From: Bryum argenteum | Lineage: Eukaryota; Streptophyta; Bryopsida; Bryales; Bryaceae | Assembly: GCA_037043015.1 (NCBI GenBank) | Contig: CM073321.1 | Location: 7,460,001 to 7,524,000 of the forward strand | Reading direction: 5' to 3' | DNA: 64,000 nt | Part shown: piece after piece, positions 1-64,000 of the stretch | Layout: each line of letters starts with the position of its first letter | Position numbering within the stretch: position 1 is the first letter of the stretch | The notes under the pieces: model-generated | Database searches by the model: none | Seen by the model: only the letters and a program-made list of their open reading frames with translations | What the model was told of the DNA's origin: nothing | Program-made: the position numbers and the translations under genes

Positions 1-540
1 CTCCCCTTCTCTCCTCTTCCCTCCCCTTCTCTCCCCACTCCTCCCTTTCTTTTCTTCTCCTCCCCCCTCACCTGCCCCTTCATCCTCCCCCACCCCACCC
101 TCACCCCCCTCTCACCCTCACCTTCCCCCTCACTCCACCCTCATCCTCACCCCCCTCACCATCACTCCTATCACTCGACCTTACCTCCTCCGCCCTACCC
201 CCCCGGTACCCGCCCCCCCCCTCCCGTTCTCGGCCTACCCCCCCTCCCGGCCTACCCCCTGTTACCCGGCCTACCCCCCGTTACCCGGCCTACCCCCCCC
301 CGTTACCTACCCTACGCCCCGGTAGCGCCCTTGCCCCCCGTCACCCGCCCTACCCCCCCACCTCACCTCCCCCTCACCCTCACCCTCCCCCTCACCCTCA
401 CCCCCTCTCACCCTTCCCTTCGTCCCCTTTCACCCTCACCCTCCCTCCTCTCACCTCACACCCCCCTCTCACCCTCACCCCCTCTCACCCCCTACCCCCC
501 CCCCCCATAACCCGCCCCTTCCCATCTCACCCACCCCACG
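1..540. repeat. Polypyrimidine low-complexity tract
   Basis: Almost pure C/T on the plus strand, built from ctcccc, ctcacc and cctacccccc runs. No credible reading frame. The composition matches the arms of the foldback elements at 29129-29800 and 30541-31107, so this may be the arm of another such element cut by the window edge (inference). Confidence 0.85.
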
Positions 541-619
541 TAGTTTTTTGAAAAATTTTGCAAAGGTTTTTGTCATCTCTCTCATCAATCTTATGTTTTG
601 CAAACAAGCATCATTAATG

Positions 620-705
620 GGATAAGCAAATCCAAACATTCCCTCATTAAAGTCGGGATTTGGAGTATCCCGGATATAGTGGGGGAATGTTTGGATTTCC
701 AGTGA
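620..705. repeat. Foldback core with AAATCCAAACATTCCC arms
   Basis: AAATCCAAACATTCCC at 628-643 is inverted at 683-698, with a cgggat/atcccg pair between. The same core recurs near 29280-29350, 29590-29690, 30615-30700 and 30890-30960, always flanked by polypyrimidine or polypurine tracts, so this is one dispersed foldback family. Confidence 0.6.
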
Positions 706-740
706 TTGGATTGACCATCATTCCACTCCTCTTCCACTTC

Positions 741-830
741 CTCGCCTTCTCTCCTCTTCCCTCCCCTTCTCTCCCCACTCCTCCCTTTCTTTTCTTATAC
801 TCCCCCCTCACCCGCCCCCTCATCCTCACC
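741..830 (+). repeat. Direct repeat copy of bases 1-90
   Basis: Bases 741-830 repeat bases 1-90 at an offset of 740 with only a handful of mismatches (ttctctcctcttccctcccc shared). This implies a duplicated foldback arm or two tandem members of one pyrimidine-armed repeat family. Confidence 0.75.
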
Positions 831-840
831 CCCCCTCACC

Positions 841-1440
841 CCAAGTTAGAGAAGGTAGGGGGGGGGTTAGGGAGGGTTAGAGGGGGTAGGGGGGGGGAAG
901 GGGATAAGGGGGGGTTGGTATATATTTTAATTTTATTTTACTTTTTTTTTAATCTTTTTAAAAAAAATTAAAATTTTTTAAAATTTTTTTAGGGGTGGGG
1001 GAGGGGGGGAGGTTAGAGGCGGGAGTGGAGGGGGTAGGGGTAGGGTAGAGGGGTTAGGAGAGGGATTAAGGTATAGGGGGGGTAAAGGGGGTAGCGGTGT
1101 TCTTTATTTATTTTATTTATTTTATTTATTTTTTACTTTTTGTTTATTTTTTTTAAAATTATTTTTTTGAGTTTTTCTAATATTTGTTTTTGTGGTATTT
1201 ACAGAGCAATTCATGCATAGGTTGAGTGATATTTGGCAAGGTATGGAACCAATAAATATGTGCACCCAACTCAAAACAATGCAATTAAATATGTCATACG
1301 AAGATGTACAAATGCATCGAATAAGAGAAGTTGCTGCGTATATTATATGTATGTGCACAAATGGGGAGTACATATAGTATTGTAATTATCCATGCAATCC
1401 TTCTACATACAGTAGGCACACGCTAACTTCGAAGACCGCT
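841..1440. other. Low-complexity purine and A/T stretch, no supported gene
   Basis: G-rich runs (841-1100) pass into A/T-rich sequence. A short plus-strand reading frame (1201-1377) follows a tttacag that could be a splice acceptor, but nothing supports it as an exon of a recognisable gene. Confidence 0.5.
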
Positions 1441-1443
1441 AAA

Positions 1444-1870
1444 CTAAATAGTTGAATTACGGAAACAACACATGGGCATGGTCCAATTAAATGGATACTT
1501 TTCCAAGGCCTCTTTAACATCGGACACTGTCAACCTTTTGGACACGTCTGGGTCCTAGAGGGCTTTTAATTTGAAACTGAGGTGCTCGTGATTCATGGCG
1601 CAGACTGTGCGGTGTGACATAAAATACTTCATATCGTACTCTTCTTGCCAAATGCGTTGTGCTAACCACCCGGCGGAGAATGCATCGGCTGCCTTGGATT
1701 CCATATGTGTTTGCATTCCATAAAACCCCATATTTGTTATATTGGGAAATATGCAGGACTTTGGGAGATTTAAGAGTAGAGAATCATCTAAAATATCGAT
1801 CAATGTTAAGCATAAAGTACTAGATCGTGCATCAAACATGATATGAATATATGTAAAAAGAGACATCGCT
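1444..1870 (-). pseudogene. Protein-kinase C-lobe remnant
   Basis: One exon after a good acceptor (TTTGTTCAG, complement of 1871 and up). The peptide contains LTLIDIL, where a kinase would have its DFG region, then SKAADAFSAGWL, which resembles kinase subdomain IX (D-x-F/W-S-x-G), and finally LKAL-stop-DPDVSKRLTVSDV, which matches the usual kinase end (dP..R.t..e). A TAG at 1555-1557 interrupts the frame, which then stays open to the stop at 1444-1446. The N-lobe and catalytic HRD loop are absent. The DFG is degenerate, so it is unlikely to be active even if expressed. The kinase family call is an inference from these spaced motifs. It lies downstream of the FCP1-type gene in the same direction. 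Confidence 0.4.
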
Positions 1871-2019
1871 CTGAACAAACAATAGAAAAAGGATGAGAAT
1901 AAAAGAATATTCCATTTATTCGCTTGTAAATATCAATCATGATTCACAGAATGTGTCCTACAAAAGAAATGACTATCAAATCTGTACATAATTTCTTCTG
2001 TAGCTAATAGATGTAACTA

Positions 2020-2776
2020 CTACGAAGTTCCACCATAAGCGACAATACGAGATTGGATGAATGCTCGTTGACGCCGACTTGTCCAGCTATAATCATTGTC
2101 TTGCATCAATGGACTATCAAGAAGGCGTTGCAATCTTTCGCGACGCTGGTCCTCAATGCTTGACTTAGGTAGCGAGTGGCCGCGGGTTTCTGACGAAGGC
2201 TTGATTGCTCCCTGTTCCGTAGACTTCGAAGGACATGCTTTTGAACTCTCCAAAACACGATCCTGAACAAAATAAAACAAGGGCATTTCTTATAAGTGAA
2301 TGAGCAAATAGATACATACATGCAATAGGTAGCATATGAGTACAATGTCGAAGGATTGTCTACCCTATTATAGTGTATAGCATATCTACAAATAGTTATT
2401 CGTTCTTGCAAACACTTAACTCAAAGCATTAAATGCACACTGTGGAACAAACCTTCACAAAAGGTTCTTCAGAAATATCCAAGTCAATGTCGTATAACAT
2501 ACGCTTCGTAGGCGTACATGTAATTTGAAGAGGAGAACCATTATGATTTATTGTTGGAGGCGACACGAGGGAAGCGGATTGCAAAACCTTTGGAGGTGAT
2601 GGCTTAGTGACAGGGCTGTTAACTACTCCATCTTCTACTGCCATTGTCAAAAAATCCATGGTAGATTGAGTCGTTTCAGCAGACTGCAATAATCGTCCTC
2701 TACTGCGAAGTGAAGGCCCAAAATCCGCAGCATTCATAAGAGAATCCAGAGAAGCTCGACAATCACCCAGCGTAAT
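2020..2776 (-). pseudogene. Two 3' exons of a minus-strand gene, disordered C-terminal region
   Basis: Exon 2453-2776 follows an AAATAG acceptor and ends at AAG with a GTTTGT donor. Exon 2020-2262 follows TTTTGTTCAG and ends at a TAG stop (2020-2022). The joined peptide is Ser/Pro/Lys-rich and contains SIEDQRRERLQRLLDSPL; I recognise no domain. It lies directly downstream of the FCP1-type exon that ends near 2986 and is transcribed in the same direction. It may be the C-terminal tail of that protein if the 2986 stop is bypassed by splicing, or a separate small gene. The bases between the exons (2263-2452) read as an ordinary intron. Confidence 0.4.
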
Positions 2777-2985
2777 CTATTTCCACAAGTTTCCAAACAA
2801 ATCATCAATTATCTAGAGTACATAAAGTTCATGCAAGAGAGGCTTGTCTTAAGAAGATCTAAAGATCACATTGTCTTTGTATTCACAAACTGAAAATTCT
2901 GAAACATATGAAAAGTCCTAAGATACGAATTCAAATTGAAACAAAGGGTCAAAAATTATCCGACAATAGAATATAAAATAATTTT

Positions 2986-5900
2986 TCATTCTATTAATGC
3001 CTTTTGTATATCATTATACAGATCTAATGATGCACGATCATCATATATCATGGCACGGCCAAATGGAAATGATGACCGAAACTTGCTAAGAGGACCGTCA
3101 AATTGATGGAGCTCTAACAGATACGGTAAAACCTCATCTAACAAAATAGAATCCTCGTGTGCCCTATTGTGAACCCGGGAAACGGTTCACTCTAGCGGGG
3201 ATGCATTCCCGCAAGGTTTAGAGCGTAATTGTCATGTTTCCATGGTTTAATTAGACTTTTTAGCTCATTTCGTAGATTCACGGAATATCCGTGGTCTCAA
3301 AGGGGGTTTTGGCACAAGCGGCCCGTTCTTGATCTAATTTATACCAAATTGGTATTTTTGATGAACGCCAATATATTAAATGGCGAGTTTTTAGTGTGGT
3401 TTAGCGATTACGTATTTCTAAGTAGGGGTTGAGGTGCCCCATTTTGCCCTTACCTTCTACAAAACCCCTAGTTGAGGTTTGGTGCCCTTATCTTGCCTAA
3501 TTGTTTAGAAAAAGCTATGGATGGAAGTCCGTCCAACTGGGCAGATGAAATCCACCCAATTGGACGGATGAAGCTTTTTGCTTCAACCTCCCTAGATCAG
3601 CCAGGGAGGGAGTTAGTCGACAAGGGAGCCTTTAGGCTAGTTTTTTTGGGTGTTGCTTGTTCTTTTCATGATTTTGGTGTATGGATCGAGGGATGTTTGC
3701 TTGATTGTGTTGTGATGATAGATCTGGGTGGGAGTGAGGGTTAGTAGTTTTTTTGGTGTGAGTTTGGGGAAGTGTGTGCGAAGGAAGTAGGAACGGAGCT
3801 TCTGGTGTGTGATAGGAGGGTTGCGATCCAGCCCCACCAACGGCCACTGCGCCGGATCGAGCAGGACGGGGGAGCCGGAGGCGTCGCCTTCAACAGAGCG
3901 GAGTGGTGAGCGCCGGCAGTGCAGCAAACGGGGTTCATCCTGGGCTCAAAGGCCAGCATTGGCGGTTACTATCGACGGCGATCATGGAAGCTGATCCGCC
4001 GACATCAGGAGCGTGACGACGTCGAAGGGAGGAGCCTACGGAAGCTGATCCGCAGGCACAGAGCGAGGGCTACCAGGAAGGCGGTGACAATAACGACGAG
4101 GAGCACGAGGGCGACCACGGCGCCGGACTTGAACTTGGACAGAGAGAGGTCGCGGCTGGATTCCTAGAGCGACAGCTGGTAACGATCCATCTTCTTGGAC
4201 TCGGCCTTGTTGATTGTCGCGGGCGTCTGCATGGTCTCGATCTTCTTCGACGTCCTATCGATGGTGGACCGGAGAGACTGGTAGTTTGTGGTGCGGTAAA
4301 CGAGGAGCCAGCTGATACCTTCACCGACGACGGCGACCCTGGAAGCCGATATTTGTGCTCCGAGGGCTGGCGGAGGTGGAGTCACCCGCACCCAACATCA
4401 ACGGAAAATCTAGTAGCGGCAACTCCGCACCGACGTGCGGCAGCATCACCAGCGCTCGACAAAGTCAAGGCGACCCAGGAGCCATAAGAACGACGGCACA
4501 AGCAGATCACCGGCGACACACCGACGACGATCGACAGCAGCGGATCAACAGAAGGGGCAAGCAACTCCAGTAAGCAAGCTGGATCGGTAGCGAGCCGTCT
4601 ACGGCAGTTGAGGACGACACGACAGAGAAGGAGGGCCACCAGAGACAGCACCAAAGGCACCAGCCAGCGATCCCATCTTCGGCAGCAGCAGCGGAACGAC
4701 GACGACGGCGCAGGGCAGAATCGGCAGCAGCTCCCGATGCCCTGTCCCCTCCGTGATATTACGGAGGGTAGACAGGGTGATATTATAGAGGGAGCTCCCT
4801 CTTCTTCATTTTTTTTCTTTTTTTTGCATTGTTCTTTTTTGCTAAGTTTTGTGGGTTGAATACGTAGAGTTTGTAAACTTTGTCTAAAAAAATGGCAGAT
4901 TCTTTGCCCAAATATCGGTGGTGTTAATTTAATTCGTGTTGCATACTCATGTTTTTGATGTTTGCCTTGGTTGAAATGGTTGTACCTTGCTTGCCTTGCT
5001 GATTTAGATGATTAGTTGTTAGAGTACACTAGGAGTAAGGGTGGTGCGGAAGCGCTGCCCAAATTTTATGCTAAATTTACAAATTTAGGTTAAGAATTCG
5101 GGGTTTTGGGACCAAGCGTGGAAGCGCTGCCCAATTTAATTTCGAAACTTCAAAAGTTTAGGTTGCGAAGATTTGCTAAGATTGCTAGGTTGTCCATTGC
5201 TTGGAAGGTCAAATTGTTTGCACTCCTCCCCCACGGCCCAACTTGTGAGTTAGAAAGGGAACACCGGGATTTAACCTCACACCTATTGTCCTTGTGAGAC
5301 CAAGATGGTAGTAAAAGAACATTTTCCCGCTGATTAAGCACGTGCTCAACCGGACTATTATCTAAGATGAGCGTATTAGCCTCTGTATAAAAACCATCAA
5401 AGCTATCGAAGAGATGAGCTAACAAGGTCTTAAGGAAGATAGACTTTTGAGTTCCCGGTTCCTTCATGAACAATGGTCGGCTCCCACCAGATTTCAAGGG
5501 AATCATGTCACAGTCTTCTTGACCAAGAATTCGTAGTGGCCTTATAGGGTTTATAGGACCGAAGATAAAATCACAAATGGCTTTTGTGGTTGTTCTCATC
5601 ATCAAACTCCAAACCGTGATAGTAGCAAACGATGCCACACGAGAGAGGAAGTCCTTACAGTTGGGCCTCACCCATACAAGCTTCTTCCCCACCTCGGTTG
5701 GCAACCTGGCCGAGTGAACACGGAAGTCACGGTTTCTGTATCCTTTAGCTTCCCAAAATGGGGTACAATTGCAGAGGATACCATTGAGGTCGAGAACAAC
5801 ATTCAACCAAGTACCGGAGGATTTCCTTGGAACCCGACCTATGCCTTCTCTAGAAATTAAATCATTGACCGATGCTTTGTTGACCTGAAATGAAAACGGC

Positions 5901-6247
5901 GCACCACGACAAAATTAGTGGGGAGCTTTCGTCACTCGTGCGATAAATTCAAGGTCAGAATCATGTAATACATCGCAACAATGGCATGGGTGAGAGCAGA
6001 GTGTGTGGAACAGAAAATAGCTGATTATCATAATTGCTCTCCTCTAAGCCAACATGGACACCCATTGACCCGAGTGACTGCTCCGTGCAATGTATCTCAT
6101 CACGGACAACAACAACATTCTCTGTATGTGAGACATCATGCATTTTAAGTGTGTCCTCCACCGATGGAATCCGCTCATGGCAATAACATTCAAGCGTGAC
6201 ATCATCCATAACTGGAACATCGATTGCTTCGTCATCCAAATTAACAT
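2986..6247 (-). pseudogene. FCP1-type HAD domain segment (3' half of a large fused gene)
   Basis: Exon 5972-6247 is acidic. Exon 5287-5884, entered through TTTCAG, carries the HAD/FCP1 signature: VVLDLNGIL (motif I), WVRPNCKDFL, TITVWSLM, and LILDNSP with a later LLLPSW. After the LTR insertion the same frame resumes at 3162 with LLDEVLPYLLELHQF and stops at 2986-2988. FCP1-family enzymes remove phosphate from the RNA polymerase II tail and use DxDxT/V. Here the second Asp is Asn (D-L-N), so catalytic activity is doubtful; plant proteins with DLNG exist. The upstream exon joins in phase to the methyltransferase-like exons (AG-GT donor at 6504/6503, acceptor at 6247), so both halves probably form one gene. 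The 5885-5971 junction does not splice in phase with the most obvious donor, so an indel or another donor is likely. Confidence 0.6.
3168..5281 (+). mobile_element. Solo LTR (2.1 kb) inserted in an FCP1-type gene
   Basis: Begins TGTGAACCC and ends AACCTCACA, a perfect TGTGA/TCACA terminal pair, and is flanked by a direct 5-bp duplication CCTAT (3163-3167 and 5282-5286). Removing the insert and one CCTAT rejoins the minus-strand reading frame of the FCP1-type exon without a shift, which is strong evidence for a real insertion. The inside has no retroviral-type genes, only short frames and a GGAAGCGCTGCCCAA motif twice (around 5050 and 5120). The same motif and the same 3' end occur at 24699-25666, so this is a repeat family. 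I read it as a solo LTR; orientation is taken from the other copy and is uncertain. Confidence 0.8.
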
Positions 6248-6503
6248 CTGGCAGCGCAATACAAATTCATGGAATCAAGAAACAATAAGATGGAGGAAAT
6301 AGTATATGGGAGCCAACAAGAAGCAGATAGGAAAAAGGGCAGCATTTTAGCTCGAGTCAAGCTAAACTGCAAAATAGTAAAGGCATGTATTAATTACAAA
6401 AAAATGTCTGAGTTTGATACAGAATTTCACATGTATATGTGTGTTCCGGCATTTACAGCTTAAATACTATACACTCGATCCAAAATCTAAGTTGAAGGAG
6501 GAC
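6248..6503 (-). other. Intron 3 (256 bp) with one palindrome
   Basis: Bounded by an AG-GT donor at 6503 and a CCAG acceptor at 6248. Joining the exons gives an uninterrupted frame (ESI then DVNLDDEA). It contains one copy of the TTTAGCTCGAG palindrome at about 6345-6370. Confidence 0.55.
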
Positions 6504-7323
6504 CTATAGATTCTTCTTCTGCGTCACCCCCAGGTTGTAATTCAGGCGTAGGAGAGGAAGGCGTAGCCGCAGGAGGCTCGGTAGTTGGAGGCGGCAAGGA
6601 CGTGAGTCGTTGGGAAGAAGGAGGACCAACATGTGGAGCACCAGCATCACCACTCTGCGCAGTAGTGATTGCCGTCGTCTGAACCGAAGTTAATTCCTTC
6701 CCGGCAGTAAAACTTCGCATCATCTCTATCATCCTGTCATGGCGTTCCCGGTCCCTCAGATCGCATTGCGGCTGCGCGATTTGCTGTTGCGCAAGGATCT
6801 CTTCCAATTCCCTCCGGTGTGCTGTCTCCTCCTCGAACTTCCGTTGTAGTGCTACAAATTCCGCACTCTCCTCAGCCTTGAATCTACTTGAGGGTGAGTC
6901 CTTCGACATGGGATTGCGTTTCCGCTTTGCACTCCCTCTGCCGCCTCCTCGCCCAGGAGCGGTACGCGACTCCTGCGGTGTCCGTGGGGTCGTGCAAATT
7001 TCCATGTCTTGCTGTTCGTCATCTCCACCGGAACCAAGGCTGTAAGTGCTGCCTTCACCGTGAAGTTGCCTTCCGCTTGACCCAGAATCCTCCCGGTCAG
7101 GGACGTCCGCCTCGTCGTCGAAGGCCTCGTCATCCAAGGACGCAACTGCTTTGCGCTTGCCCTTCAAGAGCATGGCCCCGACCTCTGGAAACTCGACTTT
7201 GTTGACGAAATAACCGTTTACGGAGAAGTCAGTGGGATCAAGAGTAAGCCCATCGCTGTACGCTTGTTCGATGTCCTCTTTATCTTTGAGATCGAATATG
7301 GCGTAGGCATCGAGAGACAATAT

Positions 7324-7582
7324 CTACAAAATAAACAGTGTAGCTTAGACAACAGATAAATTTGAAGCTAGAACGAACATGGTTGGAAAACAAGAATGAC
7401 AGTTTAGCTCGACTCAAGCTAAACTGTAATGTCCATATGAGTATGACAGTTTAGCTCGAGTCGAGCCAAACTGCCATACAGTTTAGCACGAGTCGAGCTA
7501 AACTGTAGGGATAAATATAAGCGCAAATTTAGTCAGATTAGCTCGAGTCGAGCTAAACTGTAAGGAAGCTTATCATACTTGC
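7324..7582 (-). other. Intron 2 (259 bp) with four palindromes, probable GC-AG intron
   Basis: Donor GCAAGTATG after CTGC and acceptor TTTTGTAG, phase 0. Palindrome copies begin near 7400, 7447, 7479 and 7536. A GC donor is the simplest reading of the junction; a mutated GT donor is equally possible. Confidence 0.55.
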
Positions 7583-8926
7583 GCAGACTGCTTTTCTGCC
7601 GGCGTAGACAAGAAAGATATTCTCCTGCTCCTGGCAAAAAAGCTGGATGACCTGCAAATAAAAATCCATCCTCAACTCGATCGGGTACATGTGATACCGA
7701 GACTCGTTGTACTTCCGCGGCTTCTCGTAAAGCGCGTGCTTTGGAGCGCGGTACTCGGTCTTTGGCAATCTCGCGAGTTTTACGTCTTCCCTGATCATGA
7801 AGAGAAGACGCATGGGGTGCGAGGCTTGCTTGGCTTCCACATTGAATCCCGCGATCCGTTCGTGCGGGGATGGATAGTACTTCGGTGGAATCAGCTTAAA
7901 ATTTGCCCCTGGGAAGCAGGCAGGATTTTTCGCAAACGCCTCAATTTGCGCACAATCACTGTCATCCCCGCAAATGAAGTACCAGCAAGGTACATCCGTG
8001 AGAGGTGGCTTGTTCTGAGACGATAAGATCGCCATGAACATTGCGAAGAATGAGTGATTAGGCGAGGAATCAGCGGAGGTGCTACCACTACCGGGAATCA
8101 ATCTGAAGTCGATGATTCCAACGTTCATCTCAAGAGCAACCTCCGGCCATGAGTTCTCAGGCCATTCTTCAAGCCTCTGTGGTGTTCTGTGATGGAAGGA
8201 ACGGAATATAATACTACCAACAGGGCCTATAAACTTCTTGCGCTTTTCCAAGAACACCTCAAAGAACCTCTTTGCGTAGGGAGAGAGATCCTCGCACTTG
8301 GTATTCCTGTGATGGGATCGCCTCTGATCTGCATAGTACTTATCAGGATCACCCCACTACAAAAGTGCGCGCTTCGAGGCCTTTGTGACGTGGTAGTCTC
8401 TCTTGAACTTCTTCCACGCATCCACGTCGAACTCGTTGTTTTTGAAGATTCCGAGTTGCGGTCTGATCTTGTGGATCTGAAGCTGGGCGATCGCCTTCCG
8501 CTTCAACCGTTCAACGTACTCCTTTATGGAGTAGCAATCATCAAGAAGGGTTACTGGCTGTTTGGAGGTAACCTTCGGGTATTCCAGTTTCCGCGACGGA
8601 CCTAACTTATTTAGCATATGGGTACAGAGTTTCCTGTGGTCTGACTCTGAAAGGTTACCGAGGTTTTTAAAAAATTCCCTAGACAGGGTTTGGTCGTTAT
8701 CTGGTTTAAACCCTGGCTTGTCACACAGCCTCCTCAAGGAGTAGGGGTCGATAAGGGTCCTTTGCACGACACTTCCGATCAACTCTGCCCATAGGTTCCA
8801 GAGATCATCAGGGAAGGTGATGATCTTTAGCTCATTTGTTAGGGACAAGACCTTGTTCTTCACCTCTACTTGGACCCTGGCAACATCAATCATGGCGAAC
8901 CTATGCCGAATAGAGTCAACGAATTT

Positions 8927-9182
8927 CTGCAATGCTACACAAGTAATGTAAGATTTCAGAGTATAACAGAGCGGTCACTTTAGCTCGAGTTGAGCTAAGT
9001 GTGCATCCAAAATTAAGAAGAAGTTGTTTTAAAGTTTGGGGTTCATTAAGCAGCAATGACACTTTAGCTCGAGTCGAGCTAAACTGCAATGACAATTTAG
9101 CTCAACTCGAGCTAAACTGCGACAGGAAATTATTTGCAATTCCAGAAGGAAGAGATGTGATGCGGCATGAGGTAATACTTAC
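8927..9182 (-). other. Intron 1 (256 bp) with three palindromes
   Basis: Donor GTAAGTATT and acceptor GCATTGCAG. Palindrome copies at about 8976-9000, 9061-9087 and 9092-9119. No similarity to the other two introns beyond the palindromes is evident by eye. Confidence 0.6.
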
Positions 9183-10479
9183 GTCAAAATATGCGAATTT
9201 TGACAGAACTCGCTTTGCTTGCACTCGTTTGACTGCCACCCCAGCTGCTGCATGTCTGTTTGTTGGGCGCCCGTAGTTCTCCCACACGGTGCGGGCGGCA
9301 AGGATATTCGATGCCCATGTCGGCTTAAACGGAGTGAAATGGTTCACTCTGTTATAGAACGTCGATATTTTGCGGAGCTTGGCTTCACCCTTCGTCCAAA
9401 CTACGAAAGCAGACCACACCCGGAAGTCCTTACAAATGGTTTCTGGGACTTTGGACTTAAACATCTACTTTAACGTGGCAACACTGTGTTGGCCGTTGAT
9501 TATCTAAAACTTGCAGTCCTGCATATCTTCAATGCCGTTTGGCTTCACATCCAGTTTTGGCATCACGCAAAGCATTTGCTTCTGCGACCTGTCTGGCATA
9601 TTGATGAGAAAATTCATCAAGTCCGTCTTGCCTTTCTTCTTGAATGCCCGAATTGTCCATTGTGGAGGGGACTCAATCATCTTCATTGTGTCGATCTCCA
9701 TCTTCGTGTCAGGTTTAGGGAAGACGAAACAGTCCTGACAGTCTGTGAAGAACTTCTGATAGATGAGGTTGACGTTCTCGAAGTCAATTTCCTCCACGGT
9801 ATTCACGGTCTTTGGAATGCATTGAATAGCATTGTTAAAAGCCGTTAAAGCATCCTCTGCGGGGATGAGCATGCTCTTCTTCTTCTTTGCCTCGGCCGAC
9901 TTCTTCAAGGGAGCTTCTCTCGTCTCTATAGGTGAGTCAGAAGTCGTGGTGGTTGTAGGGGCAGGCCTTGTAGCACGTTGCGGGCGTGATGGGGTCCTGC
10001 TCTGTACGCCGCTCCCTGTTGCAGTCAGCCCAGATTCCTCTAGTGGAGCTTTTCCTTTGAGGTGTATAGTCTTCGCCATAATGTCAGCCTGTCTAAGAGC
10101 CGAGACTACAGATCTTAGTTTGATCGCGAGCTGCTTGGCCTTGAGATCTCCCCCCTGTTTGGTTTGCCATGCTTTAGTAAGCATATCATGTTTCAATGTT
10201 GTTTTGATATCATCGAAATTGGACGCCTCTAAACTCTTCACTAATTTATACATCCTAGTACTACTTGCAGTTTAGCTTGAGTCGAGCTAAACTGCAGCCT
10301 AGCGGTTAATGAGCAAGCTAAATGAAATTCACAGTTTAGTTTAACTCACTAGAACCAACCGGGCTAACTGTACATAAGATTTGAAAGTCATTGAAGTACA
10401 GCCTTCACCGTCATCCTTAAATTGTTGTATTTAAAAGTTTCTTTTAAACTTGGGCAGCAGTAATCGAGCGTAGCATCTA

Positions 10480-10826
10480 CAATTTATCTCGAGTCCAGCT
10501 AAACTTTAATAACTTGTGTCAACAACAGTTTAGCTCGAGTCGAGCTAAACTATAAAGACTTGGGTCAACTACAGTTTAGCTCGAGTCGAGCTAAACTCTA
10601 ATGACTTGTGTCACCAACAGTTTAGCTCGAGTCAAGCTAAACAATAAAGACTTGGGTCAACTACAATTCAGCTCGACTCGAGCTAAACTGTAATGACTTG
10701 TGTCAAAAACAGTTTAGCTCGAGTCGAGCTAAACAGTAAAGACTTGGGTGAACTACAGTTTAGCTCGAATCGAGCTAAACTGCAATGACTTGTGTCAGCA
10801 ACAATTTAGCTCAAGTCGAGCTATAC
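10480..10826. repeat. 46-bp tandem array built on a 25-bp palindrome
   Basis: Units start at 10480, 10526, 10572, 10618, 10664, 10710, 10756 and 10802, an exact 46-bp period. Each has arms AGTTTAGCTCGA and TCGAGCTAAACT around one central base. Spacers alternate between acttgtgtcaac and acttgggtcaac, giving a 92-bp higher-order unit. A single extra copy lies at 10268-10294. The eighth unit stops exactly where the CAGGGATGTCA end of the adjacent hAT-like element begins. Confidence 0.9.
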
Positions 10827-10909
10827 CAGGGATGTCACAGCGTCCGGACGTCCGGCAAGGGTCCGGGGACCATCCGTGACTTAGGGATTCTGGTCTTTTT
10901 ACTAAGGGT

Positions 10910-11200
10910 AAATGACTATCGGGGTGCGTTCATTGGTCGAACCACCCCGTCGACCGGTCCTCCAGCTCGCCGTCGGCCCGACCGACCAGTCGGCTGGCCG
11001 GCCACCGGTCCCGGGTGACCGGCCTTCGCTCCGGCCGTCCGCCCAGGCGACCGGCGGTCAGTCCGGCCGTCGGCCTCGGCGACCGGCCCTCGTATCAGGC
11101 AACCGCCTATGGCCAGATGGCCCCCTTCAGCATCCAACGGTTTGGGAGCATTTCAACTTCAAATTGCAACGGTCATATTCAGAGTTGGATGGTATATAAG
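10910..11200 (+). promoter_or_regulatory. GACCGG-array promoter with TATA box, transposase gene
   Basis: About 180 bp very rich in gaccgg, cggccg and ccgtcggcc (10925-11105) is followed by TATATAAG at 11193-11200, about 200 bp before the transposase ATG. The other genes of this region have the same arrangement. Confidence 0.6.
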
Positions 11201-11400
11201 AAAAGAGACATTGAGTCTCATTTCACTTCCAAATTTTGAACACTTTCCAAGGGCTTTGAGCTGCATAATTCATTTTATGTGTACATTGCTTGGTAGGTAT
11301 TGAGTTCGGAAGTGAGGATTTCCGTAAGGAATTCTTGCCATTTTTTTTCACGTCACGGTCCCACCACTGTTTATGACTTTGAGATGTCCTATTTATCAAA

Positions 11401-14307
11401 ATGGGCCCTGCTCCATATGAGCTTTGGTTTAGAGACATCGAGAAGGAAGGCAAAGCGTCTGAGTCCTTCATACAATGCTCACTATGTCATGTAATAGTTT
11501 CTAAGAAGAAGAGTCGAAATCTGAGTCATTATGGGTACGAGAAGATTCCTGGGCATAGGGATTTGAGTTCTGCCCTTTGCCCAAAGCTGCCTAGGGAAAT
11601 TAGGCAGTTATATTTAAGATGTGGCGGGGAATTCCCTCCATATAACGGAGAATTGGACGGATTTCTTGGTCAATGTTCTCTCACTCCATCCACGGACGTT
11701 CCAGGTGCTTCAAAACATGACATTCCTGAAACCCTTAGGAGTGACTCTTGTGTAGGGTCCTCGCTAGGCACCCCCATGAATTCAATAAATCTTTTGGTTG
11801 GGTCAACCTCTGCTTCTTCCATGCTTATGAGGGGAATTAAGGATACTCGCCCGATGTTTGGATCTATGAAGCAAACGAAGCAATCTTCATTGAAGCTACT
11901 TTTGCAGAAGCGGATAGGCGGGAGTTGGATAAACTCTGGGCGAAATTTTTTTACGAAGCATATATACCATTTTCTGTAGCCCGGAATGATGCGTTCAAAG
12001 CTGCCGTGATGAAGACTGCTAGATTTCGAAAATCCTATGCTCCACCATCTTACCATGACATTTGGACAAGGTTGTCAGGAGGAGTAAAGACGGAGTTACA
12101 AAAGAAACTAGATTGTAGACTCTCGGAGAGCCTTCGGAAGTTTGGAGGAACTTTGACCATGGATGGATGGATGGTCATCTGTGACTAGTCGCCCTTTGGT
12201 GAATGCGATGCTCATGACTCAAGCTGGAGAGCTTTTTCTCGGTGCCGTGGATACTACTGGCATAGAAAAAACAGCGGTGTACATGTCAACTCTCATGTTG
12301 AAGTACATAGACCAAGTTGGACCAGAGAACATTGTTCAAGTATGCACAGACAATGCTTCTGTAATGCTCAATGCCTCCATAATAATCCTTGAGAAATATC
12401 CGCACATTTTCATGCAAGGTTGTGCGACACATGCAATGGACTTGTTGTTGGACGATTGGGGAAAGGCTGGATGGATGGCGAATACTTTGGTCATGGCGAA
12501 GAGAATGGTCAAGTTTATCAAGAGGCGACAAATGCCCCTAGCTGTGTTTCGTAAACACGAGGCAAAATTCAACCTACTGATGCGTGGGAAAACAAGATTT
12601 GCTAGTCAATTCATAATGATAGATCGCTTGTTGGAGGTCAAAGAATCATTGGAGCAAGTTGTTGTCGACCCTATGTTCACAGCCTATGCCTCGATGAAGA
12701 CGGTATCTGCTAGAGATAAGCTTATATTCTCCCGTAAGGTCAAGAAGGTGGTGTTGAGCAATGACTTTTGGGAGCAATGCAAAAGATTACGGGATATGGT
12801 GGCCCCCGTAGGCTACGCTTTGACAAAATTCGACGGCAAGGCTCCTAGTACGGGCAAGGCTCGGCATATCATGCGTGATCTTGAGAGACATGTCCATACT
12901 TTGCATGCACCGCCAATCTCATTGGAACCACTTGAGGTGGCCACCGCAAAAGAGGAGTTTTACCATCGGAAACGGCTGATGACAACGGATTTACATGGCG
13001 CGGCTGCACTTTTAAATCCTTATTTACTACATGACCAAGAGTTAGTTGACGATCCCGATCTTACAATAGCTTGCAAGCGTGTTTTACAAAAATTATGTCC
13101 CGCGGAGGATTACGCAGACGTGGTGAGTGAATTTCTTGCGTTTCGAGTAAGGGGTCCACCATTCCATGACATGCTGGAGCCTAATACTCAAAAACTAGCT
13201 CCACATGCATGGTGGGAGTTTGAAGGTGCTTGTGCTAAGCTCCTCTCTCCAATTGCAAAGCGAATACTAGCACAGACCGTGTCCTCGTCGGCTTGCAAAC
13301 GCAACTGGAGTAGCTACTCTTATGTTCACGACAAGAAACAGAATCGGTTACTACCGGGCAGAGCTGATGACTTGGTTTACATATATTCCAACTCGAAATT
13401 GCTCGCGAATGATAAGTTGAGTGACGATGGGCGGTGGTATAGAGAGAACTTGGATTTAGAGAAAGACCAAGTACATGAGAATGATGAGGAAGCTGTCGAG
13501 GACGAATCAGAGTCTGATGACAATGATGTTTTTGAATTTGGTGATGAAGACGATGATATGACTTTCTTCCCTGCTTCAAATGATGAAGATGCTCCAAATG
13601 TTCAGGATGCTAATGGTGATTTTATCGCTCATGGTGTTTTGGCGGATGATCTAGATGATGAGCAGCCGTTAGCACGGTTAATGACAGAAGGGGGCATGGA
13701 CAAATCGAATAACGTCCTACCTGTTATCGCTAGTGGTTTACGGTTGGAAAAGGAGGCGATAGATGTGAAGACCACTGCGTGCAATATTACTGCGGGCACT
13801 ATGAGCTCTGATCCGGTTGCGGAGAATATCGCATCCGGTAGTAAGGATCAAGTATATTTACAATGTGCTACTCCCCGCGCTTTATTTCAACCCTCTACTA
13901 CAAGGGTTACGACAACCTTGGACAAATCCTCTATGGGTTTAGTATCCCTTTCAAGAGCCAAATATGGGAGCATCGCTAGTGACTCTGATGTACCGTTGGG
14001 CAGGTATTTAAAAAATGCCAATGTTCCTCGTACTGCCACGGGGTTACAATACATGCTTGGCACTTCCAAGTCGCATAAACGAAAATCTGCAACGGTTCCA
14101 ATTGTTCTGCCTAAAAAACCGAAGATCCCTGTTAATCTCCCCGAATTTGATACTTGGCATAAGTATGGGAATATACAATGTCCGGAGAATAAACCCAAGA
14201 TCAAAGAGGAGGTTCCAATCGATTATGAATATGATCCTACGGGGTCTAGTGGAGCTGAAGTGAAGGGAGATAGCGATTATGAGCAATCCTCTGGTCCTGA
14301 TGAGTAG
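11401..14307 (+). pseudogene. hAT transposase, frameshifted
   Basis: hAT transposases cut and paste elements with short inverted ends. The N-terminus (from MGPAPYELWF) has a BED-like C-x2-C finger (CSLCHVIVSKKK). The middle matches the DUF659 region (VCTDNASVMLNASIIILEKY, then CATHAMDLLLDDWGK). The C-terminus has the hAT dimerisation domain (WWEFEGACAKLLSPIAKRIL, SSACKRNWSSYSYVHDKKQN), followed by an acidic stretch and a basic KKPKIP tail that may be a nuclear signal. The frame changes twice: somewhere in 11850-11925, and at 12159-12174, where ATGG is repeated four times and three copies would keep the frame. The piece from 12163 to 14307 is otherwise open over about 714 codons, so the gene was intact until recently. 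Confidence 0.85.
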
Positions 14308-14630
14308 TTGAATTTGGCATCTTTATGTAGTATAGGTTCATAGGACTTATACTTATTATAGAAATTGTAGCTATAGTTTACTGTAGTACTTTATTGTTAT
14401 ACTCCAAATGCATTTGGAGATTCTATTGTCTACATGACTACATTTAATGTGTTGAAAAATTACAAATATTTTTACATACTTGTCGTACGATAGTCTTCAC
14501 TCTCAAGCATACAGAAGAAATACACATTAAATCAAAAAGATTGTAACCCTTTACTTCAAAAATAAGGCCCCATGGATCAATGGTGGCATTTTCATCATTT
14601 TTAAAACAACATCCATACAACCTAGAAAAA

Positions 14631-14683
<53 letters not shown>

Positions 14684-14720
14684 TATACGTGCAAATTAAG
14701 GTCCAACATCCGTTCTAACT
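14308..14720. other. Convergent intergenic spacer with (TA)n
   Basis: A/T-rich space between the 3' ends of the transposase and the RING gene, with a pure TA microsatellite at 14633-14679. No gene seen. Confidence 0.7.
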
Positions 14721-17700
14721 TCAAACTGAAGATCCATCCGATTGGCCAATCTGAGCTACACTACGAGTACGCGGTCTTTGACTTGGACGGGCAATTCGAC
14801 TGCCCTTTTCATACTCTCGATCCACGGCTGCGATTTCGCCTCTCATCTCCGCTTGCCAACTATCCTCCCCATCTTCGCCCGATTGCCTCTTCCGCTTTTT
14901 GCTAGGATCCTCTTGTTTGTTACGTAAGATTTCCATGACATTCTCGATCTTTGCAACGAGATCCTGTACAACACCTTCGAACTCATCCAATAATAGAAGT
15001 TGTGTGTCTTTTGGGTTTAAAAAGACATTCTCTCCAAAATGAAATGTCGTCATCGATACGCACATCAAACTTCTTCGCCGCATCCCAATAAGAGACCTCC
15101 ACATCTTCAAAAGAATTTTCCGGTATCGAAGTCCAGTATATTGTGGCCTCCTCCAATTTCGCAAGTACCACAGCTCTTCCAATTGGAGTATGATCGTACT
15201 TCTTGTACTCCTCACCAAAGCTGGTTGAATCGGTTATTTCGTGCCACGAACCATCTTCTCCCTTTTCCACTCTCTTCGGAGGAAATCGAAAGAAATGGTT
15301 GTGTTCGACGCTCCAATGCCCTCTAAAATTACGACAAAACAACTCTCGTTGCTCATCACCTTCAATATTCCTCGCCCTTATCTCTATTTCGTAATCTCGT
15401 GTCATCCAAAATAACTGATCATGATCCCCACCGAATTGAATGGCTAGTTGGTGTTTTGATTCGGACGTACTCTAGTTAAGTGCATTTCCCCAATCAGAGT
15501 AGTTTAGAAATTTCTTTGGGTATTGATTCAGTGGAAGATTCCATCGGTTGAACTCGTGCCCTGGTGGCATAAGATCTCGTAGGCCCATCATCTCGTAGAA
15601 TCTTGTGCTAAATGGGGAGCGACATACCGGACATACCGATTTTGTCATCGCATATCGGCATATGCAAGTAACATGGAAGTTATGGCCACATTGGCCCAAC
15701 GTGTATGCGCCCTCTGGACCAAAATGATGTAGGCACACCGCACATTTGTCTTTAAGTATTGCGGGAGGAGGGTCGCATGTGTTGATTACAATGCGAGCTG
15801 ACTCTTGTAGGTGCGATGAGAATCTACTATACGGCGCCCATCCTTCCTCTATCTCCAAAGTCCAATCAACATCATTGTTTCGTCCCACCTTAGAGTAGTT
15901 TGTACGCTCCATTATCTCTTCAATATCCCCCCAAAAAGTGACCTCTACGGGGTCATATCGTTTTTTCGATCTGTTCGTACAGAACTTCTCCAATGAAGCA
16001 TCTACAACTTCACGTGATTCTTTTGATGTAGATGCAATCGATTTCAGATCTTCTTTTGCCCTCGAAACCAAGCTCCTCCTATCTTGAAGTCGATGAACCC
16101 ATCCCAACCATGGTAGTATGCGTAGGTGGATTGTTGCCTCTGTAGAATCTACCGTTTTGAAGGTTTTTTGTAATGCTTCCAATTCAGCGACTGCCTCATC
16201 TCTCTCTTTACTTGTAGCCTCCAACTTGATTGAGCATGCTTTTGCTTCCTCCTCCAATTTCGCAAATGTAACATCTCTCTCCTTCTTCGTTGCCGCAAAC
16301 TTCATCGCCCATGCTCGTTGTCGCTCAACCTGTGCATCATCTCTCTCCTTTTGTGATATCTCCAACTTCAATTCCCCCGGAATTTCATCATCGTCATCAT
16401 CGACTATTTCGATAATGGTTTTTCCCTTATCTTCTTTACCATCCTCTTCACCAACCTCTTTGAGAGGAGATAAACCCTTGATATAGGTCTGTCCCTTATC
16501 TTCTTCACCATCCTCTTTACCACCCGCATCAATTTGTGAAAGAAGAAGACTATGAGAAGTCCCGATAATGGTCTTCCCCTTATCTTTATTACCATCCTTT
16601 TCACCATCCTCTTTACCACCCGCATCACATTATGCAACAACATGACTACATGAAGCCCCCTGAGTGTCATTCTGTGATGGAACAAAGTTGAATCGATTAT
16701 CTTCCAAGTCTTCTAACGCATCCCTTTGGCGCATTGCTTCTTGGTACTTTGCCACATACTCGCTAGCAGGACCTTGGCCAAACAACCGCAATTCCCTGTA
16801 AAACTCGTCAAGGAGACGTTGCGTAATTTGGTGTTGTTGTTGCATTTTGATAATGATCTGATAATCTTTGACTCGGCCCGTCAGTAGAAGATCAAACCGA
16901 TCTACGAGTGCCTTAAAATTTATGGCAGCTCGTAGAACGTTGGGCGTGATACCCGCAAAAGTGTGAGCCATCTCTACAAAACGAGGAGCCATATCCGCAA
17001 GTATTTCTGACCCTGCCTTCAAGTTGAACCCTAGAGCAATTAACCTTTCAGCCGAAGTATCTCCCCAATCAGTCACTGGCAAGCCCTGCTCTTTATTTAC
17101 CTCATAGCACCAATCTGCCAATCTTTCTGCTTTTTTCATCCACTCATCCAATGTGTTATCCTGTACTTGATAACGCATATACCTCTCGAACTTTGGCGCC
17201 GCACCCGAATCGAGATCCATGTCATCCATGGCATGAGTTGGTGCTCTGGTTTCCCGTCGTTCACTTGGCCCTGCCTCCTCTGATGTTGGTACCGAAGTTA
17301 CATGAGGTTCTTCAACTACGTTTGCACCTTCGAGCCTATCAGTTATAGTCGGTTCTACGATTGGGGCATCCGTGGCAACCATATTCCTTCCATCCTCCTG
17401 ATGTGTCGTGGTTGTTGGAGGAGATTCTTTCACCGCCGTCTCATGAGTTTTCCTCTTCAAGTGCTGCAATAAGGCCTTTGTAGAGTTTGATTCTGGATCA
17501 AACATATCTGGCATATCCTTCTGATTTCTCCCGATTCGAAGAGGAAATGCACTACTCGCCGTGAATGTGCTCCAGTTCACCTTGCGGTTCAATATTAGCT
17601 CAGCATACACCATGCTCAAAAGCGTATAGGAAATATAACCTTTGCTCTTGGGACGAGTTTCAAACAATGCCACCCAAACTTCTTCAGCACGATGAAGGAA

Positions 17701-18057
17701 GTGATCATCCTTGCATGTTTGAGGCTTGCAAGTAAAATTATTGGTATTCACTTTGTGACATTTTCGAGGCCAAAGTTTCCCAATGTGATACATCTTCACA
17801 TATTTCTTGCACGTCGCCAATCTCCAGTATTCCTCCGTTTCATTGGCCCAACCGCTCTCAGCTTTGATGGCCTCATTATCCAAGATCTCGTAGTGCAACT
17901 CATGTCTCGCTCCTTTTGGTTTCACTCTCTTTGACGGTGTCTCATGTAAAACCAACTCAGTCCCCACCAATCCTGCGTTTGTGTTTTCTGTCGCAAGTGA
18001 CCTCAAGGTCTGTTCAGAATCAGCCTCCATGTTCGTGTTATCGATATCCGTCGCCAT
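14721..18057 (-). pseudogene. CKKY-domain / RING-H2 protein (about 1,100 aa)
   Basis: One frame runs from ATG 18057 to about 15040, broken by TAA at 16630 and TAG at 15472, then shifts frame near 15040 and ends at 14721. Residues 77-164 form a domain with CKKYVKMYHIGKLW, a CKDDHF motif and NRKVNWST; Cys83, Cys110, Cys115 and His119 are candidate zinc ligands. Next come a long charged region with GGKEDGEEDKGKTII-like repeats around the first stop, a coiled coil, a FWGDIEEI segment and a perfect RING-H2 finger at about 772-812 (C-x2-C-x14-C-x-H-x2-H-x2-C-x10-C-x2-C), then RFYEMMGL and a C-terminal region with NLS-like KKRKRQ. RING-H2 domains usually act as E3 ubiquitin ligases; that role is inferred. 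Homologues lie at 20719 and 27022. I recognise no named family for the N-terminal domain. Confidence 0.7.
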
Positions 18058-18224
18058 GAAGAATAGGGAGTATTTAAAATACCCCGAAGAATTCCCAAGT
18101 ATGCAAAAATTCGATGCAGCAGCCGCAAGTATCACGCAGACTTCCTCCCGCCACTACAAATGCAGCACACGAGAAGCTAATGCCCACGGTTGCAGCTTAG
18201 TTGAGATGGATCAATACAAGGAGA

Positions 18225-18545
18225 AGTGAGGGGAAATGAGGCCACAAAGGCCTTTTATCCCCCCTCCTTCCCAACCAGAGACCGGCAGCACGGACCGGTC
18301 GCTCGGCCAATTACGGCCGCGACCGATGCTGGCCGGCCGGTCCGGCCGACGGATTGTGGCCGGTCGATCCGGTCAATCGATCGGGGCGGGCCGATCGTAG
18401 CCGGTCGTCCGCGCCGGCCGGTCGCTGACGACCGGTCGCCGCCGACCGGCCACGATCGGCCGACCGATGTGGCCGGCCGATTGTGGCCGCTCGATGTCGG
18501 CCGACCGATGCCGGTCGACCAAGGCGGTCGACCGATCTCGGCGAT
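18225..18545 (-). promoter_or_regulatory. GACCGG-array promoter with TATA-like box, RING gene
   Basis: Plus-strand 18290-18540 is dense in cggccg, gaccgg and cgatcgg. Read on the minus strand it is followed by GGATAAAAGG (18251-18260), about 195 bp before the ATG at 18057. Confidence 0.6.
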
Positions 18546-18578
18546 CTCTGCGGTTTTTTTTTGTAAAATCTTTTTCAA

Positions 18579-18590
<12 letters not shown>

Positions 18591-18658
<68 letters not shown>
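18591..18658. repeat. (TA)n microsatellite
   Basis: An uninterrupted AT run that creates the artificial Ile/Tyr reading frames seen on both strands. Confidence 0.95.
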
Positions 18659-18661
<3 letters not shown>

Positions 18662-18693
18662 TATATATATACAAGTAATTTTATCCATTAGAT

Positions 18694-18721
18694 ACCCTAA
18701 ACCCTAAACTCTAAACCCTAG
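18694..18721 (+). repeat. Interstitial telomere-like repeat
   Basis: Four units of ACCCTAA-type sequence (accctaaaccctaaactcta..., one variant). CCCTAAA is the telomere repeat of most land plants, which supports the plant assignment. Confidence 0.7.
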
Positions 18722-20459
18722 AGGCCTACATAGTAATACATACATCTTAAACCAAGAACTTAAATCCTATCTTCAAGTGATTTTATCCAGTAGATACCGT
18801 AAATGAAGAAGTGATGGCTCTTCAAAATATTCTATTCCCAAATCAATCAATCATAGTATACGAATAATCAATTTTATTTAACATCTAATCTTAGTACTAA
18901 TGAACTATACGTGTACAATATCAAATATGATTAAAAATTTAGAAGTTGATGCCATTATTGCCATATGTTAAACACTTATAGGGTGGGATATTTTCATAAA
19001 TTTATTTGTCTCCCTATTTATTTCTCTCATTTTATGATCGCAAATTAGTAACAATAGAAACTTATTTCTATTACCTTTGTAAGAGGGAAAGAAGTAATTA
19101 TTGAAATACATACAATAAGAATAATGCTACAATGAATTTTTTTAAAAAGTATATTTGCAAATGAGTTACAATTATATGTACTAGATTATATATATACTCC
19201 TAGGTTAGTTGAAGGGTGTCAGACAAAAAATAGCGAATTATAGAATAAATTGTTTAAGCACAATGTTTTTTATAATAAGTACTACTAAATTAGATACACA
19301 ACGATTGAGTAATTTCCAAATACCCATTGATTAATATAGACCATAAAATGTGGAAAAGTTAAGGCCCAAATAGGAAGTCTAAATATTGACAAACACAGTA
19401 ATACCAAAGTTATGAAAAGTAAATGCTCACACATGGTCACCTATATTTCATATATACTTGGATCTCTCCAATGTTAGACATCACTATACTCTCACCAAGG
19501 AATAGTTAAAATTTATGGAATGTAATCAGAGAGGATTTAGGGCCACCTCGTGGTACACAGTAGGGGGCAACTCATGAATGGGGGCCAAAACATGGCAAAA
19601 TCTCCTAGTGAGAATGGATAACTTTTGACAAAAGTTGGGAGATAGAAGAAATGAATGTGAATCCATGGGAGCTTGCAATACTAGCACTCACCACTACGAA
19701 CTATGGTGAAACCACCTAAAGGCGGGCAGCCAAGATTCTTGCCTTTATAAAGATCTCACCTCCCTTGCATGTACCTCATGCGTACATATTTAGGGTGCCC
19801 GCCTTTAGGCTTCTCCTTCTAAAATTTGTATTTCTTTATGTGTGTGCTTTAAAAAAGCACATAAATAGGGTTATCTTTTCTTTTTCTATTCCCTATCCGT
19901 GAGAAATAGTAACCCACTCCTTTCTCACACCAAGTATATATATTCCCTCAATTTTCCTTAAGGGCACGAGAATAGGTGGTTTCACCATAAAGGGGCTATG
20001 TCCAATATTTTTGAATATATTTTATAATTTCAACCTTAGGATCTTGAGTAGACTACCATATGTAGTAGTGTGAAATCTTCAACCGTTGGATCATCACTAG
20101 ATGCGAGATGATATCATTTGAAGTTGAATATGAAACATTTTTTGGCCGTGACGGTAAAAGACGAAATGGTGGCCATGGTTGTTAAGGTGTTAGGAAAGAA
20201 TATTTCAAAAAAATAAGAAGTAAAAAATAAATGTGTACAGATAAAAAACATGGACTCTAGTTAATAATAAGAATTGGCCCCATGGCCTTGGCTCTCATTC
20301 TAGACATGGGCTTCAACTCCGAAGGACTTCACGACTCGGAAAATTGGCCCCACTAAATTGATTGTTAAATGTTTTGTCCAATTGAAGCTAATTGGGCAAC
20401 ATAACTCAAAAAGTGAGTGAATTGGCTTGGAGATTTGTTGGCCTTCACTCCTCTTGCAA
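18722..20459. other. A/T-rich spacer between divergent promoters
   Basis: Apart from the MITE at 19704-19987 I see no gene, RNA or repeat structure in this 1.7 kb. Confidence 0.6.
19704..19987. mobile_element. 284-bp MITE with TA duplication
   Basis: Starts TGGTGAAACCACCTA and ends with its inverse TAGGTGGTTTCACCA, flanked on both sides by TA (19702-19703, 19988-19989). No coding capacity. The TA target suggests the Tc1/mariner (Stowaway-like) group; that is inference. Confidence 0.8.
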
Positions 20460-20580
20460 AGAGTCCCTTATTATTGGCCGGTCGGCGGCCAATGGATCGC
20501 CGATGTGACGGCTGCCGTCCGGGATCGGACGGCCAGTGCCAGCTGGCCAATGGCGTCCGATCCCCGGTCGGTATAAATAA
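20460..20580 (+). promoter_or_regulatory. GC-rich promoter with TATAAATA, CKKY paralogue gene
   Basis: A cggccg/gaccgg-rich block with CCAAT-like ggccaatgg twice leads to TATAAATA at 20572-20579, about 140 bp before ATG 20719. Confidence 0.65.
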
Positions 20581-20718
20581 GAGGGGTGGGGCTCATTCTC
20601 CCTCACTGTGGTGAACGGGCTGTACGTTGCGGCTTTTTTTAAAGCTGCATCGACTGCGTTGCTCAGAGTCCGCGTGGGTCACCCACGCCCACACTGTCCA
20701 TACTTGTCGCTGCTAGGA

Positions 20719-21937
20719 ATGGCGCCGAAGTTTTCACATTCGAGGGGCGAGGCCAAGTCTCCACGACCAAAGGGCGACCCTCCTAAAATGGATTGGGAAG
20801 CATGGAGTGACCCAAACTGTGTTGCTGAGCCGGGTTGGCAAGAGGAGAGGGCAGACATTTGGAATTGCACCATGTGCAAGAAGTACGTGAAGATGTATCA
20901 CATAATGAAGTTATGGTCGCGGCACAAAGCAGAGAAATATGGTCCATGTCGCGAAGGCCCAGTGAAGAGTTGCAAGAGCGACCATTTTGCGTATAGATAT
21001 CATGAAGTCACAATTGCGGTTTGAATCAAGAACACAAGGCCAGAGTTGATGCTGTATTCTACCATGGCCATGGTGTGGGCTAAAATAGTCCTTCACAAGG
21101 ACATTGACTGGACCACTGTGATAGGTTTGAACGTGCATTTATTGGATCGCAGCAACCGATTCATTCCAACAAATTGGATGGGACCAAGCGATTGTTAAAC
21201 GACTTATTCAGAACGTTCAGCTGATATGGATGCCCAACTTCAACAACATGGAACTCCAAGGGCATATGGGGGCACTAACCAAGACTCAAACCATGACGAT
21301 CGTCAAGCACCAGTATCCTTTGGCACAGGAAGTGAAGGGTATTACCATGGAAACCACCAATTCAATACTCCGGTGAGTTATATGCCACCTCATGAGCAAA
21401 ACACGTACGGAGTCGAACGCGAGTACGGTAGAGGTGGATCTAGTTCGAACTACCCATCTCCTATGTATACTGGAGGTACACATGGTTTAGGAGGTGAGCA
21501 GGGTAGCGGATCCAATGCTCAATGCAACTCAAGCCCAACTCATTCTATAAACCCATACAATCGTGAGATCCAATACGGTACAACATTCGGAAGTCCCGAG
21601 TACCGTAGGCCATCACACCCAAAAGAAACATACGAGTATGGAGGCTAATATGATAGAAGATCAGACATTGTTAGTTACACAAAATTATGGATATGGTCAG
21701 AATGCATAGGGAAGTAACGACATGCCTTCAGCACCTTTGCTATCTCTTGAGGACGAAGAGGCGAGGTACCAACGAGATCTGCAACAAGCCACACTTCTAA
21801 GTCAGCATGAATACATTGAACAGCTTGAAGCCGAAAGAAACTTTAGGCAAACTTACTTGTTTGGAGAATCTTCTCGAGGACCACCTTCTTACGGCGCTGC
21901 GCCAAGTCGTAAACATGATGATGAAGACTCGGATTAA
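20719..21937 (+). pseudogene. CKKY-domain protein with prion-like tail
   Basis: The N-terminal domain is homologous to that of the RING protein: MCKKYVKMYHIMKLW, SCKSDHF, then after a TGA (21022) MVWAKIVLHKDIDWTT. A TAA follows at 21196. From 21226 the frame encodes a Gly/Tyr/Asn/Ser/Pro-rich, low-complexity tail (YGRGGSSSNYPSPMYTGGTH), the kind found in prion-like and RNA-binding proteins. A TAA at 21646 and a one-base frame change near 21670 separate a last acidic helical segment (LSLEDEEARYQRDLQQATLL) ending at 21937, itself preceded by a TAG at 21707. There is no RING finger. The start is the ATG before APKFSHSRGE, chosen for its distance from the TATA box. The function is unknown; a scaffold or RNA/DNA-binding partner of the RING protein is possible. 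Confidence 0.65.
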
Positions 21938-22650
21938 GAATGACAAATCATCATACATAGTATCATTATAGTGAAGGTTATGTAGTTTTTTGCAACGGAT
22001 AATGTCTACACCATTATCGCCTTGCTAGGGGCCAATTTTGAGGATCCTGAAATCCATATTTTGTTTCTGCATGGATTATTCAAATATCCGACTATATCAT
22101 TATATATTAATATACTATGCAATTTGTTATTTCAAGGATTTTATCGCGATGTCTTGTATTTTTACTATGAATTCACTTGGTGGTAATAATTTCTATTGTT
22201 TGGCTTTAAGCCTTTTTTCACAGTCTCACACTCTCACCTAACATATGATATGTTCATCAATTCATACAAATAAAGGCATATGTAAGAAAAGTCATATTAT
22301 GCTTGACTTGACTTTGGACAAACCATTAATATCGCAACTACGCAAGGTTGATATAATGAAGAAGTTTCACAATTCATTATATATTCTCAAATATTGTTCA
22401 TGAAGATTTGGAGATAATTCTATTGAAGGTATGAAGTAATAAAATAAAATAACAAACAATGGAGAAGAAGTCATTCATTAGAATCATTGCAAGGTATATA
22501 TAAACAAGAATGTACTTGAAGCCGCTACATATAGAAGCCATGTAATACATTTGACTACAAAAAGTTTGCCTACATCTACATGAGAACTTCAATGAAGAAT
22601 CTAAAAAGCTAATAAAGCCGTAAGAACTAAAACAGATGCTCAGAACCAAT
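21938..22650. other. Convergent spacer, no gene seen
   Basis: A/T-rich sequence between the 3' ends of the CKKY paralogue and the kinase gene. No structure recognised. Confidence 0.6.
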
Positions 22651-23871
22651 TTACTTATCATACTTGGTGCGATAATGATCATTTGGCACCGGCCAATGGA
22701 AAGATTCCATGAAGCGGTTGACAACGTGGGTCAGCGTATACTTTGCATCAGCCACCATCTCCAAGTATTGGTCAAAAGCACTTGCCAAGTCTTGATTGGA
22801 GCACCGGTCAGGCCCCGTTGTACTTTGGCAATTCTCGTAGGCCGTCGATATGCTCTTCTTGAGGATTCATTGTGCTATTCGTGCCGTAGCAAACTTCTCC
22901 GAAGCGCAATCAAGAAGGGGAATAACGTCAATGTCATCACTCTGTTTGTACAAGTACGCCACCCGAGGATCTACCCAATATCGTGCTTCTAGAGTATCAA
23001 TTCTCTCTTGGGGTTTTGTGAACGTATACAAGGACCTCATTTTATCATCCATGCTCGTGGTTAGCCCCCAATCGCATACTCTAATATACACTCGTGATTC
23101 ATCTTGAGGGAAGTGAAGAAGTATGTTGTCTGGAGACACATCGTTGTGGAGGTAGTTCAACCGGTGGACTTCACACATGATATGCACTAAAGCCCAAGCA
23201 AGCTCTGTTCGTTTTTTGCGAAACTGGACCAACTGCCAAGCTCGAATAAGCTCATCATCAGAATGAGGTGAGAGTGCGATCTCTCCCTCAACATCATCTC
23301 CATATCTTGCATCAAGGGCCAACATCGATCGAATCGTGCCGCTATTCCACCAATATGTATAGCCTTGGAACTTATTTGCATGAATGGCTATAAAACGAAT
23401 AACGCCTGGATGTTGTATCCTCACAGCAAACGGCTCATTCTGATGCTCCACCTTAGCCAAGTCTGGTCGTGTCACAGCATGGTTGGGAGTCTTTGCAGCA
23501 AATTCCCCGTACTCTTCAATGGATACAACCCCTCTTCTGTAAACTTTGGAAATTGTGTCGTATCCTCCTCTTAGAGTCTTCCTCTCAAATCCACGCTTAT
23601 CGGTCTCCGGTCTCCACACTGGATCTTGGAGCGCTTCCATCATGAGGTCCATCATGTCGTCCTAGAATTTGGCCTGAGCTTCGTCTTTGTATCTCACGTA
23701 TTTGCTGAGCAAACGTGAAAAACTATTGGCCTCATAAAATTGCACGATTGCATTCTCCCGAAGAAAGTTCTTGCACTTATTGGATGGGTGCTCCCACTTT
23801 TCAAGATATCTAACAGGCCTTGGTCTCCGGCCTCGATTCCGCCCACTGCCCCCAACCCCATGTTTGGGCAT
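22651..23871 (-). pseudogene. Protein kinase-like gene with two in-frame stops
   Basis: 407 codons from the ATG at 23871 (MPKHGVGGSGRNRGRRPRP, a basic start) to TAA at 22651, broken by TAG at 23662 and TGA at 22867. The catalytic loop is LHNDVSPDNILLHF at about residue 242, keeping the base Asp and the Asn. The Mg-binding motif is CDWG (DWG for DFG) at about residue 267. The N-lobe (VRIQHPGVIRFIAIHANKF) is divergent and I could not place the VAIK Lys or the glycine loop. Kinases of this kind transfer phosphate from ATP to Ser/Thr or Tyr; the substrate is unknown. The gene is convergent with the CKKY paralogue and lies inside the putative hAT-like element, so it looks like cargo. The HND-SPDN form resembles fungal and plant transposon-associated kinase-like proteins only in a general way. 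Confidence 0.7.
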
Positions 23872-24038
23872 CTTTTTGAAAAAAAAAAAAAGCAAAATCT
23901 CCCCCTTACAAACGGAAAGACTCCTTTTCCCCCAGGATAAGGAGCCAGTGGATGAAAATTAAAAAAATTTCCAACCTACAGCCACTCCGCACTCTGAAAA
24001 GGAAGGAAAGAAGTGAGGAGAGTGGAGGACCGGTCGGC

Positions 24039-24480
24039 TTTATATAAGCCGCGGTCGCATGGTCGACCGGCGACCTAGATCGGACGGCCGATGGCCGACC
24101 GGCCTGACTGATCGGACGGCCGGCGCGGACCGGCCCGACCGATCAGCGGCGGCCAACCCGACCGATCGGACGGCCGACGGAGACCGCGACCGATCGGGTG
24201 GCCGGCTCCGACCGGCTCGAGTGACCCGACCGATCACCGGCGGCCGACCCGATCGATCGGACGGCCGGCGCCGACCGGGCGGTTGCGACCGTTCGGACGG
24301 CCGACGGAGACCGCGACGGATCGGACGGCCGACGCCGACCGCGCCCCATCCGACGGCCGACCGAAATCGCGACCGATCGGACGGCCTTCGGCCGATTAAG
24401 CGACCGATCCGTCGGCTGCGACTGATTCGACGCCGTCGATTGGTCCGTCGGCCAAGGCCAATCGAACGGTCCTGGGCCGC
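24039..24480 (-). promoter_or_regulatory. GACCGG-array promoter with TATATAAA, kinase gene
   Basis: Over 400 bp of cggacggccg, gaccgatcgg and cggccgacc repeats (24060-24475). Read on the minus strand they lead to TATATAAA near 24040-24047, about 170 bp before the ATG at 23871. Confidence 0.65.
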
Positions 24481-24599
24481 CCTTTACAATCCAATGGTAA
24501 CCACCTACACTCACAACACTATTTGAACGACTACGATGCGACTTTCAATACGATCTGACGGTTAAAAGATTTACTACATGCATAGTAATTCCGATTTAC

Positions 24600-24698
24600 C
24601 CCCCGGGCGGACGTCCGGACGGTCCTGGACGAATGTCCGGCTGGTCGGACGTCTGTCCGACCAAAGAAACCCAAAAGACGTCCGGATTGACATCCCTA
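24600..24698 (-). repeat. Right terminal and subterminal repeats of the hAT-like element
   Basis: Contains ggacgtccggacggtcc, gaatgtccggctggtcggac and gacgtccggattgacatccct. The last matches the left end at 10828 in inverted orientation. Confidence 0.6.
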
Positions 24699-25666
24699 AT
24701 CGGAGGCAGGGTTGCTCACCGGCAGCTCGAAGCTGAACCGCCATTCCGATGAAAAGCCAAAAGCCGTCGACGACAAACCCGTTACAGTCAGCAGCCGGTG
24801 TTTCACAGGGAGCCACTCCTTCTCAATTTCAGTCTCAATCTTTGAATTCTTCTGTGTTTGCATGGGCATTGACATTTAAATTGTGGATTGGTGGTTTCTC
24901 CACCCAAAGACATCCATTTTGCTTACCATTTGTTTGGGTTTGATAGTCATGCTCAATTGTGCTTTGTATGTGGGATTTGTATGTGGGATTGCACATGTGT
25001 TGAGTGTTGATTGTGTTTTCTTGCTTCTTATCTATTTTGATTACATTTTGTTGTAATTGGATCCGTGTGTGAGAACCACGCGCTGCCCGGATGACACGGT
25101 GGTTTGACGGACTTAATGTTGAATTTTAGGTCAAAATTACAGGATTTGTGGCACGACGCGGAAGCGCTGCCCAAAAATTCCTGGACAACCCTAAAATGGT
25201 ATTCTAATTGAGAAATGCATGTTTTAATTGCTCGCTAACGTTTAGGTGTTGATTGGGTTGCATGGGAGTTAGGTAGAAAAGGTATCTGTATGAATTACAG
25301 CTATTTACAAACCTAAGAAGAGTGCTGAAGTAATTAGTTTAAGTGGATTTTGGAGGTCTTTGTTGAAGTTTTGGCCCATTCTACTCCCATTTTGAGTACC
25401 AAGGCCCTCATTGATAATTAGAGGCAATTTAAGCCTCCTATACTCATAGAGGCTAGGCTTTGGGATTCAAATCCACTGCTAGAGTTTCATGATTCAATGT
25501 GATTCAAGTTGATTGCATAGTTGACCATCTTAGTTGAGTTTTGAAGTTGAATTACATATTGCGTAGATGATTTGGGTGTCCGTTGCTTGGAAGGCTAATT
25601 AGTGTTGTATTCCACCCTAACAACCCAACTTGTCGCTTAAAAACCGGGTCACCGGAATTTAGGCTC
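24699..25666 (+). mobile_element. Truncated LTR, relative of the 3168-5281 solo LTR
   Basis: Ends CACCGGAATTTAGGCTCACA and shares with the first copy GGAAGCGCTGCCCAAA (25160), the block around ttgcttggaagg, and cccaacttgt. The 5' part is missing at the junction with the hAT-like element. It sits directly against gypsy RNase H sequence at 25667, so it was probably inserted in that element. Confidence 0.6.
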
Positions 25667-26721
25667 ACATACTCCTATCCAAGGGATTGGACACCGATCG
25701 CGCAATCCGCTTTGGACAAAATCAAACAGGCTTATTTGTAAGCCCCGATATTACTTGCCTCAAACTGGACCAAGCTATTCCAAGTCCACACAGATGCCTC
25801 CAAGATCGCCGTAGGAGTCATGTTAGCACAAAACGTCAACGGCAAGCACGATCAATCTGTGGCCTATGCTAGCAGATTGTTGAACGAGGCAAAATGCAAC
25901 TACTCAACCACGGAAATGGAAGCACTAGCTATGGTCTACGCAGTCAAGAAATTTCGGCATTACGTGCTAGGAAACAAGTTTCGTTTCATGGTTGACCACC
26001 AAAGCTTATCTTACTTAGTAAACCAACCATTGATCACCAAACATGTAGCTCGGTGGATCATGATTCTCATGGAATATGACTATGAGGTGGTCTTTATACC
26101 AGGAAAGCGGCACATAGTGTCAGATTACTTTCTAGGGACACCAATACCACGTGGAAGGCATAGACGATTCCTTAAATAAACCATATATCCAAGCTGTCTC
26201 GCTGAACGCGAGCCTTGCCACCACAGAAACCCAAAACGAATGGAGTCAAGATACCATGGCCTACTTAGTTCATGGCATCATTTCAACATGACTAACGGGC
26301 ACACAGAAGAACTATTTCGTGCGAACTACGTTGCCATACACCGTGGTTGACGGCAAATTGTATTGCAAAGGGGCTGATTTCGAGATCAGACTCTATGTAT
26401 TCACAGAGGAGCAACAACAAATTGTCCCTAGCCTCCTCACTGGCCGCGCTGGCGGATACCAGGGACCCGAAACTACAATTAAAAAGATACTTCCTGCCAA
26501 ATATTGGTGTTCCACGGTACACAAAGATGTATTTACATGTATCAAAAATTGCCACGCTTGCCAAGTTGCCACCACCAATTTCCAACATCAAGGAAAGGTA
26601 CCACTTAAACCCATAGCTCCATTGGGACCATTTTAGCGGTGGGGACTAGATTTTGTGGGGCCAATCAAACCAGCAACCAAACAAGGATACAAATACATCC
26701 TTGTTGCCACGAATTACTCTC
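25667..26721 (+). pseudogene. Tat/Athila-like gypsy fragment, RNase H to integrase
   Basis: Collinear with 63236 onward in this window. It encodes RNase H (VHTDASKIAVGVML, then LLNEAKCNYSTTEMEALAMV) and the start of integrase (CHACQVATTNF, then GLDFVGPIKP), and stops within the integrase core where a GC-rich promoter block begins. Several frame changes and stops (TAA near 26177, TAG near 26635). It keeps a stretch of RNase H that the copy at the right edge has lost. Confidence 0.75.
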
Positions 26722-26885
26722 AGTGAACCGCTGATCGCCCCTCTGGACCCGCGGTCGCCCATGCACAAGCGGTATGAACCCGCAATTGCACCTTTGGCCA
26801 TGCGACAACGTACTAGCCCTCACTGGACTGGCGGTTGCCTTTTTTCTACACTCGATTGCCCCTACGCGAGGTTGCCCTATATATT
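26722..26885 (+). promoter_or_regulatory. GC-rich promoter with TATATATT, fifth gene
   Basis: Degenerate cgcccctctggacccgcggt-type units followed by TATATATT (26878-26885), about 137 bp before ATG 27022. Same layout as the four promoters in the hAT-like element, but with less regular repeats. Confidence 0.5.
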
Positions 26886-27021
26886 CCCCCCTCGTTCGTG
26901 ACCTCATTACTTGAATTACGAGCTTGGTATGTATTCTTGCATCCATTAATTTGGCTGCATGCTCATACTGGGTCAATGAGGACTCTTCTATTGTACCCAA
27001 TTTGGCTAAATCTTACCATCC

Positions 27022-28539
27022 ATGGCTACTCCCAAGCAACTTAGGAAGGCAGAGAACGACAAGAGGAAGAGGAGGAGCAACCCCCAACAAAAAAGATTCC
27101 ACATGCTTCAAAATCCGAAAAAGCTTGCTTAAATATTGCAATTGCCTAAACTTCAAACAACGATGCATTGACGTTTACCAAGTCTCGTATGGCACGCCAT
27201 GTGTGGAGTGCAATGAGGTTCCCTTATTTCTTGCTCGTAGAGTAAACACTGAGGTTGCTATTGGTAAACGAGTGGATTGGACAACTGTAAAAGAGGAGAA
27301 GCAGGTAACACGACTTTCGAAGAGTTACATTCCGAGAGGCATTCTAAGATTTCTCGATGTTCCTAATGGTGGCATGGAATTGACGTGGTCTATTACCAAG
27401 GCTATGAAAGATGCTTCATATCACTTTGCTACATCGGAAGAGGACTGTGACTCAGATGGTTCACGGCCTCGTAAAGCGATGCGTCAAGTACGATGTGGTA
27501 TCCCTCCATTAAGCATTGTGATTCATGCGGATCATCCTTGTATTTTGCTAGGTCGCGTTCCTCAAACAGCTGGCTCTAGCCCTCTAATAGCAAGTAATCA
27601 TTCTACCGTAATGGAGCCCCATGGTACTGACATCCTACCATTGGACGCAATTTACACGTCTTCTGATCTCAAAGCTCTTTTCAAGAGCAAAGACGATGTC
27701 CTAGCAAGATTGCAATCGGATCTTGAAAATACACAAGCAATGTATGAAGAGAAGTTGGAAGAAGGGGAGCAACTTACTCTTGAAAATGCACGCGTGCGCG
27801 AAAAGATGCTAGAACTATCTCAACTATGTAACATGCCTGAAGAATTAGAGAAATCGACATGGCAGATCTTGATAGGGTTGTCTCCAACCCTACGCATAGC
27901 TTGGAACGAGAAGAAGATGCACGAAGTGATACCCAAGATATGTTATCTTCTCCTCCCCTTTGTATTCTATTTATGTCCTATGACAGGTACAGCCTTTTAC
28001 TGTAGCAACAACCCTGAGATCGTTTGTCACAATGGTCTGCCACTTACTACCATTGGAAGGTGTCATATTTACTTCTCGTGGACAGAGGTAGACAAGTTGC
28101 AGCCGAACTGGAGAAGATTGATAAGAAGTTTACCAGTGGAGCTAGTCGACGAACGTTCAATATGACTTCGTGGCCCGGTGTGGATACATTGTTTGATAAT
28201 CTTCCTTTGATGAATATTAAGAGGAAAGATGACACTTCCACGGAGGTTGTAGATTGGAGAAAGGGGAGGTGGAATTTCAAACACCACATGTCGGTGCAAA
28301 ATGATAGAGCATCAAAGACATTATTGTGGCCCAACCGAGCGGAGTTTGTATTGGATCACTCTACGTGTCCTATATGCTCAAATCCATTTGGACGTGAGGG
28401 GGGATGGGCTTTTGGCTCGTGTATCCATATGTATCATCCGCAAAGTCTCTTGGTTCATTGTTTGGCTCAAAGTTGATGTGTTATATATCAAGCGTCTTTT
28501 CACGATCGGTTTTACGAGATGTTCAATCTAAGAACTTAA
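27022..28539 (+). pseudogene. Decayed RING-protein homologue outside the element
   Basis: Starts MATPKQLRKAENDKRKRRSN, shifts frame near 27130, and continues with a Cys-rich segment (CVECNEVPLF) and AIGKRVDWTTV, matching the NRKVNWSTF/HKDIDWTTV block of the CKKY proteins. A coiled coil follows (LLARLQSDLENTQAMYEEKL-like, 27690-27830). After another frame change near 28000 come SWPGVDTLFDNL, parallel to FWGDIEEI, and a RING finger CPICSNPFGREGGWAFGSC-x-H-x2-H. The sixth ligand is Ser instead of Cys and the last CxxC reads CVIY, so the RING has lost two ligands. A TGA at 28474 interrupts, then SFHDRFYEMFNLRT matches SPFSTRFYEMMGLRD of the intact copy before TAA at 28537. Clear homology, certainly non-functional. 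Confidence 0.7.
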
Positions 28540-28810
28540 CGCTTTCAAATACAATTAAGAATGAGGGGTTAGTGCATTTAGCCTAGTAACCAGGGTTGTC
28601 TTGTGTGACACACAATTTGGAACGTCTGTCCAAATTGTTTGTATTCGACATGTCTGAATAACGTCCAATTGGACAGGAATGTCGCCCATACTAGGAATTG
28701 CATAGTAGAAACATATTGAAAGTTTAACATTTTGACATTGAGGTAAAAGCTCAAGTTATACGTGGCAAAGGGTTAAAAATGACGTATATATAAGAAAATT
28801 AATCACACTA

Positions 28811-29128
28811 GGCGACCGCGGGTGGGCGAGCGCTGGTAGGCGACCGACGATCGCCCTAGGCGATCACCGGTCGCCCGAGGTATACAGCCAGTCGCCCTAT
28901 TTCTCGGGTTGTTGCCCTATCCTTCACGTTGTCGCCCTAAGTAGACTGCCGGTTGCCCTATTTCTCACACTCTCATCCTAGTTAGATCGTCAGTCGCCCG
29001 AGGTGGAGCGCCGGTCGCCCTAGGTGGACCGCTGGTCGCCCTAGGGGACCGCCGATTTACCTAAGTGGACCGCCCGTCGCCCAAGGTGGACCGCCGATCG
29101 CCCAACATGGACCGCCGGTCGCCTTATT
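28811..29128. repeat. Degenerate minisatellite, about 21-bp units
   Basis: Imperfect units of the kind gaccgccggtcgccctaggt, which resemble the GACCGG promoter arrays. Confidence 0.75.
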
Positions 29129-29800
29129 CGTCACTTGGGTTTTAGAGGAGTAGGGGGGGTGTGGAGGGGCGGAAAGATGAGCGGGGAAGAGAGGGGAGGA
29201 GAGGGAAGCGGAAGGGAGAGGAACAAAGAGGGAAGGAAAAGAGAGAAGATGCCAACTACTCCGGGTATTTGTGGAATGGGCAAATTCAAACATTCTCCCA
29301 CAATATTCGGAAGTTTAAATTTCTGGTTTTTGTGGAGAAATGTTCGTTCTTGCCCATTCTACAATTATCCGGAGTGGTTGGAGAAGGGGAGAGGGTAGGG
29401 GGAAACAAGGAGAGGAGGATCGAAGGCTCCCTTCTTTCAACTTTCAATTCCAGCTCTTATTTAAATTTCAGACACCACTTTCCAGTTCCTCCTCTCTTTC
29501 AAAATGTTGAAGCGGGGAGCCTTGGATCCTCCTCTCCTTGTTTCTTCCTCCCCCTCTCCATTTCTCTAACCACTCCGGATATTTGTAGAATGGCCAAGAA
29601 CAGACATTCCCCCACAAAAACCGGGATTTTAAACCTCCAGATATTGTGGGAGAATGTTTGGATTTGCCCATTCCACAAATATCCGGGATGGTTGGCATCA
29701 TCTCTCCTTCCCTCTCCTCTCCTCTCCCCTCCCCTCTCCTCCTCTCTCCCCTCTCTGCCTTTCTTATATCTCTCTAGCCCCCTTGGAACTCGCCCTCCCC
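29129..29800. repeat. Large foldback element with purine/pyrimidine arms
   Basis: Arms of over 200 bp. The left arm is purine-rich (29150-29255), then the AATGGGCAAATTCAAACATT core, then ggaaacaaggagaggaggat (29400). The right arm has the inverses atcctcctctccttgtttc (29525), the same core (29655-29690) and a polypyrimidine tract. The short loop is centred near 29465. Confidence 0.8.
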
Positions 29801-29964
29801 TCGATACTTGCCTTGCCCCCCATGGAATCCGCCGTGCCTCCTAGTTATACACTAGAGAATATTAAAATAAATAGTAAATACATAAACTTACATATTTTAC
29901 TTTTAAACTAGAGAGTAAATACATAAATATACAAATTCTTCTAAATAAATAAATAGTATATATA

Positions 29965-30219
29965 ACCCCAATTCTGTTAAAATGGCATTATTCCGGTAAA
30001 ATGGCACACCTCAACTTTCTGAACTGTAGTTCAAAAACCATGTGATATAATAAAATTTTAAGGTGATATTAGGGAAAATGAGTGACAATGTATATAAAGA
30101 AGTGATATTACAAAAAAAATTGTGATATTACAGAATATACCATTTTATATGAGCACAAATGTAAGATCTAGTGTGACGGAATGGCACATGGCATAGTGCC
30201 ATTTTGACGGAATTGGGGT
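29965..30219. mobile_element. 255-bp MITE nested in the hAT element
   Basis: ACCCCAATTCTGTTAAAATG at the left and its near-perfect inverse at the right (two mismatches over about 25 bp), flanked by TA on both sides. The interior repeats gtgatatta. No coding. Confidence 0.8.
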
Positions 30220-30378
30220 TATATACATAAAAAGACTCATTCCTTTTTTGTTAATCTTCATGCACATTGTTTTCCAAGAAGTAGGTTTTAGAAACAATGA
30301 TATACTAAAACTTGCATGATGTTATATTTATTTAGTTTTAGAAAAATCTATGTAGTAGTTAGGTGCATTTGTGAGTTT

Positions 30379-30540
30379 AGGCGATCTACAGTCTATCTAA
30401 GGCCAGAGCGTGAGGGATAGGGCGACCGACAGTCCACCTAGGCGACCGACGGTCTCCCTGTGGACGATCTACAGTCGCTTGTTGACGACTGACTGTCGCC
30501 CCGAGGCGTTCAGCGGTCTCCCATGACCAACGGTCGCCCT
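30379..30540. repeat. Degenerate GACCG minisatellite
   Basis: Units such as gcgaccgacggtctccct, the same family as 28811-29128. Confidence 0.6.
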
Positions 30541-31107
30541 AGGAAGAGGAAAGGAGGAGGAGGAGACGAAGAGAGGAGAGAAGAGAAGATGCAAACCTCT
30601 CCGAGTATTTATGAAATGGGCAAATCCAAACATTCTCCAACGATATCCGGAAATTCAAAATCCCAGTTTTTCTGGCAAAATATTTGTTTTTGCCCATTCC
30701 ACACCTATCAAGAGAGGTTGGAGGAGGCAAGAGGGGGGGGGGGAGAAACAAGGAGCGCAGGATTCAAGGCTCCCTACTTTTAACTTTTAATTCCCATATT
30801 ATTTAAATTTGAGCCACCACATCCCAATTCCCTCTCTTATTGAAAATTGAGCTCCCACATACCACAATATATTCATAATGTACAAGAACAAACATTTCTC
30901 TACAAAAACCAGAAATTTAAACTTCCGGATATTATAGGAGAATGTTTGGATTTGCCCATTCCACAAATACCTGGAGTGGTTGGCATCTTCTCTCCTTTCC
31001 TTCCCTCTTTGCTCCTCTCCCTTCCGCTTCCCTCTCCTCCCTTCTCTTCCCCTCTCATCTCTCCGCCCCCCCACACCCCCTCCTACTCCTCTAGAACCCG
31101 AGTGACG
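30541..31107. repeat. Second large foldback element
   Basis: Same structure as 29129-29800. Its right end cctctagaacccgagtgacg is the inverse of the left end of the first copy (cgtcacttgggttttagagg), so the two belong to one family with defined termini. Confidence 0.8.
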
Positions 31108-31640
31108 GATAGGGCGACCGGCGGTCCACCTAGGTAGACCGGCAGTTCACTTAGGTAGACTAGTGGTCCACTTAGGTAGACTAGTGGTCCACTTAGGTAG
31201 ACCGGCGGTCCACTTAGGTAAACCGGCGGTCTACTTTTGGCGACCAACGGTCCACCTAGGACGACCGGCGGTCCACCTAGGGCAATCAACGGTCTACATA
31301 GGGCGATAGCATGAGGGAACGGCGATCGGCGGTCTACTTAGGGGAATAGCATGAGGAATAGGGCAACTGGCGGTATACGTTCGGCAACTATCGATCCCCT
31401 AGGGCGCGATGGCTTTGGACGATCGTTGGTCTAGGGCAGTCGTCGGTCCAGGGAGACCGCCGATCGCCTTAGGGCGACAGTCGGTTGCTTACGAGGGACC
31501 GTTGATCGCCCGGAGGGAGACTGTCGGTCGCTTTAGAGCTAAGTTGGTCGCCAAGAGGCGGTTGTCGGTCGCTAAGAGGCAACTGTCGATCGCCCACAGC
31601 TATGGTGGTCCTCGGCGACCGTCGATTCAGGAAGAGTTTC
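31108..31640. repeat. Degenerate minisatellite, 20-22 bp units
   Basis: Repeated gaccggcggtccacttaggt-like units, very regular at 31108-31300 and more degraded afterwards. Reading frames through it are repeat artefacts. Confidence 0.85.
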
Positions 31641-31865
31641 AATCCAACGTAGCGTAGTCACTCCAATCCAGTCATTGTGTTGCTGAGTTGTGGAGTCTAT
31701 GTGGCAGCCACGCTAGATACAACGTGGACAGGGTAAATCAAGGGATCTTTTCTGAAGGAAAAGATTCCGTAGATTCTATTGGACATTTTGAGGCTGAATG
31801 TCTGTATTACATATTGTATGTGTCTGACATTCGACAGTGTCACATAAGACAACCCTGCTAGTAAC

Positions 31866-32504
31866 CAGTGAGGAAAAAAGGTGCTTGTCAAAGTAAAGGG
31901 TGATATCTAAGCTATTATAATTATAGCAAAAAATTGAGTGACCACCATATGAAGGTATCTATTTCAAGTTGACAACACTAACCATTTACTAACATGAAAT
32001 CAACAAAGTACTCATAGTAATATTTAACCCATCACTAGTGAATTTCGTGCAAGTATTTGATATCCCTTGACCATATTATGTTGAATAAATCAAACTCAGA
32101 TTTCAAAACGGTTTTAATGAATTCAACACTTGTATTCACTATTAAGACATTATAAAAACTAGGAATAAGCGTGCCTTTACTCTACTTGCCTTAGGATCAC
32201 TTTACACTATGGACCCTCAAGATTGTCCATCTGGCTTTACACTACCATAAAAAAAGGAGAATAATCACTAACTATGAGGTCCCAATGTTTGCTAATTTAT
32301 CCATACTGGAAAGTGATTTTAGGGTCTCCCTGACTGTAGTTGAGTGAAATTACATGCCTCAACTCAATTACCATCAAGGAGACCACGAGGCTAAAAAATT
32401 AGTGATTGGCTAGAGTACAATAACTTGAAAAGAAAGCAGGAAAAACTACGAAGAGAGAGGGAATGATGAGAAATTTATCTTAAAATTGAGATTAATCCTA
32501 TCCG
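31866..32504. other. A/T-rich spacer, nothing recognised
   Basis: Ordinary A/T-rich sequence between the hAT element and the first gypsy LTR. No gene or repeat seen. Confidence 0.6.
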
Positions 32505-34010
32505 TGTCACATCCCTTTCCAAAGGATGCCCGAACACCGTGGTGAGCCAAGAGGACCCCGGGAGTGACGCCCCGGGCTTGGCAAGAGACAAGGTGAAGTG
32601 ACCAAGGAGAGTCCCGAGCAAACAGCACGCAATGGCGTTGTGCTTGGGACGAACTTGGTGGCGTGTCTTACATGGTTGGAAACCTTGTTTGAGCACGCAC
32701 CCATGGGTCCAAAGAACGTGCTATTTGGAGTTGTGAGTCATGAGATATGACTCTCCAAAGTTGAAGCGCGTTCCGGGACACTCCGGGACTCGGGACTCAA
32801 AATGTCGTCCTTCTTGGATGGCGGCATGTTGCATGTCTTTGGAAAGCTCTGGACAAGAGCTTTCCAAAATGCTAAGGTTCGTGAGGAGCAAAGCAATGCT
32901 TTGGGAGATATGGCTCTCCAAAGCATCGGGACTTCGGGACTCCGGGACTGCTGCCTCCCGGGACTCCCGAATGTTCAGAGGAGCATAGCTCCCACAGCAA
33001 AGCTCCGATTAGGACAAGTGAGGAGTCCATCGACATCTACTCAAAGATTAGATGTTGAAAATGAGCTTGCACGTCCCATTTAGATCACTGGGCTACAAGT
33101 TAGCCCGAGAAGAAGATCCGGCCCGTTTTTGAGACTAAGGCAAAAACGGGTGGTCTTCCAAAACAAAAGTGTGTCACGGAAGGCCCCTCAACACAAGAGG
33201 GGGGGGGCCTACCGAAGACTCCAGAGAGTACTATGAGGAGGGGTGGTCTCCCTCCTCACTTGCACATGGTGCCTTGAGGAGCCGGGGTGGCTCCAAGGGG
33301 TGAGGCTTGGGATGGGGCCTCACTCCCGCACCTTGTGGAAAGTAGAGAGTGCTTTGGAGCCTCTCTAAACATGGGGTTGGGAAGTGTCCCTCTCCAACTT
33401 AGTCCCCGTGATAAGTAGTGCCGGTTCCCGGGAGTGACCGGGAATAGCTCAAAAGGGTGAGCCATAGAAAAGAAGCCTCACTCTTACACCTTAGGCATTG
33501 TGGGATGCTCTTGAGCATCCCGCAACATTGGGTCGGAAAGAGTCCCTCTCCAAACTAGTCCCGGGAAAACTAGTGCCGGATTCCGGGAGGATTTCCGGCA
33601 AAGTCCCGAATGGGATGAGAAACAAGAGTGGAAGGGGACTAGTGGGAAGTTGGACAATGGATAAGGGCGGTTAGCTCCGGGGGTGATTAGTAGCACCCTT
33701 GGGAGCTTGGACATTTGTGGAAGGCCGCCCCGTGCCACCAAGTGGCATGCCCATGAGTTGGTGGGAGGTCCGGGTTGGCATGCCCATGTGTTGGTGGGAG
33801 TTCCGGGTAATGAGTATCCGGTAATGAGTTATGGAGTCAAGGTGGGTTGGACACCTTGACTTAGAATGGTGCTAACATTGTGTGTGTGGGCACATGCAAG
33901 TGTTAGCAAAGTCGTGGCCGGTTGCTACCAACTAAGTGAGCCGGGATTCCGCTACCAAGTAAAGCTCACTAAGAAGAAGAAAAATGAGTTGGAGTAATTA
34001 GGGTCGCGAC
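32505..34010 (+). mobile_element. Gypsy LTR copy A (about 1.5 kb)
   Basis: Begins TGTCACATCCCTTTCCAAAGG and ends AATTAGGGTCGCGAC, closely matching copies B and C over their length. No internal region is attached on either side. No 5-bp duplication is visible (atccg before, ctcgg after), so a flank is rearranged. Confidence 0.85.
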
Positions 34011-34423
34011 CTCGGGTGGGCTGCCCTTGAATACTACTCAGGTCGGAATGCGACGGAATGCAGCGGGACTAGTCTAGTCTCGGCCATTTTCACAAAATTC
34101 ATGACTGAAAGTTCGGCATTATGCCCCCTCCTCGGAGGGGGCGCTGCGAAGGGGGGATATTGGGGACCAGAGTCCTCTCGTAGGAGATCGAGGCGCTCCC
34201 TTGGGAAGAAAGGGGGATACTTGCGGACTCGGGACTTGCGACTGGATATCCCGATCGCCGTGAAAGGAGAACTGAGGCAAACCGTGGAATCAAGACACCC
34301 CCCGTTACACCCTGACACCAGATTGAATCCTTTCTAGGATGGATTCTGAGAGACCCGGAGGGACAAAAAGGGGGGAGAGTTCCTCGTGTCAAGGATCCTA
34401 CAGTGTGCCATCTCCGGCGGCGT
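34011..34423. other. 413-bp unidentified spacer between two opposed LTRs
   Basis: Moderately GC-rich, with an internal ccccctcctcggagggggcg hairpin at 34131-34150. It matches nothing else in the window by eye. It should be flanking DNA for both LTRs. Confidence 0.5.
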
Positions 34424-35934
34424 TGTCGCAACCCTAATTACTCCAACACACTTTTTTTGCTTAGTGAGCCTTACTTGGTAGCGGAATCCTGGCTCACTTA
34501 GTTGGTAGCAACCGGCCACGACTTTGCTAACACTTGCATGTGCCCCACACACACAATGTTAGCACCATTCTAAGTCAAGGTGTCCAACCCACCTTGACTC
34601 CATAACTCATTATCCGGTACTCATTACCCGGAACTCCCACCAACACATGGGTATGCCAACCCGGAACTCCCACCAACTCATGGGCATGCCACTTGGTGGC
34701 ACGGGGCGGCCTTCCACAAATGTCCAAGCTCCCAAGGGTGCTACTAATCACCCCGGAGCTAACCGCCCTTATCCATTGTCCAACTTCCCACTAGTCCCCT
34801 TCCACTCTTGTTTCTCACCCCATTCGGGACTTTGCCGGAAATCCTCCCGGAATGCGGCACTAGTTTTCCCGGGGACTAGTTTGGAGCGGGACTCTTTCCG
34901 ACCCAATGTTGCGGGATGCTCAAGAGCATCCCACAATGCCTAAGGTGTAAGAGTGAGGCTTCTTTTCTATGGCTCACCCTTTTGAGCTATTCCCGGTCAC
35001 TCCCGGGAACCGGCACTACTTATCACGGGGACTAAGTTGGAGAGGGACACTTCCCTACCCCATGTTTAGAGAGGCTCCAAAGCACTCTCTACTTTCCACA
35101 AGGTGCGGGAGTGAGGCTTCATCCCAAGCCTCACCCCTTGGAGCCACCCCGGCTCCTCAAGGCACCATGTGCAAGTGAGGAGGGAGACCACCCCTCCTCA
35201 TAGTACTCTCTGGAGTCTTCGGTAGGCCCCCCCCTCTTGTGTTGAGGGGCCTTCCGTGACACACTTTTGTTTTGGAAGACCACCCGTTTTTGCCTTAGTC
35301 TCAAAAACGGGCCGTATCTACTTCTCGGGCTAACTTGTAGCTCAGTTATCCAAATGGGACGTGCGAGCCCATTTTCGACATCTACTCTTTGAGTAGATGT
35401 CGATAGACTCCTCACTTGTCCCAATTGAAGCTTCCATGTGGGAGCTATGCTCCTCTGAACATTCGGGAGTCCCGGGAGGCAGCAGTCCCGGAGTCCCGAA
35501 GTCCCGATGCTTTGGAGAGCCATATCTCCCAAAGCATTGCTTTTCTCCTCACGAGCCGTAGCATTTTGGAAAGCTCTTGTCTAGAGCTTTCCAAAGACAT
35601 GCAAAATGCCGCCATCCATGAAGGACGACATTTTGAGTCCTGAAAGGCAACACTCCCGAGTCCCGGAACGCGCTTCAACTTTGGAGAGTCATATCTCATG
35701 ACTCACAACTCCAAATAGCGCGTTCTTTGGACCCATGGATGCGTGCTCAAACAAGGTTTCCAACCATGTAAGACACGCCACCAAGTTCGTCCCGAGCACG
35801 ACGCCATTGCGTGCTGTTTGCTCGGGACTCCCCTTGGTCACTTCACCTTGGCTCTTGCCAAGCCCGGGGCGTCACTCCCGGGGTCCTCTTGGCTCACCAC
35901 GGTGTTCGGGCATCCTTTGGAAAGGGATGTGCCA
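34424..35934 (-). mobile_element. Gypsy 3' LTR copy B
   Basis: Read on plus it starts TGTCGCAACCCTAATTACTCC and ends GGAAAGGGATGTGCCA. Just outside (35935 on) is the purine-rich tract GGTGGGGGTGAG on the minus strand, the polypurine tract of the attached element, so this is a 3' LTR of a minus-oriented copy. Confidence 0.85.
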
Positions 35935-38021
35935 CTCACCCCCACCAAACAGCGTCGATGCCCTCATCGACAATCTCTCTTGTCGGCAGTACCAAGTTCT
36001 TGAGGTAGCCGCCTCCTTGGCACTTGCACTGCGTTCCAGGGTAGCTAGCCCCGCAATGCTCCAAGCATCCTATTACTTGAAAAATGGCTAAGTCTCAAAG
36101 GTGGCACCCGATAGGTCTAAGGTCCTTTCCACCGAAGGACTTTCCTTGGAAGGACCCACATAGACTAGACCTATCCACTTTGAGACTCACTTGGAATGCC
36201 CCCAATGGCCCCAAGTTAGGCTCAACTAGCCCATCATACTCACATGACTTAGGATTGAATTCAAGGCTAACCAACACTTTCTTGGTCGCAACACCAAGCC
36301 CTCTTTTCAAACACTTAGGCTCTCAAAGTGGTGAACTTTGCTCGCCTAGGGGTAATGCTAAGTCCCGCCCGACCTAGCCTTTGCTTCACTCTACCGAGAC
36401 ATGGGTGGTCAAGCCATGCGTTGACGATGGTCAACCCGCAAAGGGCACTTTTATGAGCCCGTGCCACTACCTTGCTCCCGCCCGAGCAAGTCCTAAGCTT
36501 AAGAGTCGTGGGGGTTCACCCACTCACAACTCCCAAGCGAAGGTCCCTGTTTTGCAGCATTCCAAGTATTAGCTTCGCGTATCCTTCAACCTCTTCTAAC
36601 CAACCTAGCAATCCAAAATGAGATTAGGACTCATCTCACTTCCAACATGCAATTAAGGAACTTGCCAGCAACTTAATTGTCAACCAAGTATTACAACATG
36701 TGCCATTTGCACCATTTGCACCAAGTGCTAGACAAAACTTAGGCCAAGTATACACAAGTGTGGTGATTCACCCCCACTTCAAAGGTTGATGTCCTCATCA
36801 ATGCTTTCTCGGTGTCTTGGATCTCCGTTGGCTTTCATACCATCTCCTTTGCATTGGCCATGTACTTGGCCTCAACCCATGTTGTTTCCTTCTCATGGTA
36901 CCCCCGCCTCTTCACCAAGTATTATTTGCCTCTTTTCTTGATGATCCGGCAGTTCATAATGCCTTTTACTCCAAACTCCAAGTGATCACCAAGAAGTTCG
37001 GGTGGAGGCCGCAATACTTGCTTGCGTTCCGCCTCACCTTATCTTTGTGATATGGCTTGAGTAATGACACATGGAAGGTGGGATGAATCATGGTCTCCGG
37101 TGGTAAGTCCAACTTATACACATCCTCAAACAACCGTTTTGCAATGACAAATGGACTCACATACTTTGCCATGGATATGGGAGTCAAGCCATCCGGTAAG
37201 GTGAGATTTTTCACATCCTACCACACCTTTTAGCCCTCCTCATACTCCTCATGGCGCCGCCCTTTGTTAACTTGTTTCACATACCTCTTCAGGCCTTGTC
37301 TAAGTTTTTCTTGGTCCTTTTCAATAAGTTGCTATCTCATGGCTACCAAGTCTTTTGCACCTTGGCTTTGTTCCATCTCCGATTGCAATCCATTGAAAGC
37401 TAGGTCGTTAGGCATAAGTGGCTTCACACATAAGCCACCTTGGGCGGCGATTGACTCATAGCACCATGCCCCAATGCATTATGGCTACCAACCGCCTAAC
37501 CCAAGTAATCACTCCAATCACTATGGTCTTCGGCAACCCATGGTGCCGGCACCAAACACTGAAAAAGGAGCACCACCTTGTCAAAGGCGGTCGCCATCCC
37601 TTTTGTTGGCTCCATCCTTGCCAACTTACAAAACCTATCCACCACCACAAAGATGGCGTCACTTCCTCGTGACTCCGGAAGGCTTGTAATAAAATCCATG
37701 GAGACACACTCCCATGGACCATCCCGGATAGGCAAAGGCCGTAACAAACCCACGTGCTTTTGATATGGCGCCCGGTTGGCTTCACATTCAAGTGATACAA
37801 GTCTTCACATAATGGGCAATGTGTTCTTTCATTTTGGGCCAATAGAACCTCTTTGAAACCAAACATATGGTGGACTTCTCCCTCCTATGCCAAGCGGTTG
37901 TCATGCTCCTCCTTGAGCACACACTCAACCTCCACATGCCCTTTGGAACACACACCCTATTTTTCTTGAACTTGATCAAACCTTGATGAAGCCGGATTCC
38001 GTTGGGCTTCTTGCCACACCT
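35935..38021 (-). pseudogene. Gypsy fragment: 3' UTR and integrase end, minus strand
   Basis: 35935-36780 corresponds to the 3' untranslated region of the copy at 53018-53867. 36781-38021 encodes the inverse of the chromodomain and integrase (for example LPDGLTPISMAKYVSPF, DGPWECVSMDFITSLPESRG) with several shifts. gag, protease and reverse transcriptase are gone. At about 38022 it meets plus-oriented gag. Confidence 0.75.
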
Positions 38022-40966
38022 TCCATGCTTTAGTAAGGGATTTCAATGCACAATTGAATGTGCTCCCGAAGTTGGAAGAATTGGCCAGAAAGGTCATTTT
38101 CTTGAATTGACTCAAAAGGTTGGGTGGAGCGGGCATCATTGAATATGCCAAAAGTGCCGGAAACTTGTGCCAAGTTGCTCAAGTTGGCAGAAAGGATTGG
38201 TGGCCATGAAGATCACCAAAAGGTCTAGGGAGAGTGGGCCTTCCAAGGATGGGAATGTAACATCCCTTTCCAAAGGATGCCTGAACACCGTGGTGAGCCA
38301 AGAGGACCCCGGGAGTGACGCCCCGGGCTTGGCAAGAGACAAGGTGAAGTGACCAAGGAGAGTCCCGAGCAAATAGCACGCAATGGCGTTGTGCTTGGGA
38401 CGAACTTGGTGGCGTGTCTTACATGGTTGGAAACCTTGTTTGAGCACGCACCCATGGGTCCAAAGAACGTGCTATTTGGAGTTGTGAGTCATGAGATATG
38501 ACTCTCCAAAGTTGGAGCGCGTTCCGGGACACTCCGGGACTCGGGAGTGTTGCCTTTCGGGACTCAAAATGTCGTCCTTCATGGATGGCGGCATGTTGCA
38601 TGTCTTTGGAAAGCTCTGGACAAGAGCTTTCCAAAATGCTAAGGTTCGTGAGGAGCAAAGCAATGCTTTGGGAGATATGGCTCTCCAAAGCATCGGGACT
38701 TCGGGACTCCGGGACTGCTGCCTCCCGGGACTCCCGAATGTTTAGAGGAGCATAGCTCCCACATGGAAGCTTCAATTGGGACAAGTGAGGAGTCTATCGA
38801 CATCTACACAAAGAGTAGATGTCGAAAATGGGCTCGCACGTCCCATTTAGATAACTCAGCTACAAGTTAGCCCGAGAAGAAGATACGGCCCGTTTTTGAG
38901 GCTAAGGCAAAAACGGGTGGTCTTCCAAAACAAAAGTGTGTCACGGAAGGCCCCTCAACACAAGAGGGGGGGGGGCCTACCGAAGACTCCAGAGAGTACT
39001 ATGAGGAGGGGTGGTCTCCCTCCTCACTTGCACATGGTGCCTTGAGGAGCCGGGGTGGCTCCAAGGGGTGAGGCTTGGGATGAAGCCTCACTCCCGCACC
39101 TTGTGGAAAGTAGAGAGTGCTTTGGAGCCTCTCTAAACATGGGGTAGGGAAGTGTCCCTCTCCAACTTAGTCCCCGTGATAAGTAGTGCCGGTTCCCGGG
39201 AGCAACCGGGAATGGCTCAAGAAGGTGAGGCATGGAAAGGAAGCCTCACTCCTACATCTTGGGCATTGTGGGATGCTCTTGAGCATCCCGCAACATTGGG
39301 TTGGAAAGAGTCCCGCTCCAAACTAGTCCTCGGGAAAACTAGTGCCGCATTCCGGGAGGATTTCCGGCAAAGTCCCGAATGGGGTGAGAAACAAGAGTGG
39401 AAGGGGACTAGTGGGAAGTTGGAAAATGGATACGGGCGGTTAGCTCCGGGGGTGATTAGTAGCACCCTTGGGAGCTTGGACATTTGTGGAAGGCCGCCCC
39501 GTGCCACCAAGTGGCATGCCCATGTGTTTTGTGGGAGTTCCGGTTTGCGGGTTCCGGGTAATGAGTTGGGGGCGTCAAGGTGGGTTGGACACCTTGACTA
39601 GAAATGGTGCAACAATGTGTGTGCTTGGTATGTGCAGTGGTTAGCAAAGTCGTGGCCGGTTGCTACCAACTAAGTGAGCCGGGATTCCGCTACCAAGTAA
39701 GGCTCACTAAGCAGAAAAAAGTGTGTTGGAGTAATTAGGGTTGCGACAGGGAAGGACAAGTTTGCCAAGGACAAGACCAAAGATAGGGACAAGTCTACGA
39801 AAGAGACAAGTCACATAACTTGTTACAAATGTGGTGGAGAGGGCGACATGGCAAAGGATTGCTCTAAACTTAATGGGCAAACTACTCATAAGTCCGGATT
39901 TGCGAAGAGGATGGGCTTGCAATAGAGCAAGGCAAACAAGTCCATCGAAGTGAGGTTTGCAAAAGGCAAGCCACACTAAGCATGCCTTGTAGCTACGGGA
40001 GTAGAAGTGAAGTGTTGAAGCTTCACCTTTGTGGAAAACTTCAAGGTTTGTGAAATGGATGGGATTGGTCTCATCTTATGTAAGACTTCCTTTGATACCT
40101 ATGGGGTAGATAATGAAGCGGCCATTGAGAGTGGTTGCCAACCCCGAAGGCAAGGAGATTGAGTTAGAGTTTACCAAGGCTCCCAACATATTAAGGAGTA
40201 GGATCAACTCGGTGAACTTGGAGGAGTTAGAGGAAAACCGGTTCTTGATAATGCTAAGAACCGATTTGGGAGTTGAAGGGAACAAGCCCAATTCTTACTC
40301 CACACCTCCTAAGTGGATTTGGGAGGTCATCTAAGGGTTAGGTGATGAATTTTGCGTTGTGCAACGCTCCATCAATGTTCACAACCCTCATATATACAAT
40401 ATTCCATCAAGAGATGGATGGGCTTGTCATTGTTACATTCATGACATATTGGTGTTCTCCAAATCCGCGGAAGAGCATGCACAACACCTTGCAATTGTGC
40501 TTCAAAAAACTTACGGACAATAAGTGGTATATAAATGGGGAGGAGAGGGAGTTTGACTTGCAAGTGATTGAGTTCTTCAAACACATTATGACGGGGCAAA
40601 GTGTCAAACCGGACCACAAGAAGGTGGAAGCAATCAAGAAGGGGAGCCAACCACTTCACAAAGGGAAGTGAAGTCATTGCTTGGGTTGGCCTATTATTAT
40701 AGGAGGTTCATAAAGAACTTCTCCAAGATTGTTAAGCCCATGTCCGGTTTGTTTAAGAAAAACTTGGCCTTGGATGGGACCGATTCATGTGTGCAAGCAT
40801 TTCAAAAAACTCAAGGAGAAGCTCTCCTCCCTGCCGGTATTGAAGTTCCCGGAGTTTAATAAGCCTTTTGAGGTGCACATCGATGCAAGTGACTTTGCCA
40901 TCGGGGGGGTGCTCATGCAAGAAGGAAGCCAATTGCATGAAAAGGAGATGTTTGGAGCGCGTTCAA
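38022..40966 (+). pseudogene. Gypsy fragment: gag to RNase H, plus strand
   Basis: gag resumes at about 38022 and is interrupted by a solo LTR (38256-39748). It continues with a zinc-knuckle region (CYKCGGEGDMAKDC) and a damaged protease, lacks the first part of reverse transcriptase (deletion near 40335), and ends in RNase H (VHIDASDFAIGGVLM) at about 40945, where it jumps to an LTR end. Many stops and shifts; long dead. Confidence 0.75.
38256..39748 (+). mobile_element. Solo LTR copy C with GGGAA duplication
   Basis: TGTAACATCCC to GGGTTGCGACA, 1,493 bp, flanked by GGGAA on both sides (38251-38255 and 39749-39753). The interrupted gag sequence is continuous once the insert and one GGGAA are ignored. 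Confidence 0.92.
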
Positions 40967-41164
40967 TGAGTACCGGATAATGAGTTATGGAGTCAAGGTG
41001 GGTTGGACACCTTGACTTAGAATGGTGTTAACATTGTGTGTGTGGGGCACATGCAAGTGTTAGCAAAGTCGTGGCCGGTTGCTACCAACTAAGTGAGCCG
41101 TGATTCCGCTACCAAGTAAGGCTCACTAAGAAAAAGAAGAGTTGGAGTAATTAGGGTCGCGACA
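40967..41164 (+). mobile_element. 3' end of a gypsy LTR (copy D)
   Basis: The last 200 bp of the LTR (gtaccggataatgagttatg to TTAGGGTCGCGACA). It directly abuts rDNA-derived sequence at 41165. Confidence 0.8.
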
Positions 41165-41408
41165 GCGCCCCCCCACCACACTCCTATATGCGGGAGTTTG
41201 CGTGGAACTGGCCGTCCCGGCACATTGGGTCGGCTGAAATGGAGGGAATTTGGCCGCTGTGGCATCACTTGCCCCGCGATCAAGTGCGATACTCGACAGA
41301 GTTCATTCCAAGTGCGGGGCTCCTAGTAAGCCCAAGTGCGTGCCCCGAGTTCTTTAGCAGGCTTACCTTGAGCATCACCTTGAGTGCTGCAAAAGCGTGA
41401 AGAGGTAA
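41165..41408 (+). rRNA. Probable ITS2 tail of an rDNA unit
   Basis: Sits immediately before a recognisable 25S start. It is GC-rich and lacks other features, so ITS2 identity rests on position only. Confidence 0.45.
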
Positions 41409-41945
41409 CGCATCAGACCTCTAATCGGAAAAGACTACCCGCCGATTTTAAGCATATCACTAAGCGGAGGACAAGAAACTAACCAGGATTTCCCTAGTAA
41501 CGGCGAGCAAACCACAAAAAGCCGAGCTTGTAAATCGGGGCGTTTTGCGACCCAAATTGTAGTCTAGAGAAGGTCCCTCTGCAACGCGCCGGACCCAAGT
41601 TCTATGGAAAGGGACGTTTGAGAGGGTGACAAGCCCGTCGAGTCCGGAGTTCGTCGCTGCACGAGAACCTGTCTGCGAATCGAACTGTTTGGGAATGCAG
41701 TCCTAAGTGGGAGGTTAATTCCTTTTAAGGCTAAATATTGACAAGAGACCGATAGCGAACAAGTACCGCGAGGGAAAGATGAATAGGACTTTGAAAAGAG
41801 AGTTAAAAGTGCTTGAAATTGCTGGGAGGGAAGCGAATGGAAGCTGCGGGTGCACCCCGGTTGGATGTGGAACGGCTTGCGCTGGTCTGCCGCTTAATGC
41901 GATGTGCTGGTCAGCGTGGGCTACCGCGGCGGGACAAGTGCGGAA
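41409..41945 (+). rRNA. 25S rRNA 5' fragment (D1-D2), degenerate
   Basis: Contains landmarks of the large-subunit 5' end in order: TTTAAGCATATCACTAAGCGG, AGTAACGGCGAGC, AATTGTAGTC, TGTTTGGGAATGCAG, GAGACCGATAGCGAACAAGT, ACCGCGAGGGAAAGATG and AGGACTTTGAAAAGAGAGTT. Numerous substitutions and small gaps against the conserved plant sequence, mostly C to T or G to A, mark a pseudogene copy. It is truncated in the D2 region by the next LTR at 41962. Confidence 0.9.
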
Positions 41946-41961
41946 AATCGTTTTCCGCCCA

Positions 41962-43256
41962 TGTCGCAACCCTTGCTAGCTCACCTTGGCTTACACCAAC
42001 TTTTTCCCAACTCTAGCAAGTGTCACGAGCGCTAACTCTGCACATCCCCCACATGCACAAAGTTAGCTCTCCATACCAACCACCAAGCTCACTGCTTGGT
42101 TATCAATCCCTCTTACTCATGCAATCGAGACTCAACCCCTTCGTAGGTAGCCAATGGTTAGGTGCGGACTTCCACTTATGTCCAAGGCCCAACTTGGTGG
42201 CACTCCCATACCACGCGGCCTAACCGCACTTGGTGGTGTCTCCTCACCACCGCCCATGACCACCATGGTGACCCCAAGGCCACCAAGTAATCACAACGCC
42301 GGCGGTGAGACACCACCCCACATCGGTAGCACTCATGGTCCTCATTTTGCCTATATGAGTCCCCGTGGTGAAGCCCCAACACTAGCTCCCCCACCGGGAC
42401 TCACCTTGTCCTTATGAGCCACCGTGGTGAAGCCCCAACACTAGCTCCACCCACCGTGCCTCATTTTGCACTTTGAGTCCCCATGGTGGAGCCCCAACAC
42501 TAGCTCCACCCATTGGGACTCACCTTGGCTTGGGAGTCCCCATGGTGAGGCCCCAACACTAGCCACACCACTCGGGACTCCCACCTTGGTCACCACCAAG
42601 GCACCATGGGAGTGGGGAGGAGACCAGCCCTCCCCATAGTATACTCTGTGGGATTCGGCAGCCCCCTGGTCCTAGGTGAAGGGCTGGACCCTCACACCTC
42701 TAAGGTTTGGAAGACCACCCAATCTCCCAATGCCTTAGCCGCTGGAAGGCCCCGGGAGACTTCCCGAACCTTCCAGGGCTCGTATCTACCTCGTCCCGCA
42801 TCCAAACGCGACGAGCGACCACTCTATCGACATCTACGCGTCAAGCAGATGCCGATAGACACCTTACTTGCCTCATTCCGACAAGTATTGAGGGAGTTAT
42901 GCCCCTCTGAAGATTCGGGAGTCCCGGGCCAGCTTCCCAGTCCAGCACTGTCCCTGGACAGCACTCTCTTTAGTCCCACAATCTTCCAACTCCCATAACT
43001 TTTAGCTCACACCTCCAAATGAGGTGCTCCTTAGCATCCCGGAATCGTGGCAACATGAGCTTCCATAATCTCATGTCCATTCCCTCGTGGCTCCTAGTCT
43101 CCGTGGGTGAGAGGCGTCTCCAACGCCCGGGGTCCTCTCCCACACTAGGCCCACTTAGGTTCCCTTCACCTTGGCACCCTAAGGCCCGGGAGTCACTCCG
43201 GTGTCCCCCTTGGGCCCTTGGTGTTGCGGGCACTCCTCAAGGAGAGGTGCGCGACA
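41962..43256 (-). mobile_element. Gypsy 3' LTR copy E, distinct family
   Basis: Plus-strand ends TGTCGCAACCC and GGTGCGCGACA (1,295 bp). The interior differs from the A/B/C copies although the ends are alike. A minus-strand polypurine tract (GGTGGGGGTGAG) follows at 43257. Confidence 0.8.
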
Positions 43257-46200
43257 CTCACCCCCACCTAATGGAGTCGATGCCCTCATCGACTATACTT
43301 GTAGTCGGTCACACCAACTCTTGGGTTGCCATCCCCATTGGTGTAGCATTGTGTTTCACCAGGGCGCGACCCCCACAATGCACTCTCAAACTTTGGCAAA
43401 GTCTCAAAGGTGTCGTCACTAGGTGGTCCGTTTAGAACCCTGGACTTCTTCCAAGGCAACTAAACTACTCTAGACCCACCTACTTTGAGACCCTCTTGGA
43501 TTGCCCTTACCTTGGCTCTCCAAGTTAGGCTCCACTAGCCTAACACTTCTTCCTTGACTACTAGGCTGGACCTCAATGCTTCCACCAAGTTGTCTTGGTT
43601 GCAAACCCAAGATGGCTTTTACACCACGACTCGATCGCACGGGGTAATGCCAAGTTCCGCCCAACTCGGATCCCACTATCTCTTTCAAGGCATGGGTTCA
43701 TGACTCCCATGCACTAGCTTGCACTAGTTTGTGGGAGTGGCGCTTTTATGAGCACGCGCCATTACCTTGTCCCCGCCCGGACAAGCCCAAGGCCAAGGGA
43801 CTTCATGGTTTTATCCACTCTTTCTCCTAGCCTTGGTCCCCATTACTCGGCCTTCCCAACTCGGTTTCACATCTCTATTCCCCCTCTTCCACCAACTTAG
43901 CACAAGTACAAGACTAGGACTCCATCTCATACTCTTCTCTTTGCACACACCAAAGCCAAACTTTATTGCCAAATCCAAAGAACAAGTACAAGTGTTGTGG
44001 ATCTACGCCCAAGCTACAAGTCATCCTCCCCCACTACGGAGGTTGATGTCCTCATCAATGCCTACGTTGCTTCTTGTTGGAGCTCCTATTCTTCTCAAAG
44101 TTCTCCACCACCTCCTTAGCATTCACCATGTCCTTTGCCGCCACCCACGTTGCTTCTTTCTCGTGGTATCCTCGCCACTTCACAAGGTATTCCTTGCTCT
44201 TGTTTTTGAGGTTCCTACTCTTGAGGATGGCCTCTACCTCATATTCGAAATGTTGTCCAACCAACTCTGGTGGTGGCCGAATCACTTGCTTGCGATCCGG
44301 CCACAAGGTATCCTCCTTGAATGGCTTTAACAATGAAACATGGAATGTTGGATGCACTTTGATCTCGGGTGGTAGCTCCAACTTATACACATCTTTGAAC
44401 ACCCGTTCCACAATGGGAAACGGACCCGCAAACTTGGACATGAACTTTGGAGTGAGGCCTTCGGGCATGGTGAAGTTCTTCACATTCAACAACACCTTTT
44501 GTCCCACCTCATACTCCACTTCACGTCTTCCGGCAGTGACTTGCTTCTCATAGCGCCTTCTTGCTTTCTCCAACAACAACTTGGTTTTTCCAACATATGT
44601 TCCCGCTTCTTGGCCAAGTCTTCACCATCTTGGTTGAACTCTGGTGTTGAATGTGCCCCCTCGAGAGCTAAGTCAGCAGGTTGGAGTGGCTCCACTCCAT
44701 AGGCCACTTTGAAAGGTGACTCCTTAGTCGCCGAGTGTGTGGCCGCATTGTAACTGAACTCCGCCAACCCCACATAGTCTACCCAATCACGTTGGTCCGC
44801 ACTCACAAAGTTCCTCAAGTATTGGTTCAAGACCCCATTCACCCTTTCAGTTTGCCCGTCTGTTTGGGGATAAAAGGCAGTGCTAAATGTCAACTTGGTT
44901 CCCACCTTCCTAAAGAAGTGTCTCCAAAATGCACTTGTGAACTTTGGGTCTCGATCTGACACAATCACTCTTGGCAACCCGTGATGCTTCCACCATGCAT
45001 CGAGAAAGATCTTGGCGGTCTCAAGCGCGCCAGTGCGATTCCTCTAGTTGGCACCATATGAGCCAACTTGCTAAACCGATCCACCATCACTAAGATGGCA
45101 TCATACCCTTGCGACTCGGGAAGGCTTGTGATGAAGTCCATAGACACACTATGCCAAGGACCCGGCGGAATTGGCAATGGTTGCAACAAGCCCGCTTGCT
45201 TTTGATATGAAGCCCGGTTAAGTTGGCACTTCACACAAGTCTTCACAAAGTGGGTTATGTCATCTTTCATCCCCGGCCAATAGTACCTCCTTGACACCGT
45301 TGCAATGGTAGCCTTTTTCTCCCCTATGGCCGGCTATGGGACTATCATGTTCCTCCTTCAAAACCAACAATCTAAGCTTGCCTTGAGGAACATACACCCT
45401 ACTTTGCTTATACTTGAGCAATCCATTCACCAACTTGATCTCCTTGAGCTTCTTGCCCTTCCTAAGATCACCAAGCATTTGTTGTGCCTCGGGGTCCTTC
45501 ATGTACCCCTCTCTTATCCGCCGTTCCCAATTGCCTTCACCCTTATACATGAGCCGCAAGACTTGGGTGGTGCTCATGGCATGAAACTCTTCCTTTCTAC
45601 TTAGCGCATCCGGCACCACATTGTCACGGCCCGGTTTGTGGATCAAGTCCACATTCATGAGCGCCAAAGCATCATGCCACCTCAATTGTTTGGCACTCAT
45701 TTGTGCTTGTGTCTCAAAATACTTCAAAGACACATTATCGGTGTAGACCTTAGTCTTGTGCAACCCCAAGTAATGTTGCCATGTCTTCAAACAATGCACC
45801 ACCGCAAAGAGCTCCTCTCGTGAGTTGGCCATCTCCTTTGACACCCATCCAACTTCTTGCTCTCATAGGCAATTGGCCTACCATCTTGCATCAAGACGCC
45901 TCCAATGGCAAAGTCACTTGCATCTGTGTGGACCTCAAAGGGCTTATCAAACTCAGGGAACTTCAACACTGGTGGAGATGACAACTTGTTCTTGAGTTCC
46001 TCAAAGGCTTGGTAGCAAAATTCATCCCATACTTGGTTCACCCCTTTTTTCAACAAGTCGGACAAAGGCTTGGCAATCTTAGAGAAGTTGCGTATGAAGC
46101 GGCGATAGTAGTTTGCTAGGCCAAGGAATGACCTAAGTCCCTTTTGTGTAGAAGGCCGCTTCCACTCTTGAATTGCCTTCACCTTCTTCATGTCCGGCTT

Positions 46201-48222
46201 GATTCCATCTCCGGTAACCACATGGCCCAAGAACTCCATCTCAAGTTGTGCAAACTCACTCTTTTCCCATTAGCATAAAGCTTGTTGTCTCTAAGCTTCA
46301 TGAGTACTGCCTCAAGGTGCCTTGCATGTTCCTCGGCCGTCTTGGAAAACACCAAGATGTCATCGATGTAGACAATCACAAAGTCATCCATTTCCTCTCG
46401 AAAGATGGTGTTCATAAGGGTTGTGAATGTTGAGGGTGCATTGCACAACCCAAAGGGCATCACAAGGAACTCATAAGACCCATACCTTGTGCGGCACGCG
46501 GTCTTTTCTACATCCGCATCCGCAATGCGGATTTGGTAGTAATCCGACTTCAAGTCTATGCGACTAAAGTACTTAGCTCCCGCCAATCTATCAAAGAGAT
46601 CATCAATTCGAGGCAAAGGGTAGTTGTTCTTGATGGTCACCTTATTCAAGGCCCTATAATCAATGCACATCCTAAGCTTGCCATCCTTCTTGTCCACAAA
46701 GAGGACCGGTGCACCATATGGTGACTTGCTTGGTCTCACATAACCCCTTTCCAACAAGTCGTTAGTTGCTTCTTTAGCTCCATCAACTCTTTTTGGTTTA
46801 ACCGATAAGGTGCCTTAGAAGGTGGCTCGGCTCAGTAGCACCTCGATCTTGTGATCCACTTCTCTTCTTGGGGGTAGCTCTTTGGGTAACTCATTGGTAA
46901 GCACATCCTTGTACTTGGCCAACACCTCTTGAATTTCTTTGGGAAGTGGTTGTTGCACCCCCTTCCCCTCATGCCCAAGTTGATCTTCACGAGCCATCAC
47001 CACAAATTGATGTTCCAACATTTGGTCTAAAGAGACCAAGTTTAATTTGCCCCCGCTATTGAAGGGCCACGAGTTAACTTCAACACTAACTCCTTGCCAT
47101 CACGGCGCACCACTAACCGTCTTTGGCTTGCGCCTCACATCCACCGTGTGCGCCTCAAAGAAGGTATCCCCTAAGATGAGGTCTACCTCATCCATCTCAC
47201 ATAATGTGAAATTCTCAACAAACTCCAATGTCCCACACTTCAAGGTCACTTGCAACGCCACTTCCTCCGTCTTGTGCGGTTCGCCCTTTGCAAAACGCAC
47301 ATTGATGGGCTTGCTTGCCTTTTGCAGTGGCAAGCCCAACTCCCTTGCTAGTTTGGGACTCATGAAGGAGTGCGTTGCCCCTGTATCAACCAAACATGAG
47401 ACATCTTTGTCCTTCACTTGGGCCTCAAGAAACAAGAGGCCCGGCCTTGGCTTGAGGCTACTTGCCTTGGCCACAAAACCTCCTTCTAGTATGCGGTCTT
47501 CAACACAAGCAAGACTTGCAATGGTACTCACCTTCTTGTCGGGGCACTCCGCAATGAAGTGGCCAATCTTGCCACAACCATGGCACCTCTTGGCCTTGGT
47601 GTCATCACCTTTGTCTCCCCCTTTAGATGGCTTTCCCCCTTGGTGTTCCCTTTTGTTAGAGGCTCCACCATCCACTTGTCCCTTGTGTTTGTTGCCAAAG
47701 CCAAACTTCTTGCGCTCTTTGCCTCGAGCCGCATTCCTATTTGATCCACTTTGTTGAGAGGGGCCACTTGACTTCCTCTCGGGTCCATCACCTCAATCCT
47801 TTCAACAATCTTGATGATGCCCGCCACATCCTCAGGAAGTTTTGGGAACTTGAACAAGGCATCCACCACCCACTTTTGAAGCCCACCCAAAAAGATGCAC
47901 TTCTTAGAGAACTCATCCATCTTGGGTGTGGCATTCATTTGGGCATTGAAGTCACGCACATAGGCCTTGAGAGACCCAGTGTGCCTCATTTGCACCAAGT
48001 TCATGCCTTCCCTCAACTCCTGATACTCTGGTGTGAAGCGTTCACTCAACAAGTCTTTGAAGCCACCCCAAGTCAAGTTTGCCACCAACTCCGGCTCTTG
48101 CTCCTTTTTGCTTGTCCACCATTGAAGAGCATGATCCTTGAGAAATGTCACCGCAATGGAAACCTTGTCCTACTCATCCGGCTTTTGGACATCATAGTAG
48201 TTATCCATCTCAAGAAGTTTAC
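43257..48222 (-). pseudogene. Chromodomain gypsy element gag-pol, minus strand
   Basis: Order on the minus strand: gag (47528-48222, capsid-like FTPEYQELREGMNLVQMRHT), CCHC knuckle (CHGCGKIGHFIAEC), protease with intact DTGATHSF (about 47380), reverse transcriptase (46188-46800, with [13 protein letters not shown] and YIDD), RNase H (HTDASDFAIGGVLM, 45787-46100), integrase with zinc finger, SMDFITSLPES, SDRDPKFTS and QTERVNGVLN (44486-45300), and chromodomain (EYLVKWRGYHEKEATWV, about 44130-44200). 43257-44050 is 3' untranslated. Protease and RT motifs are intact, but the element has about six frame changes. The 5' end, including the 5' LTR and the start of gag, is missing at 48222. Chromodomains target such elements to heterochromatin. 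Confidence 0.85.
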
Positions 48223-48420
48223 GGGTTCCGGGTAATGAGTTGGGGGAGTCAAGGTGGGTTAGACACCTTGACTAGAAATGGTGCTAACATTGTGTGTGCT
48301 TGGCATGTGTAGTGTTAGCTAAGTTGTGGCCGGTTGCTACCAACAAAGTAAGCCGTGATTCCGCTACCAAGTAAGGCTTACTTGAAGAAGAAGAGTTGGG
48401 AGTAATTAGGGCCGCAACCC
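48223..48420 (+). mobile_element. 5' LTR remnant (last about 195 bp), copy F
   Basis: Matches the final 195 bp of the 53880-55202 LTR with about six to eight differences by eye, so these are the two LTRs of one element. The rest of this 5' LTR was lost at the junction with the minus element. Confidence 0.85.
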
Positions 48421-48421
48421 T

Positions 48422-48433
48422 TGGTATCAGAGC
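48422..48433 (+). other. Primer-binding site for initiator tRNA-Met
   Basis: TGGTATCAGAGC, the standard complement to the 3' end of plant initiator methionine tRNA, two bases after the LTR end. Confidence 0.9.
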
Positions 48434-48473
48434 AGGCTACGTTACGGGATCCAATCAAGAGTAGGATGGCACG

Positions 48474-51400
48474 ATGGACCGGAAGCTCGCGACGTGGCCC
48501 GAACACCTTTGTAGTCAAGCCCTCGAGGCCGGGGATGCCCCTAATGTGGAGTTTTCTCAAGATGTCTCGGAAGAGCGGGAGGAAATTCAAGAGAAGCAAG
48601 GGGACCCAAGGGAAGTTGCTAGTGGTGAGGAGGACACTCACCATGATGAGGAAGAAGTTCCCTCAAGTCCCGTTCCCAGGAAACGAGGCTACAAGCGGAA
48701 GGCACGAGATGAAATGTTTAATGAGCTTGTCAAAACTCTTCAAGTCATGCAAAAGGAGATCAAGGAGCTCAAGGGGAGGGCATCAAGCCCTTCTTCCCGC
48801 AAGTTGTGCAAGACTAACTTGCCCTCTTCCTTCACGGGATTGGGCAAGGCAAACAAGGTCAAGGACTTCATTGTGGAACTTGAGCTCTACTTTGAGGCCC
48901 AAAGAGCTCGTGAAGAGGACAAGATCACCATTGCCGTGACCTTCTTGAAAGAGCATGCTCTTTTGTGGTGGACTTGTTTCCGGGGTGAAAATGCGAGAGT
49001 AGTGAGCAACTTAACTTGGACCGGTTTCAAGGAGATCCTAAGTGAGCGCTTCACCCCGGAGTACCAAGACATTCGGGATGGCATGGCCCTTGTGCGATTG
49101 AAGCAAACGGGCACCCTTCATGCCTATGTGAGGGATTTCAATGCACATTTAAATGTGCTCCTGAAGTTAGATGAATTGGCCAAAAAGGTCATTTTCTTCA
49201 ATGGACTCCAAGGTTGGGCGGAGCGGGCATTATTCAGGATGCCAAAGCTGCCAGAAACTTGTGCCGAGTTGCTCAAGTTGGCAGAAAGAATTGGTGATGA
49301 TGAAGGTCACCGGAAGACTTCTAAAGAAGGGACTTCCACCGGAGAGCAAGGCAAGTCGCAGTCAAAGCGCCAACACAAGAAACATGGTTGGCAAAAGCAT
49401 AAAGGCGGTGAGGGTGGGCCTTCCAAGGATGGGAAGGACAAGTTTGCCAAGGACAAAACCAAAAGTGGGGACAAGTCCAAGAAGGAGACAAGTCACATAA
49501 CTTGTTACAATTGTGGAGAAAAGGGCCACATGGCAAAGGATTGCTCCAAACCAAAGGTGAGTTTGGAAAATAGGAAAATCCTTGTTACAAGCCACCTATT
49601 GGAAGGGGGTTTCATTGCAAGAGCAAGTTGCTCCAAGTTAGGTGGTGGCTTGTTGTTCCTAAAAGGGGTTGTTGGTAAAAGTGACAATTTCTTTATGTTG
49701 GATACAGAGGCAACCCACTTGTTCATAAGTCCGGAAGCTGCAAAGAGGATGGGCTTGCATTTGAGCAAGGCAAGCAAGCCCATCCAAGTGAGGTTTGCAA
49801 AAGGCAAGCCTCACCAAACATGCCTTGTAGCTACGGGAGTAGAAGTGAAGTGTCAAAACTTCACATTTGTGGAAAACTTCACGGTTTGTGAGATGGATGG
49901 GATTGATCTCATCTTGGGTAATACTTTCTTTGACACCTATGGGGTGGATATAAGGAGGCGGCTATTGAGTGTGGTTGCCAACCCCGAAGGCAAGGAGATT
50001 GAGTTGGAGTTCACCAAGGCACCCAACATGTTGGGGAGTAGGATCAACTTGGTGAACTTAAAGGAGTTAGAGGAAACCCGGTTCTTGATAATGCTAAGGA
50101 CCGATTTGGGAGTTGAAGGGAATAAGCCCACTTCTAATTCAACACCTCCCAAGTGTATTCGGGAGGTCATCCAAGGCTTTGGTGATGTTCTCACGGAGGA
50201 GTTGCCGGATGAGTTACCGCCACGAAGAGAGGTTGATCACAAGATCGAGTTGGTGCCGGGAGCGGCACCGCCATCCAAGGCACCTTACCGGATGAACCAA
50301 AGGGAGTTGGTAGAGTTGAAGAAACAACTCAATGAGCTTTTGGCAAAGGGATATATCCGCCAAAGCAAGTCACCTTATGGAGCACCGGTCTTGTTTGTGG
50401 ACAAGAAAGGAGGGAAACTACGCATGTGTGTGGATTACCGGGCGCTCAATAAGATCACCATCAAAAACAACTACTTTTTGCCTTGAATTGATGATCTCTT
50501 TGACCGGTTGGCGGGGGCCAAGTATTTTAGCCGGGATATTACCAAATCTTGATTGCGGCCGAGGATGTGGAGAAAACCGCTTGTAGGACTAGATATGGGT
50601 CTTATGAGTTTTTGGTGATGCCTTTTGGGTTGTGCAACGCCCCATCAACGTTCACAACCCTTATGAATACGGTGTTCCATCAAGAGATGGATGTGTTTGT
50701 CATTGTCTACATTGATGACATATTGGTGTTCTCCAAAACCAAGGAAGAGCATGCACAACACCTTGCAATTGTGCTTCAAAAACTTAGGGACAATAAATTG
50801 TATGCAAATGGGGGAAAAAGTGAGTTTGGCTTGCAAGAGATTGAGTTCTTGGGACACATTATGACGGGGCAAGGTGTCAAACCGGACCACAAGAAGGTAG
50901 AAGCAATCAAGAAGTGGAGCCGACCTACTTCACAAAAAGGACCGAGGTCATTTCTTGGGTTGGCTAATTATTATAGGAGGTTCATAAAGAACTTCTCCAA
51001 GATTGCTAAGCCCATGTCCGATTTGCTTAAGAAGAACTTGACCTTGGAGTGGACCGAGTCATGTGAGCAAGCCTTTCAAGAACTCAAGGAGAAACTCTCT
51101 TCCCCGCCGGTATTGAAGTTCCCCGAGTTTGAGAAGCCTTTTGAGGTGCATACCGATGCAAGTGACTTTGCCATCGGGGGAGTGCTCATGCAAGAAGGAA
51201 GGCCAATTGCATTTGAGAGCAAGAAATTGGATGGCACTCAAATCAATTGGCCAACGCATGAAAAGGAGATGTTTGCCGTGGTGCATTGTTTGAAGACATG
51301 GCAACATTACCTTGGTCTCCACAAGATCAAGGTATTCACCGATAATGTTTCATTGAAGTACTTTGAGACACAAGCCAAAGTCACACCAAAACAATTGAGG

Positions 51401-53017
51401 TAGTATGATACCTTAGTGCTTATGAATGTGGAGTTGATCCACAAGCCGGGCCGGGAGAACATGGTGCCGGACGCACTAAGCCGGAAGGATGAACATAGGC
51501 CAAGCACCACGCAAGTCTTGAGAGTGATGTATGCGGGAGAAGGTGATTTGGCAAAGCGGATAAGGGAGGCATATATGAAAGACCACGAGGCTCAAAAGTT
51601 CTTAGATGAACTTAGGTGTGGCAAGAAGCCCAAAGGTATCCGGCTTCACCAAGGTATGATCAAGTTCAAGCAAAATAGGGTGTATGTTCGAAAGGGCAAG
51701 TTGAGGTTGAGTGTGCTCAAAAAGGAGCATGACAACCCCTTGGCCGGGCATAGGGGGGAGAAATCCACCATATGCTCGGTTTCAAAGAGGTTCTATTGGC
51801 CCGGGATGAAGGAAGACATTGCCCATTATGTGAAAACTTGTATCACTTGTCAAGCCAACCGGGCGTCATACCGAAAGCAAGTGGGTTTGTTAAGGCCTTT
51901 GCCTATCCCGGATGGTCCATGGGAGTGTGTCTCTATGGATTTCATTACAAGCCTTCCGGAGTCACGAGGGAGTGACGCCATCTTTGTGGTGGTTGATAGG
52001 TTTAGTAAGTTGGCAAGGATGGAGCCAACAAAAGGGACGGCGACCGCCTTTAAAACTGCGGTGCTCTTTTTCAACGTTTGGTGGCGGCACCATGGATTGC
52101 GAAAGGTGATTGTATCCGATAGAGACCCCAAGTTTACAAGTGTATTTTGGAGGCACTTGTTTAGGAGGATGAAGACAAAGTTGACATTTAGTACGGCTCT
52201 TCATCCTCAAACCGATGGGCAAACGGAACGGGTGAATGGGGTCTTGAATCAATACCTTCGCAACTATGTGAGTGCAGACCAAAGTGATTGGAGTGAGTAC
52301 TTGGGTTTGGCGGAGTTTAGCTACAATGCATCAAGGCATTCAACTACGGGGCAATCACCGTTCAAGGTGGCTTATGGAGTTGAGCCACTTATGCCTGCCG
52401 ACCTAGCTTTGGAAGGACTGCAATCGGAGTTGGAACGAAGCCAAGTTGCTGAAGACTTTGTGGCCAAGAGAGAGCAACTACTTGAGAAGACCAAGTGGTA
52501 CTTAGACAAGGCGCAAAAGAGGTATGTGAAACAAGTTAACAAAGGGCGGCGCCATGAGGAGTATGAGGAGGGCCAAAAGGTGTGGTTGAATGTGAAGAAC
52601 TTCACCTTACCGGATGGCTTGATTCCCAAATTCATGGCAAAGTATGCAGGTCCATTTGTCATTGCAAAACGGTTGTTTGAGGATGTTTATAAGTTGGACT
52701 TACCACCGGAGATCAAGGTTCACCCCACCTTCCATGTGTCATTGCTCAAGCCATATCACGAAGATAAGGTGAGGCCGGAACGCAAACAAGTGTTGTGGCC
52801 TCCACCCGAACTAGTTGGTGATCACCTAGAGTTCGAGGTAGAAGGCATTTTGAAATGCCGGTACACCAAGAAGAAGGGCAAAGAATACTTGGTGAAGTGG
52901 CGGGGGTACCATGAGAAGGAAGCAACATGGGTTGAGGCCAAGTACATGGCCAATGCAAAGGAGATGGTGGAAAGGTATGAAAGCCAACGGAGATCCAAGA
53001 CACCGAAAAAGCATTGA
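48474..53017 (+). pseudogene. Chromodomain gypsy gag-pol, nearly full length
   Basis: One long frame encodes gag ([20 protein letters not shown]), a zinc knuckle ([14 protein letters not shown]), protease, and the start of reverse transcriptase to a TGA at 50484. A short deletion near 50530 removes a few RT residues and shifts the frame. The next frame (50549-51403) carries YIDD and RNase H and ends in TAG at 51401; the same frame continues through integrase (HHCC finger, SMDFITSLPES, SDRDPKFTS, QTERVNGVLN) and a chromodomain (EYLVKWRGYHEKEATWVEA) to 53017. The protease active site reads DTE where DTG is expected. Thus the copy is defective in protease, RT and linkage, yet still close to full coding length, and is the youngest internal region in this part of the window. 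Confidence 0.9.
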
Positions 53018-53867
53018 TGAGGACATCAACCTTTGAAGTGGGGGTGAATCACCACACTTGTGTAGACTTGGCCTAAGTTTTGTCTAGTATTTGGTGCAAA
53101 TTGCACATGTTGTAATACTTGGTTGACAATAAAGTTGCAAATTGAATGGCAAGTTTCCGTGATTGCATGTTGAATGTGAGATGTGTCCTAGTCTCATGTT
53201 GGATTGCTAGGTTGGTTAAAAGAGGTTGAAGGATACGCGAAGCCAATACTTGGAATGCTGCAAAACAGGGACCTTGGCTTGGGAGTTGTGAGTGGGTGAA
53301 TCCCCATGACTCTCAAGCTTAGGACTTGCTCGGGCGGTAGCAAGATAGTGGCACGGGCTCATAAAAGTGCCCTTTGCGGGTTGACCATTATCAACGCATG
53401 GGTTGGCCATCCATGTCTTGGTAGGGTGAAGCAAAGGCTAGGTCGGGCGGGACTTAGCATTATCCCTAGGCGAGCAAAGTTCACCACTTGAGAGCCTAAG
53501 TGCTTGAAAGAGGGCTTGGTGTTGCAACCAAGAAACTGTTGGTTAGCCTTGAATTCATTCCTAAGTCATGTGAGTATGATAGGCTAGTTGAGCCTAACTT
53601 GGGGCCATTGGGGGCATCCGAAGTAAGTCTCAAAGTAGATAGGTGTAGATTTTGTAGGTCCTTTGAAGGCAAACTCTAGGGTGCCAAGGACCTTCGACCT
53701 ATCTAATGCCACCTTTGAAGACTTAGCCAATTTCTAAGTGGAAGGATGCTTAGAGCATTGCGGGGCTAGCTACCCTGGAACGCAATGCAAGTGCCAAGGA
53801 GGAGGCTACCTCAAGAACTTGGTACTGCCGACAAGAGAGACTGTCGATGATGGCATCGACGCTGTTT
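53018..53867 (+). other. 3' untranslated region of the gypsy element
   Basis: Non-coding; homologous in inverse orientation to 35935-36780. Confidence 0.75.
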
Positions 53868-53879
53868 GGTGGGGGTGAG
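53868..53879 (+). other. Polypurine tract
   Basis: GGTGGGGGTGAG immediately before the LTR, the expected start site of plus-strand DNA synthesis. Confidence 0.75.
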
Positions 53880-55202
53880 TGTCACATCCCTTTCAAAAGG
53901 ATGTCCGAACACCGTGGTGAGCCAAGAGGACCCCGGGAGTGACGTCCCGGGCTTGGCAAGAGACAAGGTGAAGTGACTAAGGGGAGTCCCGAGCAAACAG
54001 CACGCAATGGCGTCGTGCTCGGGACGAACTTGGTGGTGTGCTTTACATGGTTGGAAACCTTGTTCAAGCACACACCCATAGGTCCAAAGAACGCGCGATT
54101 TGGAGTTGTGAGTCATGAGATATCGCTCTCCAAAGTTGGAGCGCGTTCTGGGACACTCCGAGACTTGGGAGTGTTACCTTTCGGGACTCAAAATGTCGTC
54201 CTTCTTGGATGGCGGCATGTTGCATGTCTTTGGAAAGCTCTCGACAAGATCTCTCCAAAATGCTAAGGCTCGTGAGGAGTAAAACAATGCTTTGGGAGAT
54301 ATGGCTCTCCAAAGCATCGGGACTTCGGGACTCCGGGACTGCTGCCTCCCGGGACGCCCGAATGTTCAGAGGAGCATAGCTCCCACATAGAAGCTCCGAT
54401 TGGGACAAGTGAGGAGTCTATCGACATTTACTCAAAGAGTAGATGTCGAAAATGGGCTTGCACGTCCCATTTGGATAACTGAGCTTCAAGTTAGCCCGAG
54501 AAGAAGATACGGCCCGTTTTTGAGACTAAGGCAAAAACGGGTGGTCTTCCAAAACAAAAGTGTGTCACGGAAGGCCCCTCAACACAAGAGGGGGGGGCCT
54601 ACCGAAGACTCCAGAGAGTACTATGAGGAGGGGTGGTCTCCCTCCTCACTTCCACATGGTGCCGAGGAGAGCCGGGGTGGCTCTAAGGGGTGAGGCTTGG
54701 GATGGAGCCTCACTCCCGCACCTTGGGCACTATGGGATGCTTGTGGTGTGCATCCCGAAACATTGGGTTGGAAAAGTGTCCCGCTCCTAACTAGTCCCCG
54801 TGAAAAGTAGTGCCGGTTTCCGGTAATGTCCCGAATGGAGAGTGTAGACATGAATGGAAGGGGACTAGTGGGGAGTTGGACAATATGCAAGGGCGGTTAG
54901 CTCCGGGGGTGAGTAGTGCCACCCTTGGGAGCTTGGACATGTGTGGAAGGCCGCCCCGTGCCACCAAGTGGCATGCCCATGTGTTTTGTGGGAGTTCCGG
55001 TTTACGGGTTCCGGGTAATGAGTTGGGGGAGTCAAGGTGGGTTGGACACCTTGACTAGAAATGGTGCTAACATTGTGTGTGCTTGGCATGTGCAGTGTTA
55101 GCTAAGTTGTGGCCGGTTGCTACCAACAAAGTAAGCTGTGATTCCGCTACCAAGTAAGGCTTACTTGAAGAAAAAGAGTTGAGAGTAATTAGGGCCGCGA
55201 CA
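53880..55202 (+). mobile_element. Gypsy 3' LTR copy G
   Basis: TGTCACATCCC to AGGGCCGCGACA, 1,323 bp, partner of the remnant at 48223. The target duplication cannot be tested because the outer part of the 5' LTR is gone. Confidence 0.9.
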
Positions 55203-56589
55203 TGATATTTACGGATGGTTCACGAATTATTCCCGGCGCGGAGATAAGTCGCAGTTATATTATGAAAAATCATCGTAATATGGCAGAATTCTCCCCGGAG
55301 CGAGGATAATCGTTACTTCTGGTGTCGTGAGTTACCGAACAAAGTAGGACCATAAACACCACAATTGACTACTTATACCTAACAAAAGGCTCCACCTTCA
55401 AGGTAACGTTCCTTGGAGACTCTGTGAAGTGCGGAACAAGACTCAATCGGTTAAAACTACCGGGTATACAGTACAACGATTGGAATGCGTCTCATCGTAG
55501 TGGTTTTCTCACGATCCGATTAAGAGGAATGGTCACTCTCACACTCTAATCCGGTCGGCCCGAAACCAAAACCCTTGGATAACCGATGGTTTCTAATTAG
55601 GTTTCCCTCTCCGGTCGGGAACACTTCTGACCGGATACTTATTTGTTAACAACGTGTTGATTTAGTTTTAGCTCCATAAGTCCTCGCAAGGATCCTTCAT
55701 ATTAATTTGGAGAGTGCGGAATTACTTCACTCTCTACCGGTGGATTTAGGTGATAGGGGTTTCACCGGTTTTGCTCTTTTATATTTTCTCTCTTTTCTTC
55801 CGATACTGTGAATAGTATCCCGGCGTTCAATCCGCAAGATTTCAACTACACATCCCGTGAAACTAATCCAGATGCAGTGGTTGGACACTAATTCCAGTTA
55901 GGAATCGTACCGGATATCTCGTCAGGGAGGTCGGCTACCGGATCAGTTTTACTCACCAACGAGGTACCTCTGCCCAATCCGGAGTACATCGCCAACCTTG
56001 CAACCTGTAGACACACACGAACAATCGTAACTCTCCTACTCGGACTTTTATTGAAATCACAATTACTCTAACAACCACAAACCGGGTGCTAGTGCAGCAA
56101 CCACCAAACCTGCGAAGGATTCATGTTCCTACAACCGGATCCAGACCACGCTTGCACAAGACAACCCGGAAATCACACAAAAACAACAAAGGTGCACGGG
56201 GTTGAAATGCAAGCTAAACCTTTACTCTTGGAATGCAGAAAATACAGAAAGATCGGGGGTACTTCTCAGAATCATCGATAAGTATCTTCAGCCCCCGGAT
56301 TTCCCAGAAACCCTCATCAGTTCCTACATATCCGAAATCCGAGATTTCCGGAGTAAGAGGACTTGGAAAGCATCTGCATTCTTGTCTACTTTCTAAATAT
56401 CTTGTAGCACTACTCGCAACCATCTACCCACATCGCGTACTCGTCTATCACTGGTCCAGTCCGGGTAGAAGGCAACGCAACCTACTTTACCTATCCGGAT
56501 TACTGGCTTCCTGGATTTGCGGGCGGTGGTCCCTCCAATGCTATTGTTGTCTGTCCGGTCTCAGCAGGTGCACTCTTGTGGGTAGGGCT
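55203..56589. other. Non-coding stretch, nothing recognised
   Basis: Mixed composition with no credible long reading frame, repeat or RNA. It may be the 3' region of the next minus-strand gene. Confidence 0.5.
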
Positions 56590-59498
56590 TCAGGTAGGAG
56601 TTTGAGCCTCTGCCTCCATAGGTGTAGACTCCCTGGAAGAGTGCTTGTCCTTTCGGTTGATATCTTCAGTCCCGATTTGGCCACTTAGACTGAGGTGTGC
56701 GGGTAGCACGTTCAGGGGCTCGCTCCACTCCACCGGTCTAAAGGTCTCGGGCGGCCGTATGACGATCTGACACATGTCGACTGGCTCTTGAATCTGCACA
56801 GCAGGGGTGACTGCTCCGGTTGCCTCAAAAACCGGAGTGAAGTCGGAGGTTACCTGCTAAGCTGGCTCCAATTCGACTTCCGGTTTCTCCTCTTCAGTAC
56901 GAATCTGGAGACATAGCTCTGCTGGTAGGACAACGGTGGCCTCCTCCTCCTCCATAATTACTCCGGTCTGCTCTTGGGGCATGAGTATCTCGTACGGGTC
57001 TCCAATGTCTCCACTACCGGTTGTATTACCGGTTCCTCTACGGGTTCGACTACCGGATGTACTACCAGTTGCACTACCGGTTCCTCAAAACTCTCCTCCT
57101 GTAGATCGGTTGGGGCATTCCCGGTAACAATTGACTTCCCATGATCCTCCCGAGGTCCGACAATGCTAGTCTCCACCGTTAGAGCAGATTCTTGGTCTCC
57201 TTTGGTTGGGGTAACCATTCCGGTATTGTCGTAGGGGCTTGCTATTCCTGCTAGGCTCACGATTTGAGGCATCGTGACATCAACCGGATTTGGGAGTCGA
57301 GGCTCAACGTACTATGGTACTTGTTCTGGTGCGGCGATCGCTGCAAGAATAACGTCTCCCAGACCTGCAAAGGGAAGGGCAGATAGAAGCTTACCCGTGA
57401 GCACCCGGAACTCCTTCAATGCCTGATTCACTCCCACAGCGTGTCTACAGAGCAGCTCCACTGATCGAGACAAGTTGTCTAAGGCCAGCTACGCATTGTA
57501 GAGCTTTGCCTTCATCTAGGCCTCTCCATCCGCCCGAAACAACTTCTTCAACGATTGCAACACTGCCCGGTTGATGATCTGCAATCCCTGGATTACACCC
57601 TCCTTTTCCTTCACTGTCTTCCCCAAGACCTCCATCTCCCGTTCCACCTTACGTTCAACTTCTATCTTTCCGGCCCGCAGTTCTACTACTTGCTTATTCA
57701 GGTCCTCCACGAACACCTGGTAACGCTCAATATTTGGTGTCTGGAAACTCTGGCCGAGGTGTTCTACGGTCGAGAACAACTGTCGGGTCTCCTGCTCCAC
57801 GGTCTCGATGGCGAACCGGATGGGCTATAGAATACAGTCACTGGGAATCTGGTATAAGGTTGGGGTAGCGTTGCAGCAACTGTCTTGACGGCTGGGGTTG
57901 GCACAGTCGAGCTGAGTGTCTCCGTTTGTTCTCGTACTGCTGGCTTGACTGGCTTTGGTGGCCCTGGCTGCTCCGGTTTTCAGGATCGTCGAGACACTTC
58001 TGGCTCCTACATGATCGCCTTGCCAGTATCCAACCGTCTTCTACAAGAGACCGGATTGGGTTGATCTTTGCCGCCCGGGATGGTAACCGGGGTGGATTCT
58101 GGATCTTGCATGACATCAGGATCGAGGAATTCCTCTTCCTTGCCTTTGTCCTCCGGATCAACTGCCTCAGCTATAGCCTCCTCCTTCTTCTTCGCCTTCA
58201 GCTTCACATTCGGCACTCTATCTTCAGGAGGCACCCGTCCGGAAGCTAAGATTATTGACGCAATTCCCAGAGTGGCCACGGATCCTAGTGTGGCTACCGA
58301 TCCGGGTGTCACTCTCTCCTTTGCAGGCGACCGAGTAGGAGTTCTCACTCTCGCAAACCACAGTGTGAACTTCCTCTTCCTCCTTGCAGCACTCGTTCTA
58401 GGTCGGGCAGGGGTCTCCCATCCGGCTTCTCCTTCCTCATCCTCTTCCTGATTGACCTCTTCCTCGGATTGATCTCCTCCAGCCTTTGCCACTGCTTCAG
58501 CCTGCCTTTGTTGTGCCTTCGTCCTCCTCAGGACCAAAAAAGTCTCCTCTTCTTGCTTCTCTTCTTCTTCTTCCTCTTCTTCCTCCTCATGACGTCCGTG
58601 AGGCATGGAGATGGACGCTATCACCTCGGTGGTCCGTGCCAACCGGGTTGTTGGCCTCCGTCTTGCCGGTTGCCGCGGACTAGATCTCCGGGGTGCGTAC
58701 TCGGTCCGGCGTGATTTGGATCACCCTTCTTCTTTCTGTTCTGCGGGGTCGTCTTGATGTACTCCGGGGATCCCTCCAGGCTCTAGGTCGATGACCGGTC
58801 TATCCGGATGCTCCTCCTCGGGCTCAAAAGGCTGGTCGACATGGCGAGGGCCAACCTCGAGGACTTTTAGCTTGTCCCAAATTGCTACTTTCTGGATGGT
58901 TAGAAGGCCATACCGGGCGTACACGTGGTAGAGGTAGGGTGTCAACGGACAACCCTTCCAGTTGCCGATCTTAGCCACCTCCCTGTGCATTACGTCGCTA
59001 ATGATGTGGTGCACCCCAATCCTCTGCTTCCCGTCGTAACTCCACAGAATCGACTTCATCAACCTGATCGTGGAGGAGGTCGGCTTGTCTTGATTGAAGA
59101 TTGGCACTACAAATCAGAGTAGCCCCTTCTCCCAATCGTTCTTGCAGTGATTGGGTTTGGTACCATCTTTGGTGTCAGGCGGCCTCTAGAATCGACTCCT
59201 CAGCCCCAAGTCTCCCTTTTTTGTGACGTATCCCACATCGGAGTTGGGAAACCGATAGGTCGCCTTCCACAGTCGCGATGTCCAATTCTCCGGTTTGCTG
59301 CGCAGCTTGTGATCCCGGTGTTCCTTCGGCCACTGCTTGCTGACCGTCTCCTCAATGATCCACGGATCAAGAAGGTCCTTGGAAACGTTGAGAACTCGTC
59401 GGAGCCCATCCGGACGAGGTCCTCCCGCAGCTCCGCCTCGTGCTTCTTACTCCGCGAGAAATCCGGTTTCACGATTTTGATGGGAATCGCTTTCCCCA
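56590..59498 (-). pseudogene. Plant transposon-associated protein, decayed
   Basis: From ATG at 59499 (MGKAIPIKIVKPDFSRSKKH), through a frame change near 59385, the peptide reads LDPWIIEETVSKQWP, RLWKATYRFPNSDVGYV, TAG at 59186, TGA at 59114, then FNQDKPTSSTIRLMKSILWS and GCPLTPYLYHVYARYGLL. This order of Thr-Ser-rich, hydrophobic and LTPYLY-like blocks resembles the plant domain often called putative plant transposon protein (PF20167), a tentative match from memory. Downstream come a long acidic run (58510-58600), charged disorder, a coiled coil (57516-57800) and VVEPVEEPVIQPVVE-type repeats (about 57000-57090). The LTR at 59499 abuts the start codon, so any promoter is displaced. Several stops and shifts make it a pseudogene. 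Confidence 0.4.
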
Positions 59499-60036
59499 TG
59501 TTACCCGGCTGACGTCACAAGGCAACCACGGCGACCAAGGAGGGAGCAATAAAGGCAACATGGCAACGACGGCACATTTGATGGAGGCCATAGCCACCAA
59601 ATAAGGCACCATGGCGACCAAGGCGGAGGCGATAGCTGCTGATCGAGGACACCATGGCACTCCGGATAAGGGCACCGCCCGATTTCTAGGACCTCCACGG
59701 TGCGACGTAGGATATAAGCAGTAGAAAAGAGGAGTAGTGCTACTCTTAGTAGTCACAATAGAAGTACATTTTTTAAGCTAGCTCAATCGGTCTTCCGATA
59801 TACTTAAGCCCGTAGCCTTCCTCATCATCATCCTCGATTTTTATATTCTATCAATGATTCTACAAAAAGAAAGCAAGGACTTCTCTTCCTTGAACGATAC
59901 CGTGGTTTTTAGCCGAAGCACAGTTCTCAAGAACTGAGTTGCCCTCGGTCTCATTTCTTCCCTGTTGCCCTAAAAAACTAGTCTGCTGCTCTAGTAGAAC
60001 TCGTAAAGCGTCCCATCCACCCTAACCTAGGTTAAC
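59499..60036 (+). mobile_element. 5' LTR (538 bp) of a gypsy element
   Basis: Starts TGTTACCC and ends GGTTAACA (TGTTA/TAACA inverted tips), followed four bases later by a primer-binding-like TGGCGACC. The 3' LTR lies outside the window. Confidence 0.75.
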
Positions 60037-60040
60037 ATTT

Positions 60041-60048
60041 TGGCGACC
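60041..60048 (+). other. Candidate primer-binding site
   Basis: TGGCGACC, starting with the TGG expected opposite a tRNA CCA end. The tRNA (perhaps Arg) is not certain. Confidence 0.45.
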
Positions 60049-60111
60049 ATGCTGAAGACGGAATGTTGATTCATCCCGAAAAAAGATAAAACCACCTCAA
60101 AACGAGACACC

Positions 60112-63100
60112 ATGGCTCCACGGAAACCGACTAAGAAGAACACGGAACCCGAAGAGGCCACACCCCAAGATACCACGAGAAAATTACTTTAGTGGATGAA
60201 ACAACAAATGACAGATTTGGCGGCAAAAAATGATGCCATCAATGCCAAGATCAAATTGTTAAATTCACACTATCTACACGAGGTAGGAACATCGACAACC
60301 ATTCCAAACCCACCAATCGTAACCATAGGACCATCAGTACTGCCGCCCATAGATCCAATGGTGGTCGCTTCCATGGCATCCAAGGAACGCGAGAGGCTCC
60401 TTAAGCTACAGAAAATACCTTATTCAGTCTTTGATGACTCCGGCGACCCGGATTGGCATGTTTGAAGACTTAAAGTTATAGCACGAACCAAGCAAGTCAC
60501 AATCACTAAAGACTTGTGAAAAATATTCGGAAATACGCTCCAAGGCAATCACATAAATTGGTACATTGATTTTGAGGCCGAGCACCTGTTGCCGACATGG
60601 GAAGAAATGGAGCGGAGTTTTTTACAGAAATTCCGAAAACTGAAGACAAGCTCAGAAATACTACGGGCTTTAGGAAACAACCAGCAAGAAAGAAACGAAC
60701 ATGTTGACAAATTTTATAACCAATTTAAACAGCTAGCAGACAAACTTAGCCAAGAGCTCGAGGGAGATTACTTGTGCAAATGGTTCAAAAAAGAATTGCT
60801 GCCATGGATACAACAAGGTATCATCAACTGTGGTGTCAAAACATTACAAGACATCCTAGCCGCAGCCAACGATATCAGCGCGGAGTTCAGCATCATCAAT
60901 AAAACTCGCATCGTTGTTGCCACTTTCAACATCTCAAGCGCCCACCCGATCTACACCCGCATGTTGCACAATCTGTGGGAAGTTACACGCTGGACGTTGT
61001 TGGTTTTCCAACGCATCTGCAAGAACCAAAAACAACCGACCGACGCGGGCCACGGCCACAACCATGTTTAAGGATGAAATCAACGTGGATGCTTTCCAAC
61101 CTAATAGGAGCAACGGTTGCTGGGAATGTAGATCACCTCATCATAGACGGGGCTAATGTCCAGTTTTGTAACAACACTGGTCCAACACCCGTACCTCCAC
61201 AAACACCAAGGCAACCACAGGCAGCACTGAAGTAAATCCAGCCAATCAAAGAGGGGGAGTTACGCTCACAGAAGTCTACGGAACCAATGTGGCTACTATA
61301 AGCACTACCACGATAACCAGAAGATCCAAAGCTACCACCGCAAACCTTTTGCAAAGCAGCATTGAAATAGATTGCATAACCTCAGGACGGAGATTCAAGC
61401 TGACCTTGAAACACCCGTGGTCCGAGACCTACAACATGTCTTGGCCGAACAAAACCGACGTACGGATCACCTTAGCTGACTTATTGAAAATCAGTCCAGA
61501 ATTGCAATCATACATACAAAATATGCACTAAACGGCAAACACGCCCATGGCTACCGTGGAAGTCAATGCAACCACAATCGACACCGATGCCGTCGTCATC
61601 CATGTACAATTAGGACCACATCAATTGGCCAATGTATTTGTCGACGGAGGATCCAGAGTCAACGTGATCACCAACCACCTACGTCAACAATTAGAACTTC
61701 CACCACCAACGACAACCCACTCTGTTCTGAGAATGGCAAACGACACCCTGATAATCCTGTTAGGGATATTAGCCACCAAGACCACCACTACCCATGGTAT
61801 CTCTACACTGGCAATCTTCATTGTCATAGACATGCCGGATAGTAGTAATTTTCCTATGATTCTAGGACGACCTTGGTTACGAGACATGAATGCAATTCAT
61901 GACTAGGCAAGGAATTAGATCAGAATCCAAAGATATGGGAAAACCATGATAATCCCCGTAGATATTTGTATCCCTCGAGAGAAAGTCAAACAAATACAAA
62001 ACCAAGCTAGCACATGATGGGCTAAAGGGCTCACTCAAGAACAAGAAGCCTTGGTGTTCCACGCCGACCCAGATCTGGTCCCGTTAGGAGAGATTCACTT
62101 GGCCAGCCTTGTCTCCCAGGAAAAGACACTTGATATCCTGCCAAAGTTTTACACGGAAGTTTCTGAGGGAGTCACCATTGATAACACTCCGGCAGCCAAG
62201 GCCTTGAGTCAACAGGTGGTGACAAGATGGACGCATGGATATAAACAACAGATACAGCTGGTTAACCTTGGTACCGAACAAGAGCCGAAGAATGTAAAGA
62301 TTTATGTCAACGCACCCAGCGCTATCAAACAAGCTACTATAGCTCTTTTCAAAGAATACCAAAATATCTTCGCGTCGACGCATGAAGATTTGAAAGGGGT
62401 ACCGAGGACTATAGCCGAACATACCATCGACTTGATACCAAACGCACACCCAATACAGCAGCGCAGATACCGAATGAACCCTCACTACGTTGCTACAGTC
62501 AAAACTGAGTTGGACAAACTGCTTAGTGCCAAATTCATATCCCCGGTTGACTCGGCACCATGGTTGTCTCCGATGGTGATCATCCCCAAAAAGAACAGCG
62601 CACTACAAATTTGTGTGGACCTTCGCATATTAAATGCGGCAACTAAAAAGGATCACTATCCTTTACAATACATGGAGGAAATCATTGATGAAGTAGTTGG
62701 ACATGAAATGTACTCTTTCCTAGACTGTTTTTTAATGTTACTACCAAGTTGCCGTGGGAGACCAAGACAAGAACAAAACCCTTTTTCTACAGAGTGGGGG
62801 CCCTAGCAATTCAAAAGAATGCCAATTGGCGCTAAAAATGCACCCATGACATTTCAACGCATCATGGAATTGACTTTTTGCCCGTAATTGAAGAAATTCT
62901 TTCGTATCTATCTCGATGATGGAATGGTATAGAGCCGCATGCAGGACCATGTTGGCCACCTACGACAGATATTCCAGGCCTGCCGAGAACACCGAGTAAG
63001 TTTGAATGCAGACAAATGCATGTTCTTATTTTTCTTTGGGGTTATCTTGGGGTATATTTTTTGCAAGTATGGCAAGCTCTCAGACCCATCTAAGATCCAA

Positions 63101-64000
63101 GGTATCCTTGACATGACCTTACCCACGGATGAAAAGGGTGACAAAGGCTGCTTGGCATTTCGCAATTCAATCGGATGTATATTGAGAAGCTAGCACATCT
63201 CACTGCCCCGATAGCCGCCCTAAATCACGCGGGGTACTCCTATCCAAGGGATTGGACATCGGCCTCGCAAACCGCCTTGGACAAAATCAAACAGGCTTAT
63301 TTAGAAGCCCCGATATTACTTGCTACAAAGTAGACCAAGCCATTCCACGTTCACACAGATGTCTCCAAGTCAAGAAATTTTGGCATTACATGCTAGGAAA
63401 CAAGTTTTGTTTCATGGTTGACCACCATAGCTTATCTTACTTAGTGAACCAACCATTGTTCAGCGGACATGTAGCTCAGTGGATTATGATTCTCATGGAA
63501 TATGACTTCGAGGTGGTCTTTGTACCAGAAAAGCGGCACATAGTGGCAAATTACTTATCCAGGGACACCACTACCACCGAAGAAGGCATAGAGGATTCCT
63601 TTCAAGAACCATATATCCAACCTTGGGACTCCAGCCTTGCCACCACGGAAACCCAAAATGATTGGAGACAAGATACCATGGCCTACTTAGTTCATGGCAT
63701 CATCTCAACAGAATTAACCGGCACACAGAAGTTCAATTGTGCGAACTATGTTGCCATACACTGTGGTAACAGCAAACTGTATTGCAAAAGGCCTGATTTT
63801 GAAATCAGACTCTGTGTACCCACAGAGGAGCAACAACAGATCATCGCTAGCCTCCACGCTCGCCTTGCAGGCGGACACCAGGGACCCAATACTACTATTA
63901 AAAAGATACTTGTTGCCAAATATTGGTGGCCCACGGTACACTTTGATGTCTTGACATATATCAAAAATTGCCACGCTTGTCAAGTTGCCACCACCAATTT
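60112..64000 (+). pseudogene. Tat/Athila-like gypsy gag-pol, runs off the window
   Basis: Start ATG 60112 (MAPRKPTKKNTEPEEA). gag contains LPTWEEMERSFLQKF (about 60590) with stops at about 60192 and 60463. A CHC-type knuckle region near 61100 is weak. The protease-like VFVDGGSRVNVI at 61635 has D-G-G where D-T/S-G is usual. Reverse transcriptase has FISPVDSAPWLSPMVIIPKK and LNAATKKDHYPLQYMEEIID, the NAATKKDHxPLP phrase typical of the Tat/Athila branch. RNase H (63240-63600) has lost about 100 bases compared with 25797-25940. Integrase begins near 63900. Numerous stops; dead copy. No chromodomain can be judged because the 3' end is outside. Confidence 0.8.

Follow-up and report, generated by a model that had tools for sequence, protein, structure and literature searches.

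hAT elements are compact transposons that usually carry one or two genes, and transposons with many non-transposase genes include giant elements such as Starship and Teratorn, the latter reportedly a piggyBac-like fusion of 180 kb. The hAT superfamily (Ac, Hermes, Tol2 type) is defined in PMC12506042 by an 8-bp target duplication and ends of 5-27 bp. Starships are characterized by a tyrosine-recombinase captain (PMC12506042). ToxhAT, or ToxTA, a fungal 14-kb multigene element, was once called a hAT (PMC9594970 and PMC12506042); PMC12506042 reports a 2-bp TA duplication and 74-bp ends, places it now in Tc1/Mariner and regards it as probably non-autonomous. VANDAL elements carry dense arrays of short motifs in their non-coding parts, with sizes that vary between copies, according to PMC5735166 and PMC10398659.

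The element described here shares with the hAT superfamily a dimerisation domain, short inverted ends and 8-bp duplications, but differs in its length of about 17 kb and in having four genes, which is surprising because hAT elements usually have one or two. It resembles ToxhAT in carrying several genes at about the same size, whereas the TA duplication, 74-bp ends, Tc1/Mariner placement and single copy set ToxhAT apart. Starship and Teratorn likewise carry many non-transposase genes, but differ in the tyrosine-recombinase captain of the former and the piggyBac-like fusion of the latter; no Starship captain domain (DUF3435) was present among the four proteins of our element. With VANDAL/Mutator-type elements encoding VANC it shares several genes and element-specific motif arrays in non-coding regions; VANDALs, however, are not hATs, and the transposase domains here match hAT families only, not Mutator-type ones. 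VANC, its motifs and its binding appear unrelated to the present element, for which array binding with methylation removal of the VANDAL type is putative. Searches of open-access papers turned up no hAT that carries RING and kinase genes.

The window, a 64,000-nucleotide stretch of the Bryum argenteum genome, very probably contains one decayed member of a family of ~17-kb hAT transposons with four genes of their own. Its features are as follows, with positions counted from the first base of the window.

10827..24698, + strand: whole element copy, decayed, 13.9 kb; both ends are repeat boundaries genome-wide, and other copies have 8-bp duplications
10827..10852, + strand: left terminal inverted repeat, CAGGGATGTCA-cagcg-TCCGGACGTC, the TCCGGACGTC part at 10843-10852
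10900..11110, unstranded: CGACCG array upstream of TP
11401..14307, + strand: hAT transposase gene (TP), broken, with six stops ahead of the last one in the start-codon frame
14721..18057, - strand: AR gene, encoding an A domain, a coiled coil, a RING-H2 and a C-terminal domain; interrupted by stops and a frameshift
18220..18560, unstranded: CGACCG array upstream of AR
18581..18694, unstranded: AT-rich junction, with ~2.3 kb of the AR-B interval missing relative to copy E3
20474..20494, unstranded: junction, with ~0.5 kb missing relative to copy E3, including most of the B-upstream array
20719..21933, + strand: B gene, paralogous to the A domain but lacking a RING; broken; end mapped from copy E6
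22657..23871, - strand: kinase gene (K), broken, ~270 bp missing near 23587; ends mapped from copy E3, and start codon read
24031..24480, unstranded: CGACCG array upstream of K, in ~28-bp tandem units
24677..24698, - strand: right terminal inverted repeat, TAGGGATGTCA from 24698, then a, then TCCGGACGTC at 24686-24677

The element runs CAGGGATGTCA...TGACATCCCTG, and its terminal inverted repeats are short, as in hATs (11 bp, a short gap, then 10 bp); the first base of the right-end repeat is C in most other copies. Judged from the window alone, the match between the ends is weak: a scan with the 10-mer at one mismatch gave 9 matches versus 5.3 expected, and 11 of 100 shuffles gave as many. With these window statistics unconvincing, the ends were accepted as real because many genome-wide alignments stop at exactly these bases. 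The left end scored at at least 40 places in the genome and the right end at at least 41, with many alignments stopping exactly at outer bases 10827 and 24698, respectively. Twelve left ends, that of the window copy among them, pair with a right end in matching orientation at a spacing of 12.9-34.7 kb. Positions 10827 and 24698 are thereby confirmed as the boundaries of one repeated element, as the initial annotation had proposed from the matching inverted ends. Its own counter-scenario, in which each end belongs to a separate short element, did not materialize, with B or K lying inside, in the expected orientation and within 25 kb, at 39 of the 41 right ends and 25 of the 40 left ends listed.

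Both ends were read in 17 copies. The 8-bp target duplication is exact in nine of these, matches at 6-7 of 8 bases in three, is swapped between two neighbours in two and is absent from three (the window copy, E8 and E9). The lack of a duplication at the window copy (flanks agctatac / atcggagg) had already been recognized, and the suggested search for further copies with both ends, the duplication and the same genes was successful; copy L007, for example, is bounded by both ends and flanked by an exact duplication. The accompanying search for empty insertion sites found none in the one assembly available. In the right flank, the first ~100 bp match weakly at one further place, and the remainder is a dispersed repeat. 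The duplications show that many copies bear insertion scars. A plant-type TTTAGGG telomere was seen at one of the four contig ends read.

The transposase, ~970 aa in better copies, is an intronless frame of 967-973 codons in copy E1. The initial annotation's hAT transposase was borne out by Pfam matches in the window to DUF659 (5.6e-27) and Dimer_Tnp_hAT (1.8e-10), and the hAT C-terminal dimerisation domain PF05699 scores above cut-off in E1 (2.2e-11). In the motifs MDGW, CTDN and ERNW, which we take to hold the hAT catalytic acidic triad, the first Asp is retained in 10 of 11 copies, the second in all 11 and the Glu in nine, being replaced by Lys in the window copy and E9. By its transposase domains, ends and 8-bp duplication, the element is a hAT.

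The RING protein and its paralogue that had been annotated are both there, but the frames labelled 'RING' (15472-16371) and 'A' (16630-18135) in the window are fragments of a single gene and not distinct genes: in copy E2 the A, RING and C-terminal parts form one 1,159-codon frame, which excludes separate RING and A genes. In better copies AR is intronless and encodes ~1,140 aa. RING-H2 matches at 5e-9 in the window (PF13639, above cut-off), and the C2-C-H-H-C-C2 zinc ligands are intact in the majority of 10 copies, and single ligands are lost in others; on this ligand pattern, AR is predicted to be a RING-H2 protein. B, also intronless, measures ~440 aa in better copies and up to 451 codons in E6, and is 36-40% identical to A across about 90-126 aa. 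No Pfam family scored above cut-off for the A/B domain, and no solved fold matched it; structure prediction yielded a confident domain for B and, for AR, a model of pLDDT 38 that was set aside. Full-length relatives of AR exist elsewhere (two of four, with 94% coverage and 44% identity), and 34 relatives of B were found. A viral source for B was rejected, since a pattern scan of viral contigs returned no B relative.

K is intronless and ~490 aa long in better copies, lying inside a 508-codon frame in E3. Its match to Pfam Pkinase (2.2e-5) is kinase-like, with a score under the curated cut-off. Across 17 sequences, among them 16 of the 23 K relatives found, HND is nearly invariant and the N and D-W-G are invariant, so that the catalytic-loop Asp/Asn and the DFG-like Asp are recognizable at sequence level. 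An intron in K was excluded because the 270 bp missing from the window are coding in other copies, and pattern scans of viral contigs and prokaryote genomes showed no relative that would indicate a viral or prokaryotic source.

The genes are paired convergently, TP(+) with AR(-) and B(+) with K(-), as first read in the window, and the order TP(+) AR(-) B(+) K(-) is common to the ten pairs of ends compared, with losses in E6 and E7. Other copies measure about 17 kb and more, the better ones with four intronless genes, whereas all four are broken in the window copy; the annotated 13.9-kb unit is thus real, but its length reflects internal deletion from ~17 kb. Shared stop codons excluded a fifth gene between AR and B. 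Among the loci listed, B or K lies downstream at 47 of the 62 for the transposase (mean 1.4 and maximum 6 of 500 in random draws), and TP, B or K occupies its expected position at 35 of the 41 for AR (mean 0.8 and maximum 5 at random), which contradicts independent occurrence of the four genes away from these ends, the other outcome that had been named as fatal to the annotation. The partnerless loci among the matches listed (15 of 62 transposase, 6 of 41 AR) imply neither independence nor linkage. Variants shared within family 1 indicate constraint on TP (omega 0.45, p 2.7e-5) and K (omega 0.50, p 0.023); for AR and B it is weak (omega 0.78, p 0.096, and omega 0.63, p 0.064, respectively).

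A second family has proteins 43-56% identical to those of the first, and the single copy of it that was read through keeps all four genes in this order. In TP, AR, B and K of that copy alike, the codon position with the most differences is the third; the left end of the copy is tentative, and TP and AR contain 11 and 8 stops, respectively. In a second family-2 copy the aligned B stretch (145 codons) is without third-position excess. With family-1 B as query, a B match lay near 2 of 20 family-2 kinases, as may be expected if B is too diverged. As shown for one family-2 copy, the three extra genes have been kept with the transposase at least since the two families split. Because family 2 has the same genes in the same order, they look like old components and not recent passengers; the regulatory-type cargo of the initial annotation is present, but not as a late acquisition.

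Upstream of each of the four genes lies an array built from a short CpG-rich motif with the core CGACCG. In 11 counted copies, its density is 14.9/kb upstream of genes versus 0.69/kb elsewhere (478 motifs in 32.2 kb versus 119 in 171.9 kb); copy E4, outside this count, has arrays at the same places. By analogy with VANDAL and VANC, the extra genes could form an element-encoded regulatory or anti-silencing module, a possibility that we hold somewhat short of probable. More specifically, we tentatively propose a chromatin-control module in which a new A/B DNA-targeting domain recognises the arrays at the four promoters and, with the kinase, strips or blocks silencing. The transposase would cut and paste the element via its short inverted ends; the domain common to the RING protein and B would bind the CGACCG arrays; the RING protein would ubiquitinate, clearing host silencing or repressor proteins off the element's promoters; B would compete with the RING protein or assist it; and the kinase would tune the complex or the transposase.

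hAT transposases bind subterminal regions, and two of the arrays are subterminal. The arrays might then be transposase-binding repeats spread by internal duplication, of which the B-upstream region, duplicated inside the element, is an instance, with the RING protein, paralogue and kinase serving transposition (timing, transposase stability, repair) instead of anti-silencing. We consider this unlikely, as the arrays upstream of AR and B lie kilobases from either end in both families. An effect of the extra genes on the host or on inheritance, through drive, a poison-antidote pair with B as antidote to AR, or altered cell-cycle or defence signalling, is rather improbable: a RING protein beside a RING-less paralogue could conceivably be an effector and its antagonist, but nothing points to a host target, and the promoters have a common element-specific motif.

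The frequency of RING and kinase domains among host genes and the weak within-family constraint on AR and B would suit capture of the three genes from the host by a hAT, as Pack-type passengers. This origin is very improbable, given that a family only 43-56% identical shares all four genes and their order, that the frames are long and intronless, and that another element gene is in place at most of the AR loci listed. That two separate elements lie side by side with ends matching by chance, as the missing duplication at the window copy might suggest, is scarcely credible; 8-bp duplications flanking the whole unit in other copies refute it at the family level, and the gene order recurs.

If the chromatin-control module proposed above is real, it would constitute an anti-silencing system of an origin separate from that of VANC, acting via ubiquitin and phosphorylation. 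A conserved four-gene hAT that encodes a RING protein and a kinase, with one motif array common to all its promoters, would show that a cut-and-paste element is able to carry its own regulatory circuit, and the arrays together with the A/B domain would offer a concrete test of how transposons escape silencing in plants.

The element at 10827–24698 is a hAT element by domain, ends and duplications, and its four genes, encoding the transposase (TP), a RING protein with an A domain (AR), its RING-less A-domain paralogue (B) and a kinase (K), are co-inherited and have common promoter arrays. The left end, CAGGGATGTCA, starts at 10827 and the right end, TAGGGATGTCA, is found on the other strand from 24698; both were read directly in the sequence, exactly where the initial annotation had placed them. 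Behind both outer end sequences of the window copy, TCCGGACGTC follows after a short gap. Searches of the assembly (258.8 Mb, 25 contigs), in which the window lies at C1:7460001–7524000, returned 47 matches for the left-end query 10827–11400 (from the best 40 of 331 candidates), many beginning at query base 1, and 79 for the right-end query 24240–24698 (from the best 40 of 262 candidates; tallied as 41 places), many ending at base 458 or 459. Both ends are thus genome-wide repeat boundaries. Among the matches listed, 12 left ends, including the window's, are paired with a same-orientation right end 12.9–34.7 kb away; ten paired copies (E1–E10) were fetched and examined, plus end stretches of eight more, four left sides being taken from the left-end search. 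At 10479–10823, directly against the left end, the window has tandem 46-bp repeats whose core, GTTTAGCTCGAGTCGAGCTAAAC, resembles a palindrome; it also holds the following features:

5150–5806, (−) strand: frame with NLI-interacting-factor-like phosphatase domain (PF03031, 4.6e-12)
25820–26179: Ty3-type retrotransposon piece (RNase H)
48474–53017: Ty3-type retrotransposon piece (gag, protease, reverse transcriptase, integrase, chromodomain)

Target duplications were tallied in 19 copies including the window copy, with both ends readable in 17 and no end found at one side in E2 and C1:43486991. Nine of the 17 have an exact 8-bp duplication (gtcttctt, gtggtgtc, ctctcgag, ctcaattc, tgtgtcgc, attcgaat, cttgggac, gtctcgaa and gttagtat), and in three the flanks are alike at 6–7 of 8 bases. 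The flanks of the neighbouring copies E6 and E7 (C1:36942704–36996330, opposite orientation, ~24 kb apart) are swapped, with attttcaa on both and gacaagca/gacaagga, as if by inversion through recombination between both copies, from which this pattern is expected. E8, E9 and the window copy have no duplication. The missing 8-bp duplication, initially regarded as the weak point, is therefore real for the window copy but not a trait of the family, given the exact duplications in nine copies.

The gene order TP(+), AR(−), B(+), K(−) recurs in all ten fetched pairs; AR and K are each partly lost in E6 and E7, E4 and E10 carry insertions, and part of the E10 AR lies outside the fetched sequence. The frames are interrupted in many copies, the longest being:

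TP: 973 codons, copy E1
AR: 1,159 codons, copy E2
B: 451 codons, copy E6
K: within a 508-codon frame, copy E3

The A domain and the RING, at first annotated as separate genes, belong to one gene with an extra conserved C-terminal part. Four AR relatives (1,039–1,140 aa) in other public sequence all align over the whole protein, RING included; two cover 94% of AR at 44% identity and two cover ~40%. The window copy is decayed: it has stops or shifts in TP, AR, B and K, and lacks ~2.3 kb and ~0.5 kb between AR and B and ~270 bp within K.

Loci were counted by genome searches with each protein as query, and all figures refer to the matches listed. K gave at least 146 matches, divided according to rank between 126 family-1 loci (the family of the window element) and 20 at 61–67% identity; the other queries gave at least 150 B, 62 TP and 41 AR loci. 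B stands in the convergent place at 82 of the 126 family-1 K loci (median distance 2.5 kb), K lies near 83 of the 150 B loci, and a B match lies near 2 of the 20 more distant K loci. Downstream of TP, B or K was found at 47 of 62 loci (both at 26, neither at 15), against a mean of 1.4 and a maximum of 6 in 500 random draws. The 41 AR loci have TP in place at 19, B at 31 and K at 26 (any partner 35, all three 12, none 6; random mean 0.8, maximum 5). The lengths of some contigs were estimated for these controls. Contig C1 (44.1 Mb, 17% of the assembly) holds 45/62 TP, 26/41 AR, 111/150 B and 90/126 K loci, an excess for each gene (binomial p 4e-11 or less). Possibly C1 is a sex chromosome or one that recombines little. 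Its final 400 bases, judged by eye, break off within an AR-like gene belonging to this family of elements; the TTTAGGG telomere repeat, seen at one of four contig ends read, marks the host as plant-like.

In 11 copies, the motif CGACCG (either strand) occurs 478 times in the 900-bp regions upstream of gene starts (32.2 kb) versus 119 occurrences in the remaining 171.9 kb, where most belong to a fifth array located between AR and B. The count leaves out E4 altogether, and its upstream set omits AR of E10, AR and K of E6, and TP of the family-2 copy on contig C6, so that the E6 K array is tallied under elsewhere. K arrays have 15–35 motifs each; the B array of the window copy is almost lost (2 motifs), and the density in the rest of the window is 0.42/kb. 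In 12 hand-picked arrays, CpG observed/expected is 1.17–1.71.

A diverged four-gene family, family 2, was read through in one copy (C6:15913000–15950700), with the same order TP(+), AR(−), B(+), K(−), an insertion between AR and B, and a left end whose location is tentative. Arrays lie upstream of its AR, B and K, and 37 motifs stand ahead of TP, including nine beyond the tentative left end. Its proteins match those of family 1 at an identity of 0.50 (TP), 0.43 (AR), 0.50 (B) and 0.56 (K), and differences at codon positions 1/2/3 are 0.37/0.33/0.54, 0.41/0.34/0.54, 0.37/0.31/0.51 and 0.32/0.26/0.52, respectively, counted in protein-guided, partly overlapping alignments somewhat biased towards third-position excess. 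Stops number 11, 8, 1 and 0. A second family-2 copy (contig C5), whose end TTTGACAACCCTG closely resembles the family-1 end, shows the same pattern in K (0.32/0.25/0.51); its B has no third-position excess in 145 aligned codons (0.40/0.42/0.42). The non-coding AR–B interval (E3 8160–13090), which contains a second version of the sequence upstream of B, is 71–82% identical in family 2, a higher likeness than the proteins show. Beside the right end of the C6 copy (~15913000–15917100) lies a reversed AR piece that stops just before the RING and is, by eye, near-identical to that copy's own AR.

Within family 1, variants seen once look nearly neutral (omega 0.84–0.97), as expected of dead copies. 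Those common to at least two copies are constrained in TP (omega 0.45, p 2.7e-5) and K (0.50, p 0.023), and weakly so in B (0.63, p 0.064) and AR (0.78, p 0.096). Median pairwise dN/dS is 0.48 (TP), 0.70 (AR), 0.58 (B) and 0.65 (K), with single B pairs up to 1.86.

Its size and its set of genes distinguish the element from the usual hAT element. Our literature search found no publication with this gene set, which is not proof that none exists, and turned up ToxhAT as the sole multigene 'hAT'; the TA duplication of ToxhAT has led to its removal from the superfamily (PMC12506042). The arrays resemble in character the VANC-bound motifs of VANDAL elements, described as dense, in non-coding parts, and with gains and losses in the form of tandem repeats (PMC5735166; PMC10398659).

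The A/B domain was predicted with confidence (pLDDT 89–95, residues 61–170 of the protein sequence P0028, from 31 of 34 relatives), and comparison with solved folds found no match. RING-H2 proteins are usually ubiquitin ligases. Across 17 sequences, which include 16 of its 23 relatives, K retains HND, N and D-W-G, and it is probably an active kinase. We tentatively propose a joint reading, somewhat short of an even chance, in which the A/B domain would target the CGACCG arrays, AR would remove repressors, B would modulate and K would tune.
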